Below, piece after piece: positions 1 to 64,000 of a stretch of 64,000 nucleotides of DNA; the first letter of the stretch is position 1, and every line of letters begins with the position of its first letter. This DNA comes from Novosphingobium sp. Chol11 (GTDB lineage Bacteria; Pseudomonadota; Alphaproteobacteria; Sphingomonadales; Sphingomonadaceae). Under the pieces are notes generated by a model that saw only the letters and a list, made by a program, of their open reading frames with translations, made no database searches and was not told the DNA's origin. The stretch covers positions 1,452,650 to 1,516,649 of the forward strand of contig NZ_OBMU01000001.1 of assembly GCF_900218065.1 (NCBI RefSeq), given 5' to 3'. Position numbers and translations under genes: made by a program.

Positions 1-662
1 ACGATGACATGGTTTTCCGCGAGCGCCCGGTCGGTAAGGGCAGCGACGCGATCCTCCCGCGCCTCTCCCCCCTGAACGGCGATCGCCCGGCGGCCGTCAT
101 GTTCCAGCGTGAAGGCCACCGAAGGGTGCGCCATTGCGAGCCTTCGCACGACATCAAGGCAGGCTGCATATTCCGCCTTGGCAGAACGCAGGAATTTGCG
201 GCGAGCGGGCACCCTTGCGAACAGCTGTTCCACGGTGATCCGCGTGCCCGGCGGCAAGGCAGCAGGGCCTTCGGACAGCAGCACGCCATTGTCGACGGTG
301 CGGTTCCAGCCATCCTGCCCCTTGGGCCTGCTGTCGATCGACAAGCGCGCAACGCTGGCGATGGATGGGAGCGCTTCACCACGGAAGCCCAGGGTGGACA
401 CATTCTCGATCGCGTCGTCGGGCAGCTTCGACGTCGCATGCCGCTCAAGCGCCAGCGCGATTTCGTGCGCGGCCATGCCGCAGCCGTCGTCACTCACTTC
501 GATCCGGTCCAGCCCGCCGCCGCTCAACCTGATGGAAATGCGGGTCGATTTAGCATCCAGTGCGTTTTCAATGACTTCCTTGAGCGCGCTGGCGGGTCTT
601 TCGACCACTTCACCGGCAGCGATACGATTGACCAGATGTTCGGGCAGGCGGCGTATTGACAT
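1..662 (-). CDS. mutL: DNA mismatch repair protein MutL (5' part, runs off window)
   Basis: Only the first 220 codons are in the window; the gene continues past base 1. Translated from the ATG at 662 it carries the three GHKL ATPase motifs of MutL: motif I around residues 29-37 (EVIENALDA), motif II at 58-63 (DDGCGM) and a motif III of the type TLGFRGEALPSIASV. This N-terminal ATPase couples MutS mismatch recognition to strand removal. The gene diverges from mreB with about 160 bp between the two starts. Identification is firm from the motifs; the C-terminal dimerisation/endonuclease part cannot be seen. Confidence 0.95.
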   Translation of the reverse strand, partial: MSIRRLPEHLVNRIAAGEVVERPASALKEVIENALDAKSTRISIRLSGGGLDRIEVSDDGCGMAAHEIALALERHATSKLPDDAIENVSTLGFRGEALPSIASVARLSIDSRPKGQDGWNRTVDNGVLLSEGPAALPPGTRITVEQLFARVPARRKFLRSAKAEYAACLDVVRRLAMAHPSVAFTLEHDGRRAIAVQGGEAREDRVAALTDRALAENHVI

Positions 663-809
663 TGATTAGTGACTAGCCCAAGCGAGCGCTTTCCGCGAGC
701 CGTTGCCCCCGAAAATTTTGCCTCATCACAGGGAATGATGACAGGGACGGCGGAACGTGGCAGGGACCTCCGAACGCCCCGGTTCGCGTCGCCGGGACGG
801 GCGGGCTGA

Positions 810-1868
<1,059 letters not shown>

Positions 1869-1886
1869 GGTCAGGGGGACCACTAC

Positions 1887-2801
1887 ATGGCGCGGCCATC
1901 CAGCCGACGTCCCGGCCATAACCGCAAGGCGCAGTACAGCCTGTTTGCCAGCTATGTTGTGGCGATAACGGGTGCGGCTGTCGGCTTGCTGCTGGTCGCC
2001 GTGGCGATTTTCGATCCCACCGGATTCGCTGCGATCCGTGCTGCTACCGCGGAACTTTCGCGCCCCGCGTCGCTTGGCCTGCGCAACATGGTGAGTGGCG
2101 CAAGTTCGCTGGACGATGTGCTGACCGCATATTGGCGCGCAGGGTCGCAGAATATCGCGCTTCGTCGGCAGGTGGAGGCCGACCGTAACCGCATCATCGA
2201 AGCAAAGGCGGTCGCGCAGGAAAATCAGCGCCTCAAGCGGCTGTTGAAGCTGGTCGACGAGGATCATAGCGACCTGCTGACGGCTCGGCTCATTTCCTCC
2301 TCTTCATCCAGTGCCCGCCGTTTTGCGCGATTGAATGCGGGTCGCTGGCAGGGCGTCCGGACTGGCATGCCGGTCCGCGCTTCGGAAGGCCTTGTCGGCC
2401 GCATTCACAGTGTCACCCCCAATACCGCCGAAGTCCTGCTACTAACCGACAGCAGCAACATCGTGCCGGTTCGCCGCGCGACCGACAGTGTTCCGGCCAT
2501 CTCGACGGGACTAGGCGACGGGACTGTCGAAATCCGATCACTTGCTGCTGGCCGCAATCCTTTCAACGCCGGTGACATTCTCGTCACATCCGGCGTCGGC
2601 GGCATCTATCAGCCCAATATCCCGGTGGCTGTGGTCGTTCGGATCGCGGGCGAAATCGCCTATGGAGTGCCACTGGCCAACCCGTCGAAAGTCGATGCGG
2701 TGGTGGTCGAACGCTCATTTGAGGAAGCAGTTACGCGCAACGAACCTGCTTCGCCTGACAGCGCGCAGCCAGAGACGGCAGCCAACGCCAGCGTTCCATG
2801 A
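1887..2801 (+). CDS. mreC: Rod shape-determining protein MreC
   Basis: 304 aa. A basic N-terminus is followed by one transmembrane segment (about residues 18-40), a coiled-coil stretch (about 75-115, rich in E/R/Q/L) and the beta-rich MreC periplasmic domain (for example the GLVGRIHSVTPNTAEVLLL region). MreC bridges MreB and PBP2/RodA and activates PBP2. It starts 18 bases after mreB with a strong AGGGGG ribosome-binding site. It overlaps mreD by 4 bases (ATGA). The C-terminus ends in a Pro/Glu/Ala-rich tail, common in alphaproteobacterial MreC. Confidence 0.96.
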   Translation: MARPSSRRPGHNRKAQYSLFASYVVAITGAAVGLLLVAVAIFDPTGFAAIRAATAELSRPASLGLRNMVSGASSLDDVLTAYWRAGSQNIALRRQVEADRNRIIEAKAVAQENQRLKRLLKLVDEDHSDLLTARLISSSSSSARRFARLNAGRWQGVRTGMPVRASEGLVGRIHSVTPNTAEVLLLTDSSNIVPVRRATDSVPAISTGLGDGTVEIRSLAAGRNPFNAGDILVTSGVGGIYQPNIPVAVVVRIAGEIAYGVPLANPSKVDAVVVERSFEEAVTRNEPASPDSAQPETAANASVP

Positions 2802-3325
2802 TCGACCCGCATCTTCAGCATGTGCCCCGGCTCGGCCGCCATCCTTCCCGTTTTCGCCTGACCGGGACGCCGGTCATCACGGTCATGCTGGGATCATCCG
2901 TCACGATCCTGCCGATTGTCGCCCAAGCCCCTGTCATGCCGCCCTTTGGCTTGTTGTTGCTGCTGTCCTGGCGCTTGCTGCGGCCAGAGCTTTGGCGCGC
3001 CTGGATCGGTGTGCCCCTTGGCCTGTTCGACGACATGATTAGCGGGCAACCCATTGGTTCGGCAATGTTCCTGTGGACCGTGATGCTGATCGGCATCGAT
3101 GCGGTGGAACATCGAATGGTATGGCGCAGCTACCGGCAGGACTGGTTAATCGCTGCTGCCGCGATTATCTTCTGCATCGCCGGTGGGCTATTCCTTGCGC
3201 GGATAACCGGCGGAGGAGACATCAAGCTGGAACTGGTCGCGCCGCAAATGCTCTGGACGATCCTGCTCTTTCCCTTCGTCGTGCGGCAATGCGCGCGGAT
3301 CGATCGCTGGCGCGTGATGGCATGA
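2798..3325 (+). CDS. mreD: Rod shape-determining protein MreD
   Basis: 175 aa, an integral membrane protein with about five hydrophobic segments and the MreD-like motif around GVPLGLFDDMISGQPIGSA (residues 68-86). It belongs to the elongasome with MreC, PBP2 and RodA. The start is coupled to the mreC stop (ATGA at 2798-2801), and its own stop overlaps the mrdA start by 4 bases (3322-3325). Confidence 0.95.
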   Translation: MIDPHLQHVPRLGRHPSRFRLTGTPVITVMLGSSVTILPIVAQAPVMPPFGLLLLLSWRLLRPELWRAWIGVPLGLFDDMISGQPIGSAMFLWTVMLIGIDAVEHRMVWRSYRQDWLIAAAAIIFCIAGGLFLARITGGGDIKLELVAPQMLWTILLFPFVVRQCARIDRWRVMA

Positions 3326-5355
3326 AGCTGCCCAGGCTCAAGCGGAAGACCGTTACCGAAGCATCGCTGTCCTTCACCTTCACCCGCCGGGCAATGGTGG
3401 TCGGCGGATTGCAGGCCGGGATCGGCGCGATGCTGATCGGCCGGATGGCGTGGATCAGCGTTGCCGAAAATGAGAAATATAATCTTCTTTCGGAAAGCAA
3501 CCGCGTCAACCTGACGCTCATTCCTCCACGTCGCGGATGGATATTGGACAGGAACGGGCGTGCGCTGGCGAACAACCGCACGGACTTCCGCGTCGACCTG
3601 ATTCCCGAGCGTGTCACTGATCCCGAAGGAACGTTGCGCAGCCTGGCTCATCTTCTGGCACTGGCTCCGGACGAGGTCGAACGGATCAGGACGGAACTGG
3701 ATAAGGCGCCCGGTTTCCGACCGGTCCAAGTTGCCGAAAAGCTGACCTATGATCAGTTCGCAGCTGTCAGCGTTCGCTTGCCCGACCTCCCCGGTGTCGC
3801 CCCTAGCCAAGGATTTTCCCGTTACTATCCCACCGGATCAACGGTGGGGCATTTGCTGGGCTATGTCGGTGCCGCCTCGGCGAAAGACTATGAGAAGCGC
3901 AAGGACCCCCTGCTTATCACCCCCGGCTTCAAGGTAGGCAAAGAAGGGCTGGAGAAATGGTTCGACCTTGAACTGACGGGTAAGCCCGGGGCCAAGCGGG
4001 TCGAGGTGACGGCGCGCGGCAAGATCGTGCGCGAACTGACGACGCGGCCGGACGCGCCCGGAAATGCAGTGAAGCTGACCATCGACGCAGGGCTTCAGGA
4101 TTATGCAGGGCGCAGGCTCGGTGCTGAATCCGGTTCCTGCATCGTGCTCGATTGCCTGACAGGAGAAATCCTCTGCATGGCGTCGATGCCCTCCTATGAT
4201 CCAAACAACTTTTCCGACGGCATCAGCCATGATGAATGGGACATGTTGTCGAGCGACGAGCGCCATCCGCTGATCAACAAGTCACTGAACGCCCTTTATC
4301 CGCCGGGATCGACCTTCAAGCCGATGGTTGCGATGGCGTTGCAAAGCGCCGGCGTCGACCCGAAGGAGCGGGTGCATTGTCCCGGTGGGTATCGGCTGGG
4401 CAACCGCTTCTTCCGCTGCCTTGGCCGTCATGGTTCGGTCGATATGCACCGTGCTCTCGCCAAAAGCTGCAACACCTATTTCTACACCATGGGCAACCGC
4501 GTGGGCATCGACGTCATAGCGCGGATGGGCCATGCCATGGGGTTCGGTGAAAAGTTCGATCTGCCTGTCAGTTCGCAAAGTTACGGCACCATGCCCGACA
4601 CCGCTTGGAAGATGCGGCGCTATGACCAGAAATGGACCGCATCGGACACGCTCAACGCATCCATCGGCCAGGGCTACGTCGTCGTAAATCCATTACAGCT
4701 CGCCGTCATGGCGGGGCGGATCGCGTCAGGCCGCAACATTCAGCCCCGTCTGGTGAAAGGCCGCTATCCCGAGGCGCCGTTCATGCCTTTTCCCAAGGAA
4801 CATTTCGACGCTGTGCGGGGAGGCATGTGGGAAGTGGTGAATGGTGACGGCACTGCAGGACGTAGCCGCCTGGACCTGCCCGGGATACAGATGGGCGGAA
4901 AGACCGGCACGGCGCAGGTGCGCAAGATTGCGGGCAGCCAGCGCGGGCAGAGCGGCGCATGGAAATATCGCGACCATGGCCTGTTCGTCTGCTTCGCGCC
5001 CACGAGCAATCCCCGTTATGCGGCATCCGTCGTGATTGAACATGGCATGGGCGGCTCCCGCGCTGCCGCCCCGGTGGCGAAGGATGTGCTGACATATTTG
5101 TTCGATCCAGCAAAGGCGATGGCCCGGCTGGAAGAATTGGAGAAAGGCTGGGGCGGCCCTCCCGCTGAGCGGATGGAACGTCAAATGGCGGCCTACCGTC
5201 TCGCCAAGGCGATCAAAAAAGGGGAAGTCGTTCCCAAGCCAGCCGATGCTTCAGAGGCGGAGAATAGCGCCAACGCAGCTGCGTCGGCCAATGTGTCAGA
5301 GACTGCGGATAACCCTCCGCCTCAGCGAGATCCGAACAGGGAAGCAGGTCGGTGA
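3322..5355 (+). CDS. mrdA: Penicillin-binding protein 2 (elongation transpeptidase)
   Basis: 677 aa from the ATG that overlaps the mreD stop (ATGA); a longer open frame upstream lies inside mreD and is ignored. There is one N-terminal signal-anchor helix (about residues 22-45), then the PBP dimerisation domain, then the transpeptidase domain. The latter shows the SxxK motif in PPGSTFKP (catalytic Ser), the SxN motif in KSCNTYF and the KTG motif in GGKTGTAQ. It cross-links peptidoglycan during side-wall growth together with RodA. The C-terminal about 70 residues are a Glu/Ala/Pro-rich extension. It overlaps rodA by 4 bases. Confidence 0.97.
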   Translation: MKLPRLKRKTVTEASLSFTFTRRAMVVGGLQAGIGAMLIGRMAWISVAENEKYNLLSESNRVNLTLIPPRRGWILDRNGRALANNRTDFRVDLIPERVTDPEGTLRSLAHLLALAPDEVERIRTELDKAPGFRPVQVAEKLTYDQFAAVSVRLPDLPGVAPSQGFSRYYPTGSTVGHLLGYVGAASAKDYEKRKDPLLITPGFKVGKEGLEKWFDLELTGKPGAKRVEVTARGKIVRELTTRPDAPGNAVKLTIDAGLQDYAGRRLGAESGSCIVLDCLTGEILCMASMPSYDPNNFSDGISHDEWDMLSSDERHPLINKSLNALYPPGSTFKPMVAMALQSAGVDPKERVHCPGGYRLGNRFFRCLGRHGSVDMHRALAKSCNTYFYTMGNRVGIDVIARMGHAMGFGEKFDLPVSSQSYGTMPDTAWKMRRYDQKWTASDTLNASIGQGYVVVNPLQLAVMAGRIASGRNIQPRLVKGRYPEAPFMPFPKEHFDAVRGGMWEVVNGDGTAGRSRLDLPGIQMGGKTGTAQVRKIAGSQRGQSGAWKYRDHGLFVCFAPTSNPRYAASVVIEHGMGGSRAAAPVAKDVLTYLFDPAKAMARLEELEKGWGGPPAERMERQMAAYRLAKAIKKGEVVPKPADASEAENSANAAASANVSETADNPPPQRDPNREAGR

Positions 5356-6467
5356 GCATCATTCCCCAGCCGCTTACTGAATTTCCCTGGAGGGTATTGG
5401 GCATTCTCCTCGCGATCGCGGGCTTTGGAACGCTCGTACTTTATAGCGCCGCCAGCGGCAGCATCACGCCCTGGGCCATCAACCAGGCCGTCAGGTTCGT
5501 CATCTTTACGGGAATGGCGTTCGTCATCAGCCGGGTGCCGCTAGAACTTTTCGCGCGGTTCGCTTTTCCTGCCTATGGGGCCGTTCTCATATCGCTGGTG
5601 CTTGTGGAACTGATCGGCGGCGTCGCAGGCGGTAGTCAGAGGTGGATCAACCTCGGCTTCATGCAATTGCAGCCATCGGAATTCATGAAGCCGATCATCG
5701 TGCTGGCGGTGGCCCGCTTCTACGCATTGCTGCCCGTGGGAGAAATTCGACGGTGGACGGCCATATGGCCCGCGCTCGTTCTGATCGGTGTACCATGGGC
5801 GCTGGTGCTGGTGCAGCCGGACCTTGGCACAGCGACGATGATTGCTGCGGGCGGCGTAACTGTGATGTTCCTTGCCGGACTGCCGCTGCGGTTGTTCGTC
5901 GGGTCGGGACTTGCGATCGCCGCCATCATCCCCATCGCCTTCAGCTTCCTGCATGATTATCAGCAGAAACGGGTCCTCATCTTTATGGACCCTGAAAGCG
6001 ATCCGCTGGGGGCCGGATACCATATCAGCCAATCGAAGATCGCAATCGGCTCCGGCGGCATCTGGGGCAAAGGCTTCCTCAAGGGCACCCAGAGCCACCT
6101 CGATTATCTTCCCGAAGGACATACCGACTTCGTTTTCGCCACCATGGCTGAGGAATGGGGACTGGTTGGGGGGGTATTCCTGATCGGCGCTTTCCTGTTG
6201 CTGTTCCGCTGGGGAGTCGGCGTATCGCTGCGTACACAAGATAAATATGCGCGGCTGGTGGCGGCGGGGCTGACAACGACCATTTTCTTTTATGTGGCGA
6301 TCAACCTCATGATGGTGATGGGGTTAGCCCCGGTTGTCGGCATCCCCCTGCCCTTCATGTCCTATGGTGGCTCGTCCATGCTGACCGTCATGCTGTGTAT
6401 CGGCATCATAATGGCCATCGAGCGTTCGACCCGTCGCGGCGGACGTAAGCCCGGAAGTTGGGGCTAA
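5352..6467 (+). CDS. rodA: Peptidoglycan glycosyltransferase RodA (SEDS family)
   Basis: 371 aa polytopic membrane protein with about ten hydrophobic helices. SEDS landmarks are the QPDLGTA segment, the LPEGHTDFVFA segment with EEWG, and the C-terminal GIPLPFMSYGGSS signature. RodA polymerises glycan strands from lipid II and pairs with PBP2. The start is GTG, coupled to the mrdA stop (GTGA at 5352-5355). It is the last gene of the mre operon; 125 bases later comes tRNA-Lys. No convincing intrinsic terminator is visible between them. Confidence 0.97.
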   Translation: MSIIPQPLTEFPWRVLGILLAIAGFGTLVLYSAASGSITPWAINQAVRFVIFTGMAFVISRVPLELFARFAFPAYGAVLISLVLVELIGGVAGGSQRWINLGFMQLQPSEFMKPIIVLAVARFYALLPVGEIRRWTAIWPALVLIGVPWALVLVQPDLGTATMIAAGGVTVMFLAGLPLRLFVGSGLAIAAIIPIAFSFLHDYQQKRVLIFMDPESDPLGAGYHISQSKIAIGSGGIWGKGFLKGTQSHLDYLPEGHTDFVFATMAEEWGLVGGVFLIGAFLLLFRWGVGVSLRTQDKYARLVAAGLTTTIFFYVAINLMMVMGLAPVVGIPLPFMSYGGSSMLTVMLCIGIIMAIERSTRRGGRKPGSWG

Positions 6468-6592
6468 AAACCGGCACTGGCGCAAAATTTTCTGCAGCGC
6501 CGCGATTTACTGTTTGCAAAGCCGGAGGATAATGCTAACCGCCCGGCCACGCCAAGACGAGGCTCCGAACGGGGCAATCCGAAAGCGAGTGT

Positions 6593-6668
<76 letters not shown>

Positions 6669-6755
6669 CCTTCCCTCTATCTTCAAATAGTTAGCAACGG
6701 AAACTCGCAAAATCCGAGAGTTACGGAGATCACCTGAATTGGTGGGCCGCCTCCA

Positions 6756-7802
6756 CTACTCCGCTGCGAGACCGGCGCTGGCTGTCGAGGCCGCTCCCGC
6801 GATGGCGCCATCAAAGGCGTAGTCGGGCATCTGCGAAAACAGCTCCTTCTCGAAGAAGGCGCAGGTGATCGCGAGCCCCTCGGCCAATGAGACGCGGGGT
6901 TCCCAGTCCAACAGTGTCCGCGCGCGCTTGATATCGGGGCGGCGGCGCCGGGGATCGTCGATGGGCAAGGGCTTGCGGATGACGCGTGACCTGGTGCCGG
7001 TCTGCGCCCTGACCAGTTCCAGCACCTCCATCATGCTATATTCTTCCGGATTGCCCAGGTTGATGGGCTGGAGGTCGGCCACGTCCGATTCCATCAGACG
7101 CATGAGCCCATCGACCATGTCAGACACATAGCAGAAGCTGCGCGTCTGCGATCCGTCGCCATAAATAGTGATGTCCTTCCCCGACAGCGCCTGGCAGACG
7201 AAGTTGGAGATGACCCGCCCATCGTCCGGATGCATGTTGGGGCCATAAGTATTGAAGATGCGTGCGACCCTGACGTCGGCGCGGCCCAGGCGAGCGAAGT
7301 CGAAGGCAATGGCTTCGGCGGCTCGCTTGCCCTCGTCATAACATGCGCGAGGGCCGGTGCAGTTCACCCAGCCACGATAATCCTCACGTTGGGGATGCGC
7401 TTCAGGATCGCCATAAACCTCACTGGTGGAGGTCAGGAGGAAACGGGCGTCATTCTGTTCCGCGAGCCTGAGCAGCCGATCCGTACCCACGACGCTGGTC
7501 AGCATCGTATGTTCAGGATCTGCCTGATATTGCGGAGGCGACGCTGCGCAGGCGAGATTGTAGATGCGCGTGATATCCCGGCGGCGCGTCACGGCGTCGG
7601 GCAACGGATCGACGATGTCGGCGCGGATGAAGCTGAAGGCGCGATGGCCCTCCAGCATTTCGAGATTCACTTCGCGCGCAGTCTGGAGATTGTCGAGGCA
7701 GATGACGTCATGCCCCTGTTCCAGAAGAGCGCGGCAAAGATGGGAACCGATAAAGCCAGCTCCGCCTGCGACCAGCGACACATTTTTGTTCATGCTTATC
7801 AT
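6756..7802 (-). CDS. NAD-dependent epimerase/dehydratase, UDP-glucuronate decarboxylase-like
   Basis: 348 aa short-chain dehydrogenase of the extended type. It has a Rossmann GGAGFIGSH motif near residue 12, the catalytic TSTSEVYGDP segment, Tyr/Lys in YDEGKRAAE, and RIFNTYGPNM with GDGSQTRSF. These resemble UDP-xylose synthase (Uxs/ArnA-type decarboxylases) more than GalE. The likely product is UDP-xylose or a related sugar nucleotide, but the substrate is not certain. It is the last gene of the seven-gene minus-strand arm and, unlike its partners, is separated by 31 bases with its own AAGGA ribosome-binding site. The C-terminal about 25 residues are Ala/Ser-rich. Ugd at 45309-46652 could supply UDP-glucuronate. 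Confidence 0.8.
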   Translation of the reverse strand: MISMNKNVSLVAGGAGFIGSHLCRALLEQGHDVICLDNLQTAREVNLEMLEGHRAFSFIRADIVDPLPDAVTRRRDITRIYNLACAASPPQYQADPEHTMLTSVVGTDRLLRLAEQNDARFLLTSTSEVYGDPEAHPQREDYRGWVNCTGPRACYDEGKRAAEAIAFDFARLGRADVRVARIFNTYGPNMHPDDGRVISNFVCQALSGKDITIYGDGSQTRSFCYVSDMVDGLMRLMESDVADLQPINLGNPEEYSMMEVLELVRAQTGTRSRVIRKPLPIDDPRRRRPDIKRARTLLDWEPRVSLAEGLAITCAFFEKELFSQMPDYAFDGAIAGAASTASAGLAAE

Positions 7803-7833
7803 CCGTTGTTATCCTTCTCCCTTTGCCGGGACG

Positions 7834-8913
7834 TCATCCTGCGATTGCGACCTTATCCTGCGCCTGCATCGCCGAAGCTTCGTGGAGGTAGGTTTCGAGC
7901 TGCTGCGCTCGATGGTCGGCGGTATGTTCGGCGAGGATGCGGGCGCGCCCCGCTTCGCCGACAGCCGCGCGCTCCTCATCCAGCGCGACGATCACCTGCT
8001 CGGCATTCCAGGCGAACAATATCTCCTTGTTTGGTGTCAGCAGGTCGCCAAGGCCTGGCCAAACGTCCGAGATGATCGTGGTCCCGCAAGCCCCCGCCTC
8101 GAACAGCCGGACGGAGGGTGACCATCCCGCCTCAATCATGTCGGCGCGCGTCACGTTGAGGGTGAAGCGTGAGGCCGAATAGAATTCCGCATGGTCCTGC
8201 GGGGGCAGATGCTCGATCCGCTCCACATTGGCTGGCCAATCGATGTCCGCCGGATATTGCGGACCGGCTACGACGAAGCGCCGGTCAGGCATCAGGCGCG
8301 CGGGTTCGATCAGCAACCGTTCCAAGGTAGGCTGCCGATCTGGACTATAAGTGCCGAGATAGGACAGGTCCCAGCGCTTCGGCACATCTATCGGCCGGTA
8401 GGCCGCCGCATCGACCGAACAATAAAGTGCCCTCGCCATGGGCGAGCCATATTCACGCTCCAGCAGATCAAGCGTCGGGCCACCAGTGAAAGAGCAATAA
8501 ATGTCATATCCGGAGATGAGGTCTGGCGACAGATAATCACATTTTCCCGCACGCACATTGGCCAAGGTGATCGGCGTGTCGATGTCGTAGAAAAGCGTGG
8601 TGCCGCGGGCATGGCGCTGCACATATTGGCCGACCGCGATACCTTCCGGCACATAAGAACCGACCATGACCGCGTCGGCACTTTCGATCTCCCCGCGCCA
8701 GTGATCGAGCGAGGGAAGATCATCGTAGAACGCCAGACGGCAATAATCTGGATCCACTAGGTCTCGCTGGCTGGCATACCAGGGGACATCACGCTCAAGG
8801 AACAGAATGTCATGCCCCCGCTTGGCAAAAGCCGACAGCAGGGCTCGGAAGGTGGTGGCATGGCCATTGCCCCAGGAGGATGAGAGGCTGAGGCCGAGGA
8901 CGACGAGTTTCAT
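7834..8913 (-). CDS. CgeB-family glycosyltransferase (copy 1 of 3)
   Basis: 359 aa. The N-terminus MKLVVLGLSLSSSWGNGHA is a GT-B N-domain start. The C-terminal half contains the PF13524-type segment SPSVRLFEAGACGTTIISD followed by Asp/Gly-rich nucleotide-binding turns (about residues 265-310). CgeB-like proteins are retaining GT-B enzymes of mostly unknown acceptor specificity. The gene overlaps its upstream neighbour by 4 bases (ATGA) and shares N-terminal pattern and length with the next two genes, so the three look like tandem duplicates that have diverged. Cytoplasmic; no signal peptide. Confidence 0.82.
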   Translation of the reverse strand: MKLVVLGLSLSSSWGNGHATTFRALLSAFAKRGHDILFLERDVPWYASQRDLVDPDYCRLAFYDDLPSLDHWRGEIESADAVMVGSYVPEGIAVGQYVQRHARGTTLFYDIDTPITLANVRAGKCDYLSPDLISGYDIYCSFTGGPTLDLLEREYGSPMARALYCSVDAAAYRPIDVPKRWDLSYLGTYSPDRQPTLERLLIEPARLMPDRRFVVAGPQYPADIDWPANVERIEHLPPQDHAEFYSASRFTLNVTRADMIEAGWSPSVRLFEAGACGTTIISDVWPGLGDLLTPNKEILFAWNAEQVIVALDEERAAVGEAGRARILAEHTADHRAQQLETYLHEASAMQAQDKVAIAG

Positions 8914-10013
8914 GCTCTTTCCATCTCCTGTTGCGGTGTCTTGGCGGCACTCCGTTCACGCAGAATGGCATCCACCTGCTCTCCACGCAGGGCGTAGCTG
9001 TGTTCGGCGCGGACGCGGGCAAGAGCGGCTCGGCCAATCATCCGCGCGCGTTCGGGGGTGAGCGTAGCGAGGTGGTCGGCGACGTCCTGCCCGTCGCGGG
9101 CGACCAGCACTTCCTCATCAGGCTTCAGGAACAACTCAATGCCTTCCCAGGCGTCGGTGATGAGGCAGGCTCCTGCTCCCGCTGCTTCGAAAACGCGGGT
9201 GGCAGGAGAGAAACCGATATGCGCCATGCTGTCCCGGGCGACGTTGAGCACCGCGAGCGGCGTACAGTTGAAAGCATTATGTTCCGCCGTGTACACATGG
9301 CCGCGATGGCGAACGTTGGACGGCATCGCCTTGCTTTCCCATCCATTGCCACCGATGAGAAAGCTGCGTTCTGAAAGCAACGTGGCGGGCTTGAGGAAAA
9401 ATTCCTCGACCCGGGCTTCACGGTCCGGCAGGCGATTGCCTAGAAACGCCAGGTCGCAGGCGAAGCGCGGGTCCGGTTCGACCGGGAAGTGGCTCTGCGG
9501 ATCGAGGGCATTGTAAACGGGAATGCTCTCGCGCGCGCCCATTTCCCGATAAGCGCTCACCACCGGATCGCCGCCGCCATAGGTCAGCACGAGGTCCAGC
9601 CCCGGGAGCGCCCGCCGGACAGCATGATCGGGCGCCGCCCGCATTTCATCCAGAGTAGCCGCCGCATCCACATCCCAGAAGATACGCAGCGCGTCAGGGC
9701 GAGCGCGCTCCATCACGCCTTGCAATAGCTCGTCATCGAACACACCGACGCCGCTCGCCTTCACCACGACATCAGCGCTCGCCGCCTGATCCATCACCTC
9801 GTTCAGCGCTTCGGTCGTTGCAGGATAGACCACGACGGGCGCCCATTCAGGCGGATCGATGTCGCGATGCTGCTGGCGATCAAAGGCGTCGGGCTCGAAG
9901 AATGTGACGTCATGGCCGCGCTCAGCCAGTTCGCGCAGGATGCCGCGATAATAGGTCGCCGCCCCATTCCAGTAGGAGGAAAGCAGGCTGGAACCGTAGA
10001 AGGCAATTCTCAT
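8910..10013 (-). CDS. CgeB-family glycosyltransferase (copy 2 of 3)
   Basis: 367 aa GT-B protein. The start MRIAFYGSSLLSSYWNGAA matches the SLLSS-W-NG pattern of its neighbours. The C-terminal segment FSPATRVFEAAGAGACLITD is the CgeB/Glyco_trans_1_2 donor-site signature. It overlaps the genes on both sides by 4 bases, implying translational coupling. It probably adds a sugar to the glycan or glycolipid built by this locus; the donor is unknown. Confidence 0.82.
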   Translation of the reverse strand: MRIAFYGSSLLSSYWNGAATYYRGILRELAERGHDVTFFEPDAFDRQQHRDIDPPEWAPVVVYPATTEALNEVMDQAASADVVVKASGVGVFDDELLQGVMERARPDALRIFWDVDAAATLDEMRAAPDHAVRRALPGLDLVLTYGGGDPVVSAYREMGARESIPVYNALDPQSHFPVEPDPRFACDLAFLGNRLPDREARVEEFFLKPATLLSERSFLIGGNGWESKAMPSNVRHRGHVYTAEHNAFNCTPLAVLNVARDSMAHIGFSPATRVFEAAGAGACLITDAWEGIELFLKPDEEVLVARDGQDVADHLATLTPERARMIGRAALARVRAEHSYALRGEQVDAILRERSAAKTPQQEMERA

Positions 10014-11134
10014 GCGACATTCCTTGCAAGCGAGATCGGTGTGGCGGAGGCATTGAGCGACGCGATGATCCCCACAAGCTGCTCTGCGCGATGCGCACAG
10101 CTATGGCGGCTGCGTATCGTTTCCAGTCCGCTGCGGATCAGCGACGCGCGCAGGTCCGGATCGGATGCAACTGCGCGAAGATGATCCGCCATTTCCTTCC
10201 CATCGCTCGCGAATAGGAAGTCCTGCTCGGAACGGAAGAGATGCTCGCTATCCTCCCATGGCGCCGACAGCAGCGGAATGCCGCAGGCCAGCGCTTCAAA
10301 CACGCGGATGGTCGGGATGCCGGGCAGCAGCTGCGTGTAGTAGCGGCGCGGCACATGAACCGTGGCGAGATGCTGCGCGAAGATGGCAGGCGCGCGAGCA
10401 TTGGCTGCCCAGCCATGATAATCTACGCCATAGCGCTTTAGTGTGGCGAGGGCCTCGTCAGGATAGCGTACCCCGTAGATGTCGAGGGGCAAGTTAGCCT
10501 GTGACGCCGGGCGAAAAAGGAAATCTTCCAATTCGGCTGTTCGCTCGCCATCGCCCCAGTTTCCAATCCAGACGACGCCTTGGCGATCCTTCTCCACCTG
10601 AGGCGGACGGAAATGCTTGAGGTCTGCTGCTTCGTGCCAGGTCCAGACGCGGTCGCCCCAGCCCCAACGGCGATAAACCTCGGACAAGGTCTCACCGAAC
10701 GCCAGCACCCCGTCATAGGCCGACAGGTCGAAAGCCCGGATTGCCTGGGGATCTGAGACGGCACGGTGGTGCGTGTCGTGGAAGAGGAGCGTGAATGTCG
10801 CGCCTCTTGCACGGAGGCTGCCAAGGGCGGCTACCAGCGTGGGATCATTCCACTCATGCACGATGACGACCTCGGCACCATCAATTAGCGCTTCCGGTTC
10901 ACTGTCGGGCCCATAGCTGAAGGTTTTGAGTTCAGGGTAGGCGGCATGAAAGGCAGAGAGGCCTGCTTCGCCATGATCCGAAAGAAGGTTGGAGAGGCTC
11001 CAATTGCCTTGCGGCTCCAGCGCCAGCACATCATGGCCCAGAGCGGCCAGTTCGCGCAGCACGCCGCGAAGGAAATGCGCGTTGCCATGGTTCCAGCATG
11101 ATAGCAGCGAGTGGGTGAAATAGCGGATCTTCAT
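10010..11134 (-). CDS. CgeB-family glycosyltransferase (copy 3 of 3)
   Basis: 374 aa from the ATG at 11134, which forms an ATGA overlap with the upstream gene's stop; a 66-codon longer frame lies inside that gene and was rejected. It begins MKIRYFTHSLLSCWNHGNA, parallel to the two following paralogues. It contains a central TWHEAADLKHF region and a C-terminal IRVFEALACGIPLLSAPWED donor-binding segment typical of GT4/CgeB enzymes. Acceptor and donor are not identifiable from sequence. Confidence 0.82.
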   Translation of the reverse strand: MKIRYFTHSLLSCWNHGNAHFLRGVLRELAALGHDVLALEPQGNWSLSNLLSDHGEAGLSAFHAAYPELKTFSYGPDSEPEALIDGAEVVIVHEWNDPTLVAALGSLRARGATFTLLFHDTHHRAVSDPQAIRAFDLSAYDGVLAFGETLSEVYRRWGWGDRVWTWHEAADLKHFRPPQVEKDRQGVVWIGNWGDGERTAELEDFLFRPASQANLPLDIYGVRYPDEALATLKRYGVDYHGWAANARAPAIFAQHLATVHVPRRYYTQLLPGIPTIRVFEALACGIPLLSAPWEDSEHLFRSEQDFLFASDGKEMADHLRAVASDPDLRASLIRSGLETIRSRHSCAHRAEQLVGIIASLNASATPISLARNVA

Positions 11135-12213
11135 GCGGCGACCCTTTGTTCGGCCATGGCATAGTGGTGAGCCATCGCTCCCGCCATGGCAGCGGGGATG
11201 TAGCGGTGGGCGCGTTCCTGTGCCCTCCCCCCGGCGTCCAGGCGGGCAGCGCGGCTGCTCAGCATATGCTCGATCGCGCGGGCATAGCCTTTGGCATCGT
11301 TCGCATCGACGAAGGTGGCAGCGCCTTCCCACAACTCACGGAATGTCGGGATATCTGATAATATGAGGGCGCACCCGGCTGATGCCGCTTCGAGGACGGC
11401 AAGCCCGAACGGCTCGTAAAGCGCTGACGAAGCGAAGACTGGCCGCTCGCTTAGCCTCTCGGCGAGCCCAACCTCATCGAGCGTGCCGATCGCCTGAAGC
11501 GATTCTATGGCAAGCGCACCGCCATGTGGTGCGATGACCGGACCTGCGGCGAGAAAGGGAGCGCTGATCCGGGCAGCAGCCTCATCCAGCACGCGGACAT
11601 TCTTGCCGTCATCCCATAAACGCCCGGCCGTGAAGACATAATCGCGCATTGGTTTTCGCGCCGGGACTGGCAGAGCCCGGCCATTATGCACTGTAAAGGG
11701 CATGACGCCATAGACCCGCCGAACCGCCTCTGCGAAGGCTGTGCTGGGGGCGATCGCAACGGCGGCATGCTGAAGGCCGCGCGCCACCATCTCTGTCCGC
11801 CAGACGAAGTCCTCGGGCATGTCTCCGCCATGGACCGCCGCCCACCAGGTCGCGACGCAGCTATGCTGGACCGCGATAACAGGGCAGCGATAGCGCCCCA
11901 TGCTGACGAGCGCTGGCGTGTGTAGTTGAACAAGGTCCGCGCCGAGATCGCCCGCCATCTCGGCCAGACGCCGCTCGGCGTCGATCACCGGCGCGGGATC
12001 GGCCGCCAGCCAGTCAAGCTCAAGTCCGCTGTCGACCAGGCTGATATTGGCCGACCCGGCGATACTGTCGCGGGCTGCTTCATTGGGAGACGGTCCCATG
12101 ACCGCAAGCGTGACCTGGTAACCAAGTGGTTCGAGGGCGCGGGCAAGGTCGGTGGAATATTGCCAGACGCCGCCGACGGCATCGCATGTGAGCAATAGAT
12201 GACGCATCGCCAT
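11131..12213 (-). CDS. GT4-type glycosyltransferase
   Basis: 360 aa. It begins MAMRHLLLTCDAVGGVWQYS, typical of glycogen-synthase-like GT4 enzymes (VGG..QY.TDLA). It has a central VHNGRALP hinge and a C-terminal EPFGLAVLEAASAGCALILS with the GT4 EX7E pattern (E of EPF to E of LEAA). The ATG at 12213 shares one base with the preceding stop (TGATG); a TTG one codon further up is possible. It probably extends the glycan made by this operon. Confidence 0.85.
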   Translation of the reverse strand: MAMRHLLLTCDAVGGVWQYSTDLARALEPLGYQVTLAVMGPSPNEAARDSIAGSANISLVDSGLELDWLAADPAPVIDAERRLAEMAGDLGADLVQLHTPALVSMGRYRCPVIAVQHSCVATWWAAVHGGDMPEDFVWRTEMVARGLQHAAVAIAPSTAFAEAVRRVYGVMPFTVHNGRALPVPARKPMRDYVFTAGRLWDDGKNVRVLDEAAARISAPFLAAGPVIAPHGGALAIESLQAIGTLDEVGLAERLSERPVFASSALYEPFGLAVLEAASAGCALILSDIPTFRELWEGAATFVDANDAKGYARAIEHMLSSRAARLDAGGRAQERAHRYIPAAMAGAMAHHYAMAEQRVAA

Positions 12214-13292
12214 CAAAGCGCCCTCGCCGCCATCGCGGGGGCCGCGACGGCCTTACGCTCCGGCCGTTCAGCAAGCAGCCATTCCGCCAGGTCGGCGACC
12301 CCCTTCTGCCATGGCGTTCGGGGTTTGAGATCCACCGCCTTCTGAAGCTTGCGCGTATCCGCCACGAAATAGCGCTGATCGCCTGCACGCCAGTCCGCCA
12401 TGTCGATAAGTGGCTGGCGGCCGACATAGTCGCCAATGAACTTCAAAATCTGGTGCAGGCTGACGGCATTGTCCGGCCCGCCTCCCAGGTTGAAGGCCTG
12501 GCCGCTGAGCCTGTCGATGTCGCGCCATACCGAAAGATAGGCACCGACCGCGTCCCGCACGTCGAGAATGTCGCGAACCTGACAGCCATCACCATAGAGG
12601 ATGATGCGCCGCCCTTCGATCGCGCTGATCAGGAAGTGAGCGACCCAGCCCTGGTCCTCCGTCCCCATCTGCCGCTGACCATAAATGCAGCTCATACGCA
12701 GCACGGCCGTGGGCACGCCGAAGCTGCGCCCATAGTCGAGCACATATTGATCCGCCGCCCCTTTCGAACAGCCATAGGGGGTGTGGAAGTCGAGCGGGCG
12801 GCTTTCGTCTATGCCATGCTCGCGCGAGGTGCTTTCGGCCGGATGATAGGCGCCGCCCTCAAGCCGAAACTCTACATCCTCAAGACCACCATAGACCTTG
12901 TTCGTCGATGCGAAGATCACCGGCGGCGGAGAAACGCAGCGCCGTGCGGCCTCCAGCACGTTGAACGTGCCGAGCATATTGACCTCAAGGTCTGCGCGCG
13001 GGTCGGAAAAGCTGGTGGTGACGGCGACCTGCGCCGCCATGTGGAACACAGCCTTGGCCTTGGCTACAGCCCCCTCCACCTGCCCCCCATTCCGGACATC
13101 AGCGATGATGGGGACGATGCTGGCCCCATGGCGCTGTTCCAACCATCTGAGGTTCCGCTCAACCCCTGGACGGGCAAGGCTGTCGTAGATGATGACCTCC
13201 TCGCCTTCCCCAGCCAGCCGGTCAGCGATGTTGCTGCCGATGAAGCCAGCGCCACCGGTAACAAGAACAGGTCTGCGATCGGGCGGCGTCAT
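12213..13292 (-). CDS. NAD-dependent sugar epimerase, CDP-paratose/tyvelose-2-epimerase-like
   Basis: 359 aa from the ATG at 13292, which overlaps the upstream gene by 4 bases. It is an extended SDR: GGAGFIGSN near residue 13, catalytic Ser/Thr region FASTNKVYGG, Tyr/Lys in YGCSKGAADQY, then MSCIYGQRQMGTEDQGWVAH. That last stretch is characteristic of CDP-paratose 2-epimerase-like (TyvE/RfbE) enzymes. The actual sugar is unknown. The presence of two SDRs side by side suggests two sugar-nucleotide conversions feed the glycosyltransferases below. Confidence 0.82.
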   Translation of the reverse strand: MTPPDRRPVLVTGGAGFIGSNIADRLAGEGEEVIIYDSLARPGVERNLRWLEQRHGASIVPIIADVRNGGQVEGAVAKAKAVFHMAAQVAVTTSFSDPRADLEVNMLGTFNVLEAARRCVSPPPVIFASTNKVYGGLEDVEFRLEGGAYHPAESTSREHGIDESRPLDFHTPYGCSKGAADQYVLDYGRSFGVPTAVLRMSCIYGQRQMGTEDQGWVAHFLISAIEGRRIILYGDGCQVRDILDVRDAVGAYLSVWRDIDRLSGQAFNLGGGPDNAVSLHQILKFIGDYVGRQPLIDMADWRAGDQRYFVADTRKLQKAVDLKPRTPWQKGVADLAEWLLAERPERKAVAAPAMAARAL

Positions 13293-14401
13293 GCGACCAG
13301 CCCTCTTGCTTCGAGTTCGGCGCGCGCCTGATCGACACGATCGTCGGCGGTCTGCTGCGCCACCCATTCGGCCAGTTCGGCAAGACCTTCCTGAAAGTCC
13401 TGCCTTGCCCGGAAGCCGAGTTTCTCCTCCGCCAGGCTGGTGTCGCAGAAACAATGACGTATGTCGCCTGTGCGCGCCTTGCCGACAATCTCGGGCTCGA
13501 TGCTGTTGCGCCCCATCGCCTGCGCCAGCTTCTCCGCCACTTCCGTAACAGATCGATCATGGCCAGAACCGATATTGAAGGTGCCGCCGGCCGCTTGCGG
13601 CAGTTCAAGCGCGTCGGCGAATGCGCGCGCGACGTCACTCACATGCACGAAGTCGCGGCGTTGCTCGCCATCTTCGAAGATCATCGGCTTCTGACCGTTC
13701 AGCAGCCGGGATGCGAAGATCGCCAGCACGCCAGTGTAGGGATTGGAAAGCGCCTGCCCCGGCCCGTAGACGTTGAACAGTCGCAGGCAGACGCCCTCCA
13801 TCCCATAGGGAGCCGTCATGATATGGGTCGTGCGTTCCTGCACATATTTGTTGAGGGCGTAGATGGACGCGAGGTTAGGCCGCTTCCACTCCGGCGTGGC
13901 GATCGGCGTGAGCGGACGCCCTGCTCCGTCAAGCGGTTCCCAAATCTTCTGATTGTCGCGAATGGCACCGCGCTCTGCATCCTGAACGACTTGACCGTCC
14001 GCGTCGCGATAGAGCCCCTCGCCATAGATGCTCATCGAGGACGCGGTAACAACGCGCCGGACGGGGTTGCCGATCAGCCTTTCAAAGAGAACAGCCGTCC
14101 CCACATCATTGACGGATGTGTAACGTTCCACCTCATACATGGACTGTCCCACGCCTACCTCGGCGGCGAGATGGATAACGCTGTCCACGCCTTTGAGGGC
14201 ATGCTCGACCACATCGCCGTTGCGCACGTCCCCGCGGATCAGTTCTACCTCGCTATCCAGATCCTCGGGCCGCTCACCATCGCCGTGGACTTGTTCGATC
14301 AGATTATCGAGCACGCAAACTCTGTTCCCGCGCGCCAGCAACTCCTTGCAAACCGCCCGGCCGATAAAGCCCGCTCCGCCAGTGACGAGTATATTCTCCA
14401 C
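13289..14401 (-). CDS. NAD-dependent epimerase/dehydratase, GalE/WbpP-like
   Basis: 370 aa. The start was placed at GTG 14401 because AGGGGA lies about 6 bases before it; an in-frame ATG at 14416 lacks a ribosome-binding site. The Rossmann motif GGAGFIG falls at residues 8-14. TASSMSIYGEG and YALNKYVQE supply the catalytic Ser and Tyr-xxx-Lys, and RLFNVYGPGQ is typical of UDP-hexose 4-epimerases. It is the first gene of the minus-strand arm, transcribed divergently from the phosphatase gene. Confidence 0.82.
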   Translation of the reverse strand: MENILVTGGAGFIGRAVCKELLARGNRVCVLDNLIEQVHGDGERPEDLDSEVELIRGDVRNGDVVEHALKGVDSVIHLAAEVGVGQSMYEVERYTSVNDVGTAVLFERLIGNPVRRVVTASSMSIYGEGLYRDADGQVVQDAERGAIRDNQKIWEPLDGAGRPLTPIATPEWKRPNLASIYALNKYVQERTTHIMTAPYGMEGVCLRLFNVYGPGQALSNPYTGVLAIFASRLLNGQKPMIFEDGEQRRDFVHVSDVARAFADALELPQAAGGTFNIGSGHDRSVTEVAEKLAQAMGRNSIEPEIVGKARTGDIRHCFCDTSLAEEKLGFRARQDFQEGLAELAEWVAQQTADDRVDQARAELEARGLVA

Positions 14402-14668
14402 GGCCAATCCCCTCATGATGGTGAAACAGCCGCGGGAAAGGCGGCTCATTGCAGTAGGGCAACAACAGGTAATGGCAGCAGCAACATCTTCTTCTACCGG
14501 CAAGTTCCCCGAGTTTTCGCCCGACATTAACGATAGAGCCAACAGAATATCTCTGATTACTAACCTATATTATCTGCACTAACTTATGTGTATCATTAGC
14601 TTTTACTTGCCTACGAAAGTCGGATCGGATATGGAACTTTCCTGACTTCGATATTGTTAGCAGCATCT
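14402..14668. promoter_or_regulatory. Divergent promoter region between the two glycan arms
   Basis: 267 bases separate the outward-facing starts at 14401 and 14669. The part from about 14525 to 14660 is clearly AT-richer than the flanking coding DNA, as expected for promoters. I could not assign specific -35/-10 boxes or an operator with confidence; no perfect palindrome longer than about 10 bp was noticed. Confidence 0.35.
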
Positions 14669-15295
14669 ATGTTGATGCTTGCGACACCCCAGAAAACACA
14701 TCACACTTGTTTTCACCTCATTCGCCATGGCGCGCATGATGAGTTGGGACGAGTTCTGAGCGGACGCGCGGGAAGCATTCCTTTGAATGAGGAAGGAGGC
14801 CGTCAGGCGAAAGCTTTGTCGCGCTGGGCGACCCAAGAACATGTCAGCGCTATTTACTCCAGCCCCCGCCCGCGCACCGTGGAAACGGCTTCGATAATCG
14901 CAGGCGCGGCCAACTTGGAGGTACAGATCGCGCCGGATTTGGATGAGCTCGATTTCGGCGCTTGGAACGGCAAGGCATTTGACGAGCTGAGTGCAGATCC
15001 CCTCTGGCAGCGCTGGAATGACAGCAGGGCCACCGCCGCCACCCCCGGTGGCGAAACGATGGCGGCCGCGATCGATCGAGGGGTCGCGTTTCTGAACTCC
15101 TTGGCGGAAGCTCAGCCCGGCGGCACGTTCCTGTGCGTCACCCATTGCGACATCATCCGGGGCATGGTCGCCCATTTTTTGGGTTTAAGCTTCGACAACA
15201 TCCTCAAATTCGACGTTCAGCCTGGATCGGTCAGCACGGTGCTGCTCGGCCCGTCCGGCGGTCGCGTCTCTCGCCTGAATGAGGTGCCAGCATGA
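14669..15295 (+). CDS. Histidine phosphatase (phosphoglycerate-mutase superfamily)
   Basis: About 208 aa from ATG 14669 (ATG 14675 and TTG 14654 are alternatives). It has the catalytic RHG motif in FHLIRHGAHDE, a second basic site in SSPRPRTVETA, the DELDFGAWNGK loop with the proton donor, and the second catalytic His in VTHCDIIRG. This is the arrangement of alpha-ribazole/sugar-phosphate phosphatases. It heads the operon containing inositol-3-phosphate synthase, so one possible (unproven) role is to dephosphorylate inositol phosphate or a sugar phosphate. It overlaps the methyltransferase gene by 4 bases. Confidence 0.85.
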   Translation: MLMLATPQKTHHTCFHLIRHGAHDELGRVLSGRAGSIPLNEEGGRQAKALSRWATQEHVSAIYSSPRPRTVETASIIAGAANLEVQIAPDLDELDFGAWNGKAFDELSADPLWQRWNDSRATAATPGGETMAAAIDRGVAFLNSLAEAQPGGTFLCVTHCDIIRGMVAHFLGLSFDNILKFDVQPGSVSTVLLGPSGGRVSRLNEVPA

Positions 15296-16119
15296 AGACA
15301 GTGAAGATCGCCGCTGACCACAAGGATGATGGCGACCTTCGTCGTCGGATTGCAGAACTGGGTCCTTGGTTTCACAATCTGCACATCGGCGGGATAGAGA
15401 CCGCGCCAGATCATTTCCTGGGGGATTATCCCGCCTTCAAGTTCGCCCGGTTCGCAGACGCCCTGCCTGAAGACCTCACTGGCAAGTCGGTCCTCGACAT
15501 TGGCTGCAACGCTGGCTTCTATTCCATTGAAATGAAGCGCCGTGGCGCGGCGGAGGTCATAGGGATCGATTCAGACGATCGGTATCTGGCGCAGGCACGC
15601 TTTGCAGCCGGCGCGCTCGGCTATGATGAAATCAGCTTCCACAATCTTTCAGTCTATGACGTGGCAAAGCTTGGTCGGCGGTTCGATGTCGTCATCTTCA
15701 TGGGAGTGCTCTATCACCTGCGGCACCCGCTGCTCGCGCTGGACCTGATCCGCGAACATGTCGCGGGCGACTTGCTGCTGTTCCAGACAATGCAACAGGG
15801 GTCGGCCGATGTCCTGCTGGTGCCGGAAGACCACCCCTTCCACGTTCCCGGCACCAACCGGCCTCCCACCTTTTTCGACAATCCCGCCTTCCCGCGAATG
15901 CACTTTATCGAACGCAAGTTCGCGCATGACTGGACCAACTGGTGGGCGCCCAACAAGGCAGGCAGTCAGGCGCTGTTGCGTGCCGCCGGGTTCACCATCG
16001 AGGCCGAACCCGAAGAGGAAGTCTATCTCTGCCGCGTTGCTCCCGTCCCCTATGCGGACCTGATGGGCAGCGCGGCGGTCTATCCAGCACAATCACCGCA
16101 GGAGGTAACGCAGGCATGA
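15292..16119 (+). CDS. SAM-dependent methyltransferase (TIGR04290-like)
   Basis: 275 aa class I methyltransferase. Motif I is LDIGCNAGFYS (about residues 65-75), the acidic loop is GIDSDDRYL, and a later motif is VIFMGVLYHLRHP. The N-terminal GPWFHNLHIGGIETAP and the overall pattern resemble CmoB-like wobble-uridine methyltransferases and, from memory, the TIGR04290 family found in glycan or inositol cassettes. The glycan context argues for methylation of a sugar or cyclitol rather than tRNA, but that is inference. It overlaps both neighbours by 4 bases. Confidence 0.8.
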   Translation: MKTVKIAADHKDDGDLRRRIAELGPWFHNLHIGGIETAPDHFLGDYPAFKFARFADALPEDLTGKSVLDIGCNAGFYSIEMKRRGAAEVIGIDSDDRYLAQARFAAGALGYDEISFHNLSVYDVAKLGRRFDVVIFMGVLYHLRHPLLALDLIREHVAGDLLLFQTMQQGSADVLLVPEDHPFHVPGTNRPPTFFDNPAFPRMHFIERKFAHDWTNWWAPNKAGSQALLRAAGFTIEAEPEEEVYLCRVAPVPYADLMGSAAVYPAQSPQEVTQA

Positions 16120-17039
16120 TCGAAGCCGCGATGATCTGGAACGAGCCCAACAACAAATCGCATTGGGACCTGGAGATCGATCCCGACTGGTCCCGCTATG
16201 CAGACATGGTGGTCCGGGCCGGATCAGCCATTCAGGACGCTAATCCGGCGGTGACGCGCGTATTGGGCGGCATGTCTCCGATCGATCCCCACTGGGTCAA
16301 CCGCATGCGCGATCATGGCGCGCTTGATGCTGTGGATGTCGTGGCAGTCCATGGCTTCCCGCTCGACTGGAATTTGTGGCCGATCCATGACTGGCCGGAC
16401 AAGATTGCGGAGATCGAAGCGGTCGTTCCAGACAAGCCGATCTGGGTGACGGAGGTCGGCGTCGGCTCCTTCGGGGCAGAGGAAGTGCAGGTGTTCGGCG
16501 TCAACCGCACGGCGGAACTGCTTGTCGGCCGCGTGCCCCGCATCTTCTGGTACAGCCTTTATGATTTGCCCCAGGAATGGGGGGCAACCACCCGGCACCG
16601 CGAGGCCGAAGGGTCGAGCTATTACCGCCATTTCTACATGGGACTCATCCGGGCGGATGGCACGCCAAAGCCTGCGCTGGAGGATTATGCCAAGGTGGCT
16701 GGCGACATGGGGTTGATGCAGTGGTTTCATTTCGAAGACCCGCGCCTGGATGATGCCGTGGCCTGGATGAAGCGTCTCGGCGTCCGCCACCTTCGCACTG
16801 GCCTGTCCTGGGCCGACAGCTTCCGGCCCAATGCAATCGACTGGTTCGACCGCCAGATGGAGGCGTTGGCGGACTTCGACGTGACGGTGACCTTCTGCTT
16901 CACGCCCGAGCATCTGGGCATCGCCCCCCATCATAGCAGCGCGGTTCACGAGCCCGATGCTTTCGCTGATTTCTGCGCCTGGATGATCGATCGCTACGCC
17001 CCCGCATCGGCAACCATGCCAGCGGTTCGCACCGCCTGA
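16116..17039 (+). CDS. Clan GH-A glycoside hydrolase-like protein, apparently circularly permuted
   Basis: 307 aa from the ATG overlapping the methyltransferase stop, with GGAGG about 10 bases upstream. The acid/base motif WNEPN (Glu10) stands at the very N-terminus and the nucleophile motif WVTEVGVGS (Glu113) follows. IFWYSLYDL near residue 145 resembles barrel strand 8. Residues 198-297 then look like strands 1-3 that normally precede the acid/base: QWFHFEDPRL, GVRHLRTGLSWADSF and DVTVTFCFTPEHLG. The order is therefore beta4-8 then beta1-3. Homologues are often labelled beta-xylosidase. No signal peptide, so probably cytoplasmic. Confidence 0.75.
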   Translation: MIEAAMIWNEPNNKSHWDLEIDPDWSRYADMVVRAGSAIQDANPAVTRVLGGMSPIDPHWVNRMRDHGALDAVDVVAVHGFPLDWNLWPIHDWPDKIAEIEAVVPDKPIWVTEVGVGSFGAEEVQVFGVNRTAELLVGRVPRIFWYSLYDLPQEWGATTRHREAEGSSYYRHFYMGLIRADGTPKPALEDYAKVAGDMGLMQWFHFEDPRLDDAVAWMKRLGVRHLRTGLSWADSFRPNAIDWFDRQMEALADFDVTVTFCFTPEHLGIAPHHSSAVHEPDAFADFCAWMIDRYAPASATMPAVRTA

Positions 17040-17051
17040 AGGAGAAGGAGC

Positions 17052-18197
17052 ATGACGTCATCACCGCATAGCCTGGCGAGGCAGCCGATCAACATCGCCA
17101 TCATCGGCGTGGGCAATTGCGCCAGCTCGCTGGTTCAGGGGCTGTCCCACTACAGGGCTGAAAGCAATGATCATCTGGGGCTGATGCATTGGGATCTTGG
17201 CGGCTACCGTCCTTGCGACATTCAGGTGGTCGCAGCCTGGGACATCGACCGGCGCAAGGTCGGGCAAGATGTCGCGCAGGCCATCTTTGCGAAGCCCAAC
17301 TGCACCCAGACCTTCTGCCGCGAGGTGCCCGAACAGGGTGTGAAGGTGGAGATGGGCCACATTCTCGACGGCTATGCAGAGCATATGGCGGATCATCCGG
17401 ACGATCGGACCTTCCTCCTAGCAGAAGAGGAAGCTCAGCCGAGCCGCAGCGATATCGTCAGACGCTTGCGAGAAGCGAAGGTGGACGTGCTTCTGAATTA
17501 TTTGCCCGTTGGATCGCAGGAGGCGACCGAATTCTACGCGCAGTGTGCGCTGGACGCGGGCGTGGCATTTGTGAACAACATCCCGGTCTTCATCGCCAGC
17601 GATCCCAAATGGGCGGCGCGTTTTGAAAGCGCAGGCGTTCCAATCATCGGCGATGACATCAAGGCACAGTTGGGCGCGACCATCGTCCATCGGGTGCTGA
17701 CCGACCTGTTCGCCAAGCGCGGCGTGAAGCTGGACCGCACCTATCAGCTCAACACCGGCGGCAACACCGACTTCCTCAACATGTCGAACCGTACCCGGCT
17801 GAAGTCCAAGAAGATTTCGAAAACGGAGGCTGTGCAATCGGTCGCTGAAACCCGGCTGGAGGATGAGAATATCCACATCGGCCCGTCGGATTATGTCGCC
17901 TGGCAGAATGACAACAAGGTTTGTTTCCTGCGCATGGAAGGGCAGCTGTTCGGGGGCGTTCCGATGAACCTTGAACTGCGCCTGTCGGTGGAGGACAGCC
18001 CCAATTCGGCTGGAGTGGCGATCGACATGATCCGCTGCGCCAAGGTGGCGTTGGACCGCGGCATTGGCGGGCCCGTCCATCCTGCCGCTGCCTATTTCTG
18101 CAAGCACCCTCCGGACCAAATGACTGACGACCGAGCATATGAGGCGCTTGAAGCCTTCATCAATGGAGAGGGCGCGGTGGCGCTGGCGGCGGAATGA
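17052..18197 (+). CDS. Inositol-3-phosphate synthase
   Basis: 381 aa. The NAD-binding N-terminus INIAIIGVGNCASSLVQGL is followed by LNYLPVGSQEAT, NNIPVFIAS, the Lys-containing GDDIKAQLGATIVHR and QLNTGGNTDFLNM, all hallmarks of myo-inositol-1-phosphate synthase of the actinobacterial/archaeal size class. It converts glucose 6-phosphate to 1L-myo-inositol 3-phosphate. Myo-inositol is uncommon in proteobacterial envelopes, so this is a strong clue that the locus makes an inositol-derived product. It starts 12 bases after the hydrolase gene with GGAGAAGGAG upstream, and overlaps the next gene. Confidence 0.92.
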   Translation: MTSSPHSLARQPINIAIIGVGNCASSLVQGLSHYRAESNDHLGLMHWDLGGYRPCDIQVVAAWDIDRRKVGQDVAQAIFAKPNCTQTFCREVPEQGVKVEMGHILDGYAEHMADHPDDRTFLLAEEEAQPSRSDIVRRLREAKVDVLLNYLPVGSQEATEFYAQCALDAGVAFVNNIPVFIASDPKWAARFESAGVPIIGDDIKAQLGATIVHRVLTDLFAKRGVKLDRTYQLNTGGNTDFLNMSNRTRLKSKKISKTEAVQSVAETRLEDENIHIGPSDYVAWQNDNKVCFLRMEGQLFGGVPMNLELRLSVEDSPNSAGVAIDMIRCAKVALDRGIGGPVHPAAAYFCKHPPDQMTDDRAYEALEAFINGEGAVALAAE

Positions 18198-19222
18198 TGG
18201 ATCAGATGATGCCCCTCACCATAGATGACGGCCGCGGAGATCATACTGGTTATGCGCCTGCCGCCACGATGCGGGTAGCGACCGTCACGGCACCGGGCAC
18301 GGTGCGGATCGACCATGCGCAACTTCCTGAGCCAGGACCGGGGCAGGTCCGGTTGAAGCTGGAAGGATGCGGTGTCTGCGCATCCAATCTGACGCCATGG
18401 GCCGGGCCGGAATGGCAGCAATATCCGCTGGAACCCGGGTCTCTGGGCCATGAAGGATGGGGTATCGTCGACGCCGTGGGTGAGGCTGTTACCAGTGTGA
18501 AGCCGGGCGATCGGGTCACGGCCCTCTCTTATGCCAGCTATGCTGAATATGATCTGGCAGAAGAGTCTGCGGTCGTTCCCTTGCCTCCTGCCCTTGATGG
18601 CGTGCCGTTTCCCGGAGAGCCGCTGGGCTGCGCATTCAACATCTTCCGCCGGGCCGACATTCACGCTGGTCAAACCGTCGCCATAATCGGCGCCGGTTTT
18701 CTGGGCGCTATATTGACGCAGCTCGCAACCGAATCTGGCGCTCGCGTGATCGCAATATCGCGTCGGCAGTGCTCGCTCGATCTCGCCCGCAGCTATGGTG
18801 CTGCTGAAACGATCATGATGGACGACCATCACGCCATCATCAATCGGGTGGGCGACCTCACCGGCGGCCGCTTTTGCGATCGGGTCATCGAGGCCGTGGG
18901 CAAACAATGGCCGCTCGACCTGGCAGCCGAACTCACCGCAGAGCGCGGCAAGCTGATCATCGCAGGCTATCATCAGGACGGCCCCCGCCAGGTCAATATG
19001 TGGCTCTGGAACTGGCGTGGGATTGACGTCATCAATGCGCATGAGCGCGATCCCGCCACCTATGTGGAAGGCATCAGGGAAGCCGTCGAAGCCGTCGCGT
19101 CGGGCCGACTGGACCCGGCGCCGCTCTATACGCATCGCTATCCGCTTGAGCAGCTGGGCGAAGCACTAGACGCCACCCGCGACAAACCGGACAATCTCGT
19201 GAAGGCGCTGGTAATCCTATGA
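18194..19222 (+). CDS. Zinc-type (MDR) alcohol/polyol dehydrogenase
   Basis: 342 aa medium-chain dehydrogenase. The N-terminal GroES-like catalytic domain carries EGCGVCASNLTPW (putative zinc Cys) and GHEGWGIV. The Rossmann domain carries AIIGAGFLGAILTQ (about residues 157-170). The structural-zinc four-Cys loop is not evident. It lies between inositol-3-phosphate synthase and a Gfo/Idh/MocA oxidoreductase, so oxidation of an inositol or sugar hydroxyl is a reasonable guess. ATGA-type overlaps join it to both neighbours. Confidence 0.85.
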   Translation: MMDQMMPLTIDDGRGDHTGYAPAATMRVATVTAPGTVRIDHAQLPEPGPGQVRLKLEGCGVCASNLTPWAGPEWQQYPLEPGSLGHEGWGIVDAVGEAVTSVKPGDRVTALSYASYAEYDLAEESAVVPLPPALDGVPFPGEPLGCAFNIFRRADIHAGQTVAIIGAGFLGAILTQLATESGARVIAISRRQCSLDLARSYGAAETIMMDDHHAIINRVGDLTGGRFCDRVIEAVGKQWPLDLAAELTAERGKLIIAGYHQDGPRQVNMWLWNWRGIDVINAHERDPATYVEGIREAVEAVASGRLDPAPLYTHRYPLEQLGEALDATRDKPDNLVKALVIL

Positions 19223-20256
19223 ACCTTTCCTCCAGCGAAGCCCTCGCCTCCGCGATTACTCTACCTCGCCCCCGCCTGGGGTTCCTTGGCGTCGGCTGGA
19301 TCGGCCGCAACCGGATGGAAGCGATGCTCGCGACCGGCGGCATCGAAGCTGCGGCGATCGCCGACGCGCTCCCCGGCAATACAGCGGACGCTGCGCTGCT
19401 TGCACCGGATGCTGCACAGCTGGACTCGTTCGACGCCTTGCTGGAGCGGGATCTGGACGGCATCGTCATCGCCACGCCTAGTGCGCTGCATGCCGAACAG
19501 TCGATCCGTGCGTTGGAGCGCGGCAACCCTGTCTTCTGCCAGAAGCCGCTGGGGCGGAGCAGCGCCGAAGTGGAGGCCGTGATCGCAGCCGCCAGGGCGT
19601 CCGACCGCCTGCTGGGCGTTGATCTCTCCTATCGCGGGACCGAGGGCATGCGAGCGATCAAGCAGCAAGTCGACGGCGGGGAGTTGGGCCCGATCCATGC
19701 AATCGATCTGACCTTCCACAATGCGTATGGTCCTGACAAACCGTGGTTCTATGATCCTAAGCTGTCGGGAGGCGGCTGCATGATGGACCTGGGGGTTCAT
19801 CTCATCGATCTCGCTCTCTGGACGCTAGGGTTCCCGCAAGTGGACCATATCGACGCCGACCTGTTCAGTAAGGGTCACCCGCTGACCGACAGGGATAGCC
19901 AGGTCGAGGACTTCGGGATTGCCACGCTCCGCCTTGCCGACGGATGCGTTGTGCGCATCGCCTGCTCCTGGCACCTTCCTGCGGGGCAGGACGCCGTCAT
20001 CACCGCAGACTTCTTCGGGAGCAAGGCAGGTGCAGCCTTCCGCAACGTCAACGCCTCCTTCTATGACTTCAAGGCGGAGCTTTTCCATGGCACCGCGCGG
20101 CAGACGCTGGCGGAGCCAGGCGACGCTTGGGGCGGGCAAATGGCGAGTGCCTGGGCAACGCAACTCGCCCGATCTCCCCGCTTCGATCCGCAATGCGAAA
20201 GCTTCGCCGCCATCGCGGCCGTCATGGACGGTATTTACGCCGCGAGCCTGCGTTAG
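19219..20256 (+). CDS. Gfo/Idh/MocA-family oxidoreductase
   Basis: 345 aa. It has an N-terminal NAD(P)-binding GFLGVGWIGRNRMEAML, the family's KP motif in VFCQKPLGRSSAEVE, and the C-terminal domain with GGGCMMDLGVHLIDLALW (catalytic-region His). Members include inositol 2-dehydrogenase and sugar-nucleotide oxidases. With the alcohol dehydrogenase and inositol-3-phosphate synthase it suggests redox remodelling of a cyclitol. It ends the plus-strand arm and overlaps the convergent FrhB-like gene by 4 bases. Confidence 0.88.
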   Translation: MNLSSSEALASAITLPRPRLGFLGVGWIGRNRMEAMLATGGIEAAAIADALPGNTADAALLAPDAAQLDSFDALLERDLDGIVIATPSALHAEQSIRALERGNPVFCQKPLGRSSAEVEAVIAAARASDRLLGVDLSYRGTEGMRAIKQQVDGGELGPIHAIDLTFHNAYGPDKPWFYDPKLSGGGCMMDLGVHLIDLALWTLGFPQVDHIDADLFSKGHPLTDRDSQVEDFGIATLRLADGCVVRIACSWHLPAGQDAVITADFFGSKAGAAFRNVNASFYDFKAELFHGTARQTLAEPGDAWGGQMASAWATQLARSPRFDPQCESFAAIAAVMDGIYAASLR

Positions 20257-21641
20257 CCCAGCCGCCGTTCCGCCCAGTCGAATGCGGCGCCCAATCGCCC
20301 ACGTGAATAGGTGACGCCATGATAGAGCTTTAACATCAGGCGCCCCCAAACCATGAAGATGCCTGGTCGTCCCAGCCTTTTCGCCAGCTGGAATGCATCG
20401 CTGCTCCCTCGGCTGATCCTGTGCCGCAAGCGGTATATCAGCTTCCGCCGCCATCCAAGATGGTGATGCCCGGAGTGTACACGTTTACGCGGCTTTACGC
20501 CTCGCCGGGCCCATCCGAGGCGATAGGCGAGCCCTTCCCGCCGCTGCCGGAAGCCCGCTGCTTGAGTCTCCCGCACAAAGTCGGCATCGACGGCGCTGAG
20601 CGCGACGCGGCCTTGCTCCAGCCCGTTTCGCAAAAGCGCGTGGATCTCAGGGGACCGTACGACCACGACGTTGGTCCCGCGGCCATCCGAAGAATAGGGT
20701 TCTACCCACGCATCACCGAAGCTGATGTCGGCCGTCTCCGCCACTACATCATCACAAAAATCGCACGCGCTGTTCTGGAAGAAGCCAGATCCCCAGTCGC
20801 CATCGACGAGGTGCCACCAATCCTGTTGCCGCTCCTCACCATCCCGGCAAGAAAGTTGAGCCCTGTACCAGTTTGCCGGACGGCTCGGGTCCTTCAGCCG
20901 ATACTCCACCCGTGCCACATCACGCACATCGACGCCCATCTGCCAGCCGAAGCTCTCCACCATGTTCCGGCTCTTCATATGGCCGCACACCAGACCCAGC
21001 GTGAAAACGATGCGCTCACGCAGCACCGTATCCTGCGCGCAGGCCAGGTGAACCGCTTTGATAAAGCAAGGAATGCCGACGATGGCATAACGGCCCGGAA
21101 CGGCACGAATTTCCTCCAATATCCCTGCCATATCGACCGGATAATATCGGGACTTCGCGCCTCGGTTCAGCGCATCGAGATCACGCGAGATGCTGTAGCG
21201 AAAGAAGCGCCCGCCTGCGTCGGGATCGGCGGGTGCCACATGAGCGACGCCATCGACCAAGCCGCGCTGCAGCAGTTCTGCCCCGACCCAACTGACCATG
21301 CCGCCCGAACTGCCCCGATCACGGTAGCTGTCCTCCAAAGCGTGCCCAACATAGGCTCCCTCGAACCGGCCAATCCACTGATCCGATCCTGCGGCCTTGG
21401 GGAAAAGACGGGCCGCAATGCTATCTTCATCTTCTGACTGAGGCGAGAATGGGCAGAGAGTTGAGAAAGCACGGGTCCGCGAGCGCATCCATTCGCGCGG
21501 TCCATCCGGCTTCAACTGCCCTTCGCCATCCCAATCCATCCGGGCGCCGCTGCAAGCCGCCTCGGCCGCACATGCCCCGCACCCGATGCAAAGGCCGGAT
21601 CGCACCATGTCCAGTGGACTGACAGGCTCATCCCGACCCAT
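20253..21641 (-). CDS. FrhB-like iron-sulfur protein (coenzyme F420 hydrogenase/dehydrogenase beta-subunit family)
   Basis: 462 aa. An N-terminal ferredoxin-like cluster motif uses Cys18, 21, 24 and 30 (CIGCGACAAEAAC) and the CP at 63-64. Then comes the FrhB domain with RGSSGGMVSW, AKSRYYPVD, GIPCFIKAV, GLVCGHMKS and the C-terminal CDFC...DISFGDAW. Homologues sit in bacterial polysaccharide clusters next to pyruvyl transferases, where F420 is absent and the protein is thought to be a flavin/Fe-S reductase of unknown role. Basic, His-rich C-terminus. Last gene of a four-gene minus arm, 4 bases after the pyruvyl transferase gene. Confidence 0.85.
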   Translation of the reverse strand: MGRDEPVSPLDMVRSGLCIGCGACAAEAACSGARMDWDGEGQLKPDGPREWMRSRTRAFSTLCPFSPQSEDEDSIAARLFPKAAGSDQWIGRFEGAYVGHALEDSYRDRGSSGGMVSWVGAELLQRGLVDGVAHVAPADPDAGGRFFRYSISRDLDALNRGAKSRYYPVDMAGILEEIRAVPGRYAIVGIPCFIKAVHLACAQDTVLRERIVFTLGLVCGHMKSRNMVESFGWQMGVDVRDVARVEYRLKDPSRPANWYRAQLSCRDGEERQQDWWHLVDGDWGSGFFQNSACDFCDDVVAETADISFGDAWVEPYSSDGRGTNVVVVRSPEIHALLRNGLEQGRVALSAVDADFVRETQAAGFRQRREGLAYRLGWARRGVKPRKRVHSGHHHLGWRRKLIYRLRHRISRGSSDAFQLAKRLGRPGIFMVWGRLMLKLYHGVTYSRGRLGAAFDWAERRLG

Positions 21642-21645
21642 GACT

Positions 21646-22731
21646 TCAGGGCACCAGCGCGTGGAGAAGATAATCGGCTGAATGTTGCCGCAACCGCGAC
21701 AACCGATCGCTCACTCGATCGTCAAGCGGGTCGGTAAGTAGAGAAGCATAAAATCCCGCGCCCGATCCCTGCCGGGCCAGTCGGCGTTCCAATCCCAAAC
21801 GTCGCATCAAATCATGAACCTTGTTCGCGCGATAGGAGGATGGCACCGTCACGAACGGCTTCTGGTTCAAAATCGCAAAAACGCAGCCGTGGAAGAAGCT
21901 GGTCACGACGGCATCCGCGCTCGCCATGAAGCGCGCAAATTCATGCGGTCCGGAGGCGAGGCGCTGCTCATCGGCCCAATCATTGCGGTAGCCGATGCTG
22001 ACGATCCGGCGGCCGCTTTTCATGGCCCATGCCCGGACATGATCCGACAACCAGCTGGGGAAATTATGTCCGTAAACGGCTACCATCCCCTCCCCTTCTC
22101 TCTCTTCGCCAGCGAATTGCGGCGGGAACTGAAGACAAGGGTCCAGCACCAGGGCCGGATCAACATCCAGCGCTGAACGAACCATGCTCCGGCTATTCTC
22201 ATCCCGCACCGAAAGCGAAGCAAAGCCGCGCAACTGATCCGCCCAATAGGGCGGAAGTCCATCGGCAGCATCCTGATTGCCGAAGCTGGCGGCATAGGAA
22301 ATCACCCGCCCGCGAAGGCCAGTTCCATAGAATGTCGCACATCCCCCGTACCAGGGATGGCGAAGGTTCCACACCTCGTCACTGCCTACGATGATAGCGT
22401 CATATTCCTCCAGCTTGTCCGGGCGGTGGAGAGGAAAAGCGACTGACAGGGGCAACTGAGCGAACGCCTCTAAAAATTTCCGGGTCTTGCGCCCGTAGGC
22501 TGCGAAGTCCGACCTCGGCGTCGGTTGAGGCAAGGTGGGACGAAAGGCGCATCTGATCTCGGCCCTTGCCGCAGCTGCGCATTCGTGATCCAGCAGCACC
22601 GCGTCCGCGCCCAACGCTCTCAGGCCGTCTACCAGGCACCGAGCCTGCCAATAGGAACCATAGTTGATGCAACGGTGAAAGGTCAGGATGCCAAGGCGCC
22701 TGCCCAGAAGAGGCTGATGCCTGCCGTGCAT
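21646..22731 (-). CDS. Polysaccharide pyruvyl transferase family protein
   Basis: 361 aa. PF04230-type features are GILTFHRCINYGSYWQARCL at the N-terminus, IIVGSDEVWNL, GYAASFG-like VISYAASFG, SVRDENS, VDPALVLDPCL, and the C-terminal VTSFFHGCVFAILNQKPFV. Members transfer a pyruvate ketal from phosphoenolpyruvate to a sugar of a surface polymer. Pairing with the FrhB-like gene is a recurrent arrangement in glycan loci. The ATG is directly adjacent to the stop codon of the DUF6165-like gene. Confidence 0.88.
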   Translation of the reverse strand: MHGRHQPLLGRRLGILTFHRCINYGSYWQARCLVDGLRALGADAVLLDHECAAAARAEIRCAFRPTLPQPTPRSDFAAYGRKTRKFLEAFAQLPLSVAFPLHRPDKLEEYDAIIVGSDEVWNLRHPWYGGCATFYGTGLRGRVISYAASFGNQDAADGLPPYWADQLRGFASLSVRDENSRSMVRSALDVDPALVLDPCLQFPPQFAGEEREGEGMVAVYGHNFPSWLSDHVRAWAMKSGRRIVSIGYRNDWADEQRLASGPHEFARFMASADAVVTSFFHGCVFAILNQKPFVTVPSSYRANKVHDLMRRLGLERRLARQGSGAGFYASLLTDPLDDRVSDRLSRLRQHSADYLLHALVP

Positions 22732-23193
22732 CTAACGGGTCCGGTCCGCCAACGACGCGCCTTCTCGCAAAGGGCGCTGGAATGCCCCCGAATTCCTACC
22801 CTCGGTGGCATAGCTTTTTTCCTCCACCAATTCCGATTCCAGCACGCGGTTGATCTCACGCTTTATGGCCGCCCGCCGATCGTTCATCTGGTAGACTGAG
22901 CGAGCCAAGGCGACGAAACTCGTCCCGAAATCGACAGCAGCCTCTCGTTCGCGGATCGCATCTTCGATATCCCACAATGCTTCATTCACCTGCTTCAGGC
23001 TGTGACGCAACGGCTCGACTTCGGGCACCTTCAACGCCTCCGCACCGATGACGCTCAGCAGCCGATATTCCCTGCTGACATTTTTATGGGCAGAGATCGC
23101 TTCGATGCGGGCACGCTTGATCTCCAGTATCGTCAACTTGTCGATCAACTCGCCCCAGGACACGGGCACTGAAGGCGTAGGTATCTGTCCCAT
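22732..23193 (-). CDS. DUF6165-like protein
   Basis: 153 aa from ATG 23193 (a longer frame upstream overlaps the next gene and is rejected). Segment VSWGELIDKLTILEIKRARI near residue 12 and a largely helical, charged body with no membrane segment match my recollection of DUF6165, a family of unknown function often beside glycosyltransferases. Helices around residues 60-125 could form a coiled coil. It sits 4 bases after the GT9-like gene and abuts the pyruvyl transferase gene, so it probably acts in the same glycan pathway. Confidence 0.7.
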   Translation of the reverse strand: MGQIPTPSVPVSWGELIDKLTILEIKRARIEAISAHKNVSREYRLLSVIGAEALKVPEVEPLRHSLKQVNEALWDIEDAIREREAAVDFGTSFVALARSVYQMNDRRAAIKREINRVLESELVEEKSYATEGRNSGAFQRPLREGASLADRTR

Positions 23194-23197
23194 TGCA

Positions 23198-24103
23198 CTA
23201 ACCTTTCGCTGACCCGGTATAGCGCATCGCCAGATCGCGCCGAACCTGTTCCACCACTGGTTCCCAACCGCCGCCATCCAGATCGGCATAGATGCGCATC
23301 GACGGATACCAAGGCGTCCGGATGCCAGCCGCGGGCCAGCGCCAATCCGGATTTGCTTTAAGCAGCAACCAGACCGGCTTGCCCATGGCCCCAGCCAGAT
23401 GAGCGATCATCGTATCGACCGTGATCACGAGGTCGGTGGCCGCGACCAAAGCCGCCGTCGCCTCCATGTCAAAGGGACAGCCCTCCCGATTGATGACCGG
23501 AAGCGTGGTCGGCTCAGGCATCAGACTGAGGCAGCGCGCTTCTTTGCACAGCGGGGCCAGCAATTCAGGGGCGATTGATCGGGACGGGTCCCATTCCCCC
23601 GCCCCATAACGAAGTCCAACTGTGCCGCGCGGCAGCACTCCAGGACTAGCAGTAAGGTAAGGAACGGATGTGTCTTCAGGCCTCGCTTTCAACGCGAAGC
23701 CCAGCTCGGTTATCTCCATGTCGCATTCCGATGGCGGGAGCGGCCGTGCCTCGTCGAAAGGAAGAAGGCGGATGGACGTTTCGCCCGCTCGCGTTGCTGA
23801 TCGCTGCAAAACAGGCAGCAACCGTGGCTGCACCTCCACGGTCAGCGATCGCGTCCTTGCTCGCAACAGCGGAAGAAAACGGACGAACTGGATCGTGTCG
23901 CCCAGTCCATGGTAACAGCGTATCAGGCAGTGCTTACCGCGATAGGGGCGGCCGTCCCAAACCCAACGCATATGATAGGGAAGCGTTGGATCGTCCCGCC
24001 TGGCTGGATCACGCTCTGCCAACTCCTGTTCGGCCAGCGCCCAAGCGGCGGCATATTCCCCTGCCCGCATGGACGCTATCCAATGTGACATGCGGTCAGC
24101 CAT
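23198..24103 (-). CDS. GT9/heptosyltransferase-like glycosyltransferase
   Basis: 301 aa from ATG 24103. The N-terminal about 45 residues are helical (TPR-remnant-like), followed by a GT-B core: CYHGLGDTIQFVRFLPLL and, near the C-terminus, DLVITVDTMIAHLAGAMGKPVWLLL, then NPDWRW. These are signatures of tetratricopeptide-associated GT9-like transferases. It is the first gene of the minus arm ending with the FrhB-like protein. Donor unknown. Confidence 0.8.
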   Translation of the reverse strand: MADRMSHWIASMRAGEYAAAWALAEQELAERDPARRDDPTLPYHMRWVWDGRPYRGKHCLIRCYHGLGDTIQFVRFLPLLRARTRSLTVEVQPRLLPVLQRSATRAGETSIRLLPFDEARPLPPSECDMEITELGFALKARPEDTSVPYLTASPGVLPRGTVGLRYGAGEWDPSRSIAPELLAPLCKEARCLSLMPEPTTLPVINREGCPFDMEATAALVAATDLVITVDTMIAHLAGAMGKPVWLLLKANPDWRWPAAGIRTPWYPSMRIYADLDGGGWEPVVEQVRRDLAMRYTGSAKG

Positions 24104-24354
24104 GCCCTTCAAAATCCGCGCCTACGACGCAAGTTCATGTTGGTTGCCGATATCCCAGGTTAGCGGCGTGAACCCGGCGCCCGGCGGTCTGGTTTGACCT
24201 CCCGGTCACCATGGCGAGGACAAGTCCGTAGAATATCCCCGAACCATTGGAAGCGCCTTCGCTCGACCGGACAGGCTCGCGCGGATTGGTTATCTGACTA
24301 CAGGCGTCGCTTTCCTTTGCGCGATGGCTCGTGGGCAGTTGCTTGCTCTAACGA

Positions 24355-25558
<1,204 letters not shown>

Positions 25559-26049
25559 CCAGTTTGGGTCGCAATGCGGGCATATGCCTGCGCTGAACAA
25601 TAGGTCATGCCGCTGAACTGATTTCAAGATACACAAATTTGATCCAGATGAAGAGGTCCATTACTGAAACGGATTCAAATGGTTGTTCAAAGGCATAGAC
25701 GGGCATCTAACGACGACAAATAACCTAATTTATAGAATTTTTAATGGCAGGCGGGCCGCCATTTTCTGCTCCCCGCCTCAAGGGCGTCTGATCCTGCTAT
25801 CCATCTTGTGAGATGCGGCCGATTAGTCGCCACAAGCAACGATGCGTCAATTCGCTGCCTTCCAAACTGAACATGATGGATTTTAGACCACGGTATGTCC
25901 GGCTCCATTTTTCAGAGGTTTGTCGCGGCCACTGAGATTATGTCTGGTCCGTTGCTCCTTAAAAAGCCTAGGAAATTCCTACAGACCACTTCTTTTTTGA
26001 GCCAGTTTTCCTATGTGATATAAGCGCATATTGCTCGGGGCCTTTGCAG
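25559..26049. other. AT-richer intergenic region
   Basis: About 490 bases with no credible coding frame, noticeably AT-richer than the surroundings. It separates the second mreB (minus) from the exopolysaccharide cluster (plus), so it should hold promoters for both. Small palindromes are visible: GGCATATGCC near 25580, GGCGGGCCGCC near 25750 and TAGGAAATTCCTA at 25969-25981. I could not recognise a known RNA family or riboswitch. Confidence 0.5.
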
Positions 26050-26274
26050 ATGATCGACTTGTCACCTCAACCTCAGGATAAGACAGCCGATACAACGGAA
26101 TTGTCCGTCGCGCCCCGGCACGATCCTGCGATCAAGACGTCTTCTCCAAAGAAGCACTTTCAGCTCTTCACATATGAGAATGCCGAAACCGGCATCCAGT
26201 TCTGCTCGCGCTGGGCCGGCCCCATCGTCTTGCTTGCGACACTGGGCCTGCTCGGCTGGTGGCTGGTCAGCTGA
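26050..26274 (+). CDS. Small single-span membrane protein (SRWAG/GW-type, copy 1)
   Basis: 74 aa from ATG 26050 (TTG two codons earlier also open). A polar N-terminal about 45 residues is followed by one hydrophobic helix and a stop directly after GWWLVS. The C-terminal pattern GIQFCSRWAG-hydrophobic-GWWLVS recurs in the small gene at 28105-28311 (GVEILSRWAG...GWLLIS), so the two are paralogues. The topology is tail-anchor-like. Position just before the priming transferase gene suggests a role in exopolysaccharide assembly, but I know no characterised homologue. Confidence 0.7.
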   Translation: MIDLSPQPQDKTADTTELSVAPRHDPAIKTSSPKKHFQLFTYENAETGIQFCSRWAGPIVLLATLGLLGWWLVS

Positions 26275-26564
26275 TTCGCCAATTGCCTAAGATGATTCGG
26301 GCAAGCTGCTCCGTTCAGTGGTAAATTTTCGCTTGCACATTTCCGCCATTGAATTTCAGGTCGTCGTGGAAGTCGGGCGTCACAGCTGCTGAGCCGAACG
26401 GATCATCGGAAAAGAGCTTCCGGGCGTCCCATGCATGATTGTCAGCCTCTCACATTTATGTCCTGCTGCTCCGCAACATAATCTCAAGGCAGCGGATGTC
26501 TGATGCATGCAAGTTGTCTTTCGGGACGGCTGGCGATTGACGTCAGGACAAAAAAGGGTTGCAG

Positions 26565-27956
26565 ATGTCGAAAATCGATCTGGCGATCGAGGGTTTCCCT
26601 AGTCGTCAGCCCACAACAGCCGCCATTCAGCGGAATGTAAGGCTTTGGCTGTGCCTGTTGCTGGCAGCGGCCGATATGGCAGCGCTGGCGATCGGCTTTG
26701 TTCTTGGTCTCCGCGCATCTGGTGTGCCATTGGTCTTCGCCGATCTATGGCAACCACTTGGCGGCGGAATGGTCGTCTACGGCATTGTGGCCTTTCACAA
26801 TCAGGCCTTCAATCCTGTTTGCCTTACCCAGTTGACGCCAAGCTTGCGCAACGCGGCGCTCGCACTTGCCGGGACATTGTTGATCTTTCTTCTGACACTG
26901 TTCTCTCTGAAGGCAACAGGCCAACTCTCACGTCTTGGCATATCGTCCGGCATCATATGCAGCGTAACGCTGCTGGTCGTGCAGAGACTTTTCATCGTGC
27001 GCGCCGTGCAACGGAATTTCAGCGACAATTTATTTGCGCAATTGATGATCATTGATGGCGGCGTCATTCCCGATGATGTCAGCGGCATGGTGATTGTCGA
27101 TGCAGAAGCGGCGGGCATCAAGGCTGATCTTGACGACCCATATATGTTGCATCGCCTCGGCACATTGCTGCGGGACTTTGATCGTGTGGTGATATCCTGC
27201 CCTGGAGATCGCAAGACCGATTGGGCGCAAATGCTTAAGGGTGGCAACATCCTGGGCGAAATTATCGTGCCCGAGCTGGACTCGATGGCGCCTTTGGCGG
27301 TGCAGAACCACCGTGGCGTTTCAACGCTCGTCGTAGCACGCGGCCCGCTGAACCTTGCCAATCGCGCGCAGAAGCGGCTTTTGGACATTGCCATCACCGT
27401 TCCGCTGTTGATTGCATTGGCGCCGTTGATGATCGCTGTGGCGATCGCTATCCGGCTGGACTCGGCCGGCCCCGTCTTCTTCAAGCAAGAGCGCATCGGC
27501 CGCGGAAACCGGCTGTTCCACATCTTGAAGTTCCGCAGCATGCGTGTGGAGCAATGCGATGCAGCGGGAGCGTCATCCACGCGCCGCGACGACAATCGCA
27601 TAACGCGGGTGGGCGCATTCATCCGGAAGACGAGCATTGATGAACTGCCGCAGTTGATCAATGTGCTGCTCGGCGAAATGAGTCTGGTCGGACCACGTCC
27701 CCATGCTTTGGGATCGACGGCGGAAGAACAGCTGTTCTGGCAGGTCGACCGCCAATATTGGCATCGGCATGCGCTGAAGCCTGGGATTACGGGACTGGCT
27801 CAAATACGCGGGTTTCGCGGAGCGACCGAGACTCGCCGCGACATACTCAACCGCGTCGAGGCAGACCTGGAATACCTCCATGGCTGGAGCCTGATGCGCG
27901 ATATCGCCATCCTGATCGGGACCTTCAGCGTGCTGGTGCATCGCAACGCCTATTAA
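26565..27956 (+). CDS. Exopolysaccharide priming polyprenyl glycosylphosphotransferase
   Basis: 463 aa from ATG 26565 (AAGGG 8-10 bases upstream; a TTG two codons earlier is less likely). The N-terminal half has about four transmembrane helices (residues 25-150) and a degenerate nucleotide-binding region. A fifth helix leads into the bacterial sugar transferase domain: KRLLDIAITVPLL, GPVFFKQERIGRGN, LKFRSMR, SIDELPQLINVL and MSLVGPRPH. It transfers a sugar-1-phosphate to undecaprenyl phosphate at the inner membrane, starting each repeat unit. It is comparable to GelB/SpsB/PssY-type enzymes. Confidence 0.93.
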   Translation: MSKIDLAIEGFPSRQPTTAAIQRNVRLWLCLLLAAADMAALAIGFVLGLRASGVPLVFADLWQPLGGGMVVYGIVAFHNQAFNPVCLTQLTPSLRNAALALAGTLLIFLLTLFSLKATGQLSRLGISSGIICSVTLLVVQRLFIVRAVQRNFSDNLFAQLMIIDGGVIPDDVSGMVIVDAEAAGIKADLDDPYMLHRLGTLLRDFDRVVISCPGDRKTDWAQMLKGGNILGEIIVPELDSMAPLAVQNHRGVSTLVVARGPLNLANRAQKRLLDIAITVPLLIALAPLMIAVAIAIRLDSAGPVFFKQERIGRGNRLFHILKFRSMRVEQCDAAGASSTRRDDNRITRVGAFIRKTSIDELPQLINVLLGEMSLVGPRPHALGSTAEEQLFWQVDRQYWHRHALKPGITGLAQIRGFRGATETRRDILNRVEADLEYLHGWSLMRDIAILIGTFSVLVHRNAY

Positions 27957-28104
27957 GGCGATCAGTTACAGATGGATCGCGTGGGATTTTTGCACCACCT
28001 CCTTGATTTTGCGATAGAATGAGGCGCACCTGATCTTCGCGCCAACTATTTGTTAACCGTAAAATAGGATATGTCCGTCATCTGAAATAGGGCGGATTTA
28101 TCAA

Positions 28105-28311
28105 GTGGCAGACGATTTTGCGCCGGTCGCAGTTGCGCGACCTTCTTCCACAGGCGGCTCAACGGCTCGTCCCCTTCCTCCCCAGCCATCATTGGCCCAG
28201 CGGCCATTTGCCGACCGCGCTGATCGCGGCGTCGAGATTCTGTCTCGCTGGGCGGGGATTTTCAGCTTCGCAGCTGCGGTAGGCGCCACAGGCTGGCTGC
28301 TCATCTCCTGA
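28105..28311 (+). CDS. Small single-span membrane protein (SRWAG/GW-type, copy 2)
   Basis: 68 aa with a GTG start. A Pro/Ala/Arg-rich N-terminal half is followed by GVEILSRWAG and one hydrophobic helix ending GWLLIS at the stop. It shares this C-terminal architecture with the small gene at 26050-26274 on the other side of the priming transferase gene. No signal peptide. Upstream GGGCGG is rather far from the GTG, so the start is uncertain, but conservation of the C-terminus between the two argues that both are real. Confidence 0.65.
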   Translation: MADDFAPVAVARPSSTGGSTARPLPPQPSLAQRPFADRADRGVEILSRWAGIFSFAAAVGATGWLLIS

Positions 28312-28532
28312 AACGCATATCCCTCGTCTCTACAAAGTTGTGAATCCGTCTTCTCTTTTCCTTGCTGCCAGATGAACAGTTGTCAGCAGGCGACATGCGC
28401 TGCTGATCAGTCGTTTTTGCGATGAAACGAAGCGTGGTTTAGTTACGACAAGCTGCGCCTGCAGAGGTTCGTTTTGTCCGCAAACGCGACTAGCATGCCC
28501 TCATTGCTGCAATGCAATAAAGGGTTGCACAT

Positions 28533-29783
28533 TTGGCTATTGCTTACACTCCGCGTTTTTGGAGGCGCCTTAGTGCGCCTGCCATACAAAATTTCTTCAT
28601 TGTTCACAGAGCAGCAGCGGTAGCGGTCAGCTGCGCTGCCGTTGCCGCTACCCCTTCTGCCGTCAGCGCCCAGTCAGCAAAGGTTGATGAGGGCGTCCGA
28701 CTGAAAACATTGGGGCTGCACGCGACGGCGGGCATCGATCTTCTTTATGATGACAACGTCTATCGCGTCGATGATCAGATAGAGAACCCGACAAAAGACA
28801 TCATTGTCACGCCTTGGGCCGAGCTGACCTATGGCAAACCAATAGGGCGTCACGATCTTCTGCTGCGTGGTCGTGTCGGATATGACCAGTTTATCTCCGA
28901 AGGTCAGCGGAGCAAGTTGCGGCTCGATACCGAAGCGAAGGCGGTGATACGATTTGGGGCCACCTGCTCTGTGACGCCACTTCTATCCTATCGGCAGCAG
29001 CGCGCCGATTATGGGGATATCAACCAGCAGACCGAAAATCTCCAGCGGTTCGCCACATTCGGCGCGGACCTGAGCTGCGAACGTCCAGGCCTTTTCCCCG
29101 TCGCATCCTATCGCCGCGACCTGACCCGCAATGATGACGCCTTTGATTTCGCGGATCAGACCAGCGACACTTACATGGCGGGGATCGGCTATAATATGCC
29201 GAGCCTGGGCACGCTGACGGCATTTTACGAGCGCGTGAACAGCGATCGTAAAAAGCTGGGAATCGAGAACCGCACCAACAGCTATGGACTACGGTTCAAG
29301 CGCGAAGTTTCTCCGATCACGCAGTTGGACGCCGAGCTTCGCTGGCTGGACGTAGATAGCGACTCTCCCGCGGTCGGCAGTTATAATGGCCTGGGTTGGG
29401 ACATCAGTGTTTCCACCGGCATCGTACCGCGTCTCAAGCTTACTGCCACGACCGAGCGCAGCATCGTCAACGACAGCCTGATCGCCAGTGGCTTCGCAAT
29501 CCGCACCCGGCACAGGCTGGCGGGCGAGTTCGCGATCTCGGAACTGACATCAGCTGGCTTTTATGGCGAATTGGAAAAGCGGAAGTTTCGGCAGGATGCC
29601 GCCTTGCGTCCATTCTCCATCACGGCCGACCGCAACCAGCGCTTTGGCGCGATGCTGAAGCGCAAGCTGTCGGACCGTTTCGACCTCTCGCTCGATGCGC
29701 AGCGCTACAAGCGGCGCACCGATACGGATGTCGCCGAATTTAGTGGAACCCAGGTGACGCTGGGCGCGGCGATCAGATTTTGA
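28533..29783 (+). CDS. Outer-membrane beta-barrel protein of the exopolysaccharide exporter
   Basis: 416 aa. The TTG start is supported by AAAGGG about 9 bases upstream. A signal peptide ends near residue 46 (AVSAQ). The mature protein is built of alternating amphipathic strands (YDDNVYR, LLLRGRVGYDQF, LTAFYERVNSD, AGFYGELEKRKF) and ends in the outer-membrane-protein signature AAIRF. It resembles the BBP2_2-type barrels beside OPX genes. It probably forms the outer-membrane pore with the short OPX protein encoded 26 bases downstream, which lacks its own membrane-spanning helix. Confidence 0.85.
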   Translation: MAIAYTPRFWRRLSAPAIQNFFIVHRAAAVAVSCAAVAATPSAVSAQSAKVDEGVRLKTLGLHATAGIDLLYDDNVYRVDDQIENPTKDIIVTPWAELTYGKPIGRHDLLLRGRVGYDQFISEGQRSKLRLDTEAKAVIRFGATCSVTPLLSYRQQRADYGDINQQTENLQRFATFGADLSCERPGLFPVASYRRDLTRNDDAFDFADQTSDTYMAGIGYNMPSLGTLTAFYERVNSDRKKLGIENRTNSYGLRFKREVSPITQLDAELRWLDVDSDSPAVGSYNGLGWDISVSTGIVPRLKLTATTERSIVNDSLIASGFAIRTRHRLAGEFAISELTSAGFYGELEKRKFRQDAALRPFSITADRNQRFGAMLKRKLSDRFDLSLDAQRYKRRTDTDVAEFSGTQVTLGAAIRF

Positions 29784-29809
29784 CCCTCGAACATGAAGGA
29801 GCATGAGCT

Positions 29810-30628
29810 GTGAAAGCAGAGACCCTCCTGACCAGCTTCTCGATCTTCCTCACGGCTGCCGCGGTGTTTCCAGCGTCGGCGCAAACAGCTGTCGCGAACG
29901 CCCCGGCGGCAACTGCTCCAGCCCAGCCGGTAGCCGACGCAGGATATCTGCTTGGTCCCGACGATGAAGTGAAGATTTCGATCTTCGGCCAACCGGACCT
30001 GTCGTCAACTACGCGGATAAAGGAAGATGGCTCGGTCACACTCGCCCTGATCGGACCTGTTCAGGCGCGAGGAAAGACCACCTCACAACTGGCGCAGACC
30101 ATAGCTGCCAACTACGCAAGCGGCGGGTTTCTCACCAATCCATCCGTCAATGTGGAGGTGAGCAACTATGTCAGCCGCTTCGTGACTGTTCTGGGCAATG
30201 TGCCGCAAGCGGGCAATTACCCGCTCGACCGCAACTATAGCGTGGCGTCTATGCTGGCAAAGGCTGGCGGTTCGACCAAGGACGGCGCCAACGCCGTCAT
30301 CCTGACGCCGGCCGATGGGAGCGGCGCTGTCCGCATATCGCTTGCCGATATGGCAGTGGGGGGTAGCCGCCAGTTGAAGCCGGGCGACATATTGTTCGTT
30401 CCTCCGGCCGAGAAGGTCTATGTTTACGGGCAGGTCCAGCAGCCGGGCGCCTTCTCCTTCGTGCCGGGCCAGAGCTTCCGCCAGGCCCTTGCATTGGCAG
30501 GAGGCCCGACGCTCGCGGGTTCGACCAAACGCATAAAAGTACGCCGGGGAGGCAAGGAAATACAGGCGAACCTGGATGATCCGGTTCAGCCTGAAGATGT
30601 CCTCATCATCCGGGAGAAGCTGTTTTGA
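29810..30628 (+). CDS. Polysaccharide export protein (short OPX, Wza/GumB/HfsD-like)
   Basis: 272 aa, GTG start with AAGGAG 9 bases upstream. The signal peptide is cleaved near ASAQ (residue 25); no lipobox cysteine, unlike Wza. The polysaccharide export domain starts YLLGPDDEVKISIFGQPDLS (about residue 45), followed by two SLBB-like domains (FVTVLGNVPQAGNYPL and VYVYGQVQQPGAFSF). The protein ends soon after, so it lacks the C-terminal amphipathic helix that forms the Wza pore. It therefore probably depends on the preceding beta-barrel for outer-membrane passage. Confidence 0.92.
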   Translation: MKAETLLTSFSIFLTAAAVFPASAQTAVANAPAATAPAQPVADAGYLLGPDDEVKISIFGQPDLSSTTRIKEDGSVTLALIGPVQARGKTTSQLAQTIAANYASGGFLTNPSVNVEVSNYVSRFVTVLGNVPQAGNYPLDRNYSVASMLAKAGGSTKDGANAVILTPADGSGAVRISLADMAVGGSRQLKPGDILFVPPAEKVYVYGQVQQPGAFSFVPGQSFRQALALAGGPTLAGSTKRIKVRRGGKEIQANLDDPVQPEDVLIIREKLF

Positions 30629-32052
30629 CTACGATCGATCATGGCTTCGCGCAGGATCGGCCCAGCGGGATGCTGGACTGGCTCATGTCCTTTCGCCGCA
30701 ACATGGCGTCTGCCGATACGCATTCTGGCGAGCCTCGCATGAGGGCGGCTGAGCCCTTGTTGCTCGACACGCCTGTGGCGCCCGGCTTTCGGCCAATTCA
30801 GCAGGAGGATGAGGTAGCGGAAGCGCCACGGGCTCTTTCCATGGGTGCGATGGCGGCGCCTTTGAAGCCGATCAGCTTGCGGCGGGATTCCATTTACAGC
30901 GCTTTCAGTACGGCGATGCCGGTGACGGATCGGCACGGGCTGGCCGGACGGAACAGCGAGCTTGAGAAGCTGGTCGAGGCGATCGTCGTTCAGCGGAAAC
31001 ATGCGGTGATCTTCGGAACGCGGGGATCGGGCAAGACTTCGCTGGCGCGGGTTTTCGGCGATCTGGCGGATGAGGCGGGATGCGTCGCGCTTTATGGATC
31101 GGCGAGTGGGGACGCGGATTTCGACGCGTTGTTCCGGCCTTTTCTGAGCGAACTGCCGATGAGTGGGGCGGGGCAGGAAAAAGCGCGCAAATTAATGAAT
31201 GAAACCATTGATGGAACGCGTTTGGCGAACCTGCTGGTGGAAGACGTACGGCAGCGTACGATTTTGATCCTGGACGAGTATGACCGGGTCCGATCGGATG
31301 AGGCGAAATCGGATGTGGCGACGCTGCTGAAGCTGCTCACCGACATTCACTCGCCGGTCCAGGTGGTGCTGGTCGGCATCGCGGGAGACGTGGATGGGCT
31401 GATCGCGGCGCATCCGTCATTGCGGCGGCATATCGCGCCTCAGCGGGTCGCGCCAATCCCGAAGCCGGAACTGGAGCGGCTGCTGATGAGCTGCGCGGAC
31501 AATGCCCGGCTGAAGCTTGATCCGGACGCGCTCGACGCGCTGGCGGGCGCGGCGATGGGGTCACCCTATCATGCGCGGCTGTTCGGCATGCAGGCGGCGC
31601 TCGTCGCCGAAGCGGCGGGCCGCGAGCGCATGACGCTGGCCGATGTGGAGCAGGGACTGGCGTCCGCGCTGGAAGACTGGGCGGAGATGAGCGGCGCAAC
31701 CCATGCGCTGTTCCGCCGCATCCTGTGGGACGCGGGCGCAAACCGGCGGATGATCGCGCTGGCAGGGGTCGCAGCGTCCCAGATGTCGGTCATTTCCCAT
31801 GACCGGCTCGTCCGTCTGAGCCATGAAGTACTGGGCGGCGGATCGATCAATGAAGGTCAGGCCGCCGACACGCTGCGGCGGTTGGAGCCGATCCTGACAC
31901 CGATGCCCGGCGGCGAACTGTTCATGTTCGAAGATACGCTGGCGCCGCAATTCCTGTTGCTGATGGCAAAGCAGCCGGTGCCCGCGACGCCCCCTGCCCC
32001 GACGCCTGCCGAAGAAATGCGCGCCATGCTGCGAGGAGTTGACGGGCTATGA
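30625..32052 (+). CDS. AAA-family ATPase in exopolysaccharide cluster
   Basis: 475 aa with a TTG start overlapping the OPX stop (TTGA) and GGGAGAAG upstream. A disordered N-terminal about 95 residues is followed by an AAA_16/Orc1-like core: Walker A GTRGSGKT at 131-138, Walker B ILILDEYDR near 215-222, sensor region VVLVGIAGD, then an alpha-helical lid and a winged-helix-like C-terminus. No membrane segment. Its place between OPX and PCP genes suggests an energy-coupling or regulatory job in export, different from the tyrosine autokinase normally expected there. Function unknown. Confidence 0.82.
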   Translation: MTTIDHGFAQDRPSGMLDWLMSFRRNMASADTHSGEPRMRAAEPLLLDTPVAPGFRPIQQEDEVAEAPRALSMGAMAAPLKPISLRRDSIYSAFSTAMPVTDRHGLAGRNSELEKLVEAIVVQRKHAVIFGTRGSGKTSLARVFGDLADEAGCVALYGSASGDADFDALFRPFLSELPMSGAGQEKARKLMNETIDGTRLANLLVEDVRQRTILILDEYDRVRSDEAKSDVATLLKLLTDIHSPVQVVLVGIAGDVDGLIAAHPSLRRHIAPQRVAPIPKPELERLLMSCADNARLKLDPDALDALAGAAMGSPYHARLFGMQAALVAEAAGRERMTLADVEQGLASALEDWAEMSGATHALFRRILWDAGANRRMIALAGVAASQMSVISHDRLVRLSHEVLGGGSINEGQAADTLRRLEPILTPMPGGELFMFEDTLAPQFLLLMAKQPVPATPPAPTPAEEMRAMLRGVDGL

Positions 32053-33407
32053 CCATGAACCCGATCGATCTGCTGTCCGCCGTCCAGGCCCGGTGGCGGA
32101 CGGCGGCGCTGCTGGGCGGCGCGCTGTTCCTGATCGTCGCCATATTGGCGTTTCTACAGCCCCGCCAATATGCGGCCACATCCTCGCTGCTGCTGGACCT
32201 GTCCCAGACAGACCCGACCGACGCCAACAACCAACCGGGCGCACGCGTCGAGGTGGACAGCATATTGGGCACGCAAACGGACGTCATCCGATCCGCCAAG
32301 GTCATCAATGCGGTGGCGAAGGAAGCCGGGTTCGTCGATGAACTGCCGAAGGATGTCCCGCTCGATGCGCGCGTGCAGCAAGCGGCCGACCGCGTGCGGG
32401 CCAGCCTGACCGTGACGACCGGGCGGCAGAGCAATGTGCTGCAATTGCAATATATGGATGCCGATCCGGCCGTCGCGGCGAAGGTCGCGAACCTGGCCGC
32501 ACAAGTCTACATGCGCGAGCAGGTCGAACTGCGCGCGTCGCCTGCGCGGGGATCGGCCAAATGGTTCGACGAGCAGACGCAGGAAGTACGCCGCCGGTAC
32601 GAACTCGCGCAGAAGCGCCTGTCCGATTTCCAGCGCGCGCATGACATCATCGGCATCAACCGCATGGACCTTGAGGCCGAAAAGCTGAAGAACCTGTCCT
32701 ATCAGCTGACCCAGGCGCAAGCCGAGGCGGCGGCTGCACGGTCGAAAGCCGGCGCGGGATCGGTGTCCGACATCGAAGGGTCGCTGATCGTCCAGAATTT
32801 GCAGGAGCAGGTGGCGACGCAATCAGGGCGGGTTTCGGAATTGTCGAAGACCCTTGGCCCCAACCATCCGAGCATGGTCGCCGCCAACGCCCAATTGTCG
32901 GAGCTTCAGTCGAAGCTGGCAGCGGCACGCGCCAGCCAAGCGGGCGCGGTGAACGCCAACAGCCGGGCGGCAAGCAGGCGCGAAGGGGACCTCAAGTCCA
33001 ACATGGCGGGCCAGGAAGATCGCATGATCCGCATGTCGGACGTGCAGGACCAGTTGATGGTCATGCAGCGGGACGTGGATGCCGCGCGCCAGACCTATGA
33101 CACGGTGCGCCAGCGGTTCAACGAAGCGACGCTGAAGAGCCAGATTTCGCAGCCCAATGCCAGCTTGCTGGACGAGGCGGCGGTGCCGTTGCTGCCAGCC
33201 AAGCCGAACATCATGCTTTGGCTGATCGCGGGGGTTGCGCTGGGCCTGATCGGCGGGGTGGCGGCAGTCGTCATCGCCGAGATCCTGAAGCCCCGCGTCC
33301 GTTCCGCAACCGGTGTCGCCAAGGCGACCGAAGTTGAAGTCATCACCGAACTGTTGCCGGTCCCCACACGGGGCGGCTGGTTCCTCAATCGGCAGGAGGC
33401 CGCATGA
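32049..33407 (+). CDS. Polysaccharide co-polymerase / chain-length determinant (Wzc/GumC-like)
   Basis: 452 aa. One transmembrane helix near residues 18-37 and another near 393-415 flank a periplasmic Wzz domain with long coiled coils (about 165-345) and the GNVR-type region before the second helix (VPLLPAKPNIML). It controls chain length and links the polymerase to the OPX/barrel. It has no cytoplasmic kinase domain; the next gene encodes a separate kinase-like partner. ATGA overlaps join it to both neighbours. Confidence 0.92.
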   Translation: MTMNPIDLLSAVQARWRTAALLGGALFLIVAILAFLQPRQYAATSSLLLDLSQTDPTDANNQPGARVEVDSILGTQTDVIRSAKVINAVAKEAGFVDELPKDVPLDARVQQAADRVRASLTVTTGRQSNVLQLQYMDADPAVAAKVANLAAQVYMREQVELRASPARGSAKWFDEQTQEVRRRYELAQKRLSDFQRAHDIIGINRMDLEAEKLKNLSYQLTQAQAEAAAARSKAGAGSVSDIEGSLIVQNLQEQVATQSGRVSELSKTLGPNHPSMVAANAQLSELQSKLAAARASQAGAVNANSRAASRREGDLKSNMAGQEDRMIRMSDVQDQLMVMQRDVDAARQTYDTVRQRFNEATLKSQISQPNASLLDEAAVPLLPAKPNIMLWLIAGVALGLIGGVAAVVIAEILKPRVRSATGVAKATEVEVITELLPVPTRGGWFLNRQEAA

Positions 33408-34312
33408 GACTGCGTTCCACGGCAGGCGCCCCACCCCAGTTGATGCCGGGCGGCGGGACCGCCGCGCTCCGGCCCAGAGGACGCGACAAGCAGAGCTTTG
33501 CGAAGCTGGCGGTCGATCACGGGTTCCTGGCGGAATCCGACGTCACCCGCGTCGACATGCATGCGCGCGAACATGGGCTTCCCTTTCACGAGGCAGCGGT
33601 GGAGATCGGCGCGCTGGATGCCGAGGCGGCCAATCTGCTGGCGGCACTGGCGGGCGGATTTTCGCTGCTGCCGACCGGAGATGAACGGATAGACCCGGCG
33701 GTGGTCGCGGCCTTTGATCCTGCAAGCCCCTATGCCGCCAAAATCAGGACGGTCCGGGCCAAGATGCGGGCAGCGGCGAAGGCGGGCGATCCGTCCGCGC
33801 TGCGGCTGGCGGTACTGTCGGTGGATGCCGGAAACGAGGCTGCGGTGATGGCCGCGAACCTAGCGGTCGTGCTGGCGCAGATGGACGGTCAGACGATGTT
33901 GATCGACGTCGACATGGGCAATCCGTCGCTCGACCGGTTGTTCCGCGTCGCGAACAAGGCGGGATTGGCGGAACAGTTGATGGGCAGTGCGGCGTTGCTG
34001 CCAGCGGCCAAGACCGCGATCGAGGGATTGTGGCTGATGACCGCGGGACGCGCTTCGGGCAGCGCGTCGAGCCTGATCACGCGCGGCCCGCTGGCGGACA
34101 CAGCCAATGGATGGGGCCTGAAGGAAACATCGATGCTGTTCTACCTTGCCGAGCGCAAGGGCGAGCAGACGCCGGTCGGCAGCATCCTGGCAGGGTTCGA
34201 CGCCGTGGTCATCGTCGCCCGGCGCGGCGATACCGCGATCGCCGACCTGCGCCGCATCATCGACGATCTCGACCGGCAAGGCGTGCCGATCGCCGGGACG
34301 GTCATCGCATGA
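33404..34312 (+). CDS. BY-kinase/ParA-like protein with degenerate Walker A (pseudokinase candidate)
   Basis: 302 aa. Residues 30-90 (AKLAVDHGFL... EIGALDAEAANLLAALAGG) resemble the helical N-terminal domain of GspE/MshE-type proteins. The remainder follows the CpsD/CapB fold: ALRLAVLSV-DAGNEAAVMAANLAVVLA replaces the usual GxGKS/T P-loop, so no Walker A Gly-Lys-Ser/Thr is present. Walker A' is recognisable as MLIDVDMGNP (165-174). There is no Tyr-rich C-terminal tail. It is likely a structural or regulatory partner of the PCP rather than an active kinase; compare HfsB of Caulobacter holdfast export (analogy). Confidence 0.8.
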   Translation: MRLRSTAGAPPQLMPGGGTAALRPRGRDKQSFAKLAVDHGFLAESDVTRVDMHAREHGLPFHEAAVEIGALDAEAANLLAALAGGFSLLPTGDERIDPAVVAAFDPASPYAAKIRTVRAKMRAAAKAGDPSALRLAVLSVDAGNEAAVMAANLAVVLAQMDGQTMLIDVDMGNPSLDRLFRVANKAGLAEQLMGSAALLPAAKTAIEGLWLMTAGRASGSASSLITRGPLADTANGWGLKETSMLFYLAERKGEQTPVGSILAGFDAVVIVARRGDTAIADLRRIIDDLDRQGVPIAGTVIA

Positions 34313-35109
34313 GTGCTGAGCGGGCCCTGCCTCAACCTTTTCCTGCCGCAGACGCGCAGGAAAAGCATGTCGTCGTGGGCGGCGTTCCGGTTTCCACCCT
34401 GTCCCTCGACGCCCTGATCACGAAGATGGTGCGGGAAGCCCCGCTCCGCCGGATGCAGCAGGGAACACCATTGCTGGTGTTCGACTGCAACGGACAGGGC
34501 CTGTCGATGAATGCCATCGACCCGCAGTTCCGGGCCGATCTGGCTCAGGCGGACCTGATCCACGCCGATGGGCAGATCATCGTCAAGGCGTCACGCTGGT
34601 TCAGCAAGACGCCGATCGCGGACCGGTCGAGCACCACGGACATGTTCATCGACAGTCTGCCGCGTGCGGCCGCACAGGACGTGCGCTATTATCTGCTGGG
34701 CGGCGAGGAGAAGGTGAATGCCGAGTGCGCCCGGCGGGTCACCGAACAGACGCCGGGCCTCAAGCTGGCGGGCCGCCGCAACGGCTTCTGGAAAGCGGAA
34801 GACGAGGACGCGCTGATCGAAGAGATCAACGCGGCGGCGCCTGACGTGCTTTGGGTAGGAACGGGGAAGCCGCGCGAGCAGGCCTTTTGCGTGCGCAACC
34901 GGGATCGCATTAAGGCGGGGTGGATCGTCACTTGTGGCGGCCTCTTCAACTATGTGACCGGCGATTATCCGCGCGCGCCGATGTGGATGCAGAATGCGGG
35001 GCTTGAATGGCTGCACCGGATGGCGACGCGGCCACGGCAGCTGGCCTGGCGCTACATCACCACCAATCCCCATGCGCTTTGGCTGATCTGGAAGCATCGC
35101 CATGGCTGA
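34309..35109 (+). CDS. WecG/TagA/CpsF-family glycosyltransferase
   Basis: 266 aa from the ATG overlapping the previous stop (ATGA); a longer upstream frame is spurious. GT26 landmarks are VFDCNGQGLSMN, LIHADGQIIVKAS, YYLLGGEEKV, PDVLWVGTGKPREQAF and CGGLFNYVTGDYPRAP with the C-terminal GLEWLHRM. These enzymes add the second sugar to the lipid-linked primer at the inner membrane. HfsJ of holdfast synthesis is of this family. The end overlaps the flippase gene by 8 bases. Confidence 0.93.
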   Translation: MSAERALPQPFPAADAQEKHVVVGGVPVSTLSLDALITKMVREAPLRRMQQGTPLLVFDCNGQGLSMNAIDPQFRADLAQADLIHADGQIIVKASRWFSKTPIADRSSTTDMFIDSLPRAAAQDVRYYLLGGEEKVNAECARRVTEQTPGLKLAGRRNGFWKAEDEDALIEEINAAAPDVLWVGTGKPREQAFCVRNRDRIKAGWIVTCGGLFNYVTGDYPRAPMWMQNAGLEWLHRMATRPRQLAWRYITTNPHALWLIWKHRHG

Positions 35110-36490
35110 TGGGACAGCGGTTGCGCAGGCCCACCCCCTAACCCCCTCCCGCTTGCGGGAGGGGGAGCTGGAGAAAGACTTGCCCAACCCGCAGCGAGAG
35201 GGGCAGCTGATAGGGCGCGCGACCTCCTCTCCGGAGACGCGCGTGAGGAAATTGGGAAGCGTCTTTGGCCGATTTGGCCTTGCCAGCCTGTCGTCCGCCA
35301 TCGTGTCGGTCAGCCATCTGGCCGTGCAGCTTTTTTCGATCCATCATCTGGGCACGGCGGCGATCGGTACGCTGGCCTTCCTGCTGGTGATCATCCAGTT
35401 TGGCTATGGCCTGTCCAACGCGCTGGTGTCGACGCCCTACACGATCGCGGTCAATCAGGATGACCGAGCCGATCGCACGTCATTCGACTTCTTCTTTCCG
35501 GTGAACCTGCTTCTGGCGGCGAGCCAGGGACTGATCTGCGCGGGAATAGCCTGGGCCACGGCATCCCCAGCGGCAGCGGCGATGTTCGGGTTGGCGGGCA
35601 CCTTATCGCTCATCCGCTGGTTCGGGCGATCCAATGCCTATGCGCATCACCGGCCCGCGCGCGCGGCGCGATCGGACCTCGTCTATGCAGGGACGATCGT
35701 TGCTGGCCTGCTTGTGGCCACGCGGACAGGCGCTGACCTGGCGAGCATCGGCGCGATGCTGGTCGTTGCGAGCCTTGCCGGGCTGCTGCCATTTGGAATT
35801 TCCTATGTGCGGCGGCACTTCATCATGCGTCCCACGACGGCGTTGAGCGCCTATCGCCCGGTGTGGCGCGAGCAGTCCGGCTGGACATTGGTGGGGGTGC
35901 TTTCGACCGAGGCGACGTCGAACGCGCACAGCTATATCGTGACCCTGCTTGCCGGGCCTGCCGCCTTTGCGCCTGTTGCGGTGGGCATGCTGTTCTTCCG
36001 GCCGGTCAATGTGTGCATCACCGCGCTTACCCAGCTGGAGCGGCCCCGCATGACCCGTGCGGTGGCGCGCGGGGATCATGACGGCGCGATAAAGTCCGAG
36101 CGGATATTCATGGGCGCGCTGGTATTCCTGTGGGCGGGGACATGCGTGCTTGCGGCGCTGGTGCTGTTTGCCTTTCCGCAGTTGATCCTGAAACCGACGC
36201 TGGATTGGCAGCTGGTCGCGATCGCGGTGGGACTGTGCGCGCTGCTGTCGCTGGTCCAGTGCGTGCAGACGCCGATGAGCGTGATGACTCAGGCGCGCAA
36301 GGCGTTCCGGCCGCTCGCCCATCAGAGCCTGCGCAGTTGCGGCGTCGGCATAGCGGCGGTGACGCTGCTGACGCTGGCGGTTGCGCCGATCTTTTCGATT
36401 GCGGGCGTGGTGTTGTCACAACTGGTGATGATGCTGGGCATCTGGCAGCTCGACCGCAAGTGGCGGGCGAGCCAGCGGGCTGAGGACTGA
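35102..36490 (+). CDS. Polysaccharide flippase (Wzx-like)
   Basis: 462 aa with about twelve hydrophobic helices, the first beginning near residue 58 (LASLSSAIVSVSHLAVQLF), typical of MATE/Wzx-type oligosaccharide-lipid flippases. The ATG at 35102 overlaps the upstream gene by 8 bases. However, residues about 12-36 are encoded by a GC-rich palindromic repeat, so the native start may be GTG 35243, which has GGAG 6 bases before it and would give a 415-aa protein starting just ahead of the first helix. It moves lipid-linked repeat units across the inner membrane. Confidence 0.88.
   Translation: MADGTAVAQAHPLTPSRLREGELEKDLPNPQREGQLIGRATSSPETRVRKLGSVFGRFGLASLSSAIVSVSHLAVQLFSIHHLGTAAIGTLAFLLVIIQFGYGLSNALVSTPYTIAVNQDDRADRTSFDFFFPVNLLLAASQGLICAGIAWATASPAAAAMFGLAGTLSLIRWFGRSNAYAHHRPARAARSDLVYAGTIVAGLLVATRTGADLASIGAMLVVASLAGLLPFGISYVRRHFIMRPTTALSAYRPVWREQSGWTLVGVLSTEATSNAHSYIVTLLAGPAAFAPVAVGMLFFRPVNVCITALTQLERPRMTRAVARGDHDGAIKSERIFMGALVFLWAGTCVLAALVLFAFPQLILKPTLDWQLVAIAVGLCALLSLVQCVQTPMSVMTQARKAFRPLAHQSLRSCGVGIAAVTLLTLAVAPIFSIAGVVLSQLVMMLGIWQLDRKWRASQRAED
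35142..35165. repeat. Perfect 24-base GC palindrome (REP-like element) at the 5' end of the flippase gene
   Basis: Arms CCCCCTCCCGC and GCGGGAGGGGG (11 bp, perfect) flank TT. The adjoining sequence (CCCCTAAC before, AGCTGGAGAAAGACTTGCCC after) looks like the dispersed intergenic palindromes common in sphingomonad genomes. It is open in the flippase frame and would encode LTPSRLREGE. Confidence 0.8.
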
Positions 36491-36494
36491 AACC

Positions 36495-37859
36495 ATGGCT
36501 TCGGCATGGCACCGCATGGGCACTGCGCCCTCCCTCCCCTCTCCTGCGGCTTCGCAGGACAGCCGGATGGTCGTGATCGCGCAGATCTTCTACTTCGTGT
36601 TCCTGATGATGGTCTTCATCGGCCAGCAGCCTTTTGCCTCGCGCACGCAGGATGAGCTGGTGGCGATGGCGGCGGACAATGACGGGTCGGACCTTTTCAA
36701 GCAGGCGCTGTTCATCGGCTTCGCGCTGCTGCTGACGGTGGTGCAGCTGTTGCGGCAGCATCCGCTGAAATACCGGTTCACCTTCTGGCCGCTGGCGATC
36801 ATGCTTGTGTGGTTCCTGATCACTTGCAGCTGGGGCGTCGATCCGTTCGTGTCCTTCAAGCGGGTGATGCAACAGTTCATCGTGATCTACATCACCTTCT
36901 GCGCATTGGCGCTGATCGGGCCTGAGCGGTTGCTGACGGCGCTGCGATGGGCGCTGATCTCCTCGCTGCTGATATGCTGGGTGTCGATGCCACTGACGTC
37001 CGCGGCGGTGCATCCGCCGACCGAGAGCGACAAGGCGCTGATCGGCGCGTGGCGCGGGTTCTTCTTCCACAAGAATATCGCGGGCGCGGTGATGGCGCTG
37101 TGCTTCATCGTGTGCGGCAATGCGTGGATCGACCGGCGCAAATGGTATTATGCGTTGTTTGCCGTCATGGCGTTCGTCTTCGTCATCGGGACGAAGAGCA
37201 AGACGTCGCTGGCGCTGTGCGTGGGGATGCTGGCGATCAGCAACATCTACCGCGCGCTGAGCGATAATACGCAAAAGCGGGCGATCCTGCTCATCATGCT
37301 TGGCTTTGGGATGGTCGGGTTCCTGGGGCTATACATCGCCTACCAGCCGACGATCGAGCGGCTGTTCGCTGATCCGACGAGCTTTACCGGGCGCGTGTCG
37401 ATCTGGCGTGTGGTGTTCGATTATCTGGCGGATCACCCGTTCCTGGGGGCGGGCTTTGGCGGCTTCTGGCAGGTGGGGGCGAACTCCCCGGCGCATGACT
37501 ATCTCAACCAGCAGTTCCAGATGCTGACGGCGCATTCGCATGACGGCTATCTGGAGATCTGGGTGACGACCGGGCCGCTGGGGCTGGCGCTGCTGCTGCT
37601 GAGCTTCCTCGCGCTGCCGGCCTATTGGTTCCTGACCGGATCGACCAGGGAGAACCAGCATCTGATGGTTCCAGCCTTCGCGATCTGGGTGTTCGTCATG
37701 TACCAGAATCTGCTGGAAACCTCCTTCTTCGACAAGGACCGGCAGGTTTGGGTGATCTTCCTCGCGGCCATCGCGACCGCGCACGCAACCTTCAAGGCCA
37801 AGCCGCGCCCGCAGTGGCAGCGGCGGCGCATTTCTTCCCGGGAGGCTGTTCATGGCTAG
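36495..37859 (+). CDS. O-antigen ligase/polymerase-family protein (Wzy-like polymerase)
   Basis: 454 aa with about ten to eleven hydrophobic helices and the PF04932 signature: a large periplasmic loop including GAWRGFFFHKNIAGAVMA and SFTGRVSIWRVVFDYL, then HPFLGAGFGGFW and TAHSHDGYLEIWV. It polymerises repeat units in the periplasm. The first 24 residues include a palindrome-encoded stretch; ATG 36567 (MVVIAQIFYF) could be the native start. It overlaps the following GT2 gene by 8 bases. Confidence 0.9.
   Translation: MASAWHRMGTAPSLPSPAASQDSRMVVIAQIFYFVFLMMVFIGQQPFASRTQDELVAMAADNDGSDLFKQALFIGFALLLTVVQLLRQHPLKYRFTFWPLAIMLVWFLITCSWGVDPFVSFKRVMQQFIVIYITFCALALIGPERLLTALRWALISSLLICWVSMPLTSAAVHPPTESDKALIGAWRGFFFHKNIAGAVMALCFIVCGNAWIDRRKWYYALFAVMAFVFVIGTKSKTSLALCVGMLAISNIYRALSDNTQKRAILLIMLGFGMVGFLGLYIAYQPTIERLFADPTSFTGRVSIWRVVFDYLADHPFLGAGFGGFWQVGANSPAHDYLNQQFQMLTAHSHDGYLEIWVTTGPLGLALLLLSFLALPAYWFLTGSTRENQHLMVPAFAIWVFVMYQNLLETSFFDKDRQVWVIFLAAIATAHATFKAKPRPQWQRRRISSREAVHG
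36542..36559. repeat. Short hairpin at the 5' end of the polymerase gene
   Basis: Arms TCCTGCG and CGCAGGA (7 bp, perfect) enclose GCTT and are preceded by a CCCTCCCTCCCCTC run. It may be a decayed copy of the same class of palindromic element found at 35142-35165. It lies between the annotated start (36495) and an alternative ATG at 36567. Confidence 0.5.
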
Positions 37860-38781
37860 GATCATCGTCTGCATCGCCACATGCAACCGGCCGCAGGGGT
37901 TGCGGCGGACGCTACATTCGATCGCCGCGCTGGAGACGGCGCATCAGATCGAGGTGCTGATCGCCGATAATGACGCCGCCCGGGCCGAAGGCATGGGCGT
38001 GGTCGAACGGCTCGCGGCGCAAGGCTATCGCTGGCCGATCAAGGCGCTGCTGGTGGCGGAGCGGGGCATTCCGGTGGTGCGCAACAGGCTGGTGGCGGAA
38101 GCGCTCGCGCGGCCCGGCGCGACGCATGTGGCGATGCTGGACGATGATGAGGCTGCATCGCCCGGCTGGATCGATGCGCTGGTGGACACGGCCATGCGGT
38201 GGAATGCCGATGTCGTGGGCGGAGCGGTGGCGCGGGAGATGGACGCGCGGGTCGCGCACTGGGCTGCGCGCCATCCCTTGTTGCAGGCGAAGCGGCGCGG
38301 TAATTCGGGGCCTGTGGCTCTGGTCGACAGTACCGCCAATGTGCTGATGACCGCGCAGGCGCTGCACCAGATGGGCGAGCGGCCCTTCGACGAACGCATG
38401 GCGCTGACCGGCGGGTCGGACAAGCAGTTGTTCAGCCGCATGGCGCGCAAGGGGTTCCGCTTCGCCTGGTCGGAAGAGGCGCTGGTGACGGAGCTTATCC
38501 CGGCGAGCCGGGTGACGGCGAAGTGGCTGCTGATGCGCGGCTACCGGCTGGGCATGACCGACATGATGGTCGAGCGCTTCCACAAGGGGCGGCTGCGTAC
38601 CCTGCTGATCGAAGCGCCGCGCATTGCTGCCGGGTTCCTCGTCGGCACGCTGGGCGCTGCCGCAACATTCGACCGGGGCAAGCGCGTCGTGCGGCTGGGC
38701 AAGCTGTACCGCGCCATCGGCAAGATCGCCGGGATCGCCGGTTTCCGCTATGAAGAATATCGAAAGGTGCACGGCGCATGA
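37852..38781 (+). CDS. Family 2 glycosyltransferase
   Basis: 309 aa GT-A. It begins MARIIVCIATCNRPQGLRRT, with VLIADND and the metal-binding HVAMLDDDEAASPGW (DDD motif near residue 98). A C-terminal hydrophobic/basic region follows residue 235. It resembles the GT2 encoded at 42896-43822 in length and motif spacing. It overlaps the polymerase gene by 8 bases and the next GT2 by 4. Donor unknown. Confidence 0.9.
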   Translation: MARIIVCIATCNRPQGLRRTLHSIAALETAHQIEVLIADNDAARAEGMGVVERLAAQGYRWPIKALLVAERGIPVVRNRLVAEALARPGATHVAMLDDDEAASPGWIDALVDTAMRWNADVVGGAVAREMDARVAHWAARHPLLQAKRRGNSGPVALVDSTANVLMTAQALHQMGERPFDERMALTGGSDKQLFSRMARKGFRFAWSEEALVTELIPASRVTAKWLLMRGYRLGMTDMMVERFHKGRLRTLLIEAPRIAAGFLVGTLGAAATFDRGKRVVRLGKLYRAIGKIAGIAGFRYEEYRKVHGA

Positions 38782-39722
38782 GCGATGCCGCCCCCTTCTT
38801 TTCCGTGGTCATTCCCCTCTACAACCGCGCGGCGATCGTCGGTGACACGATCCGATCCGTGCTGTCGCAGGATTGGCAGGATTTCGAGATCGTCGTGATA
38901 GACGATGGATCGCGAGACAATCCCCGGCCTGCGATCGAAGCCATCGGCGACAAGCGGGTGCGCTATATCAGGCAGGACAATGCCGGAGGCGGGGCGGCGC
39001 GCAACCATGGCATCGAAACAGCGCGGGGACGCTATATCGCCTTCCTCGATTCCGACGATCTTTTCCTGCCGGGAAAGCTATCCATCATTGCCCGCGCGCT
39101 GAAGGATGATGACGGCCGCACGGTCCTCTATTCGCGGATGAAGGTAGACCGGGGTGTCGACCGTTACTGGATAAGGCCCGATCGGGGCATCCGGGACGGC
39201 GAGGATGTCGGCGAATATCTGTTCTGCGCCAATCAGTTCATGCAGACGTCGACCATGGTCGTGCCAAGCGACTTGGCGCGCAAGGTGTTGTTCGATCCGG
39301 CTCTGAAAAAGGGACAGGATCTGGACTTCTGCGTCCGGTTGCAGGGCGCCGGGGCGCGGTTCAAGATGGTCGAGGAGCCGCTGACGGTCTGGCTCGATGC
39401 GACCGAAGCGGGCCGTACATCCTATGTCCGGGGCTATGAAACGTCGCTCGATTGGCTCGACCGCTGCGGTCATATGCTGACTGGCCGGGCACGGCGCGGC
39501 TATCGCGCGACCGTGCTCGCCTATCATATGGCGCCTGTCCGGCCCCTCGCCGCCCTCCGTGATCTGGTGGTCGGCCTGTTTGCGGGCGGCGTACCGCCAA
39601 CGGTGGTCGCGCGGCAGCTGCTGCGGTCGTTCCTCCCAAAGCCGCTCTACCGGTCGCTGGTGAACCGCTTCGTGCTGCGGTTCGGCAAAGGCGAACCGGC
39701 CCATGGCGGGGCGCGGTCGTGA
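38778..39722 (+). CDS. Family 2 glycosyltransferase
   Basis: 314 aa. It has a classic GT2 N-terminus FFSVVIPLYNRAAIVGDTI, VVIDDGSRDNP, NAGGGAARNHGIETARGRYI and the DSDD metal site (about residue 94), followed by an acceptor domain and a C-terminal amphipathic segment. It is closely related to the following gene, suggesting local duplication. Coupled by a 4-base overlap upstream. Confidence 0.92.
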   Translation: MSDAAPFFSVVIPLYNRAAIVGDTIRSVLSQDWQDFEIVVIDDGSRDNPRPAIEAIGDKRVRYIRQDNAGGGAARNHGIETARGRYIAFLDSDDLFLPGKLSIIARALKDDDGRTVLYSRMKVDRGVDRYWIRPDRGIRDGEDVGEYLFCANQFMQTSTMVVPSDLARKVLFDPALKKGQDLDFCVRLQGAGARFKMVEEPLTVWLDATEAGRTSYVRGYETSLDWLDRCGHMLTGRARRGYRATVLAYHMAPVRPLAALRDLVVGLFAGGVPPTVVARQLLRSFLPKPLYRSLVNRFVLRFGKGEPAHGGARS

Positions 39723-40690
39723 TGACGGCGTGGCAATCGCCATCGCAGCTGCAGGCTGCCGTCGCCGAACCCGTTTTTTCGGTCGTCATCCCCACCTATC
39801 AGCGGCGCGACGCTGTCGTGGCCGCAGTGCTGTCCGCGCTGGAGCAGAGCATCGCGGTAATCGAGGTGATCGTCGTCATCGATGGGTCGACGGACGGCAC
39901 CGAATTGGCGCTTCAGGCCATCAAGGACCCGCGCCTGTCTATCATCGTGCAGCAGAACCGGGGTGCATCGGCAGCGCGCAACGCTGGCATCGATCAGGCA
40001 CGGGGGCGATATATCGCATTTCTGGACTGCGACGACCGTTTCCTGCCGCATCATCTGGCCGACCTGCTGCCGCTGTTGGAGGAGAATGAAAATATCGTCG
40101 CCTATGGCCAGGTGCTGGCAGACCGGGGCGGCGGGCGTAATTTCCTGAAGCCTCCACGCGCGATACAGCGCAACGAGCCGGTTGATCGCTACCTGATGTG
40201 CGATCGAGGCTTCATCCAGACGAGCAGCGTGGCGCTCAGCCGCTCGCTGGCGGAGAAGGTGCGGTATCGCGAAGATGTGAAGTTCGGCGATGATACCGAT
40301 TTTGCGCTGCGCCTGTCGCTGGCAGGGGCAGTCTTCGTGATGGCGAGCCGCCCCGGCACCATCTGGACCGACAGGCAGGCGCAGGACCGCTTGTCGCAGG
40401 TTCGCGGCAATGTCGGGAGCCTGGCGTGGCTGGCCGACCTGCGCCCGCATATCTCCACGCGTGCCTTTTCGGGCTATATGGGCTGGCATGCCGCAAAGAG
40501 CATCTGGCCGACCGAGCGGCTGCGCGCCATCCGCTATTATCTGACGGCCCTTTTGCATGGCGCTTATGGCCCGCGCCTGGCGGGGGCCGTGCTGATGCAG
40601 ATCGTCCTGCCTGACGGTGTTTACCGAAGCCTATGCGACCGGTGGATCGATGTCTCGCGCCTTTTCACTGGACGGAGGCAGAGCCTGTGA
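39722..40690 (+). CDS. Family 2 glycosyltransferase
   Basis: 322 aa from ATG 39722, which shares one base with the upstream stop (a GTG one codon earlier is possible). The GT2 signature is VFSVVIPTYQRRDAVVAAV, VVIDGSTDGT, RGASAARNAGIDQARGRYI and DCDD. Its similar layout to the preceding gene indicates paralogy. It assembles the repeat unit on the cytoplasmic face. Confidence 0.92.
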   Translation: MTAWQSPSQLQAAVAEPVFSVVIPTYQRRDAVVAAVLSALEQSIAVIEVIVVIDGSTDGTELALQAIKDPRLSIIVQQNRGASAARNAGIDQARGRYIAFLDCDDRFLPHHLADLLPLLEENENIVAYGQVLADRGGGRNFLKPPRAIQRNEPVDRYLMCDRGFIQTSSVALSRSLAEKVRYREDVKFGDDTDFALRLSLAGAVFVMASRPGTIWTDRQAQDRLSQVRGNVGSLAWLADLRPHISTRAFSGYMGWHAAKSIWPTERLRAIRYYLTALLHGAYGPRLAGAVLMQIVLPDGVYRSLCDRWIDVSRLFTGRRQSL

Positions 40691-41817
40691 TGCGGCGCGA
40701 ATTCCTGACAGGCGCAGCGACATTGGCCGCCTGCTCCCCCATACCGCCCGGCGCCGCGCGCGTGGTGTCGCGCGAAGGGCTGGCCGATCACGCCAGACAA
40801 TCCGGCCGCTATTTTGGCGCGGCCGTGAAGTCGCGGCTGCTGCGCGAGGACAGGGCCTACCGCGCGGCGGCCGCGCGGGAATGCAACATATTGGTGCAGG
40901 AATATGAACTGAAGCGCAAAACCGCCGAACCCAAGCCCGGCAAATATGATTTCAAGGGCGCGGACGAGATCATCGATTTCGCGCAGCAGCATGGGATGCG
41001 GGCGCGTGGGCACACGCTGGTCTGGTACACGGCCAATCCCACATGGCTGGAACCAGCGGTGGAGCGCGCGGGGAAAGCGGAACAGCGACGCTTGATGACC
41101 AGCTATATCGACGTCGCCATGCGCCGCTATGCGGGCCGGATCAGCGAATGGGACGTGGTCAACGAGACGCTGGAACCCAATCAGGGCCGAGCAGACGGCA
41201 TGCGTGCGGAAAACCTTTGGATGAAAGCCATGGGCGAACATTATATCGACCTCGCCTTCCACCGCGCCCGAGAAGTCGATGGCGACGCTACGCTGTTCCT
41301 CGGCGACTATGGACTGGAGCATGATTCCCCGCGGTGCGAACGGCGGCGGACGGCGATGCTGAAGCTGCTCGATCGCTTGCTCGGGCGCGGCGTGCCGATC
41401 GATGCTGTCGGAGTTCAGGGGCACTTGAAGCCCTATAGGGAGCCCTTCAAGCAACGGCAGTTCGCAGACTTTCTCGACACATTGAGCGGATATGGGCTGA
41501 AGCTGGCGATCACCGAACTGGACATTGCCGATCGTGGCGGGCCGCCCAATCCGGAAAAACGAGACCGCGAGGTTGCGGCGTTCGGCAAGGCTTTCCTCGA
41601 TGTCGCCCTGGACAATCCTGCGGTGGAATCGGTGCTCTGCTGGGGCATTTCCGATCAATATTCCTGGCTGTCCAATTATCCGGAATATAAGTGGCCGGAC
41701 GGGCAATTGTCGCGTGGCCTGCCCTTCGACGGCAAGATGGCGCGCAAGCCATTTTGGGATGCGATTGCGGGCGCGTTCGATGCGGCGCCGCCTGTCGGCA
41801 GGAGGAACCGAGCATGA
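40690..41817 (+). CDS. GH10 family endo-beta-1,4-xylanase-like hydrolase, predicted Tat lipoprotein
   Basis: 375 aa from ATG 40690 (overlaps the upstream stop by 1 base); a longer frame lies within the GT2 gene. The N-terminus has a twin-arginine RREFL and a lipobox-like LAAC with Cys15, suggesting a Tat-exported lipoprotein. The GH10 barrel shows acid/base Glu159 in WDVVNETLEPN, nucleophile Glu276 in AITELDIA, and GHTLVWY. The usual ENEMKW is replaced by EYELKR. It may trim, release or quality-control the exopolysaccharide; this would fit a beta-1,4-linked xylose- or glucose-containing polymer. Confidence 0.88.
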   Translation: MRREFLTGAATLAACSPIPPGAARVVSREGLADHARQSGRYFGAAVKSRLLREDRAYRAAAARECNILVQEYELKRKTAEPKPGKYDFKGADEIIDFAQQHGMRARGHTLVWYTANPTWLEPAVERAGKAEQRRLMTSYIDVAMRRYAGRISEWDVVNETLEPNQGRADGMRAENLWMKAMGEHYIDLAFHRAREVDGDATLFLGDYGLEHDSPRCERRRTAMLKLLDRLLGRGVPIDAVGVQGHLKPYREPFKQRQFADFLDTLSGYGLKLAITELDIADRGGPPNPEKRDREVAAFGKAFLDVALDNPAVESVLCWGISDQYSWLSNYPEYKWPDGQLSRGLPFDGKMARKPFWDAIAGAFDAAPPVGRRNRA

Positions 41818-42899
41818 GGGTCGCTTCCCTGACAGGCCTGCGCGGGGTCGCGGCGGTTTCCGTCCTGCTTTATCATATCCCGCATCAGCCGGCCTTTTCG
41901 CAGTTTGCGATTCCCCTGTTCTCGCGCGCCTATCTGGCCGTGGACCTGTTCTTTATCCTGAGCGGCTTCGTCATTTCCTACGGTTATCATGACCGGGTCG
42001 TGACGCATCTGAGCCGGGCAAGCTATGCCGACTTCCTGATCAATCGCATGGCCCGGGTGTGGCCGCTGCACCTGATCGTGACATTGGTGTTCGGGCTTCG
42101 CATCCTGCTGAACGTTTCCGGCAACCAGTCGATCGACTTGAACGCGGGCAACGTGATCAGCAATCTATTCATGGTGCAAAGCTGGGGATGGGGAACGGAG
42201 CCGATCGCTGGCAATAGCTGGTCGGTCAGTACGGAAGTCGCCGCCTACCTGATCTATCCCCTGATTGCGATGCTGGCCTTTTCGCGCCTGGCCTGGGCGC
42301 AGGCGGCGCTTTGCATCGGGGTGCTGATGTTCGTGGCATCCTCGGGCCTTGGATCGAGCGGGCCGCTGGACGTCAACGATAGCGACAGCGTGTTGACGCT
42401 GTTGCGCTGCGTTGCGGGCTTCTCGCTGGGCGTACTGACATATCGGGTTGCGGACCATCCTGTATGCAAGGCGGTGATCGATCGCAGGGGCGGCTTTGCA
42501 GGGGTCTGCGCCCTGATCGCGCTGGCGCTGCTGTTGCCGGGAGCCGATGTGCTGGTCGTGTGCCTGATGCCTGCGCTGGTGCTGAGCTGCTATTATGATG
42601 GGCCTGCCGCGCGCGCTGTGATGGCCAACCGATTGAGCTTTCACCTCGGCCTCATCAGCTATTCCATCTATCTTTGGCATCCGCTGGTGCGTGACGTCGC
42701 GGCGCGTACGATGGGTGTGGCGCAGCGGCACGGGATTGCCGGGATGGATTGGCTGTTCGTGCTGGGGATGCTGGTCGTCACCTGGCTGATTTGCTGGGTC
42801 AGCTACCTGTTGATCGAGGTGCGCGGGCATCAGCTGATCAAGTGGATGCAAAAGGGACGTCCGCAGCGCCCGGCAGCACTGGAACCCGCGGCGCCATGA
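41814..42899 (+). CDS. Acyltransferase 3 family protein (OafA/ExoZ-like)
   Basis: 361 aa from the ATG overlapping the xylanase stop, with GGAGG 9 bases upstream. About ten transmembrane helices. The start RVASLTGLRGVAAVSVLLYH carries the R and H of the acyltransferase-3 active site, followed by VDLFFILSGFVISYGY and the C-terminal YSIYLWHPLV. It probably O-acetylates (or succinylates) the repeat unit at the inner membrane. Confidence 0.93.
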   Translation: MRVASLTGLRGVAAVSVLLYHIPHQPAFSQFAIPLFSRAYLAVDLFFILSGFVISYGYHDRVVTHLSRASYADFLINRMARVWPLHLIVTLVFGLRILLNVSGNQSIDLNAGNVISNLFMVQSWGWGTEPIAGNSWSVSTEVAAYLIYPLIAMLAFSRLAWAQAALCIGVLMFVASSGLGSSGPLDVNDSDSVLTLLRCVAGFSLGVLTYRVADHPVCKAVIDRRGGFAGVCALIALALLLPGADVLVVCLMPALVLSCYYDGPAARAVMANRLSFHLGLISYSIYLWHPLVRDVAARTMGVAQRHGIAGMDWLFVLGMLVVTWLICWVSYLLIEVRGHQLIKWMQKGRPQRPAALEPAAP

Positions 42900-43822
42900 T
42901 GGGCAAGCCGATCTGGATCGCCATCCCGACATTCAAGCGGCCAGCCGAATTGCGGCACTTGCTGGAAACGCTGGCGCGGCTGGTGCGGGGGCAGGATGTC
43001 ATGGTGCTGGTCGCCGACAATGACGGGCAGGCTGCGGATGGCGCTGCGGTGGTGGAGGCTTTGCGAGGGGACGGCTATCCCCTCCCCCTTAGGCTGCTGC
43101 GGGTGGCGGAGCCGGGGCTTTGCTCTGTCCGCAACGCGATATGTGAAACGGCGATGGCTGATCCGACGATGCGGTTCATCGCCATGATCGATGATGACGA
43201 GTGGCCTCAGCCGGGCTGGCTGGACGCCCTGCTCGCCTGTCAGGCGCAAGTGGGCGCGGATGTGGTGGCGGGACCTGTCGACTTTCACTTCATGGGAAAG
43301 CCGCCGCGATGGGCCGGGCAGACGCTCGTGTTCCGGCCCGAACGGCGCGCCTGGGGAGCGACGGGGATGCTGTGGGCGAGCAATAACCTGCTGGTGAGCC
43401 GCAGGGCGCTGGAGATGGTGACGCGGCCGTGGTTCGATCCGCGCTTCAATCGCAGCGGCGGCGAGGATCTGGATTTCCTGGCGCGATTGCGGGAAGCGGG
43501 CGCGCGGTTCGCCTGGGCACCCGAGGCGCGTGTCAGCGAATGGGTTCCGCCGGAGCGGGCGAAGCTGAGCTGGGTGCTCAAGCGGATGTGGCGGATCGGC
43601 TTTACCGAGACTTTGGCACGGCGGAAGCGGGGGCCGGGGCGCCTGGCCCGGCTTGCGCTGTTCGGCCGGACGCTGGGCATATTGGCATTGCGCACCGTTG
43701 GCCTTGCGGGGCTGATCCTGCCCGGCGCGCACCGCGTGGACGTTGCCGGGCAGTGGGTGAAATGCTGGGGACGCCTCTATGCCCTCTCGGGCGGCGCCCA
43801 CAGCCATTATGGCGCGTTGTAG
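42896..43822 (+). CDS. Family 2 glycosyltransferase
   Basis: 308 aa from ATG 42896, overlapping the acyltransferase gene by 4 bases. WIAIPTFKRPAELRHLL at the start, MVLVADNDGQAADG, and a metal motif IAMIDDDEWPQPGW; GGEDLDFLARLREAG matches the acceptor-side ED motif. It parallels the GT2 at 37852 and may be a duplicate of it. It is the last plus-strand gene of the cluster and overlaps the convergent GH16 gene by 16 bases. Confidence 0.9.
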   Translation: MMGKPIWIAIPTFKRPAELRHLLETLARLVRGQDVMVLVADNDGQAADGAAVVEALRGDGYPLPLRLLRVAEPGLCSVRNAICETAMADPTMRFIAMIDDDEWPQPGWLDALLACQAQVGADVVAGPVDFHFMGKPPRWAGQTLVFRPERRAWGATGMLWASNNLLVSRRALEMVTRPWFDPRFNRSGGEDLDFLARLREAGARFAWAPEARVSEWVPPERAKLSWVLKRMWRIGFTETLARRKRGPGRLARLALFGRTLGILALRTVGLAGLILPGAHRVDVAGQWVKCWGRLYALSGGAHSHYGAL

Positions 43823-45195
43823 ATACGGAAGCTCTTGATGATCATGTCGCCCGAGCCGTCATCATAGGCCCCGCTGGTTTTCACCGCGACGTCCATGATC
43901 GGATACCAGCGGTGCCCCTGGAAGGGATTGACCGACTGATAGGTTTCGACCCCGTCCACGAACCAGGTGATATAGTCGCGCTGAATATCCACCGCGAAGC
44001 TGTGGAAACCCTGGGAGAAGCCGTTCAGGCCGTAAGCCTGCTCCGCCTGGATCGTGACGCCCCGCTGAAAGCTGCGCACGCCGCCGCTGCCGCCATGGAT
44101 GGTCTGGCCGATGTGGCGGTCGAAGTCCCAATAGCTCTGATAGCCAAAGCCTTCATAGATATCGATTTCGGGCGGCCAGCCGCTGGTGGAGATCAGCCAG
44201 AATGCAGGCCATGATCCGCGGCGGCTGGGCATCTTCGCTACCCATTCATATTGGCCGTAGCCGATCTGCGAGGCGATGAAGTTGCGGCCGTCCAGTACGG
44301 TGGCGCCATAATACCAGTTCTGGCCTTCATACCAGATGGGCGTCTTGAGCTTCTGGCTGTGCAGGACGAGCCCCTGCGTACCCCAGTAGACGGGCCCCTC
44401 CACGCCGGGGAAGACGGATGAATCGAGGTAGAGGCCGGCTTCGCCATTGGCGATCTGGGTGCGGCCATGCGAGAGCGAGGTGGCCCAGCGGTCCCAGCCG
44501 CCGTCAGGGGAGCGCTTGTGCGTCTCCTTCTTAAGCTCGAACTGAAGCGTGCCCGTCGCCGCGAAGGCGCGAGGTTGGCGGAAGGTGCCGCTTGCCTTGA
44601 GCGTCGGCGCGGCGGCGCTGGTAGCGGTGATGGTCGCGAGCGATTGCCCCTGCAGGCCGCCCCAGGGTGCTTCGCGCAGCTTCACCTGGAACTGCTGTCC
44701 TTCGGCGAGGCTGGTGATCGGCACCTCGACCGTCTGGACGAGCGGATCGCCGGGGCGGAAGATGACGACCGTGTCGACGGTCTGGTAATTATATCCCGAC
44801 AACGCTCGCAGCGTGCCTGATCCGTTAATCGTGATGACCCGCGCGATGACCGTGTTGGGCGTCGGCCGGTCCAGCGTCACCGGCACATAAGCAGTGCCGC
44901 TGCCCGGAAGAACCGTGGCATTGCCCAGCGACAGTGTCGCCTTGTCCGGCAGCTTTGTACCGCTGGCGAAATCGAAAGTGGAAAAGCTCGACGTCATGGT
45001 CGAGCTCGGACCAGTCGTGGACGAAGTCGTCGAAGATGTGGTCAACGCTGGTGCGCTGCCCAGCAGAGTGGTTGTCGATCCAGTCGATGAGGTGGGTGAC
45101 GATCCGCCCGATATGATTGTCGCGGCCCCCGCCGCCATGACGCACAAAAGCGATAATCCGGCTCCAACCATGGAGCCGGTCAGCCTGATATTCAT
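43807..45195 (-). CDS. Secreted GH16 family glycoside hydrolase
   Basis: 462 aa. A signal peptide (about residues 1-25) is followed by a Ser/Thr-rich low-complexity linker (31-70), a Calx-beta-like beta-sandwich (about 82-195) and a GH16 jelly roll. The catalytic motif is PEIDIYEG with Glu343, Asp345 and Glu348. GH16 includes laminarinases, lichenases and the succinoglycan depolymerase ExoK, so it likely cuts a beta-1,3/1,4-linked polymer, perhaps the one made by this cluster. Convergent with the last GT2 gene (16-base overlap). Confidence 0.9.
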   Translation of the reverse strand: MNIRLTGSMVGAGLSLLCVMAAGAATIISGGSSPTSSTGSTTTLLGSAPALTTSSTTSSTTGPSSTMTSSFSTFDFASGTKLPDKATLSLGNATVLPGSGTAYVPVTLDRPTPNTVIARVITINGSGTLRALSGYNYQTVDTVVIFRPGDPLVQTVEVPITSLAEGQQFQVKLREAPWGGLQGQSLATITATSAAAPTLKASGTFRQPRAFAATGTLQFELKKETHKRSPDGGWDRWATSLSHGRTQIANGEAGLYLDSSVFPGVEGPVYWGTQGLVLHSQKLKTPIWYEGQNWYYGATVLDGRNFIASQIGYGQYEWVAKMPSRRGSWPAFWLISTSGWPPEIDIYEGFGYQSYWDFDRHIGQTIHGGSGGVRSFQRGVTIQAEQAYGLNGFSQGFHSFAVDIQRDYITWFVDGVETYQSVNPFQGHRWYPIMDVAVKTSGAYDDGSGDMIIKSFRIYNAP

Positions 45196-45265
45196 GTTTG
45201 CAACCCCCGCTTATTAGCCCCCTTAGGGTCCTATACGAAGGTTAACAAAAACTTCCGGTCAAGCA

Positions 45266-45302
45266 CGGCTCATCGCAAAGGAGAGATCTTTGCGACGAGC
45301 CG
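45266..45302 (-). terminator. Strong stem-loop after ugd
   Basis: Arms CGGCTCATCGCAAAG (45266-45280) and CTTTGCGACGAGCCG (45288-45302) pair over 15 positions with a single mismatch and a 7-base loop. It begins 7 bases beyond the ugd stop and lies ahead of the GH16 gene. There is no immediate U-run (TTTTTG occurs about 18 bases further on), so it may act as an mRNA 3'-end stabiliser or weak terminator. Confidence 0.55.
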
Positions 45303-45308
45303 AGGAAC

Positions 45309-46652
45309 TTATTCAGCTGCCTGGATGAGCGGCTCTGGTTCGGGCTCCGCGCCCCTGCCCACGCTGACATAGGTAAAGCCGGCGGCTTCGGCGTCCGCCG
45401 GGCGGTAGATGTTGCGCAGGTCGACAAGGCCGTCCCCGTTCATCACCGACCGGAGGCGTGGCAGGTCCAGAGCCCGCAAGGCGTCCCATTCGGTGACGAT
45501 CACCACGGCCGAGGCTCCCTTTGCCGCGTCATAAGGGCTGGTGCAAAAGTCCACATTCTGGAGCATCGAACGCGCGGCATCCATGCCTTCAGGGTCATAG
45601 GCGCGGACCTGCGCGCCCGCATCCTGCAGTGCCTGGATGATGGAGAGCGAGGGCGCATCCCGCATGTCGTCGGTGTTGGGCTTGAAGGTAAGGCCCAGCA
45701 CGCCGATCGTCTTGCTCCGTACCGATCCATTGCACACGGCGACCACCTTGCGAGCCATGGCGCGCTTGCGGCTTTCGTTGATCGCCACCGTCGTTTCGAT
45801 CAGGCGGATGGGCGCGCCCGCATCCTCGGCGGTCTTCACGAGAGCCAGCGTGTCCTTCGGGAAGCAGGACCCGCCATAGCCGGGACCAGCGTGGAGGAAC
45901 TTGCTGCCGATGCGGTTGTCCAGGCCGATGCCGCGCGCGACCTGCTGCACGTCCGCGCCGACATGTTCGCACAGTTCCGCGATTTCGTTGATATAGGTGA
46001 TCTTCATCGCAAGGAAGGCATTGGCCGCATATTTGATCAGCTCGCTGGTGCGCCTGCCGGTGAACTGAATGGGAGCCTGGTTGAGGTAAAGCGGACGGTA
46101 GACTTCTTCCATCACCGGGCGCGCGCGATCATCCTCTATGCCGATGACGATGCGGTCAGGCCGCTTGAAATCCTGGATCGCCGCCCCTTCCCGAAGGAAT
46201 TCAGGGTTGGAGGCGACAGCAAATTCCGCGGCCGGATTGGTTTCCCGGATGATCCGGTCGACTTCGTCACCGGTGCCGACCGGAACGGTGGATTTGGTGA
46301 CGATGACGGTGAAGCCGCGCAAGGAGGATGCGATTTCCCGCGCGGCGTCATAGACGTAGCTGAGGTCCGCATGGCCATCGCCCCGCCGAGCAGGCGTGCC
46401 GACCGCGATGAACACGACATCGGCCTCTGCGACAGAGGCAGCAAGGTCCGTCGTGAAGGTCAGCCGTCCCGCCTTCACATTGCGCGCGATCAGGTCGGCA
46501 AGACCCGGCTCATAGATGGGAACGCCGCCTCCGCGCAGCACCTCGACCTTTGACACATCCTTGTCGACGCAAATGACGTCATGGCCAAAGTCCGCCAAGC
46601 ATGCGCCCGAAACCAACCCGACATAGCCCGATCCGGTCATAACGATCCGCAT
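45309..46652 (-). CDS. ugd: UDP-glucose 6-dehydrogenase
   Basis: 447 aa. The start was set at ATG 46652, about 7 bases after GGGAGA; an ATG two codons earlier is too close to the ribosome-binding site. NAD-binding MTGSGYVGLVSGACLADFG at the N-terminus, then KSTVPVGTGDEVD, NPEFLREGAAI, GPGYGGSCFPKD with the catalytic Cys, and LGLTFKPNTDDMRDAPS. It oxidises UDP-glucose to UDP-glucuronate. It probably serves the exopolysaccharide cluster and may feed the UDP-glucuronate-decarboxylase-like enzyme at 6756-7802. Confidence 0.97.
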   Translation of the reverse strand: MRIVMTGSGYVGLVSGACLADFGHDVICVDKDVSKVEVLRGGGVPIYEPGLADLIARNVKAGRLTFTTDLAASVAEADVVFIAVGTPARRGDGHADLSYVYDAAREIASSLRGFTVIVTKSTVPVGTGDEVDRIIRETNPAAEFAVASNPEFLREGAAIQDFKRPDRIVIGIEDDRARPVMEEVYRPLYLNQAPIQFTGRRTSELIKYAANAFLAMKITYINEIAELCEHVGADVQQVARGIGLDNRIGSKFLHAGPGYGGSCFPKDTLALVKTAEDAGAPIRLIETTVAINESRKRAMARKVVAVCNGSVRSKTIGVLGLTFKPNTDDMRDAPSLSIIQALQDAGAQVRAYDPEGMDAARSMLQNVDFCTSPYDAAKGASAVVIVTEWDALRALDLPRLRSVMNGDGLVDLRNIYRPADAEAAGFTYVSVGRGAEPEPEPLIQAAE

Positions 46653-46923
46653 CACCATTCTCCCTTCGAAAGAGCTTCGCGCCTGGCATCCGTTCCGCGA
46701 AGAAGGGCGCAAGAAACCAACCCCGCAAAACGCAGGATGACGGGCTCAGCCATTCACCATGAACCGGACGCACAGGCGCTAAAGCCCGACATCCAAAAGC
46801 TGGAACCAGCCAGCTATTGATGCGGCGCAGCATAGCGTTCGAGGCCAAGTGGATGCAACGCAGCCCGCCGCTCGGCAGACACATATGAGCGTGGAAGCAG
46901 CGCTTACTTACCGGAAAATATGG

Positions 46924-47697
46924 TCAGATGCCGCCGGTCACGACGGGCCAGCCGCCACTTTCCAGGCGATTGGTGAGATCGGCGACGCACTGTTCCAGGG
47001 TTGCCGCGTCCGTTGACCGGATGACGAAGTTCGCGCCTGTCCTTCCTTCGCGGAAGAAGGGATAGCTGCCGATCTGACAGCCTTCATGGCTACGCTCCGT
47101 CTTGGCGAGGATATCGGCAATCTCGCTTTCCGCGACCCAGCAGCCGATCTGCGCAGACATCAGCGGGCGACCACCTTCCAGCGTGCCGGTCAACATGTCC
47201 AGCATGCCTGCGGTGATATGGGGCACACCGGCCATGATGAAGATGTTGCCGTGACGGATACCGGGCGCGCCCGACATGCGGTTTTCGATGAGGTCGGAGC
47301 CTGCCGGCACTCTCGCCATCCGTAACCGCGCGTCGGTGAGGCCGCCGCGCGTTTCATAATAGCCCTGCAGCATGGCGCGCGCCTCAGGGTGAATTTCGAC
47401 GTTCACCTCAAGCGCCCGCGCAATCGCATCGACGGTGATGTCATCATGCGTCGGCCCGATGCCGCCGGTCGTGAACAGATAGTCATTGCGGGCGCGAAGC
47501 GTGTTCACCGCCTCGACAATGGAGTCGCTGTCGTCGGCGATCACGCGGACCTCCCGCAACCTGATCCCCTGCACATTCAGCCAGGACGCGATCTGCGCGA
47601 TATTCTTGTCCTGGGTTCGGCCGGACAGAATCTCGTCTCCGATCACGATCAGCGCGGCGGTCCAGATGCGTTCGGTTACGGGCATGGGGCTGGCCAT
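46924..47697 (-). CDS. Molybdopterin-binding-domain protein (CinA N-terminal-like)
   Basis: 257 aa. The MoaB/MoeA-type domain spans about residues 10-175: AALIVIGDEILSGRTQDKN, LFTTGGIGPTHDDITV and GAPGIRHGNIFIMAGVP. It has only the N-terminal part of CinA and lacks the C-terminal NMN deamidase domain. Proteins of this shape are annotated as competence/damage-inducible CinA-like or as FAD-synthetase-type molybdopterin-binding proteins; the precise reaction is unknown. It diverges from map with 78 bases between starts. Confidence 0.85.
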   Translation of the reverse strand: MASPMPVTERIWTAALIVIGDEILSGRTQDKNIAQIASWLNVQGIRLREVRVIADDSDSIVEAVNTLRARNDYLFTTGGIGPTHDDITVDAIARALEVNVEIHPEARAMLQGYYETRGGLTDARLRMARVPAGSDLIENRMSGAPGIRHGNIFIMAGVPHITAGMLDMLTGTLEGGRPLMSAQIGCWVAESEIADILAKTERSHEGCQIGSYPFFREGRTGANFVIRSTDAATLEQCVADLTNRLESGGWPVVTGGI

Positions 47698-47775
47698 AGC
47701 CCTTGATCGGTCTGCTGCCTAGCCCGGCGCGAACGGGGCCTCGCAATATCACCTTGTTCCGCCTATAATCGCATC

Positions 47776-48606
47776 ATGACCGAATATATGACGATGACGG
47801 CCGATGCGCCGATTTCCCGATCGACCGCGATCAAATTGTACGACGCGACAGGCTTTGACGGCATGCGCAAGGCGGGCCGGTTGGCGGCGGAGATCCTCGA
47901 CGCATTGGTGCCGCATGTCGTGCCGGGCGTCACCACCGGCGAGTTGGACGACATCGTCCGTCGCATGACGCTGGATGGCGGCGGCGTACCCGCGACCCTT
48001 GGCTATCGCGGCTACACGCACAGCTGCTGCATCTCACTCAACAATGTCATCTGCCATGGCATACCTGGCGACCTGAAGCTGAAAGAAGGCGATATCCTGA
48101 ATATCGACGTGACGCCGCTCGTCGATGGCTGGCACGGCGACACCAGCCGCATGTTCATCGTCGGCGAAACGAGCATCAAGGCCAAGCGGCTCATCGAAGT
48201 AACCTATGAGTGCCTGATGCTGGGCATCGAACAGGCAAAGCCCGGCAATCATCTCGGCGACATCGGCTATGCCATTCAGCGGCATGCGGAGAAGCATCGC
48301 TACGGCGTGGTCCGCGATTTCTGCGGCCATGGCCTTGGCCGGGTGTTCCATGACAGCCCGGAAGTGGTCCATATCGGCCGTCCGGGAACGGGCCCGGAAC
48401 TTCGTCCCGGCATGTTCTTCACGATCGAGCCGATGATCAACATCGGGAAGCCGGGCGTGAAGATGCTGGAGGATGGCTGGACGGCAGTGACGCGCGACCG
48501 GACGCTTTCGGCACAATTCGAACACAGCATCGGCATCACCGAGACAGGCTGCGAAATCTTCACGAAGAGCCCGGCCGGACTGGATGCGCCGCCCTATCTG
48601 GGATGA
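47776..48606 (+). CDS. map: Methionine aminopeptidase, type I
   Basis: 276 aa. The five metal ligands of M24A aminopeptidases are recognisable: Asp in LNIDVTPLVDGWHGDTSRMF (two Asp), His in GHGLGRVFHDSP, Glu in FTIEPMINIG and Glu in FEHSIGIT. It removes the initiator Met from nascent proteins. The N-terminal about 25 residues are a nonconserved extension; in-frame ATGs a few codons in (MTMTADAP) could be used instead. Confidence 0.96.
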   Translation: MTEYMTMTADAPISRSTAIKLYDATGFDGMRKAGRLAAEILDALVPHVVPGVTTGELDDIVRRMTLDGGGVPATLGYRGYTHSCCISLNNVICHGIPGDLKLKEGDILNIDVTPLVDGWHGDTSRMFIVGETSIKAKRLIEVTYECLMLGIEQAKPGNHLGDIGYAIQRHAEKHRYGVVRDFCGHGLGRVFHDSPEVVHIGRPGTGPELRPGMFFTIEPMINIGKPGVKMLEDGWTAVTRDRTLSAQFEHSIGITETGCEIFTKSPAGLDAPPYLG

Positions 48607-48614
48607 ACTTCCGG

Positions 48615-48633
48615 CTGCCTAAAATTTAGGCAG
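48615..48633. repeat. Perfect 19-base palindrome after map
   Basis: Arms CTGCCTAAA and TTTAGGCAG (9 bp, perfect) share one central A. It starts 9 bases after the map stop. The lack of a loop makes a transcription terminator unlikely; a dimeric-regulator operator upstream of glnB is an alternative. Confidence 0.5.
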
Positions 48634-48716
48634 GACTAATCGCAGCTGCCCAGAAACCGGGCGATATGGACAAAGATTGCTGCATCTACGAAAGCGTGGC
48701 TAAGCGATTCGCCAAT

Positions 48717-48731
48717 TGGCACGGTAATTGA
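48717..48731 (+). promoter_or_regulatory. Candidate sigma-54 promoter for glnB
   Basis: TGGCAC at 48717-48722 matches the -24 element perfectly, then exactly 5 bases to TTGA at 48728-48731, where the -12 consensus is TTGC. It lies about 115 bases upstream of glnB, which in many proteobacteria is NtrC/sigma-54 controlled. No clear NtrC site was seen. Confidence 0.4.
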
Positions 48732-48785
48732 TTGTTCAAAGGCGCGGCTCATGTCTTTGGGGGGCATGAAGATCGTTGCTTTTGA

Positions 48786-49184
<399 letters not shown>

Positions 49185-49287
49185 ACCGCATCAAATCCGA
49201 TTTCGCGCCAGCTTCGTGAAGGGGCTGGCGAACTGCAACATCCAAGACCCCTTCGGGGGGGCAAATATGAAAGAAGGGCAAGCGCAC

Positions 49288-50700
49288 ATGGCCAACACGC
49301 CAAAAGACATCCTGAAGATGATCGAAGAAAAGGAGATCGAGTGGGTCGATCTGCGCTTCACCGATCCCAAGGGCAAGTGGCAGCACCTGACCATGGTGTC
49401 TTCCGTGCTGGGCGAAGATGAGCTGAACGAAGGCCTGATGTTCGACGGTTCGTCGATCGAAGGCTGGAAGGCGATCAACGAGTCCGACATGATCCTGAAG
49501 CCCGACCTGGACGCCGTCTATGTCGATCCCTTCAGCGCGACCCCGATGCTGATCCTGTTCTGCGACATCGTCGAGCCCGACACTGGCGAACTCTATGCCC
49601 GTGACCCGCGTTCGACCGCCAAGCGCGCAGAAGCCTTCGTCAAGTCGGCTGGTTTCGGCGACACAGTCTATGTCGGCCCCGAAGCCGAATTCTTCATGTT
49701 CGACGACGTCCGCTTCAACAACGACTATAACGAGTCCTTCTACAAGATCGACGACATCGAACTGCCGACCAACACCGGCCGCGAATATGAGGGCGGCAAC
49801 CTTGCCCACCGTCCGCGCGCCAAGGGTGGCTACTTCCCCGTCGCTCCGGTCGATCCGGCCACCGACATCCGCGCCGAGATGGTCACCACCATGCTCGAAA
49901 TGGGCCTGCCCTGCGACAAGCACCACCATGAGGTGGCTGCGGCCCAGCATGAACTCGGCCTGACCTTCGGTACGCTGGTGCAGACCGCCGACCGCATGCA
50001 GATCTACAAGTATGTCGTGCAGATGGTCGCCCAGGCCTATGGCAAGACCGCGACCTTCATGCCGAAGCCGATCGCAGCCGACAACGGTTCGGGCATGCAC
50101 ACCCACATGTCGATCTGGGACGGCGGCAAGCCGCTCTTCGCGGGCGAAGGCTATGCCGGCCTCAGCGATATGTGCCTCTACTTCATCGGCGGCGTCATCA
50201 AGCACGCCAAGGCGCTGAACGCCTTCACCAATCCGACCACCAACAGCTACAAGCGTCTGGTGCCGGGCTTTGAAGCACCGGTTCTGCTGGCCTATTCGGC
50301 GCGCAACCGCTCGGCTTCCTGCCGTATCCCCTATGGCGCGGGTTCGAAGGCCAAGCGCGTGGAATTCCGCTTCCCCGACGCGATGGCCAACCCCTATCTG
50401 TGCTACGCAGCGCTGCTGATGGCTGGCCTCGACGGCATCGAGAACAAGATCCATCCGGGTTCCGCGATGGACAAGAACCTCTATGATCTGCCGCCGGAAG
50501 AACTGAGCCAGGTGCCGACCGTTTGCGGTTCGCTCCGTGAAGCGCTGAACAGCCTGGAAGCCGATTATGAGTTCCTGCTGAAGGGCGACGTGTTCACCAA
50601 GGACCAGATCGAGGCCTATATCGAGCTGAAGTGGCCCGAAGTGTACCGCTGGGAAATGGCTCCCTCGCCGGTCGAATTCGACATGTACTACAGCGCCTGA
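49288..50700 (+). CDS. glnA: Glutamine synthetase, type I
   Basis: 470 aa from ATG 49288 (MANTPKDIL), with AGAAGGG about 10 bases upstream; an ATG at 49267 adds seven residues. GS-I signatures are FDGSSIEGW, the metal/glutamate site [36 protein letters not shown], and the adenylylation-site Tyr in [10 protein letters not shown]. It makes glutamine from glutamate, ammonia and ATP. The 103-base glnB-glnA gap contains two GC hairpins (arms CGCCAGC/GCTGGCG, and CCCC-TTC-GGGG), which could modulate expression of glnA relative to glnB. Confidence 0.98.
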
Positions 50701-50725
50701 TCCGATCAGACTGTAGGTTATGGAA

Positions 50726-50757
50726 GGGCTCGGCAGCGAAAGCTGCCGGGCCTTTTC
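50726..50757 (+). terminator. Intrinsic terminator after glnA
   Basis: A GC stem (GGCTCGGCAGC pairing with GCTGCCGGGCC, one wobble/mismatch) with a GAAA loop is followed by TTTTCGCTTT, 25 bases past the glnA stop. Confidence 0.85.
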
Positions 50758-50929
50758 GCTTTGTTGGGCGAACGCGTCAGCGCGGCGTTGTTGAGTGGAG
50801 GGCTTGGATGTGGGCGGTCGCCATGAGAACGCACGGGCCGGCACTGGCGTGATCTGGACGCGACAAAAGGAGCAGCCCGACCGTTCGGCTGCCTGCTACA
50901 CTCTGTCTGTTGATAATCTCGTAGGCGGA

Positions 50930-51583
50930 TCAGCCCTGATCAGGGATCGATGCGCCGAACAGCAACACCGGCTCTCCCGCAGGAGACAGCGCGATCTCAC
51001 CGCTTGCGCTTATGACGAGGCTGCGCACCATCCAGGCGGCAGCGGTTCGAGAGGCGAGGCCTTCGTCCGGCAGCGTGCCTGCAAGCGCGGAACGCAGATC
51101 AGGGTCCAGCACAAGCTTCGGACCTTCGGCGCGCACCACGATTTCGGTAACGCCGGGCCGCCGTTCCGCACCGATATCGAGTTGTCCGCCACGTACCAGG
51201 GCGTCGCCTGCGATCAGGGCGAGATTGAGCAGCACCTTGACCGGCAGCTTGTCGAGCATGTCGTCATCGACCAGCCAGCCGATCTTCACCCGTCCAGCAC
51301 CCGCAAACATGCCCTCGATCGCAACGCGTGCCTCATGCGTCGGGACTGCATCGCCGAAGCCGCCCGCCGAGCCAAAGGCCAGGCGGAAGAATTTGAGCTT
51401 GTTCGCCGATGTCTTCGCGCTGTCCGCCAGCAAATCCAGGCAGCGCTGGCGCATTTCCGGGTCCGTTTCGTCAGCCATCAGTTCCAGCCCATTGTTCAGG
51501 GCACCAACCGGGCTCAGCAGGTCATGGCACAGGCGCGAACAAAGCAGGCTGGCGAATTCGATGCTGTCGGTCGGATTGGTCAT
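50930..51583 (-). CDS. chpT: Histidine phosphotransferase ChpT
   Basis: 217 aa from ATG 51583. The DHp-like helix has the H-box LCHDLLSPVGALNNGLEL (phospho-accepting His near residue 20). It is followed by a degenerate ATPase-like domain (KVLLNLALIAGDAL) as in Caulobacter ChpT. ChpT relays phosphate from CckA to CtrA and CpdR, and CpdR in turn controls ClpXP, whose genes lie about 6 kb away. Neighbouring JAMM gene is in the same orientation, 90 bases upstream. Confidence 0.92.
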   Translation of the reverse strand: MTNPTDSIEFASLLCSRLCHDLLSPVGALNNGLELMADETDPEMRQRCLDLLADSAKTSANKLKFFRLAFGSAGGFGDAVPTHEARVAIEGMFAGAGRVKIGWLVDDDMLDKLPVKVLLNLALIAGDALVRGGQLDIGAERRPGVTEIVVRAEGPKLVLDPDLRSALAGTLPDEGLASRTAAAWMVRSLVISASGEIALSPAGEPVLLFGASIPDQG

Positions 51584-51673
51584 GAAGGATGTGCCGCCGG
51601 AAATAACTGAAAGGAATGACAGGCTAATGCGCTGCCGGGGCACAGGATGCAACCCCGGCCTGCCGCCTTTGCC

Positions 51674-52075
51674 TCACATGATATCGAGCATTGCGCTGGT
51701 GAAGGTCACTTCCCCACCCTCCCCCGGCCCAGCAATCCACAGCCTTGCCTCGTCATCACCGACGATCAGCCACAGGCTTCCGTCCGGCCGGGCGCTGGCG
51801 GCGTCGGTCGCCGACGGAATGGCCGCGCCGCTCGGATGCGAGTGATAGTGGCCCAATATGGCCGGGCCACCGGCGCGCGCTGCCTTGTGCGCCTTGAGCA
51901 ACGTAGCCGGACTAAGTTCGAAATAGCGATGGGGATCAGGCGCCACATTCTCCGCCGGGAGAATATCGCTGACATGGCCAGGCTGTCCGAGCAGCAGACC
52001 GCAGACTTCCTGACCGCTGGCGGCCGCCAGGGACATGATTTGTTCCAGTGTCGACCTTGAAATCCGGACCATCAT
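51674..52075 (-). CDS. JAMM (MPN/Mov34) metallopeptidase-like protein
   Basis: 133 aa from ATG 52075 (next ATG 52072; an upstream TTG is less likely). The JAMM zinc motif is complete: Glu in GQEVCGLLLG and HSHPSGAAIPSATD (HxHP...SxxD), preceded by HY. Prokaryotic JAMM proteins include isopeptidases, cysteine-releasing enzymes linked to sulfur carriers, and uncharacterised stand-alone forms. No ThiS/MoaD/ubiquitin-like partner is visible nearby. It diverges from the pseudouridine synthase gene with only 17 bases between starts. Confidence 0.88.
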   Translation of the reverse strand: MMVRISRSTLEQIMSLAAASGQEVCGLLLGQPGHVSDILPAENVAPDPHRYFELSPATLLKAHKAARAGGPAILGHYHSHPSGAAIPSATDAASARPDGSLWLIVGDDEARLWIAGPGEGGEVTFTSAMLDIM

Positions 52076-52092
52076 TCCTACATGCTTAGCCA

Positions 52093-53043
52093 ATGGGTTC
52101 GGGGGTTTCCATCATCGAAGCAACGATCGGTGAAGCGCAACATGGGCTTCGCCTGGACAAGGCGCTTGCCGAGTTGCTGCCCGACCTGTCGCGCGAACGG
52201 TTGAAGAGCCTGATCGTCGAAGGTGATGTGACTACCGATGGACGGACGCTCAATCCGTCGATGAAGGTCGCCGTTGGCCAGCTTTTCGCGATCTCTATCC
52301 CCGCTCCTGTCGAGGCTGAAGCGATCGCGCAGGATATCCCGCTGACCATCGTGCATGAAGATGCCGACCTGATCGTCGTGGACAAGCCCGCAGGCTTGGT
52401 GGTGCACCCCGCAGCGGGCAATCTGGACGGGACACTGGTCAACGCCCTGCTGCATCATTGCCGGGGAGAACTTTCCGGCATCGGCGGCGTGGCGCGGCCG
52501 GGGATCGTGCATCGGATCGACAAGGATACGTCCGGGCTTCTGGTGGTCGCCAAGTCGGACCGCGCGCATGAGGGGCTGGCGCAGCAGTTCAAGGCTCACA
52601 GCATCGACCGCCTCTACGCCGCGATCGTCTATGGCTTGCCGCAGCCGCCTGCCGGAACGGTAGATACCTGGATCGGTCGATCCGATTCCGATCGCAAGAA
52701 AATGGCGGTGCATCGCGAAGGGCGCGGCAAGCATGCCGTCACCCATTACCGGCTGATCGAACGGCTTGCAGGGGCTGCCCTGGTCGAATGCAGGTTGGAA
52801 ACGGGACGGACGCATCAGGTTCGCGTCCATATGGCGCATCTCGGCCACCCCTTGATCGGCGATTCAGTTTACAGTAGAGACAGAAAGGGTTTCAAAACGA
52901 TACTGGAAACGCTGCGTTTCAAAAGGCAGGCATTGCACGCCAAACGGCTGGGGTTCATACATCCCTTAACGGGGCAAAAACTCAGCTTCGACAGTGCACT
53001 GCCTACCGACATGCAGGAACTGTTAAGCGAGCTCCACGTATAG
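52093..53043 (+). CDS. rluD: RluA-family 23S rRNA pseudouridine synthase (RluD-like)
   Basis: 316 aa. An N-terminal S4 RNA-binding domain (RLDKALAELLPDLSRERLKSL) is followed by the catalytic domain with HRIDKDTSGLLVVAKSD (catalytic Asp), the LIVVDKPAGLVVHP entry motif, and ETGRTHQVRVHMAHLGHPL. In E. coli RluD makes pseudouridines in helix 69. S4 plus this motif set favours RluD over RluA, so the symbol is probable but not certain. Confidence 0.93.
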   Translation: MGSGVSIIEATIGEAQHGLRLDKALAELLPDLSRERLKSLIVEGDVTTDGRTLNPSMKVAVGQLFAISIPAPVEAEAIAQDIPLTIVHEDADLIVVDKPAGLVVHPAAGNLDGTLVNALLHHCRGELSGIGGVARPGIVHRIDKDTSGLLVVAKSDRAHEGLAQQFKAHSIDRLYAAIVYGLPQPPAGTVDTWIGRSDSDRKKMAVHREGRGKHAVTHYRLIERLAGAALVECRLETGRTHQVRVHMAHLGHPLIGDSVYSRDRKGFKTILETLRFKRQALHAKRLGFIHPLTGQKLSFDSALPTDMQELLSELHV

Positions 53044-53120
53044 GTTTTGACAAGTTTGCGACGGCGCACTGGACGCCTCTTCTGGGTCCCGCCGCGCATG
53101 AAAGGGAAAGGTGAAGCGAC

Positions 53121-54032
53121 ATGGCTGATAAAAGCAATGTCCCCGCGGTTCCAGCGCTGGGCGGTGAAGCCAGCCTCAACCGCTATCTGTCGGAAATCCG
53201 CAAGTTTCCGATTCTGACCCCTGAGCAGGAATATATGCTCGCCAAGCGTTATGCCGAGCATCAGGATCCTGAAGCGGCAGCGCAGCTGGTGACGTCGCAC
53301 CTGCGTTTGGTGGCGAAGATCGCCATGGGCTATCGCGGCTATGGCTTGCCGGTCAGCGAGCTGATCAGCGAGGGCAATATCGGCCTGATGCAGGGTGTGA
53401 AGAAGTTCGAGCCGGAGCGTGGCTTCCGCTTGGCGACCTACGCCATGTGGTGGATCCGTGCCTCGATCCAGGAATTCATCCTCCGCAGCTGGTCGCTCGT
53501 GAAAATGGGCACCACCGCGGCGCAGAAGAAGCTGTTCTTCAACCTTCGCCGGATGAAGAACAATATCGAAGCGTTCGAGGATGGTGACCTGCATCCCGAT
53601 GACGTTCGCAAGATCGCGACCGACCTTGGCGTGACCGAGGAAGATGTGATCTCCATGAACCGCCGCATGGCGATGGGCGGCGATACGTCGCTGAACGTCC
53701 CGATGCGCGAGGATGGCGAAGGGCAGTGGCAGGACTGGCTGGCTGACACCGACCCGTTGCAGGACGAGCGGGTTGCCGACGAGCAGGAAAAGACGCTGCG
53801 TCACGACATGCTTGTCGAGGCGATGGACGACCTGAATGATCGCGAAAAGCACATTCTGGCAGAGCGCCGCCTGGCCGAAGAGCCCAAGACGCTCGAGGAA
53901 TTGAGCCAGGTCTATGGCGTATCCCGCGAGCGGGTGCGGCAGATCGAGGTGCGCGCTTTTGAAAAGCTGCAGAAGGCGATGATGCGCATCGCTGGCGACA
54001 GGATCGGCAAGATGCGGTTGGCGCTGGCCTGA
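53121..54032 (+). CDS. rpoH: Heat-shock sigma factor RpoH (sigma-32)
   Basis: 303 aa. Region 2 includes HLRLVAKIAMGYRGYGLPV and FRLATYAMWWIRASIQEFIL; the RpoH box QKKLFFNLR is present; region 4.2 ends GVSRERVRQIEVRAFEKLQ. It directs RNA polymerase to heat-shock promoters; a matching promoter precedes clpP at 58774-58802. The ribosome-binding site AAAGGTGAAG is in place before the ATG. A bidirectional terminator follows. Confidence 0.97.
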   Translation: MADKSNVPAVPALGGEASLNRYLSEIRKFPILTPEQEYMLAKRYAEHQDPEAAAQLVTSHLRLVAKIAMGYRGYGLPVSELISEGNIGLMQGVKKFEPERGFRLATYAMWWIRASIQEFILRSWSLVKMGTTAAQKKLFFNLRRMKNNIEAFEDGDLHPDDVRKIATDLGVTEEDVISMNRRMAMGGDTSLNVPMREDGEGQWQDWLADTDPLQDERVADEQEKTLRHDMLVEAMDDLNDREKHILAERRLAEEPKTLEELSQVYGVSRERVRQIEVRAFEKLQKAMMRIAGDRIGKMRLALA

Positions 54033-54053
54033 CGCCGTTCACCGTGAACATGG

Positions 54054-54082
54054 AAAAGCCCCGGAGTGATCCGGGGCTTTTT
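54054..54082. terminator. Bidirectional intrinsic terminator between rpoH and the O-methyltransferase gene
   Basis: Stem AAAAGCCCCGG / CCGGGGCTTTTT with a 6-base AGTGAT loop gives a U-run on both strands, serving both convergent genes. Confidence 0.92.
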
Positions 54083-54087
54083 CTTGG

Positions 54088-55113
54088 CTATTTATACGCG
54101 ATCGCTGCGCTGGCGGGGCCAGCCAGAGGCAATATTTCGCAGCGGGCAAATCCGGCTTCCAAGCACCATTGGCGGAAGTCGGCACCCGTGAAGTCGAAGG
54201 CTTCGCCAAATTCGATGAGCATGTTGAGCGACATCAGCAGCCCGAAGATATTCTGCCGGCGTTCGTCATCGATGATGTTTTCGATGGCGACGAATGCTCC
54301 GCCCGGCGGAAGCGCTTGATACGCCTTGCCGATCAGCATCTTTTTTGCGTCCAGGTTCCAGTCGTGGAGGATCATGCCCATGGTGATCACATCCGCGCGC
54401 GGAAATTCGTCCTCGAAAAAGTCGATCGATCCCGCTGTCACGCGGCCGCGTAACCCCGCTTCCCTGATGCGGCGTTCCGCGATCGGTTGCACGACGGGCA
54501 AGTCATAGGACGCGCAACGCATATGCGGCTGATGCCCGGCCACGAAGCAGGACAGTTGGCCGGTGGCTCCCCCGATGTCCACCAGCGTGCGGTAACGGCT
54601 GAAATCAAAGCTTCGGGCAAAAGCTTCGAAATTCGCCATCGACACGCCGCTCATGGCATCCATGAACTGCTCCAGCCGTGCCGGATCAGCATAGAGACTA
54701 TCGAACATCGAACGGCCGGAAATCTTCACCTCATTCTGCGGCTTCCCGGTTTTGAGCGCAGGCGTAAGATCTGCCCAGAAGCGGAACAGCCGGGCACCAG
54801 CCATCTCCAGTATGCCGCCGATATATTGAGGGCTATGACGGTCGAGATAGAGTGCGGTCGCTGGAGTATTGGAATAGCGCCCGTCCGCGCCCACGCCTTC
54901 CCTTTCCAGCAAGCCTAGCGAGACCAGCGCGTCCAGAAAATCATAGGTCGCGCGCGGATGCAGCTCCAATGCTTTCTCCAGTTCAGGTCCGGTCATCGGT
55001 CGGTCGGCCAGTTGCGTGAAGAGGCCGAGTTCTACGGCGCTGAGCAGCGTCTTTGATGCCCAGAAGCCCATGCCGATCTGAAGGATATGGTCGGGCGGAA
55101 TATCGGGTCGCAT
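54088..55113 (-). CDS. SAM-dependent O-methyltransferase (acetylserotonin-O-methyltransferase-like)
   Basis: 341 aa from ATG 55113, preceded by GAGGAG. It has an N-terminal winged-helix dimerisation domain (about residues 10-95; GFWASKTLLSAVELGLFTQL) and a class I methyltransferase domain with TLVDIGGATGQLSCFVA and an MGMILHDWNLDAKKML segment. The last is typical of plant-COMT/CrtF-like O-methyltransferases acting on small hydroxylated molecules. Substrate unknown. Confidence 0.88.
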   Translation of the reverse strand: MRPDIPPDHILQIGMGFWASKTLLSAVELGLFTQLADRPMTGPELEKALELHPRATYDFLDALVSLGLLEREGVGADGRYSNTPATALYLDRHSPQYIGGILEMAGARLFRFWADLTPALKTGKPQNEVKISGRSMFDSLYADPARLEQFMDAMSGVSMANFEAFARSFDFSRYRTLVDIGGATGQLSCFVAGHQPHMRCASYDLPVVQPIAERRIREAGLRGRVTAGSIDFFEDEFPRADVITMGMILHDWNLDAKKMLIGKAYQALPPGGAFVAIENIIDDERRQNIFGLLMSLNMLIEFGEAFDFTGADFRQWCLEAGFARCEILPLAGPASAAIAYK

Positions 55114-55270
55114 AGTCACTCCTCTCCCTTCACAGACATCTGGCGAGACAGCAGCGACCCTTTTGAAGCAGCATAACACGGAACAGGGCATAGGTGCAGC
55201 CCGATAGCCGGGCGCATTTTCGATGCGGTGCAATCTTGAACGCACTGGCGTTCCCACTACGAGAAACGAG

Positions 55271-55969
55271 ATGAGCCCTACAGCTTCCCCTCCTCGACGC
55301 CGCCGGTTCCGCTGGGTCCGCGCCATCTTCAAGCTTATGGGCGCGTTCGTTGTCCTGTCTCTGCTGCTGGTATTGATCTATCGCTTCGTGCCGCCGCCCG
55401 TGACGCTCACGATGCTGATGGACCCCAATGGGATCACCAAGGATTGGACCAGCCTGGATGAGATCGACCCGAATATGGCGCGGGCTGCGATCGCCGGAGA
55501 AGACAGCCGTTTTTGCAGCCATCATGGTTTCGATGCGGTCGCAATCGCGCAGGCGCTGCGGCACAATGCCAGTGGCGGACGGATAAGAGGCGGATCGACC
55601 ATCAGCCAGCAGACCGCGAAGAACGTGTTTCTGTTCCAGGGCGGCGGCTTCATCCGCAAGGGCTTTGAAGCCTGGTTCACCGTCCTGATCGAGGCGATCT
55701 GGGGAAAGCGGCGGATCATGGAAGTCTATCTGAACGTCGCCGAAACCGGGATCGGGACTTATGGGGTGCAGGCAGGCGCGATGCGCTATTTCCATCATGG
55801 CGCGGCCAAGCTGACGCGAGCGGAGGCCGCCAAGATCGCAGCCGTGCTGCCTCTGCCCAAGAAGCGCGCGGCGATCACCCCCCGGGGCTTCACGCGGCGC
55901 TATGGCAACAGCATCGCCGCCCGCATCAGCGTTGTGCAACGGGACGGGCTTGATAGCTGCGTGCGGTGA
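55271..55969 (+). CDS. mtgA: Monofunctional peptidoglycan transglycosylase
   Basis: 232 aa from ATG 55271. A basic N-terminus and one transmembrane helix (about residues 17-40) precede a GT51 domain with the catalytic Glu in IAGEDSRFCSHHGFD, RGGSTISQQTAKNVFL and KRRIMEVYLNVAETG. It polymerises glycan strands without transpeptidase activity. It stands alone between convergent and divergent neighbours. Confidence 0.95.
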   Translation: MSPTASPPRRRRFRWVRAIFKLMGAFVVLSLLLVLIYRFVPPPVTLTMLMDPNGITKDWTSLDEIDPNMARAAIAGEDSRFCSHHGFDAVAIAQALRHNASGGRIRGGSTISQQTAKNVFLFQGGGFIRKGFEAWFTVLIEAIWGKRRIMEVYLNVAETGIGTYGVQAGAMRYFHHGAAKLTRAEAAKIAAVLPLPKKRAAITPRGFTRRYGNSIAARISVVQRDGLDSCVR

Positions 55970-56016
55970 AACTCAGTCGGCGACAAGCGCGAGGCAGGCA
56001 TATTATCCCCAAGAAG

Positions 56017-56514
56017 TCAGCCCGTGAATGCAGGCGCATAGGCGACGCTACCTGAGGGCACCTGCTGAGCATTGAGCGTCAAGCGCATGAAATATTCAGG
56101 GGGCGCGCCTTCATAGCGTAGACGATCATCCTGTTCGAAGCCGAAGCGGCGATAATAAACCGGATCACCCAACACGACGCACCCGCCGGCTTCCAACGAG
56201 CTAAGCTGCGCCAGCCCTGCCCTGATCAAGGCCGAACCAATGCCTTGACCGTGACGGTCTGGCCGCACCGACACGGGACCAAGTCCATACCACTTGCAAT
56301 GCTGCTTGTTGATCACGATCGGCGAGAACGCCACATGTCCTAACAGATGGTCGCCGTCGATCGCGACCAGCGAGACCAGGAGATCGCCTGCTTCACGCAA
56401 TCTCTTGATGATGTCGGGCTCCGTATGATCACTGTGCGTCACATTGGCAAATGCCTGCGCTGTGACCTCAGCTATGGCTGAGCAATCGCTTTCCCGTTCT
56501 TGTCGAATATGCAT
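56017..56514 (-). CDS. GNAT-family N-acetyltransferase (YhbS-like)
   Basis: 165 aa from ATG 56514. The acetyl-CoA site is in GLGPVSVRPDRHGQGIGSALI (Q/RxxGxG/A motif), with VVLGDPVYYRRFGFE downstream, matching the YhbS type of GNAT. Substrate unknown. A terminator at 56642-56681 separates it from clpX upstream. Confidence 0.9.
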   Translation of the reverse strand: MHIRQERESDCSAIAEVTAQAFANVTHSDHTEPDIIKRLREAGDLLVSLVAIDGDHLLGHVAFSPIVINKQHCKWYGLGPVSVRPDRHGQGIGSALIRAGLAQLSSLEAGGCVVLGDPVYYRRFGFEQDDRLRYEGAPPEYFMRLTLNAQQVPSGSVAYAPAFTG

Positions 56515-56641
56515 CGGCAGACCATAGCCGACATATAAGGGTGCCGACCAGTTCGCGCTGCTCGCGCCGAACCCTGCCCCTGCTGCCTGCGGGAAGCCAG
56601 GACCTAAGCTCTGCCCCGCTCGGGACGGTCCGACATGCCAC

Positions 56642-56681
56642 AAAAATAGGCTCCGCTGGTGCGATCCAGCGGAGCCTTTTT
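56642..56681. terminator. Bidirectional intrinsic terminator after clpX
   Basis: A perfect 11-bp stem GGCTCCGCTGG / CCAGCGGAGCC with a TGCGAT loop is flanked by AAAAATA on one side and TTTTT on the other. It lies 22 bases past the clpX stop on the minus strand. Confidence 0.92.
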
Positions 56682-56702
56682 GCCGCGTCGAAGCTAGTGC
56701 CC

Positions 56703-57971
56703 TCAGGCTGCGTCTTCGGCGCGCTTGTCCTTGTCACTGAACACGCGGATAGGTTCCTTCGTCCCGGCGACGACATCCTTGTCCACGACCACCTCGCCGA
56801 CGCCTTCCATAGAAGGAAGGTCGAACATGGTGTCGAGCAGGATCGATTCCAGGATGGACCGTAGGCCGCGTGCGCCCGTCTTGCGCTCGATCGCCTTCCG
56901 CGCGATCGCCGTCAGAGCGTCGTCGGTGAAGCTGAGTTCGACATTTTCCATGTCGAACAGCTTGCCATATTGCTTCACCAGCGCGTTCTTGGGCTCGACC
57001 AGAATCTTGACCAGCGCGGCGACGTCCAAATCTTCCAGGGTCGCGATCACAGGCAGACGGCCGACGAACTCGGGAATGAGGCCGAACTTCAGCAGATCTT
57101 CCGGCTCGCTCTGGCGCAGCAATTCGCCAGTCTTGCGCTCCTCCGGGGCTGCCACATGGGCGCCGAAGCCGATCGACTTGGCTTCCAGACGGTCACCGAT
57201 GATCTTTTCCAGGCCCGCGAACGCGCCGCCGCAGATGAAGAGGATGTTGGTCGTGTCGACCTGCAGGAACTCCTGCTGCGGATGCTTGCGGCCGCCCTGC
57301 GGCGGAACCGAAGCGGTCGTACCTTCCATCAGCTTCAGCAGCGCCTGCTGCACGCCCTCGCCAGACACGTCGCGTGTGATCGAGGGATTCTCGGCCTTGC
57401 GGCTGATCTTGTCGATCTCGTCGATGTAGACGATGCCGCGCTGCGCCTTTTCGACATTATAGTCGGAGGCCTGGAGCAGCTTGAGGATGATGTTCTCGAC
57501 ATCCTCGCCCACATAGCCCGCCTCGGTCAGGGTCGTGGCGTCTGCCATGGTGAAGGGCACGTCGAACGTCTTGGCCAGCGTCTGCGCGAGCAGCGTCTTG
57601 CCGCAGCCGGTGGGGCCGACGAGCAGGATGTTCGATTTCGCCAATTCCACCTCGCCCGGCTTGGTGCCGTGGTTGAGGCGCTTATAGTGGTTGTGGACCG
57701 CGACCGACAGGACGCGCTTCGCCCGGTTCTGGCCGATCACATAATCGTCCAGCACATCGCAGATTTCCTGCGGGGTAGGCACGCCGCCATCCTTCTTGCC
57801 GACGAGACCGCCCTTGGTCTCTTCGCGGATGATGTCGTTGCACAGTTCCACGCACTCGTCGCAGATGAAGACGGTCGGCCCCGCGATCAGCTTACGCACC
57901 TCATGCTGCGACTTGCCGCAGAAGGAGCAGTAAAGCGTGCTTTTGGAATCGGAGCCTGTAAGCTTAGTCAT
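56703..57971 (-). CDS. clpX: ATP-dependent Clp protease ATP-binding subunit ClpX
   Basis: 422 aa. The N-terminal C4 zinc finger is [11 protein letters not shown]...ICDECVELC; then AAA+ motifs Walker A GPTGCGKT, Walker B IVYIDEID, the pore loop GYVGEDVEN, and the IGF-loop region for ClpP contact ([17 protein letters not shown]). It unfolds substrates for ClpP, and in alphaproteobacteria degrades CtrA with CpdR help. Last of tig-[GT2]-clpP-clpX; 132 bases separate it from clpP, with a palindrome in the gap. Confidence 0.98.
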
Positions 57972-58031
57972 TCGCCAATCTTTCCTCCCTGCCCCAAGCG
58001 AAAAACCGCGACGGCGAGGGATATTCTGGTC

Positions 58032-58046
58032 CTAGGATCATCCTAG
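58032..58046. repeat. 15-base palindrome between clpP and clpX
   Basis: CTAGGAT and ATCCTAG (7 bp, perfect) flank a single C, 61 bases upstream of clpX. Candidate operator; no family assigned. Confidence 0.45.
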
Positions 58047-58103
58047 ACCGCGTCGCGCTGGTTTCACAAGGGGAGAAAACAGCGCGCGCGATTAAGATCC
58101 ATG

Positions 58104-58739
58104 TCAGCTGTCAGTCGTTTCGGGAGCGGCCGGACGGCGGTCAAATACCTCGTCCACAAGGCCGAAAGCCTTCGCCTCTTCCGCTTCGAGGAAGGTATCG
58201 CGGTCCATAGCCCGCTCCACCTCTTCCAGCGACTTGCCGGTATATTTGACATAAAGGTCGTTCAGGCGGCGGCGAATCCTCAGGATTTCCTTCGCCTGAA
58301 TCTCGATGTCCGACGCCATGCCCTGAGCGCCGCCCGACGGCTGGTGCACCATGATGCGCGCGTTGGACAGCGCGATGCGCTTGCCCGGTTCACCGGCGGC
58401 AAGCAGGAAGCTGCCCATCGAAGCGGCTTGACCGATGCAGACGGTGCCGACCTGCGGGCGGATATATTTCATGGTATCGTGGATCGCCATGCCCGCCGTA
58501 ACGACACCGCCTGGCGAGTTGATGTACATCCAGATGTCCTTCTTCGGATTTTCCGACTCGAGGAACAGGAGCTGGGCTACGATCAGCGAGGCCATATGAT
58601 CCTCGACCTGACCGGTCACGAAGATGATCCGTTCACGCAGCAGGCGGGAATAAATGTCGAAACTGCGCTCGCCGCGATTGGATTGTTCGATGACGATAGG
58701 AACAAGCGCAGCCATCGGATCAGACATGATATCGGTCAT
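58104..58739 (-). CDS. clpP: ATP-dependent Clp protease proteolytic subunit ClpP
   Basis: 211 aa. Catalytic Ser is in [14 protein letters not shown], His in [15 protein letters not shown], and Asp in the [10 protein letters not shown] segment. The hydrophobic [16 protein letters not shown] loop is typical. It forms the tetradecameric protease used by ClpX. The start at 58739 is ATG; a second ATG four codons in (MSDPMA) is possible. An RpoH-type promoter lies 35-63 bases upstream. Confidence 0.98.
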
Positions 58740-58773
58740 TTTGCTCTTTCAGGGTGATTTTTGCCCGCTCTCT

Positions 58774-58802
58774 ACATCGGCACAAAAGCGGGCAGGTTCA
58801 AG
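58774..58802 (-). promoter_or_regulatory. Candidate RpoH (sigma-32) promoter of clpP
   Basis: On the minus strand CTTG (58802-58799) is followed after 18 bases by CCGATGT (58780-58774). The alphaproteobacterial RpoH consensus is roughly CTTG, 17-18 bases, CYTATNT, so six of seven -10 positions agree. It fits clpP being a heat-shock gene and lies entirely in the gap after the GT2 gene. Confidence 0.6.
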
Positions 58803-58828
58803 GGGTACTGTGAGGAGCTGGCGCAGCT

Positions 58829-59815
58829 TCAATCGCGTGGTCCGAAATCCGACGGCGCGCGGAAGGTGAGATAGGCCAGGCGGCGGACTTCCCGCCGCCC
58901 GCGCACGACAGTGTCCAGGATCAGCCCGCACATTCCCGACAGCGTAGCGAGGATCATCAAACCAGTGACGAGGATCGCGGTGGGGAAGCGGGGAACAAGC
59001 CCGGTCTCAAGATAGGTGATGATGAGCGGCGTTGCGAGGGTGATGCCCGTCAGCGCCAGCAACACCGCCAAGATGCCGAAGAAAAGTATAGGCTTTTCGA
59101 TGCGGTAGAGTGTGAAGATCGTGCGCAGGATGCGCCAGCCATCCCGGTAGGTCGACAGCTTGCTGGTCGAGCCTTCCGGCCGCGCACCATAAGCGGTCAT
59201 GATTTCAGACACGGGCATGGCCAGTTCGAGCGCGTGGACACTGATTTCCGTTTCGATCTCGAAGCCCGCCGAAAGCACTGGAAAACTTTTCACGAACCGG
59301 CGCGAAAAGACGCGGTAGCCCGTCAATATGTCGGTGAAGCTCCGTCCGAACAGCTGCTTCAGCAGGCCGGTAAGCGCCCAGTTGCCGAAGCGATGGCCCC
59401 GCCGATAGGCTTCTTCCACCTCGCTCCGCCGTGCCCCGACGACCATGTCGAGATTATCTTCCAACATCGCGGCGATAAGCCGGGGCGCGGCGGCCGCTTC
59501 GTAGGTCGCGTCCCCATCCGCCATGACATAGATGTCCGCGTCCACATCGGCGAACATGCGCCGGACGACATGGCCCTTCCCCTGCTGGGTCACTCGCCGG
59601 ACGATAGCGCCCGCATTGACGGCCAGTTCGTAGCTGCCGTCAGTGCTGTTATTGTCGAAGACATAGATGTCGGCTGCCGGGAGCGCGCGGCGGAAATCCT
59701 GCACCGTCTGCACGATGGCGCCAGCTTCATTATAGCAGGGCAGGATCACGGCAATGCGAGGACCCGCCGTCCCCTGCCCGCTTGCCACTGCCGGAAATTC
59801 CTTCATCTGCCCCAT
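58829..59815 (-). CDS. Family 2 glycosyltransferase, dolichyl-phosphate-mannose-synthase-like
   Basis: 328 aa from ATG 59815 (ATG 59806 also possible). The GT2 core is RIAVILPCYNEAGAIVQTV, IYVFDNNSTDGSYE, YVMADGDATYE (DGD metal site) and FTDILTGYRVFSRRFVKSF, the DPM1/GtrB-type pattern. Two C-terminal transmembrane helices (about residues 250-275 and 285-310). It probably makes a polyprenyl-phosphate sugar for periplasmic transfer. It is inserted between tig and clpP, which are usually adjacent; a terminator separates it from tig. Confidence 0.9.
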   Translation of the reverse strand: MGQMKEFPAVASGQGTAGPRIAVILPCYNEAGAIVQTVQDFRRALPAADIYVFDNNSTDGSYELAVNAGAIVRRVTQQGKGHVVRRMFADVDADIYVMADGDATYEAAAAPRLIAAMLEDNLDMVVGARRSEVEEAYRRGHRFGNWALTGLLKQLFGRSFTDILTGYRVFSRRFVKSFPVLSAGFEIETEISVHALELAMPVSEIMTAYGARPEGSTSKLSTYRDGWRILRTIFTLYRIEKPILFFGILAVLLALTGITLATPLIITYLETGLVPRFPTAILVTGLMILATLSGMCGLILDTVVRGRREVRRLAYLTFRAPSDFGPRD

Positions 59816-59882
59816 GCCTTCCGCCGAACGCCCCCTCGCTAGGACGGCCAAGATTAATATTTCGTCTGCCCCTCGCCAAAGG

Positions 59883-59918
59883 AAAAGCGCCCGCGCTTCC
59901 TGTCGAAGCCGGGCGCTC
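59883..59918 (-). terminator. Intrinsic terminator after tig
   Basis: On the minus strand AGCGCCCGGCTTC pairs with GAAGCGCGGGCGCT (one bulged base) around a GACAG loop and is followed by TTTTCC. It lies 22 bases past the tig stop and ahead of the GT2 gene. Confidence 0.8.
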
Positions 59919-59940
59919 GTCCGTTCAGGCGTTGAGAGCC

Positions 59941-61542
59941 TTATTCAGCCTTTGCGGCAGCCTTCTTCGGAGCAGCCTTCTTCGCCTTGGGCTTTTCCTC
60001 AGCGGCGGCTTCTTCAGCTACGGCGTCATCCTTCTTGGCAGCAGCCTTCTTCGCGGGAGCCTTCTTGGCAGGGGCTTCTTCCGCCGCGGGCGCTGCTTCG
60101 TCAGCTTCGGCTGCCTTCTTCTTGGGCGCCGCCTTCTTGGCCTTGGGCTTTTCGTCATGATCATGGTGATCATGGCCGCAGCCGGGGCCGTGTACGTGGG
60201 GCTTCAGATCGCCATCTTCCGCTTCGATCGCAGCTTCCAGCTCTTCGCGGCTGACGGCACGATCGGTGACTTCGGCCTTGTCGAACAGGAAGTCGACGAC
60301 CTTGTCCTCGTAAAGCGGCGCGCGCAGCTGGGCGGCCGCCATCGGATCCTGGCGGACATATTGAACGAAGCGCTCACGATCCTGCGGGCTGTACTGCTGA
60401 GCAGCCTGCATGATCAGACGGTTCATTTCCTGGTCGGAAACGGTCACCCCATTGGCCTGGCCGATTTCCGAGAGCAGAAGACCGAGGCGCACGCGACGAA
60501 CGGCGATGGCGCGATAATCTTCCTTCTCCGCTTCCATTTCCTTCAGAGCGGCTTCCGGATCAGCCTCATGGCTGGCTTCATGCTGAAGCTGGGCCCAGAT
60601 CTGGTTGAATTCGGCTTCCACCATGCTCGGCGGCACGTCGAAATCATGCGCAGCAGCCAGCTGATCGAGCAGCTTGCGCTTCATATAGGTGCGGGTCAGG
60701 CCGTTATGCTCCTGCTCGATCTGGCCCTTCAGAAGCTCCTTGAGCTTATCCAGACCTTCAAGACCGAGCGACTTGGCGAAATCATCGTCCAGCTTGGGCT
60801 TGTCGGCATCCAGGATGGCTTTCACCGTCACATCGAAGGTAGCTTCCTTGCCAGCCAGATGCGCCGCGCCATAATCTTCGGGGAAGGTGACGCTGATGGT
60901 CTTTTCTTCGCCCTTCTTGACGCCGGTCAGCTGCTCTTCGAAGCCCGGGATGAACTGGCCCGAACCGATCTTCAGCTTCACATCTTCGGCCGAACCGCCT
61001 TCAAAGGCTTCGCCGTCGACCTTGCCGACGAAATCGATGGTCAGCGTGTCGCCATCCTTCGCCTTGTGCGAAGCGGCATGTTCTTCCAGCGCGCCCTGCT
61101 GGGTCGCAATGCGGCCAGCAGCCTCATCGACCTGCGAATCGGCGACTTCGACCGTCAGGCGCTCCAGCTTCAAACCTTCGATGCTGGGCGCGGCGATTTC
61201 AGGCAGCACTTCCAGCTCGACCTTCACCTCGGCGTCGTTGCCGAACTCAAAGCCTTCGTCCAGCTCGACGGACGGCTGCATCGCGGGGCGCAGCTTGTTG
61301 TCAGCGATCAGCTTCTGAATGCTTTCCTGGATCGAATTGTTGAGCGCGTCGCGCTGCAGCGATTCCCCATGCATCTTCTTGACGAGATTGGCGGGAACCT
61401 TGCCAGGGCGGAAACCGGGCATGCGGACCTGCGGCGCAATCGTGGCCACTTCCTTTTCCACGCGGGCGTCGATGTCCTTCGACGTGATGGTCACGGTGTA
61501 GGCGCGCTTCAGGCCCTCGTTCAACGTCTCGACAGTCTGCAT
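59941..61542 (-). CDS. tig: Trigger factor with His-rich segment and long Lys/Ala-rich C-terminal tail
   Basis: 533 aa, about 100 more than E. coli trigger factor. The ribosome-binding signature is VRMPGFRPGKVPANLVKK (about residues 38-55), then the FKBP-type PPIase domain (DGDTLTIDFVGKVDGEAF, QFIPGFEEQLTG) and the helical arm domain. Residues about 449-464 are His-rich (HVHGPGCGHDHHDHDE), and 465-533 form a histone-H1-like Ala/Lys/Pro/Glu tail with KPKAKKAAPKK occurring twice. It is a ribosome-associated chaperone; the His segment suggests metal binding and the basic tail may bind RNA or the ribosome (inference). Start ATG 61542 begins MQTVETLNEG. Confidence 0.96.
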   Translation of the reverse strand: MQTVETLNEGLKRAYTVTITSKDIDARVEKEVATIAPQVRMPGFRPGKVPANLVKKMHGESLQRDALNNSIQESIQKLIADNKLRPAMQPSVELDEGFEFGNDAEVKVELEVLPEIAAPSIEGLKLERLTVEVADSQVDEAAGRIATQQGALEEHAASHKAKDGDTLTIDFVGKVDGEAFEGGSAEDVKLKIGSGQFIPGFEEQLTGVKKGEEKTISVTFPEDYGAAHLAGKEATFDVTVKAILDADKPKLDDDFAKSLGLEGLDKLKELLKGQIEQEHNGLTRTYMKRKLLDQLAAAHDFDVPPSMVEAEFNQIWAQLQHEASHEADPEAALKEMEAEKEDYRAIAVRRVRLGLLLSEIGQANGVTVSDQEMNRLIMQAAQQYSPQDRERFVQYVRQDPMAAAQLRAPLYEDKVVDFLFDKAEVTDRAVSREELEAAIEAEDGDLKPHVHGPGCGHDHHDHDEKPKAKKAAPKKKAAEADEAAPAAEEAPAKKAPAKKAAAKKDDAVAEEAAAEEKPKAKKAAPKKAAAKAE

Positions 61543-61609
61543 CTCTTCTCTCAAACGCTTTCTTCAGCTGAATTCAGGTGGCGCCTGACATGATCCAAGC
61601 CGGGCGCAC

Positions 61610-61694
61610 TGGTGCGGGCGAAGGGACTCGAACCCCCACATCTTGCGATACCAGAACCTAAATCTGGCGCGTCTACCAGTTTCGCCACGCCCGC
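61610..61694 (-). tRNA. tRNA-Leu (anticodon UAG)
   Basis: An 85-nt class II tRNA with encoded CCA. Acceptor GCGGGCG / CGCCCGC, anticodon stem CCAGA/TCTGG enclosing TTTAGGT (anticodon TAG), a long variable arm (TATCGCAAGATGT region), and a T-arm with GGTTCGAGTCCC. It is co-oriented with tig, 67 bases upstream of it. Confidence 0.96.
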
Positions 61695-61811
61695 ATCGGC
61701 CGCCGGTCGGCGCGGCATAGAGAAAAGCATCCGGGGAGGCAAGCAAATGTGGATAACTTGCCTGGAACTTGCGCGAGGCCCCGCGCGTAGCCTTCAATGA
61801 AGGAGAAAAGC

Positions 61812-62003
61812 ATGGCCACTCAGCCCGACCCCGAGCCGATCGGCGTCCCCCCGCCCGATACGATCCAGCCGCAGTCTCCACCAGAGTCGCCCCCGCCTTC
61901 GACCCCGGACGAAACCCCGGCGGGCGAGCCGCCGGAAGTCGTTCCTACGCAGCCAGATTATGATCAGCCGGACCGCTCGGTTCCGGAGCTTCCACCGGAC
62001 TGA
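61812..62003 (+). CDS. Small proline-rich protein
   Basis: 63 aa from ATG 61812, preceded by AAGGAG at ideal distance. About one third Pro, with Glu, Asp and Thr, no hydrophobic segment: an intrinsically disordered acidic protein. No recognisable family. The good ribosome-binding site and codon usage support translation, but function is unknown. Confidence 0.6.
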   Translation: MATQPDPEPIGVPPPDTIQPQSPPESPPPSTPDETPAGEPPEVVPTQPDYDQPDRSVPELPPD

Positions 62004-62159
62004 TCCTGATTCCGTGCGAAATTTACACGGGCGGCGAAAATTTTTTCGCCGCTTGATCCAGATCGACCTTCCGGCGCTGGACAGGCCCCTGCAAGCATGA
62101 TTGAACTGTGACAGATAAAAGAAAGCGGGAGAGGCGCGGCTGACATCAAGGGGGTCAAC

Positions 62160-62759
62160 GTGCATCGTGTTCGCGCCAAGTTAGACTGGTTCAAGACCGT
62201 AATTCTTCCTCAAGAAGCCGCCCTTCGCGGTCGGCTCCGGAGGATACTCCCTTCCACCCATGAGCTTGACGACATGGTGGCAGAGGTCATGGCCCGCGCC
62301 TTCGCCACCGAAAATTGGGAAAATGTCACCACAGGACGCGCTTACCTGTTCACCATCGCCCGCAACCTGGTGATCGACAATGCCCGGCGCAACAAGGTGG
62401 TGAGTTTCGAAACCATCGCAGACCTTGAGCTGTTGCAAGGCGACAGCAATGTCGAAGCTCAACTGCACGCACGCGAGGCGCTGCGCCAGATCGAAGCCAT
62501 CGTGGAATCCCTGCCGCCGCAATGCCGTAGGGTTTTTATCCTTCGACGGATTCACGAAAGGTCGATGCTGGAAATAGCGGCGGAGATGTCCCTATCCGTT
62601 TCTACAGTTGAAAAACATCTGGCCAAAGCCATCGCTATAGTTATGCGGGCTTGGTCAGAACGCGAGGAAACGGATTTCGAACGTGCAAGCGTCGGGGCCA
62701 GGATCAAACAGCAGGGAAGAGGTCGAGGCGGAAGCCGCGCGCCTGCTGGCAAAGCTTAA
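62160..62759 (+). CDS. ECF sigma factor, FecI-like
   Basis: 199 aa, GTG start with AAGGGGG about 6 bases upstream. Region 2 runs about residues 15-80 (HELDDMVAEVMARAF, GRAYLFTIARNLVIDNARR); region 4 about 110-165 (LPPQCRRVFILRRIHERSMLEIAAEMSLSVSTVEKHL). Such factors are normally held by a FecR-type anti-sigma protein, here encoded next. The C-terminal about 25 residues are a Gly/Arg-rich extension lying in the overlap with the FecR gene. Confidence 0.93.
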   Translation: MHRVRAKLDWFKTVILPQEAALRGRLRRILPSTHELDDMVAEVMARAFATENWENVTTGRAYLFTIARNLVIDNARRNKVVSFETIADLELLQGDSNVEAQLHAREALRQIEAIVESLPPQCRRVFILRRIHERSMLEIAAEMSLSVSTVEKHLAKAIAIVMRAWSEREETDFERASVGARIKQQGRGRGGSRAPAGKA

Positions 62760-63696
62760 CAGCAATCCGACTGCCCAAGACGAAGCCGACATTTGCGCCT
62801 GGATCGAAGCAGATCCGCGCCACGCAATCGCCTATGCTCGGGCCGAGGCTGCCTGGGAAGCTGCGGAACGACTGAAAAGCGCGGCGGCTGATGTCAATCT
62901 GCCCCCCGTCAGCGAGGTCGTTACTGAAGAGCAGCAGCGCCGCCTGTCGCGCAACATCATGATCGTGGCTGGCATCGCGGTGATCCTGTTCATTCTTGCC
63001 GCGATCGTCACGGTCCGCACCTTCAACGATGTCGATCATCACGAAACGCGAATCGGCGAAATCCGCACGATCAGTTTGCCTGATGGTTCCCGCCTTCACC
63101 TCAACAGCGACAGTGCGGTCGATGTCCGCTTCACGAGCAACGGCCGCAAGGTTAGGCTGTTGAAGGGAGAAGCCGCGATCGAGGTTGCCCCGGACGCGCA
63201 TCGCGAATTTGATGTGGAGGCACGGTCTGCAATCGTGCGCGCGCGGGATACGGCGCTAAACCTGCGCCTTCGGCCATCCCTGATCGAACTGACGGTTACA
63301 AAGGGCACCGCCATCGTGAGTTGCGGCAATCGCCCGCCGCGCCAGGTCGCTGCGGGTAATGGCGCGGTGCTGCAACCACGAAGCTTCGTGCTGACCCGGC
63401 TCGATCCCAATGTCGTCCGGCAACGCACGGCATGGCGTAAGCAACTGGTGCACCTGGAAGGCGAAACCATCGAACAGGCGGCCGGGGAGTTTAATCGCTA
63501 CCGGGACGCGCCGATCCTGATCGGAGATGCCCGCGTATCCGCGCTGCGCATCGGCGGTGAATTCCACATAGGCGACAGCGGCAAGTTCCTGTCCCTGCTT
63601 CAATCTCGCTTGCCCGTGCGGGCGGTGAGCGGAGACGATGGGTCGATCATGCTTCTTTACCGCGACGCGCCCATCGCAGAAGACAGCGGGATCTAG
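62683..63696 (+). CDS. FecR-like anti-sigma/sigma-regulator protein
   Basis: 337 aa, GTG start. The N-terminal DUF4880-like domain is [32 protein letters not shown] (shown in part by AARLLAKL and [17 protein letters not shown]). One transmembrane helix (about 92-112) and a periplasmic FecR domain ([30 protein letters not shown]) follow, with a C-terminal STN-like part. The conserved N-domain begins near residue 12, so the 77-base overlap with the sigma gene seems real. No TonB-dependent receptor follows; the next gene is convergent. Confidence 0.9.
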
Positions 63697-64000
63697 GCCA
63701 GCAGTCGCCGGACGAGATCCGGTACAAGTTCGCTGGCCGGGCCGATGCGGCTCTCTTCAAAATAGAAGCTGCCTGCAGAGGGTTCCAGATTCAATTCCAA
63801 CGTGCGTGCCCCTGCGTGGCGTGCCGTTTGAACGAAACCTGCGGCTGGATATACCGCTCCGGACGTGCCTATGGATAGAAACAGGTCTGCCCGTCGCAGT
63901 GCCGTATCGATGAAGTCCATCTGGTAGGGCATTTCACCGAAGAAGACGATGTCGGGACGCAGGCTTTTCCTGCTGCAGGTCGGGCATTGTGAGCCGGGCG
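63693..64000 (-). CDS. cobB: Sir2-family NAD-dependent protein deacylase (3' part, partial)
   Basis: The C-terminal about 102 codons are in the window; the gene starts beyond base 64000. Visible are the second Cys pair of the zinc ribbon (CPTC), [16 protein letters not shown], the NAD-binding [14 protein letters not shown] and [14 protein letters not shown]. This is the CobB-type (class III, bacterial) sirtuin pattern. It converges on the FecR gene with a 4-base overlap. Confidence 0.9.

Follow-up and report, generated by a model that had tools for sequence, protein, structure and literature searches.

A probable natural circular permutation of a clan GH-A glycosidase encoded in an alphaproteobacterial glycan-synthesis cluster

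Introduction

A glycosidase gene whose acid/base motif stands directly behind the start codon raises the question of whether its product is the remnant of a longer enzyme or a complete barrel whose strands are encoded in a different order. Such a gene lies in the window, i.e. the whole stretch of 64,000 nucleotides of Novosphingobium sp. Chol11 that was analysed, and the initial annotation, made from the sequence alone, had proposed that strands 4-8 of a TIM barrel are followed here by strands 1-3. The comparisons presented below, together with a structural model, make it very probable that its product is a clan GH-A (beta/alpha)8 glycosidase, akin to PslG and GH39, in which a circular permutation has arisen naturally.

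Results

Open reading frame and family matches

Both catalytic motifs were found where they had been reported, with WNEPN at residues 8-12, right after the start, and WVTEVGVGS at residues 110-118 of the product (Table 1). The description of the gene as whole and ATGA-coupled also held, the reading frame being intact over 307 residues and its ATG at 16116 overlapping the stop codon (TGA, 16117-16119) of the gene for the TIGR04290 methyltransferase at 15292-16119.

Table 1. Features of the glycosidase gene and its surrounding cluster in the window
Feature	Position	Strand	Evidence
UDP-glucuronate-decarboxylase-like epimerase	6756..7802	-	PF01370/PF16363; 83% identical to L107 gene annotated UDP-glucuronic acid decarboxylase
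Three glycosyltransferase genes	7834-8913, 8910-10013, 10010-11332 (longest ORF)	-	PF13524 in each
GT4-type glycosyltransferase	11131..12216	-	PF13439
NAD-dependent epimerase 2, without GH domain	12213..13454 (longest ORF; likely start near 13283)	-	PF01370 1.8e-45; 54% identity to epimerase half of linear fusion
NAD-dependent epimerase 1	13289..14542 (longest ORF; start not fixed)	-	homologue of gene preceding GH-epimerase fusion in linear clusters
Histidine-phosphatase-family protein	14654..15295	+	PF00300 2.5e-46
TIGR04290-family methyltransferase	15292..16119	+	377.9 bits, cut-off 300; ATGA overlap with glycosidase
Predicted circularly permuted GH39/PslG-like glycosidase	16116..17039	+	intact ORF, 307 aa; PF11790 23.5 bits; AlphaFold2 barrel
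Predicted barrel strands 4-8 (residues 1-190)	16116..16685	+	DSSP strands 4-7, 47-50, 75-79, 109-114, 143-146; residues 4-154 on PslG chain 133-302
Predicted acid/base Glu10 codon (WNEPN)	16143..16145	+	invariant in alignments; on PslG active residue E165
Predicted nucleophile Glu113 codon (WVTEVG)	16452..16454	+	invariant in alignments; on PslG active residue E276
Predicted barrel strands 1-3 (residues 197-296), moved to C-terminus	16704..17003	+	DSSP strands 199-201, 225-231, 255-261; matches N-terminus of linear relatives, weakly PslG chain 25-131
Inositol-3-phosphate synthase homologue (INO1)	17052..18197	+	PF01658 3.2e-37; TIGR03450 466.8 bits, under 638 cut-off
Zinc-dependent dehydrogenase	18194..19222	+	PF00107/PF08240
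Gfo/Idh/MocA oxidoreductase	19219..20256	+	PF01408/PF22725

The match to the Pfam family Glyco_hydro_cc (PF11790; cut-off 21 bits) aligns residues 3-147 with positions 67-209 of the 237-position profile; Pfam covers the first half of the glycosidase only, and the C-terminal 114 residues searched alone matched no Pfam family. No family was retrieved from NCBIfam at E 0.1, and a PDB search with the single sequence gave nothing convincing. A profile of the permuted family, by comparison, matched the solved structure of PslG in two swapped pieces, residues 200-296 (weakly) on the first part of the PslG chain and residues 4-154 on the part that follows. PslG was the best solved match, with E 5.8e-6 for the permuted profile and 1.5e-11 for a joint profile, and the PDB sequence matches included no structure from the permuted family itself. 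In the alignment, counted by hand, E10 falls on E165 of PslG and E113 on E276. The GH39 profile of Pfam (PF01229) scored 12.2 bits against a cut-off of 26, and 12.3 bits once the protein was rotated. Since PslG, which is classified as GH39, is the nearest solved relative and the GH39 Pfam match is weak, the safe label is 'GH39-like, clan GH-A'; the clan-A features recognized by the initial annotation were confirmed, whereas GH39, its example family, stays below the Pfam cut-off.

Relatives with the normal strand order

Genome searches identified distant relatives in which the parts of the query occur in reverse order, residues 196-295 immediately upstream of residues 7-185. The linear relatives that were read are N-terminal domains of roughly 680-residue proteins whose second half is an NAD-epimerase; one more normal-order match is a 382-residue frame in a genome outside the class (L121). 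Both catalytic glutamates are kept in all 32 fused linear domains extracted, and four further domains, from one genus, have lost both.

When rotated, the glycosidase gave one end-to-end alignment with linear relatives in each of four comparisons, the best local score rising from 238-283 without rotation to 312-371 with a rotation close to 195. In the same four comparisons the displaced block alone scored 102-127 on the linear N-terminus, whereas shuffled sequences averaged 32-33 (s.d. 5.2-5.6) and reached at most 54-69 in 500 shuffles, so that the strand 1-3-like block noticed earlier at residues 198-297 proved to be real. Four rotated sequences are 33-35% identical to one linear domain, and across 13 linear and 12 rotated sequences 54 columns reach a conservation of at least 90% in each of the two groups.

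Six-frame segments in 218 fetched loci showed the order 4-8/1-3 in 161 cases, the order 1-3/4-8 in 44 and the first part only in 12; some loci overlap, and the distinct sequences number 154 and 32 for the two orders, respectively. Neither a repeated block nor a tandem-duplication intermediate was detected among these 218 loci, relatives with N-terminal strands 1-3 have no second copy at the C-terminus, and the viral contigs searched yielded no linear relative. A tree was computed from 55 rows, comprising 18 of the 84 permuted sequences after rotation, the full set of 36 linear or decayed domains and one outgroup. The permuted and linear forms split on one long branch; as the branch to the outgroup is 8.6 changes per column long and bootstrap values had not stabilized, the tree fixes no root and singles out no linear form as the nearest ancestor. 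One of the linear relatives most like the permuted form (G1128, locus L184; 39% and 41% in its two pieces) nevertheless groups with the linear side.

Predicted fold

The AlphaFold2 model of the 307-residue protein (pLDDT 83.7, pTM 0.86) comprises eight beta/alpha units, with units 4-8 coming first and units 1-3 after them, and superposes on closed TIM barrels over residues 1-296, in agreement with the closed barrel that had been anticipated. In the model, E10 lies in WNEP after the equivalent of strand beta 4, is preceded by Asn and is aligned with WNEP of PslG, and E113 lies in strand 109-114, the equivalent of beta 7, aligned with WSTE of PslG; both placements are those expected in clan GH-A, as is the (beta/alpha)8 barrel itself. 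The strands are not encoded from 1 to 8 as is usual for the clan, the order 4-8, 1-3 being the variant feature, and two segments homologous to the reference occur in swapped order with the core neither repeated nor missing, as in a circular permutation. The permuted barrel originally proposed is thus supported by the model, by the swapped match to PslG and by the linear relatives, and it is nearly certain, as far as sequence and model can tell, that the protein is a permuted clan GH-A barrel. Sequential fold searches did not rank GH-A first, an absence that is not evidence against this clan.

The chain begins at strand 4, the cut falling in the loop that connects helix 3 to it, and after strand 8 a short linker leads into strands 1-3; the folded barrel and its two catalytic glutamates would be those of a retaining glycosidase. 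That strands 4-8 of a truncated glycosidase instead acquired an unrelated or partial domain at the C-terminus through a chance fusion, leaving the barrel unclosed, might be suggested by the half-length Pfam match, the lack of any Pfam family for the C-terminal residues and the weakness of the strand 1-3 piece by itself on PslG, but is highly improbable given the scores, well beyond those of shuffled sequences, at which this block matches strands 1-3 of the linear forms, the eight-unit fold and the conservation of the whole protein in 80 of 80 loci. Also improbable, though to a lesser degree, is a domain-swapped dimer, in which strands 1-3 of one subunit would complete the barrel of another; this arrangement is compatible with the sequence, and only a short linker connects the helix that precedes the junction (186-192) with the next strand (199-201), but the single chain is modelled as one barrel at the pTM given above.

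Conservation and distribution of the permuted form

A scan of genome contigs confirmed at least 571 relatives among the 598 candidate stretches listed, and 80 loci were kept. The order 4-8/1-3 was found in all 80, with products of 303-347 residues, which settles for the loci read whether the order is fixed among homologues. All 80 start at the strand-4 position, with ATG, GTG or TTG at that codon in 77 and one codon earlier in three, and in 68 of the 77 the start codon shares a TGA with an upstream reading frame of at least 150 codons. In 15 of the 80 loci, whose proteins are otherwise alike, fewer than 20 in-frame codons (minimum 2) are open upstream, so that strands 1-3 cannot be concealed ahead of the start in these loci. 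An additional block of this kind, which the initial annotation had named as a possible objection, was seen in none of the 80 permuted loci, and the linear relatives lack a C-terminal copy.

Residues E10 and E113, said from the outset to be kept, are invariant in both alignments, in 10 of 10 sequences (A1) and in 58 of 58 (A2, comprising 57 of the 80 loci and the window sequence). Judging from these sequences, the permuted protein is probably active as a retaining glycosidase or transglycosidase. A scaffold or regulator without catalytic activity would hardly be expected to keep both glutamates and the surrounding active-site motifs invariant, whereas decayed linear relatives lose them, and we regard such a role as improbable.

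The permuted protein was identified in 3 genomes of 61 relatives (the window's own included), in 8 of 385 genomes sampled from the class and in 12 of 398 sampled from the phylum, all 12 belonging to the window's class. For Rhizobiaceae, 53 of 297 genomes had a match, 25 with the permuted form and 28 with the linear form only; two of the 25 (G1039 and G1075) carry both, and their linear copies have both glutamates. Among plasmid records, 97 of the 147 matched by a permuted query and 50 of the 146 matched by a linear query cover at least 80%, although the two sets may share records.

In genus g282, four of five genomes combine the permuted form with a fused linear domain that has lost both glutamates, and the fifth (G1159) showed no fusion. 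The fused GH domains of G408, G1160, G1161 and G1162 (loci L190, L188, L187 and L186) lack both glutamates and WNEPN; their epimerase halves are still open and alignable, and a permuted GH is found elsewhere in these genomes. Comparison of the decay in g282 with the intact copies of G1039 and G1075 indicates that a linear copy can decay beside a permuted one but need not; the idea that the linear domain is always dead where the permuted GH is present is ruled out by the latter two genomes, and decay was seen in a single genus.

The surrounding gene cluster

The cluster in the window is divergent, with the glycosidase in its plus-strand arm. For a census, 69 of the 80 permuted loci were at least 14 kb long, and homologues were counted above set identity thresholds. 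Within these 69, the methyltransferase was detected in 65, epimerases in 57, glycosyltransferases in 56 and the UDP-glucuronate-decarboxylase-like gene in 39. No second GH block, whether on epimerase 2 or elsewhere, occurs in the 80 permuted loci, 65 of which have epimerase 2. The linear fusion shares the core cluster (L106, L108, L182), where it occupies the position of the plain epimerase 2 of the window; homologues of INO1 or of the histidine phosphatase were not found in these three stretches.

Several other genes lie in the vicinity. A protein resembling the F420-hydrogenase beta subunit (20253-21641; the name is from record annotations) adjoins the cluster, followed by a second neighbour at 21646-22731 that is presumably polysaccharide pyruvyltransferase-like. 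Homologues of both products occur together in 22 of the 69 long permuted loci and also beside the permuted GH in Rhizobiaceae (L105, L181, L183). A separate exopolysaccharide-type cluster (26559-40690) is located a few kb downstream, with sugar transferase, export, chain-length and polymerase-like genes as judged from translations. The genes at 822-1868 and 24355-25527, about 23 kb apart on opposite strands, have very similar translations, which we assume to be rod-shape, MreB-like proteins.

Stress-type genes encoding a sigma-70-family sigma factor, a manganese catalase, a ferritin-like protein and an HWE kinase are found near the glycan cluster in L106 and L107. Passages of a study of Sphingomonas melonis list glycosyltransferases and a 'Glycosidases' entry in the EcfG-dependent gene set (PMC6599016). 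As strict EcfG-type motifs in the window are at chance level (2 sites versus 1.9 expected) and neither lies near the glycan cluster, EcfG stress regulation of the cluster is not claimed.

Co-occurrence with an inositol-3-phosphate synthase homologue

Searches of whole genomes identified the INO1 homologue in all 66 permuted-GH genomes tested (25/25 Rhizobiaceae, 5/5 of genus g282, 31/31 with an INO1-less locus and 5/5 of the window's family), in none of 30 linear-only genomes (28 Rhizobiaceae, G1128 and G1157) and in 4 of 58 genomes without the GH. The latter comprise 2 of 17 Rhizobiaceae, drawn from 20 of 244 match-free genomes, and 2 of 41 from the window's family (0 of 33 within its genus). 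The gene is inside the fetched locus in 43 of the 80 cases and absent from it in 37, of which 31 genomes were checked and all 31 have it. Its distance from the glycosidase is 51-3306 bp in 30 permuted genomes (25 Rhizobiaceae and 5 of g282), and it follows the permuted form within genera g556 and g486. For 25/25 versus 0/28 Rhizobiaceae, Fisher's p is 1.1e-15, a value that is descriptive only because the genomes are related. The INO1 homologue at 17052-18197 belongs to a branch distinct from the mycothiol-type INO1 model (466.8 bits; cut-off 638), and tracks the permuted glycosidase. This link suggests an inositol-containing intermediate or acceptor.

Discussion

Possible function of the permuted enzyme

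The enzyme would follow a two-step retaining mechanism with E10 as the acid/base and E113 as the nucleophile. It would work in the cytosol, since there is no room for a signal peptide and nearly all linear relatives were found fused to an NAD-epimerase. Its setting appears to be a glycan-assembly cluster with four glycosyltransferases, a UDP-xylose-type sugar supply, a methyltransferase and epimerases, and it may cleave or transglycosylate an inositol glycoside made by the cluster pathway. Owing to the tight co-occurrence with INO1, an inositol glycoside is the most likely substrate, an assignment that we nevertheless consider tentative. Several records annotate the permuted family as beta-xylosidase; this label and the UDP-xylose-type supply gene are only hints to the cleaved sugar.

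It is also conceivable, with an appreciable though limited probability, that the permuted protein merely replaces the epimerase-fused linear GH in the same reaction, the association with INO1 arising just from the linkage of the genes. The permuted and linear forms are largely mutually exclusive (only 2 of the 25 permuted Rhizobiaceae have both, beside 28 with the linear form alone), the plasmid records divide in a similar way for the two queries, subject to their possible overlap, and four of the five genomes of one genus have the permuted GH next to a fused domain without its glutamates. However, INO1 accompanies every permuted genome tested, including the 31 in which it is outside the fetched locus, and no linear-only genome, which argues that the two forms differ in pathway context; in addition, G1039 and G1075 retain both forms with both glutamates.

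A more extended scenario for the permuted glycosidase, doubtful as a whole, is that the permutation freed the enzyme from an ancestral epimerase fusion, allowed its translation directly behind a pathway gene and accompanied a switch to an inositol-containing glycan as substrate. The permuted GH and INO1 would then act as a single module, either in place of the linear enzyme or in addition to it, and the case would be the first described natural permutation in clan GH-A.

Permuted and normal-order forms serve one biosynthetic pathway of related bacteria and sometimes share one genome, and with such natural pairs the cost, the benefit and the order of events of a permutation become testable. The INO1 homologue provides a named, concrete partner for the alphaproteobacterial glycan cluster. 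The case also explains why profile libraries annotate only half of the protein and why GH-A is not ranked first by sequential fold searches; for the same reasons, other permuted glycosidases may be overlooked.

Comparison with known systems

Nearest in context is the epimerase-fused GH domain of Rhizobium, Tistrella and others (e.g. L013, L106, L184), which is homologous and has the same catalytic motifs and cluster core. It differs in its strands 1-8 being in order, in the fusion itself and in the absence of an INO1 homologue from 30 of 30 linear-only genomes. The GH39 beta-xylosidases (1px8, 6uqj, 4ekj), which have the normal strand order, gave weak profile matches around the acid/base region, and the permuted protein stays under the GH39 Pfam cut-off.

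The literature search retrieved no paper joining circular permutation with GH39 (subscription papers and CAZy being outside the search), and no clan GH-A permutation was among the matches listed. For SCOPe, 1,973 permuted pairs have been reported (PMC12667903). The GH70 glucansucrases and GH13 (clan GH-H) have catalytic (beta/alpha)8 barrels that are related by a natural circular permutation. The GH70 cut falls around helix 3, and the chemistry of GH70 and GH13 is alpha-retaining. In contrast to the permuted GH-A protein, GH70 enzymes belong to another clan and have inserted domains. Their permutation, as described in part of one account, places motif I behind motifs II-IV (PMC9732880). Given the GH70 precedent and the lack of a GH-A case in the literature searched, the present protein appears to be a new variant, in clan GH-A, of a TIM-barrel glycosidase permutation already known, rather than a new phenomenon.

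The best solved relative, PslG of Pseudomonas aeruginosa (4zn2/5bx9), is the hydrolase of the Psl exopolysaccharide cluster, and thus likewise encoded within a glycan-synthesis cluster, and has the same catalytic pair by alignment. Its strand order is normal and the sequence similarity low. Passages of one study describe PslG as intracellular and of elusive role, with an inner-membrane and periplasmic location (PMC9075953), whereas the permuted protein leaves no room for a signal. By analogy, and as far as those passages go, PslG is the precedent for a glycosidase acting inside a glycan-synthesis cluster (PMC9075953).
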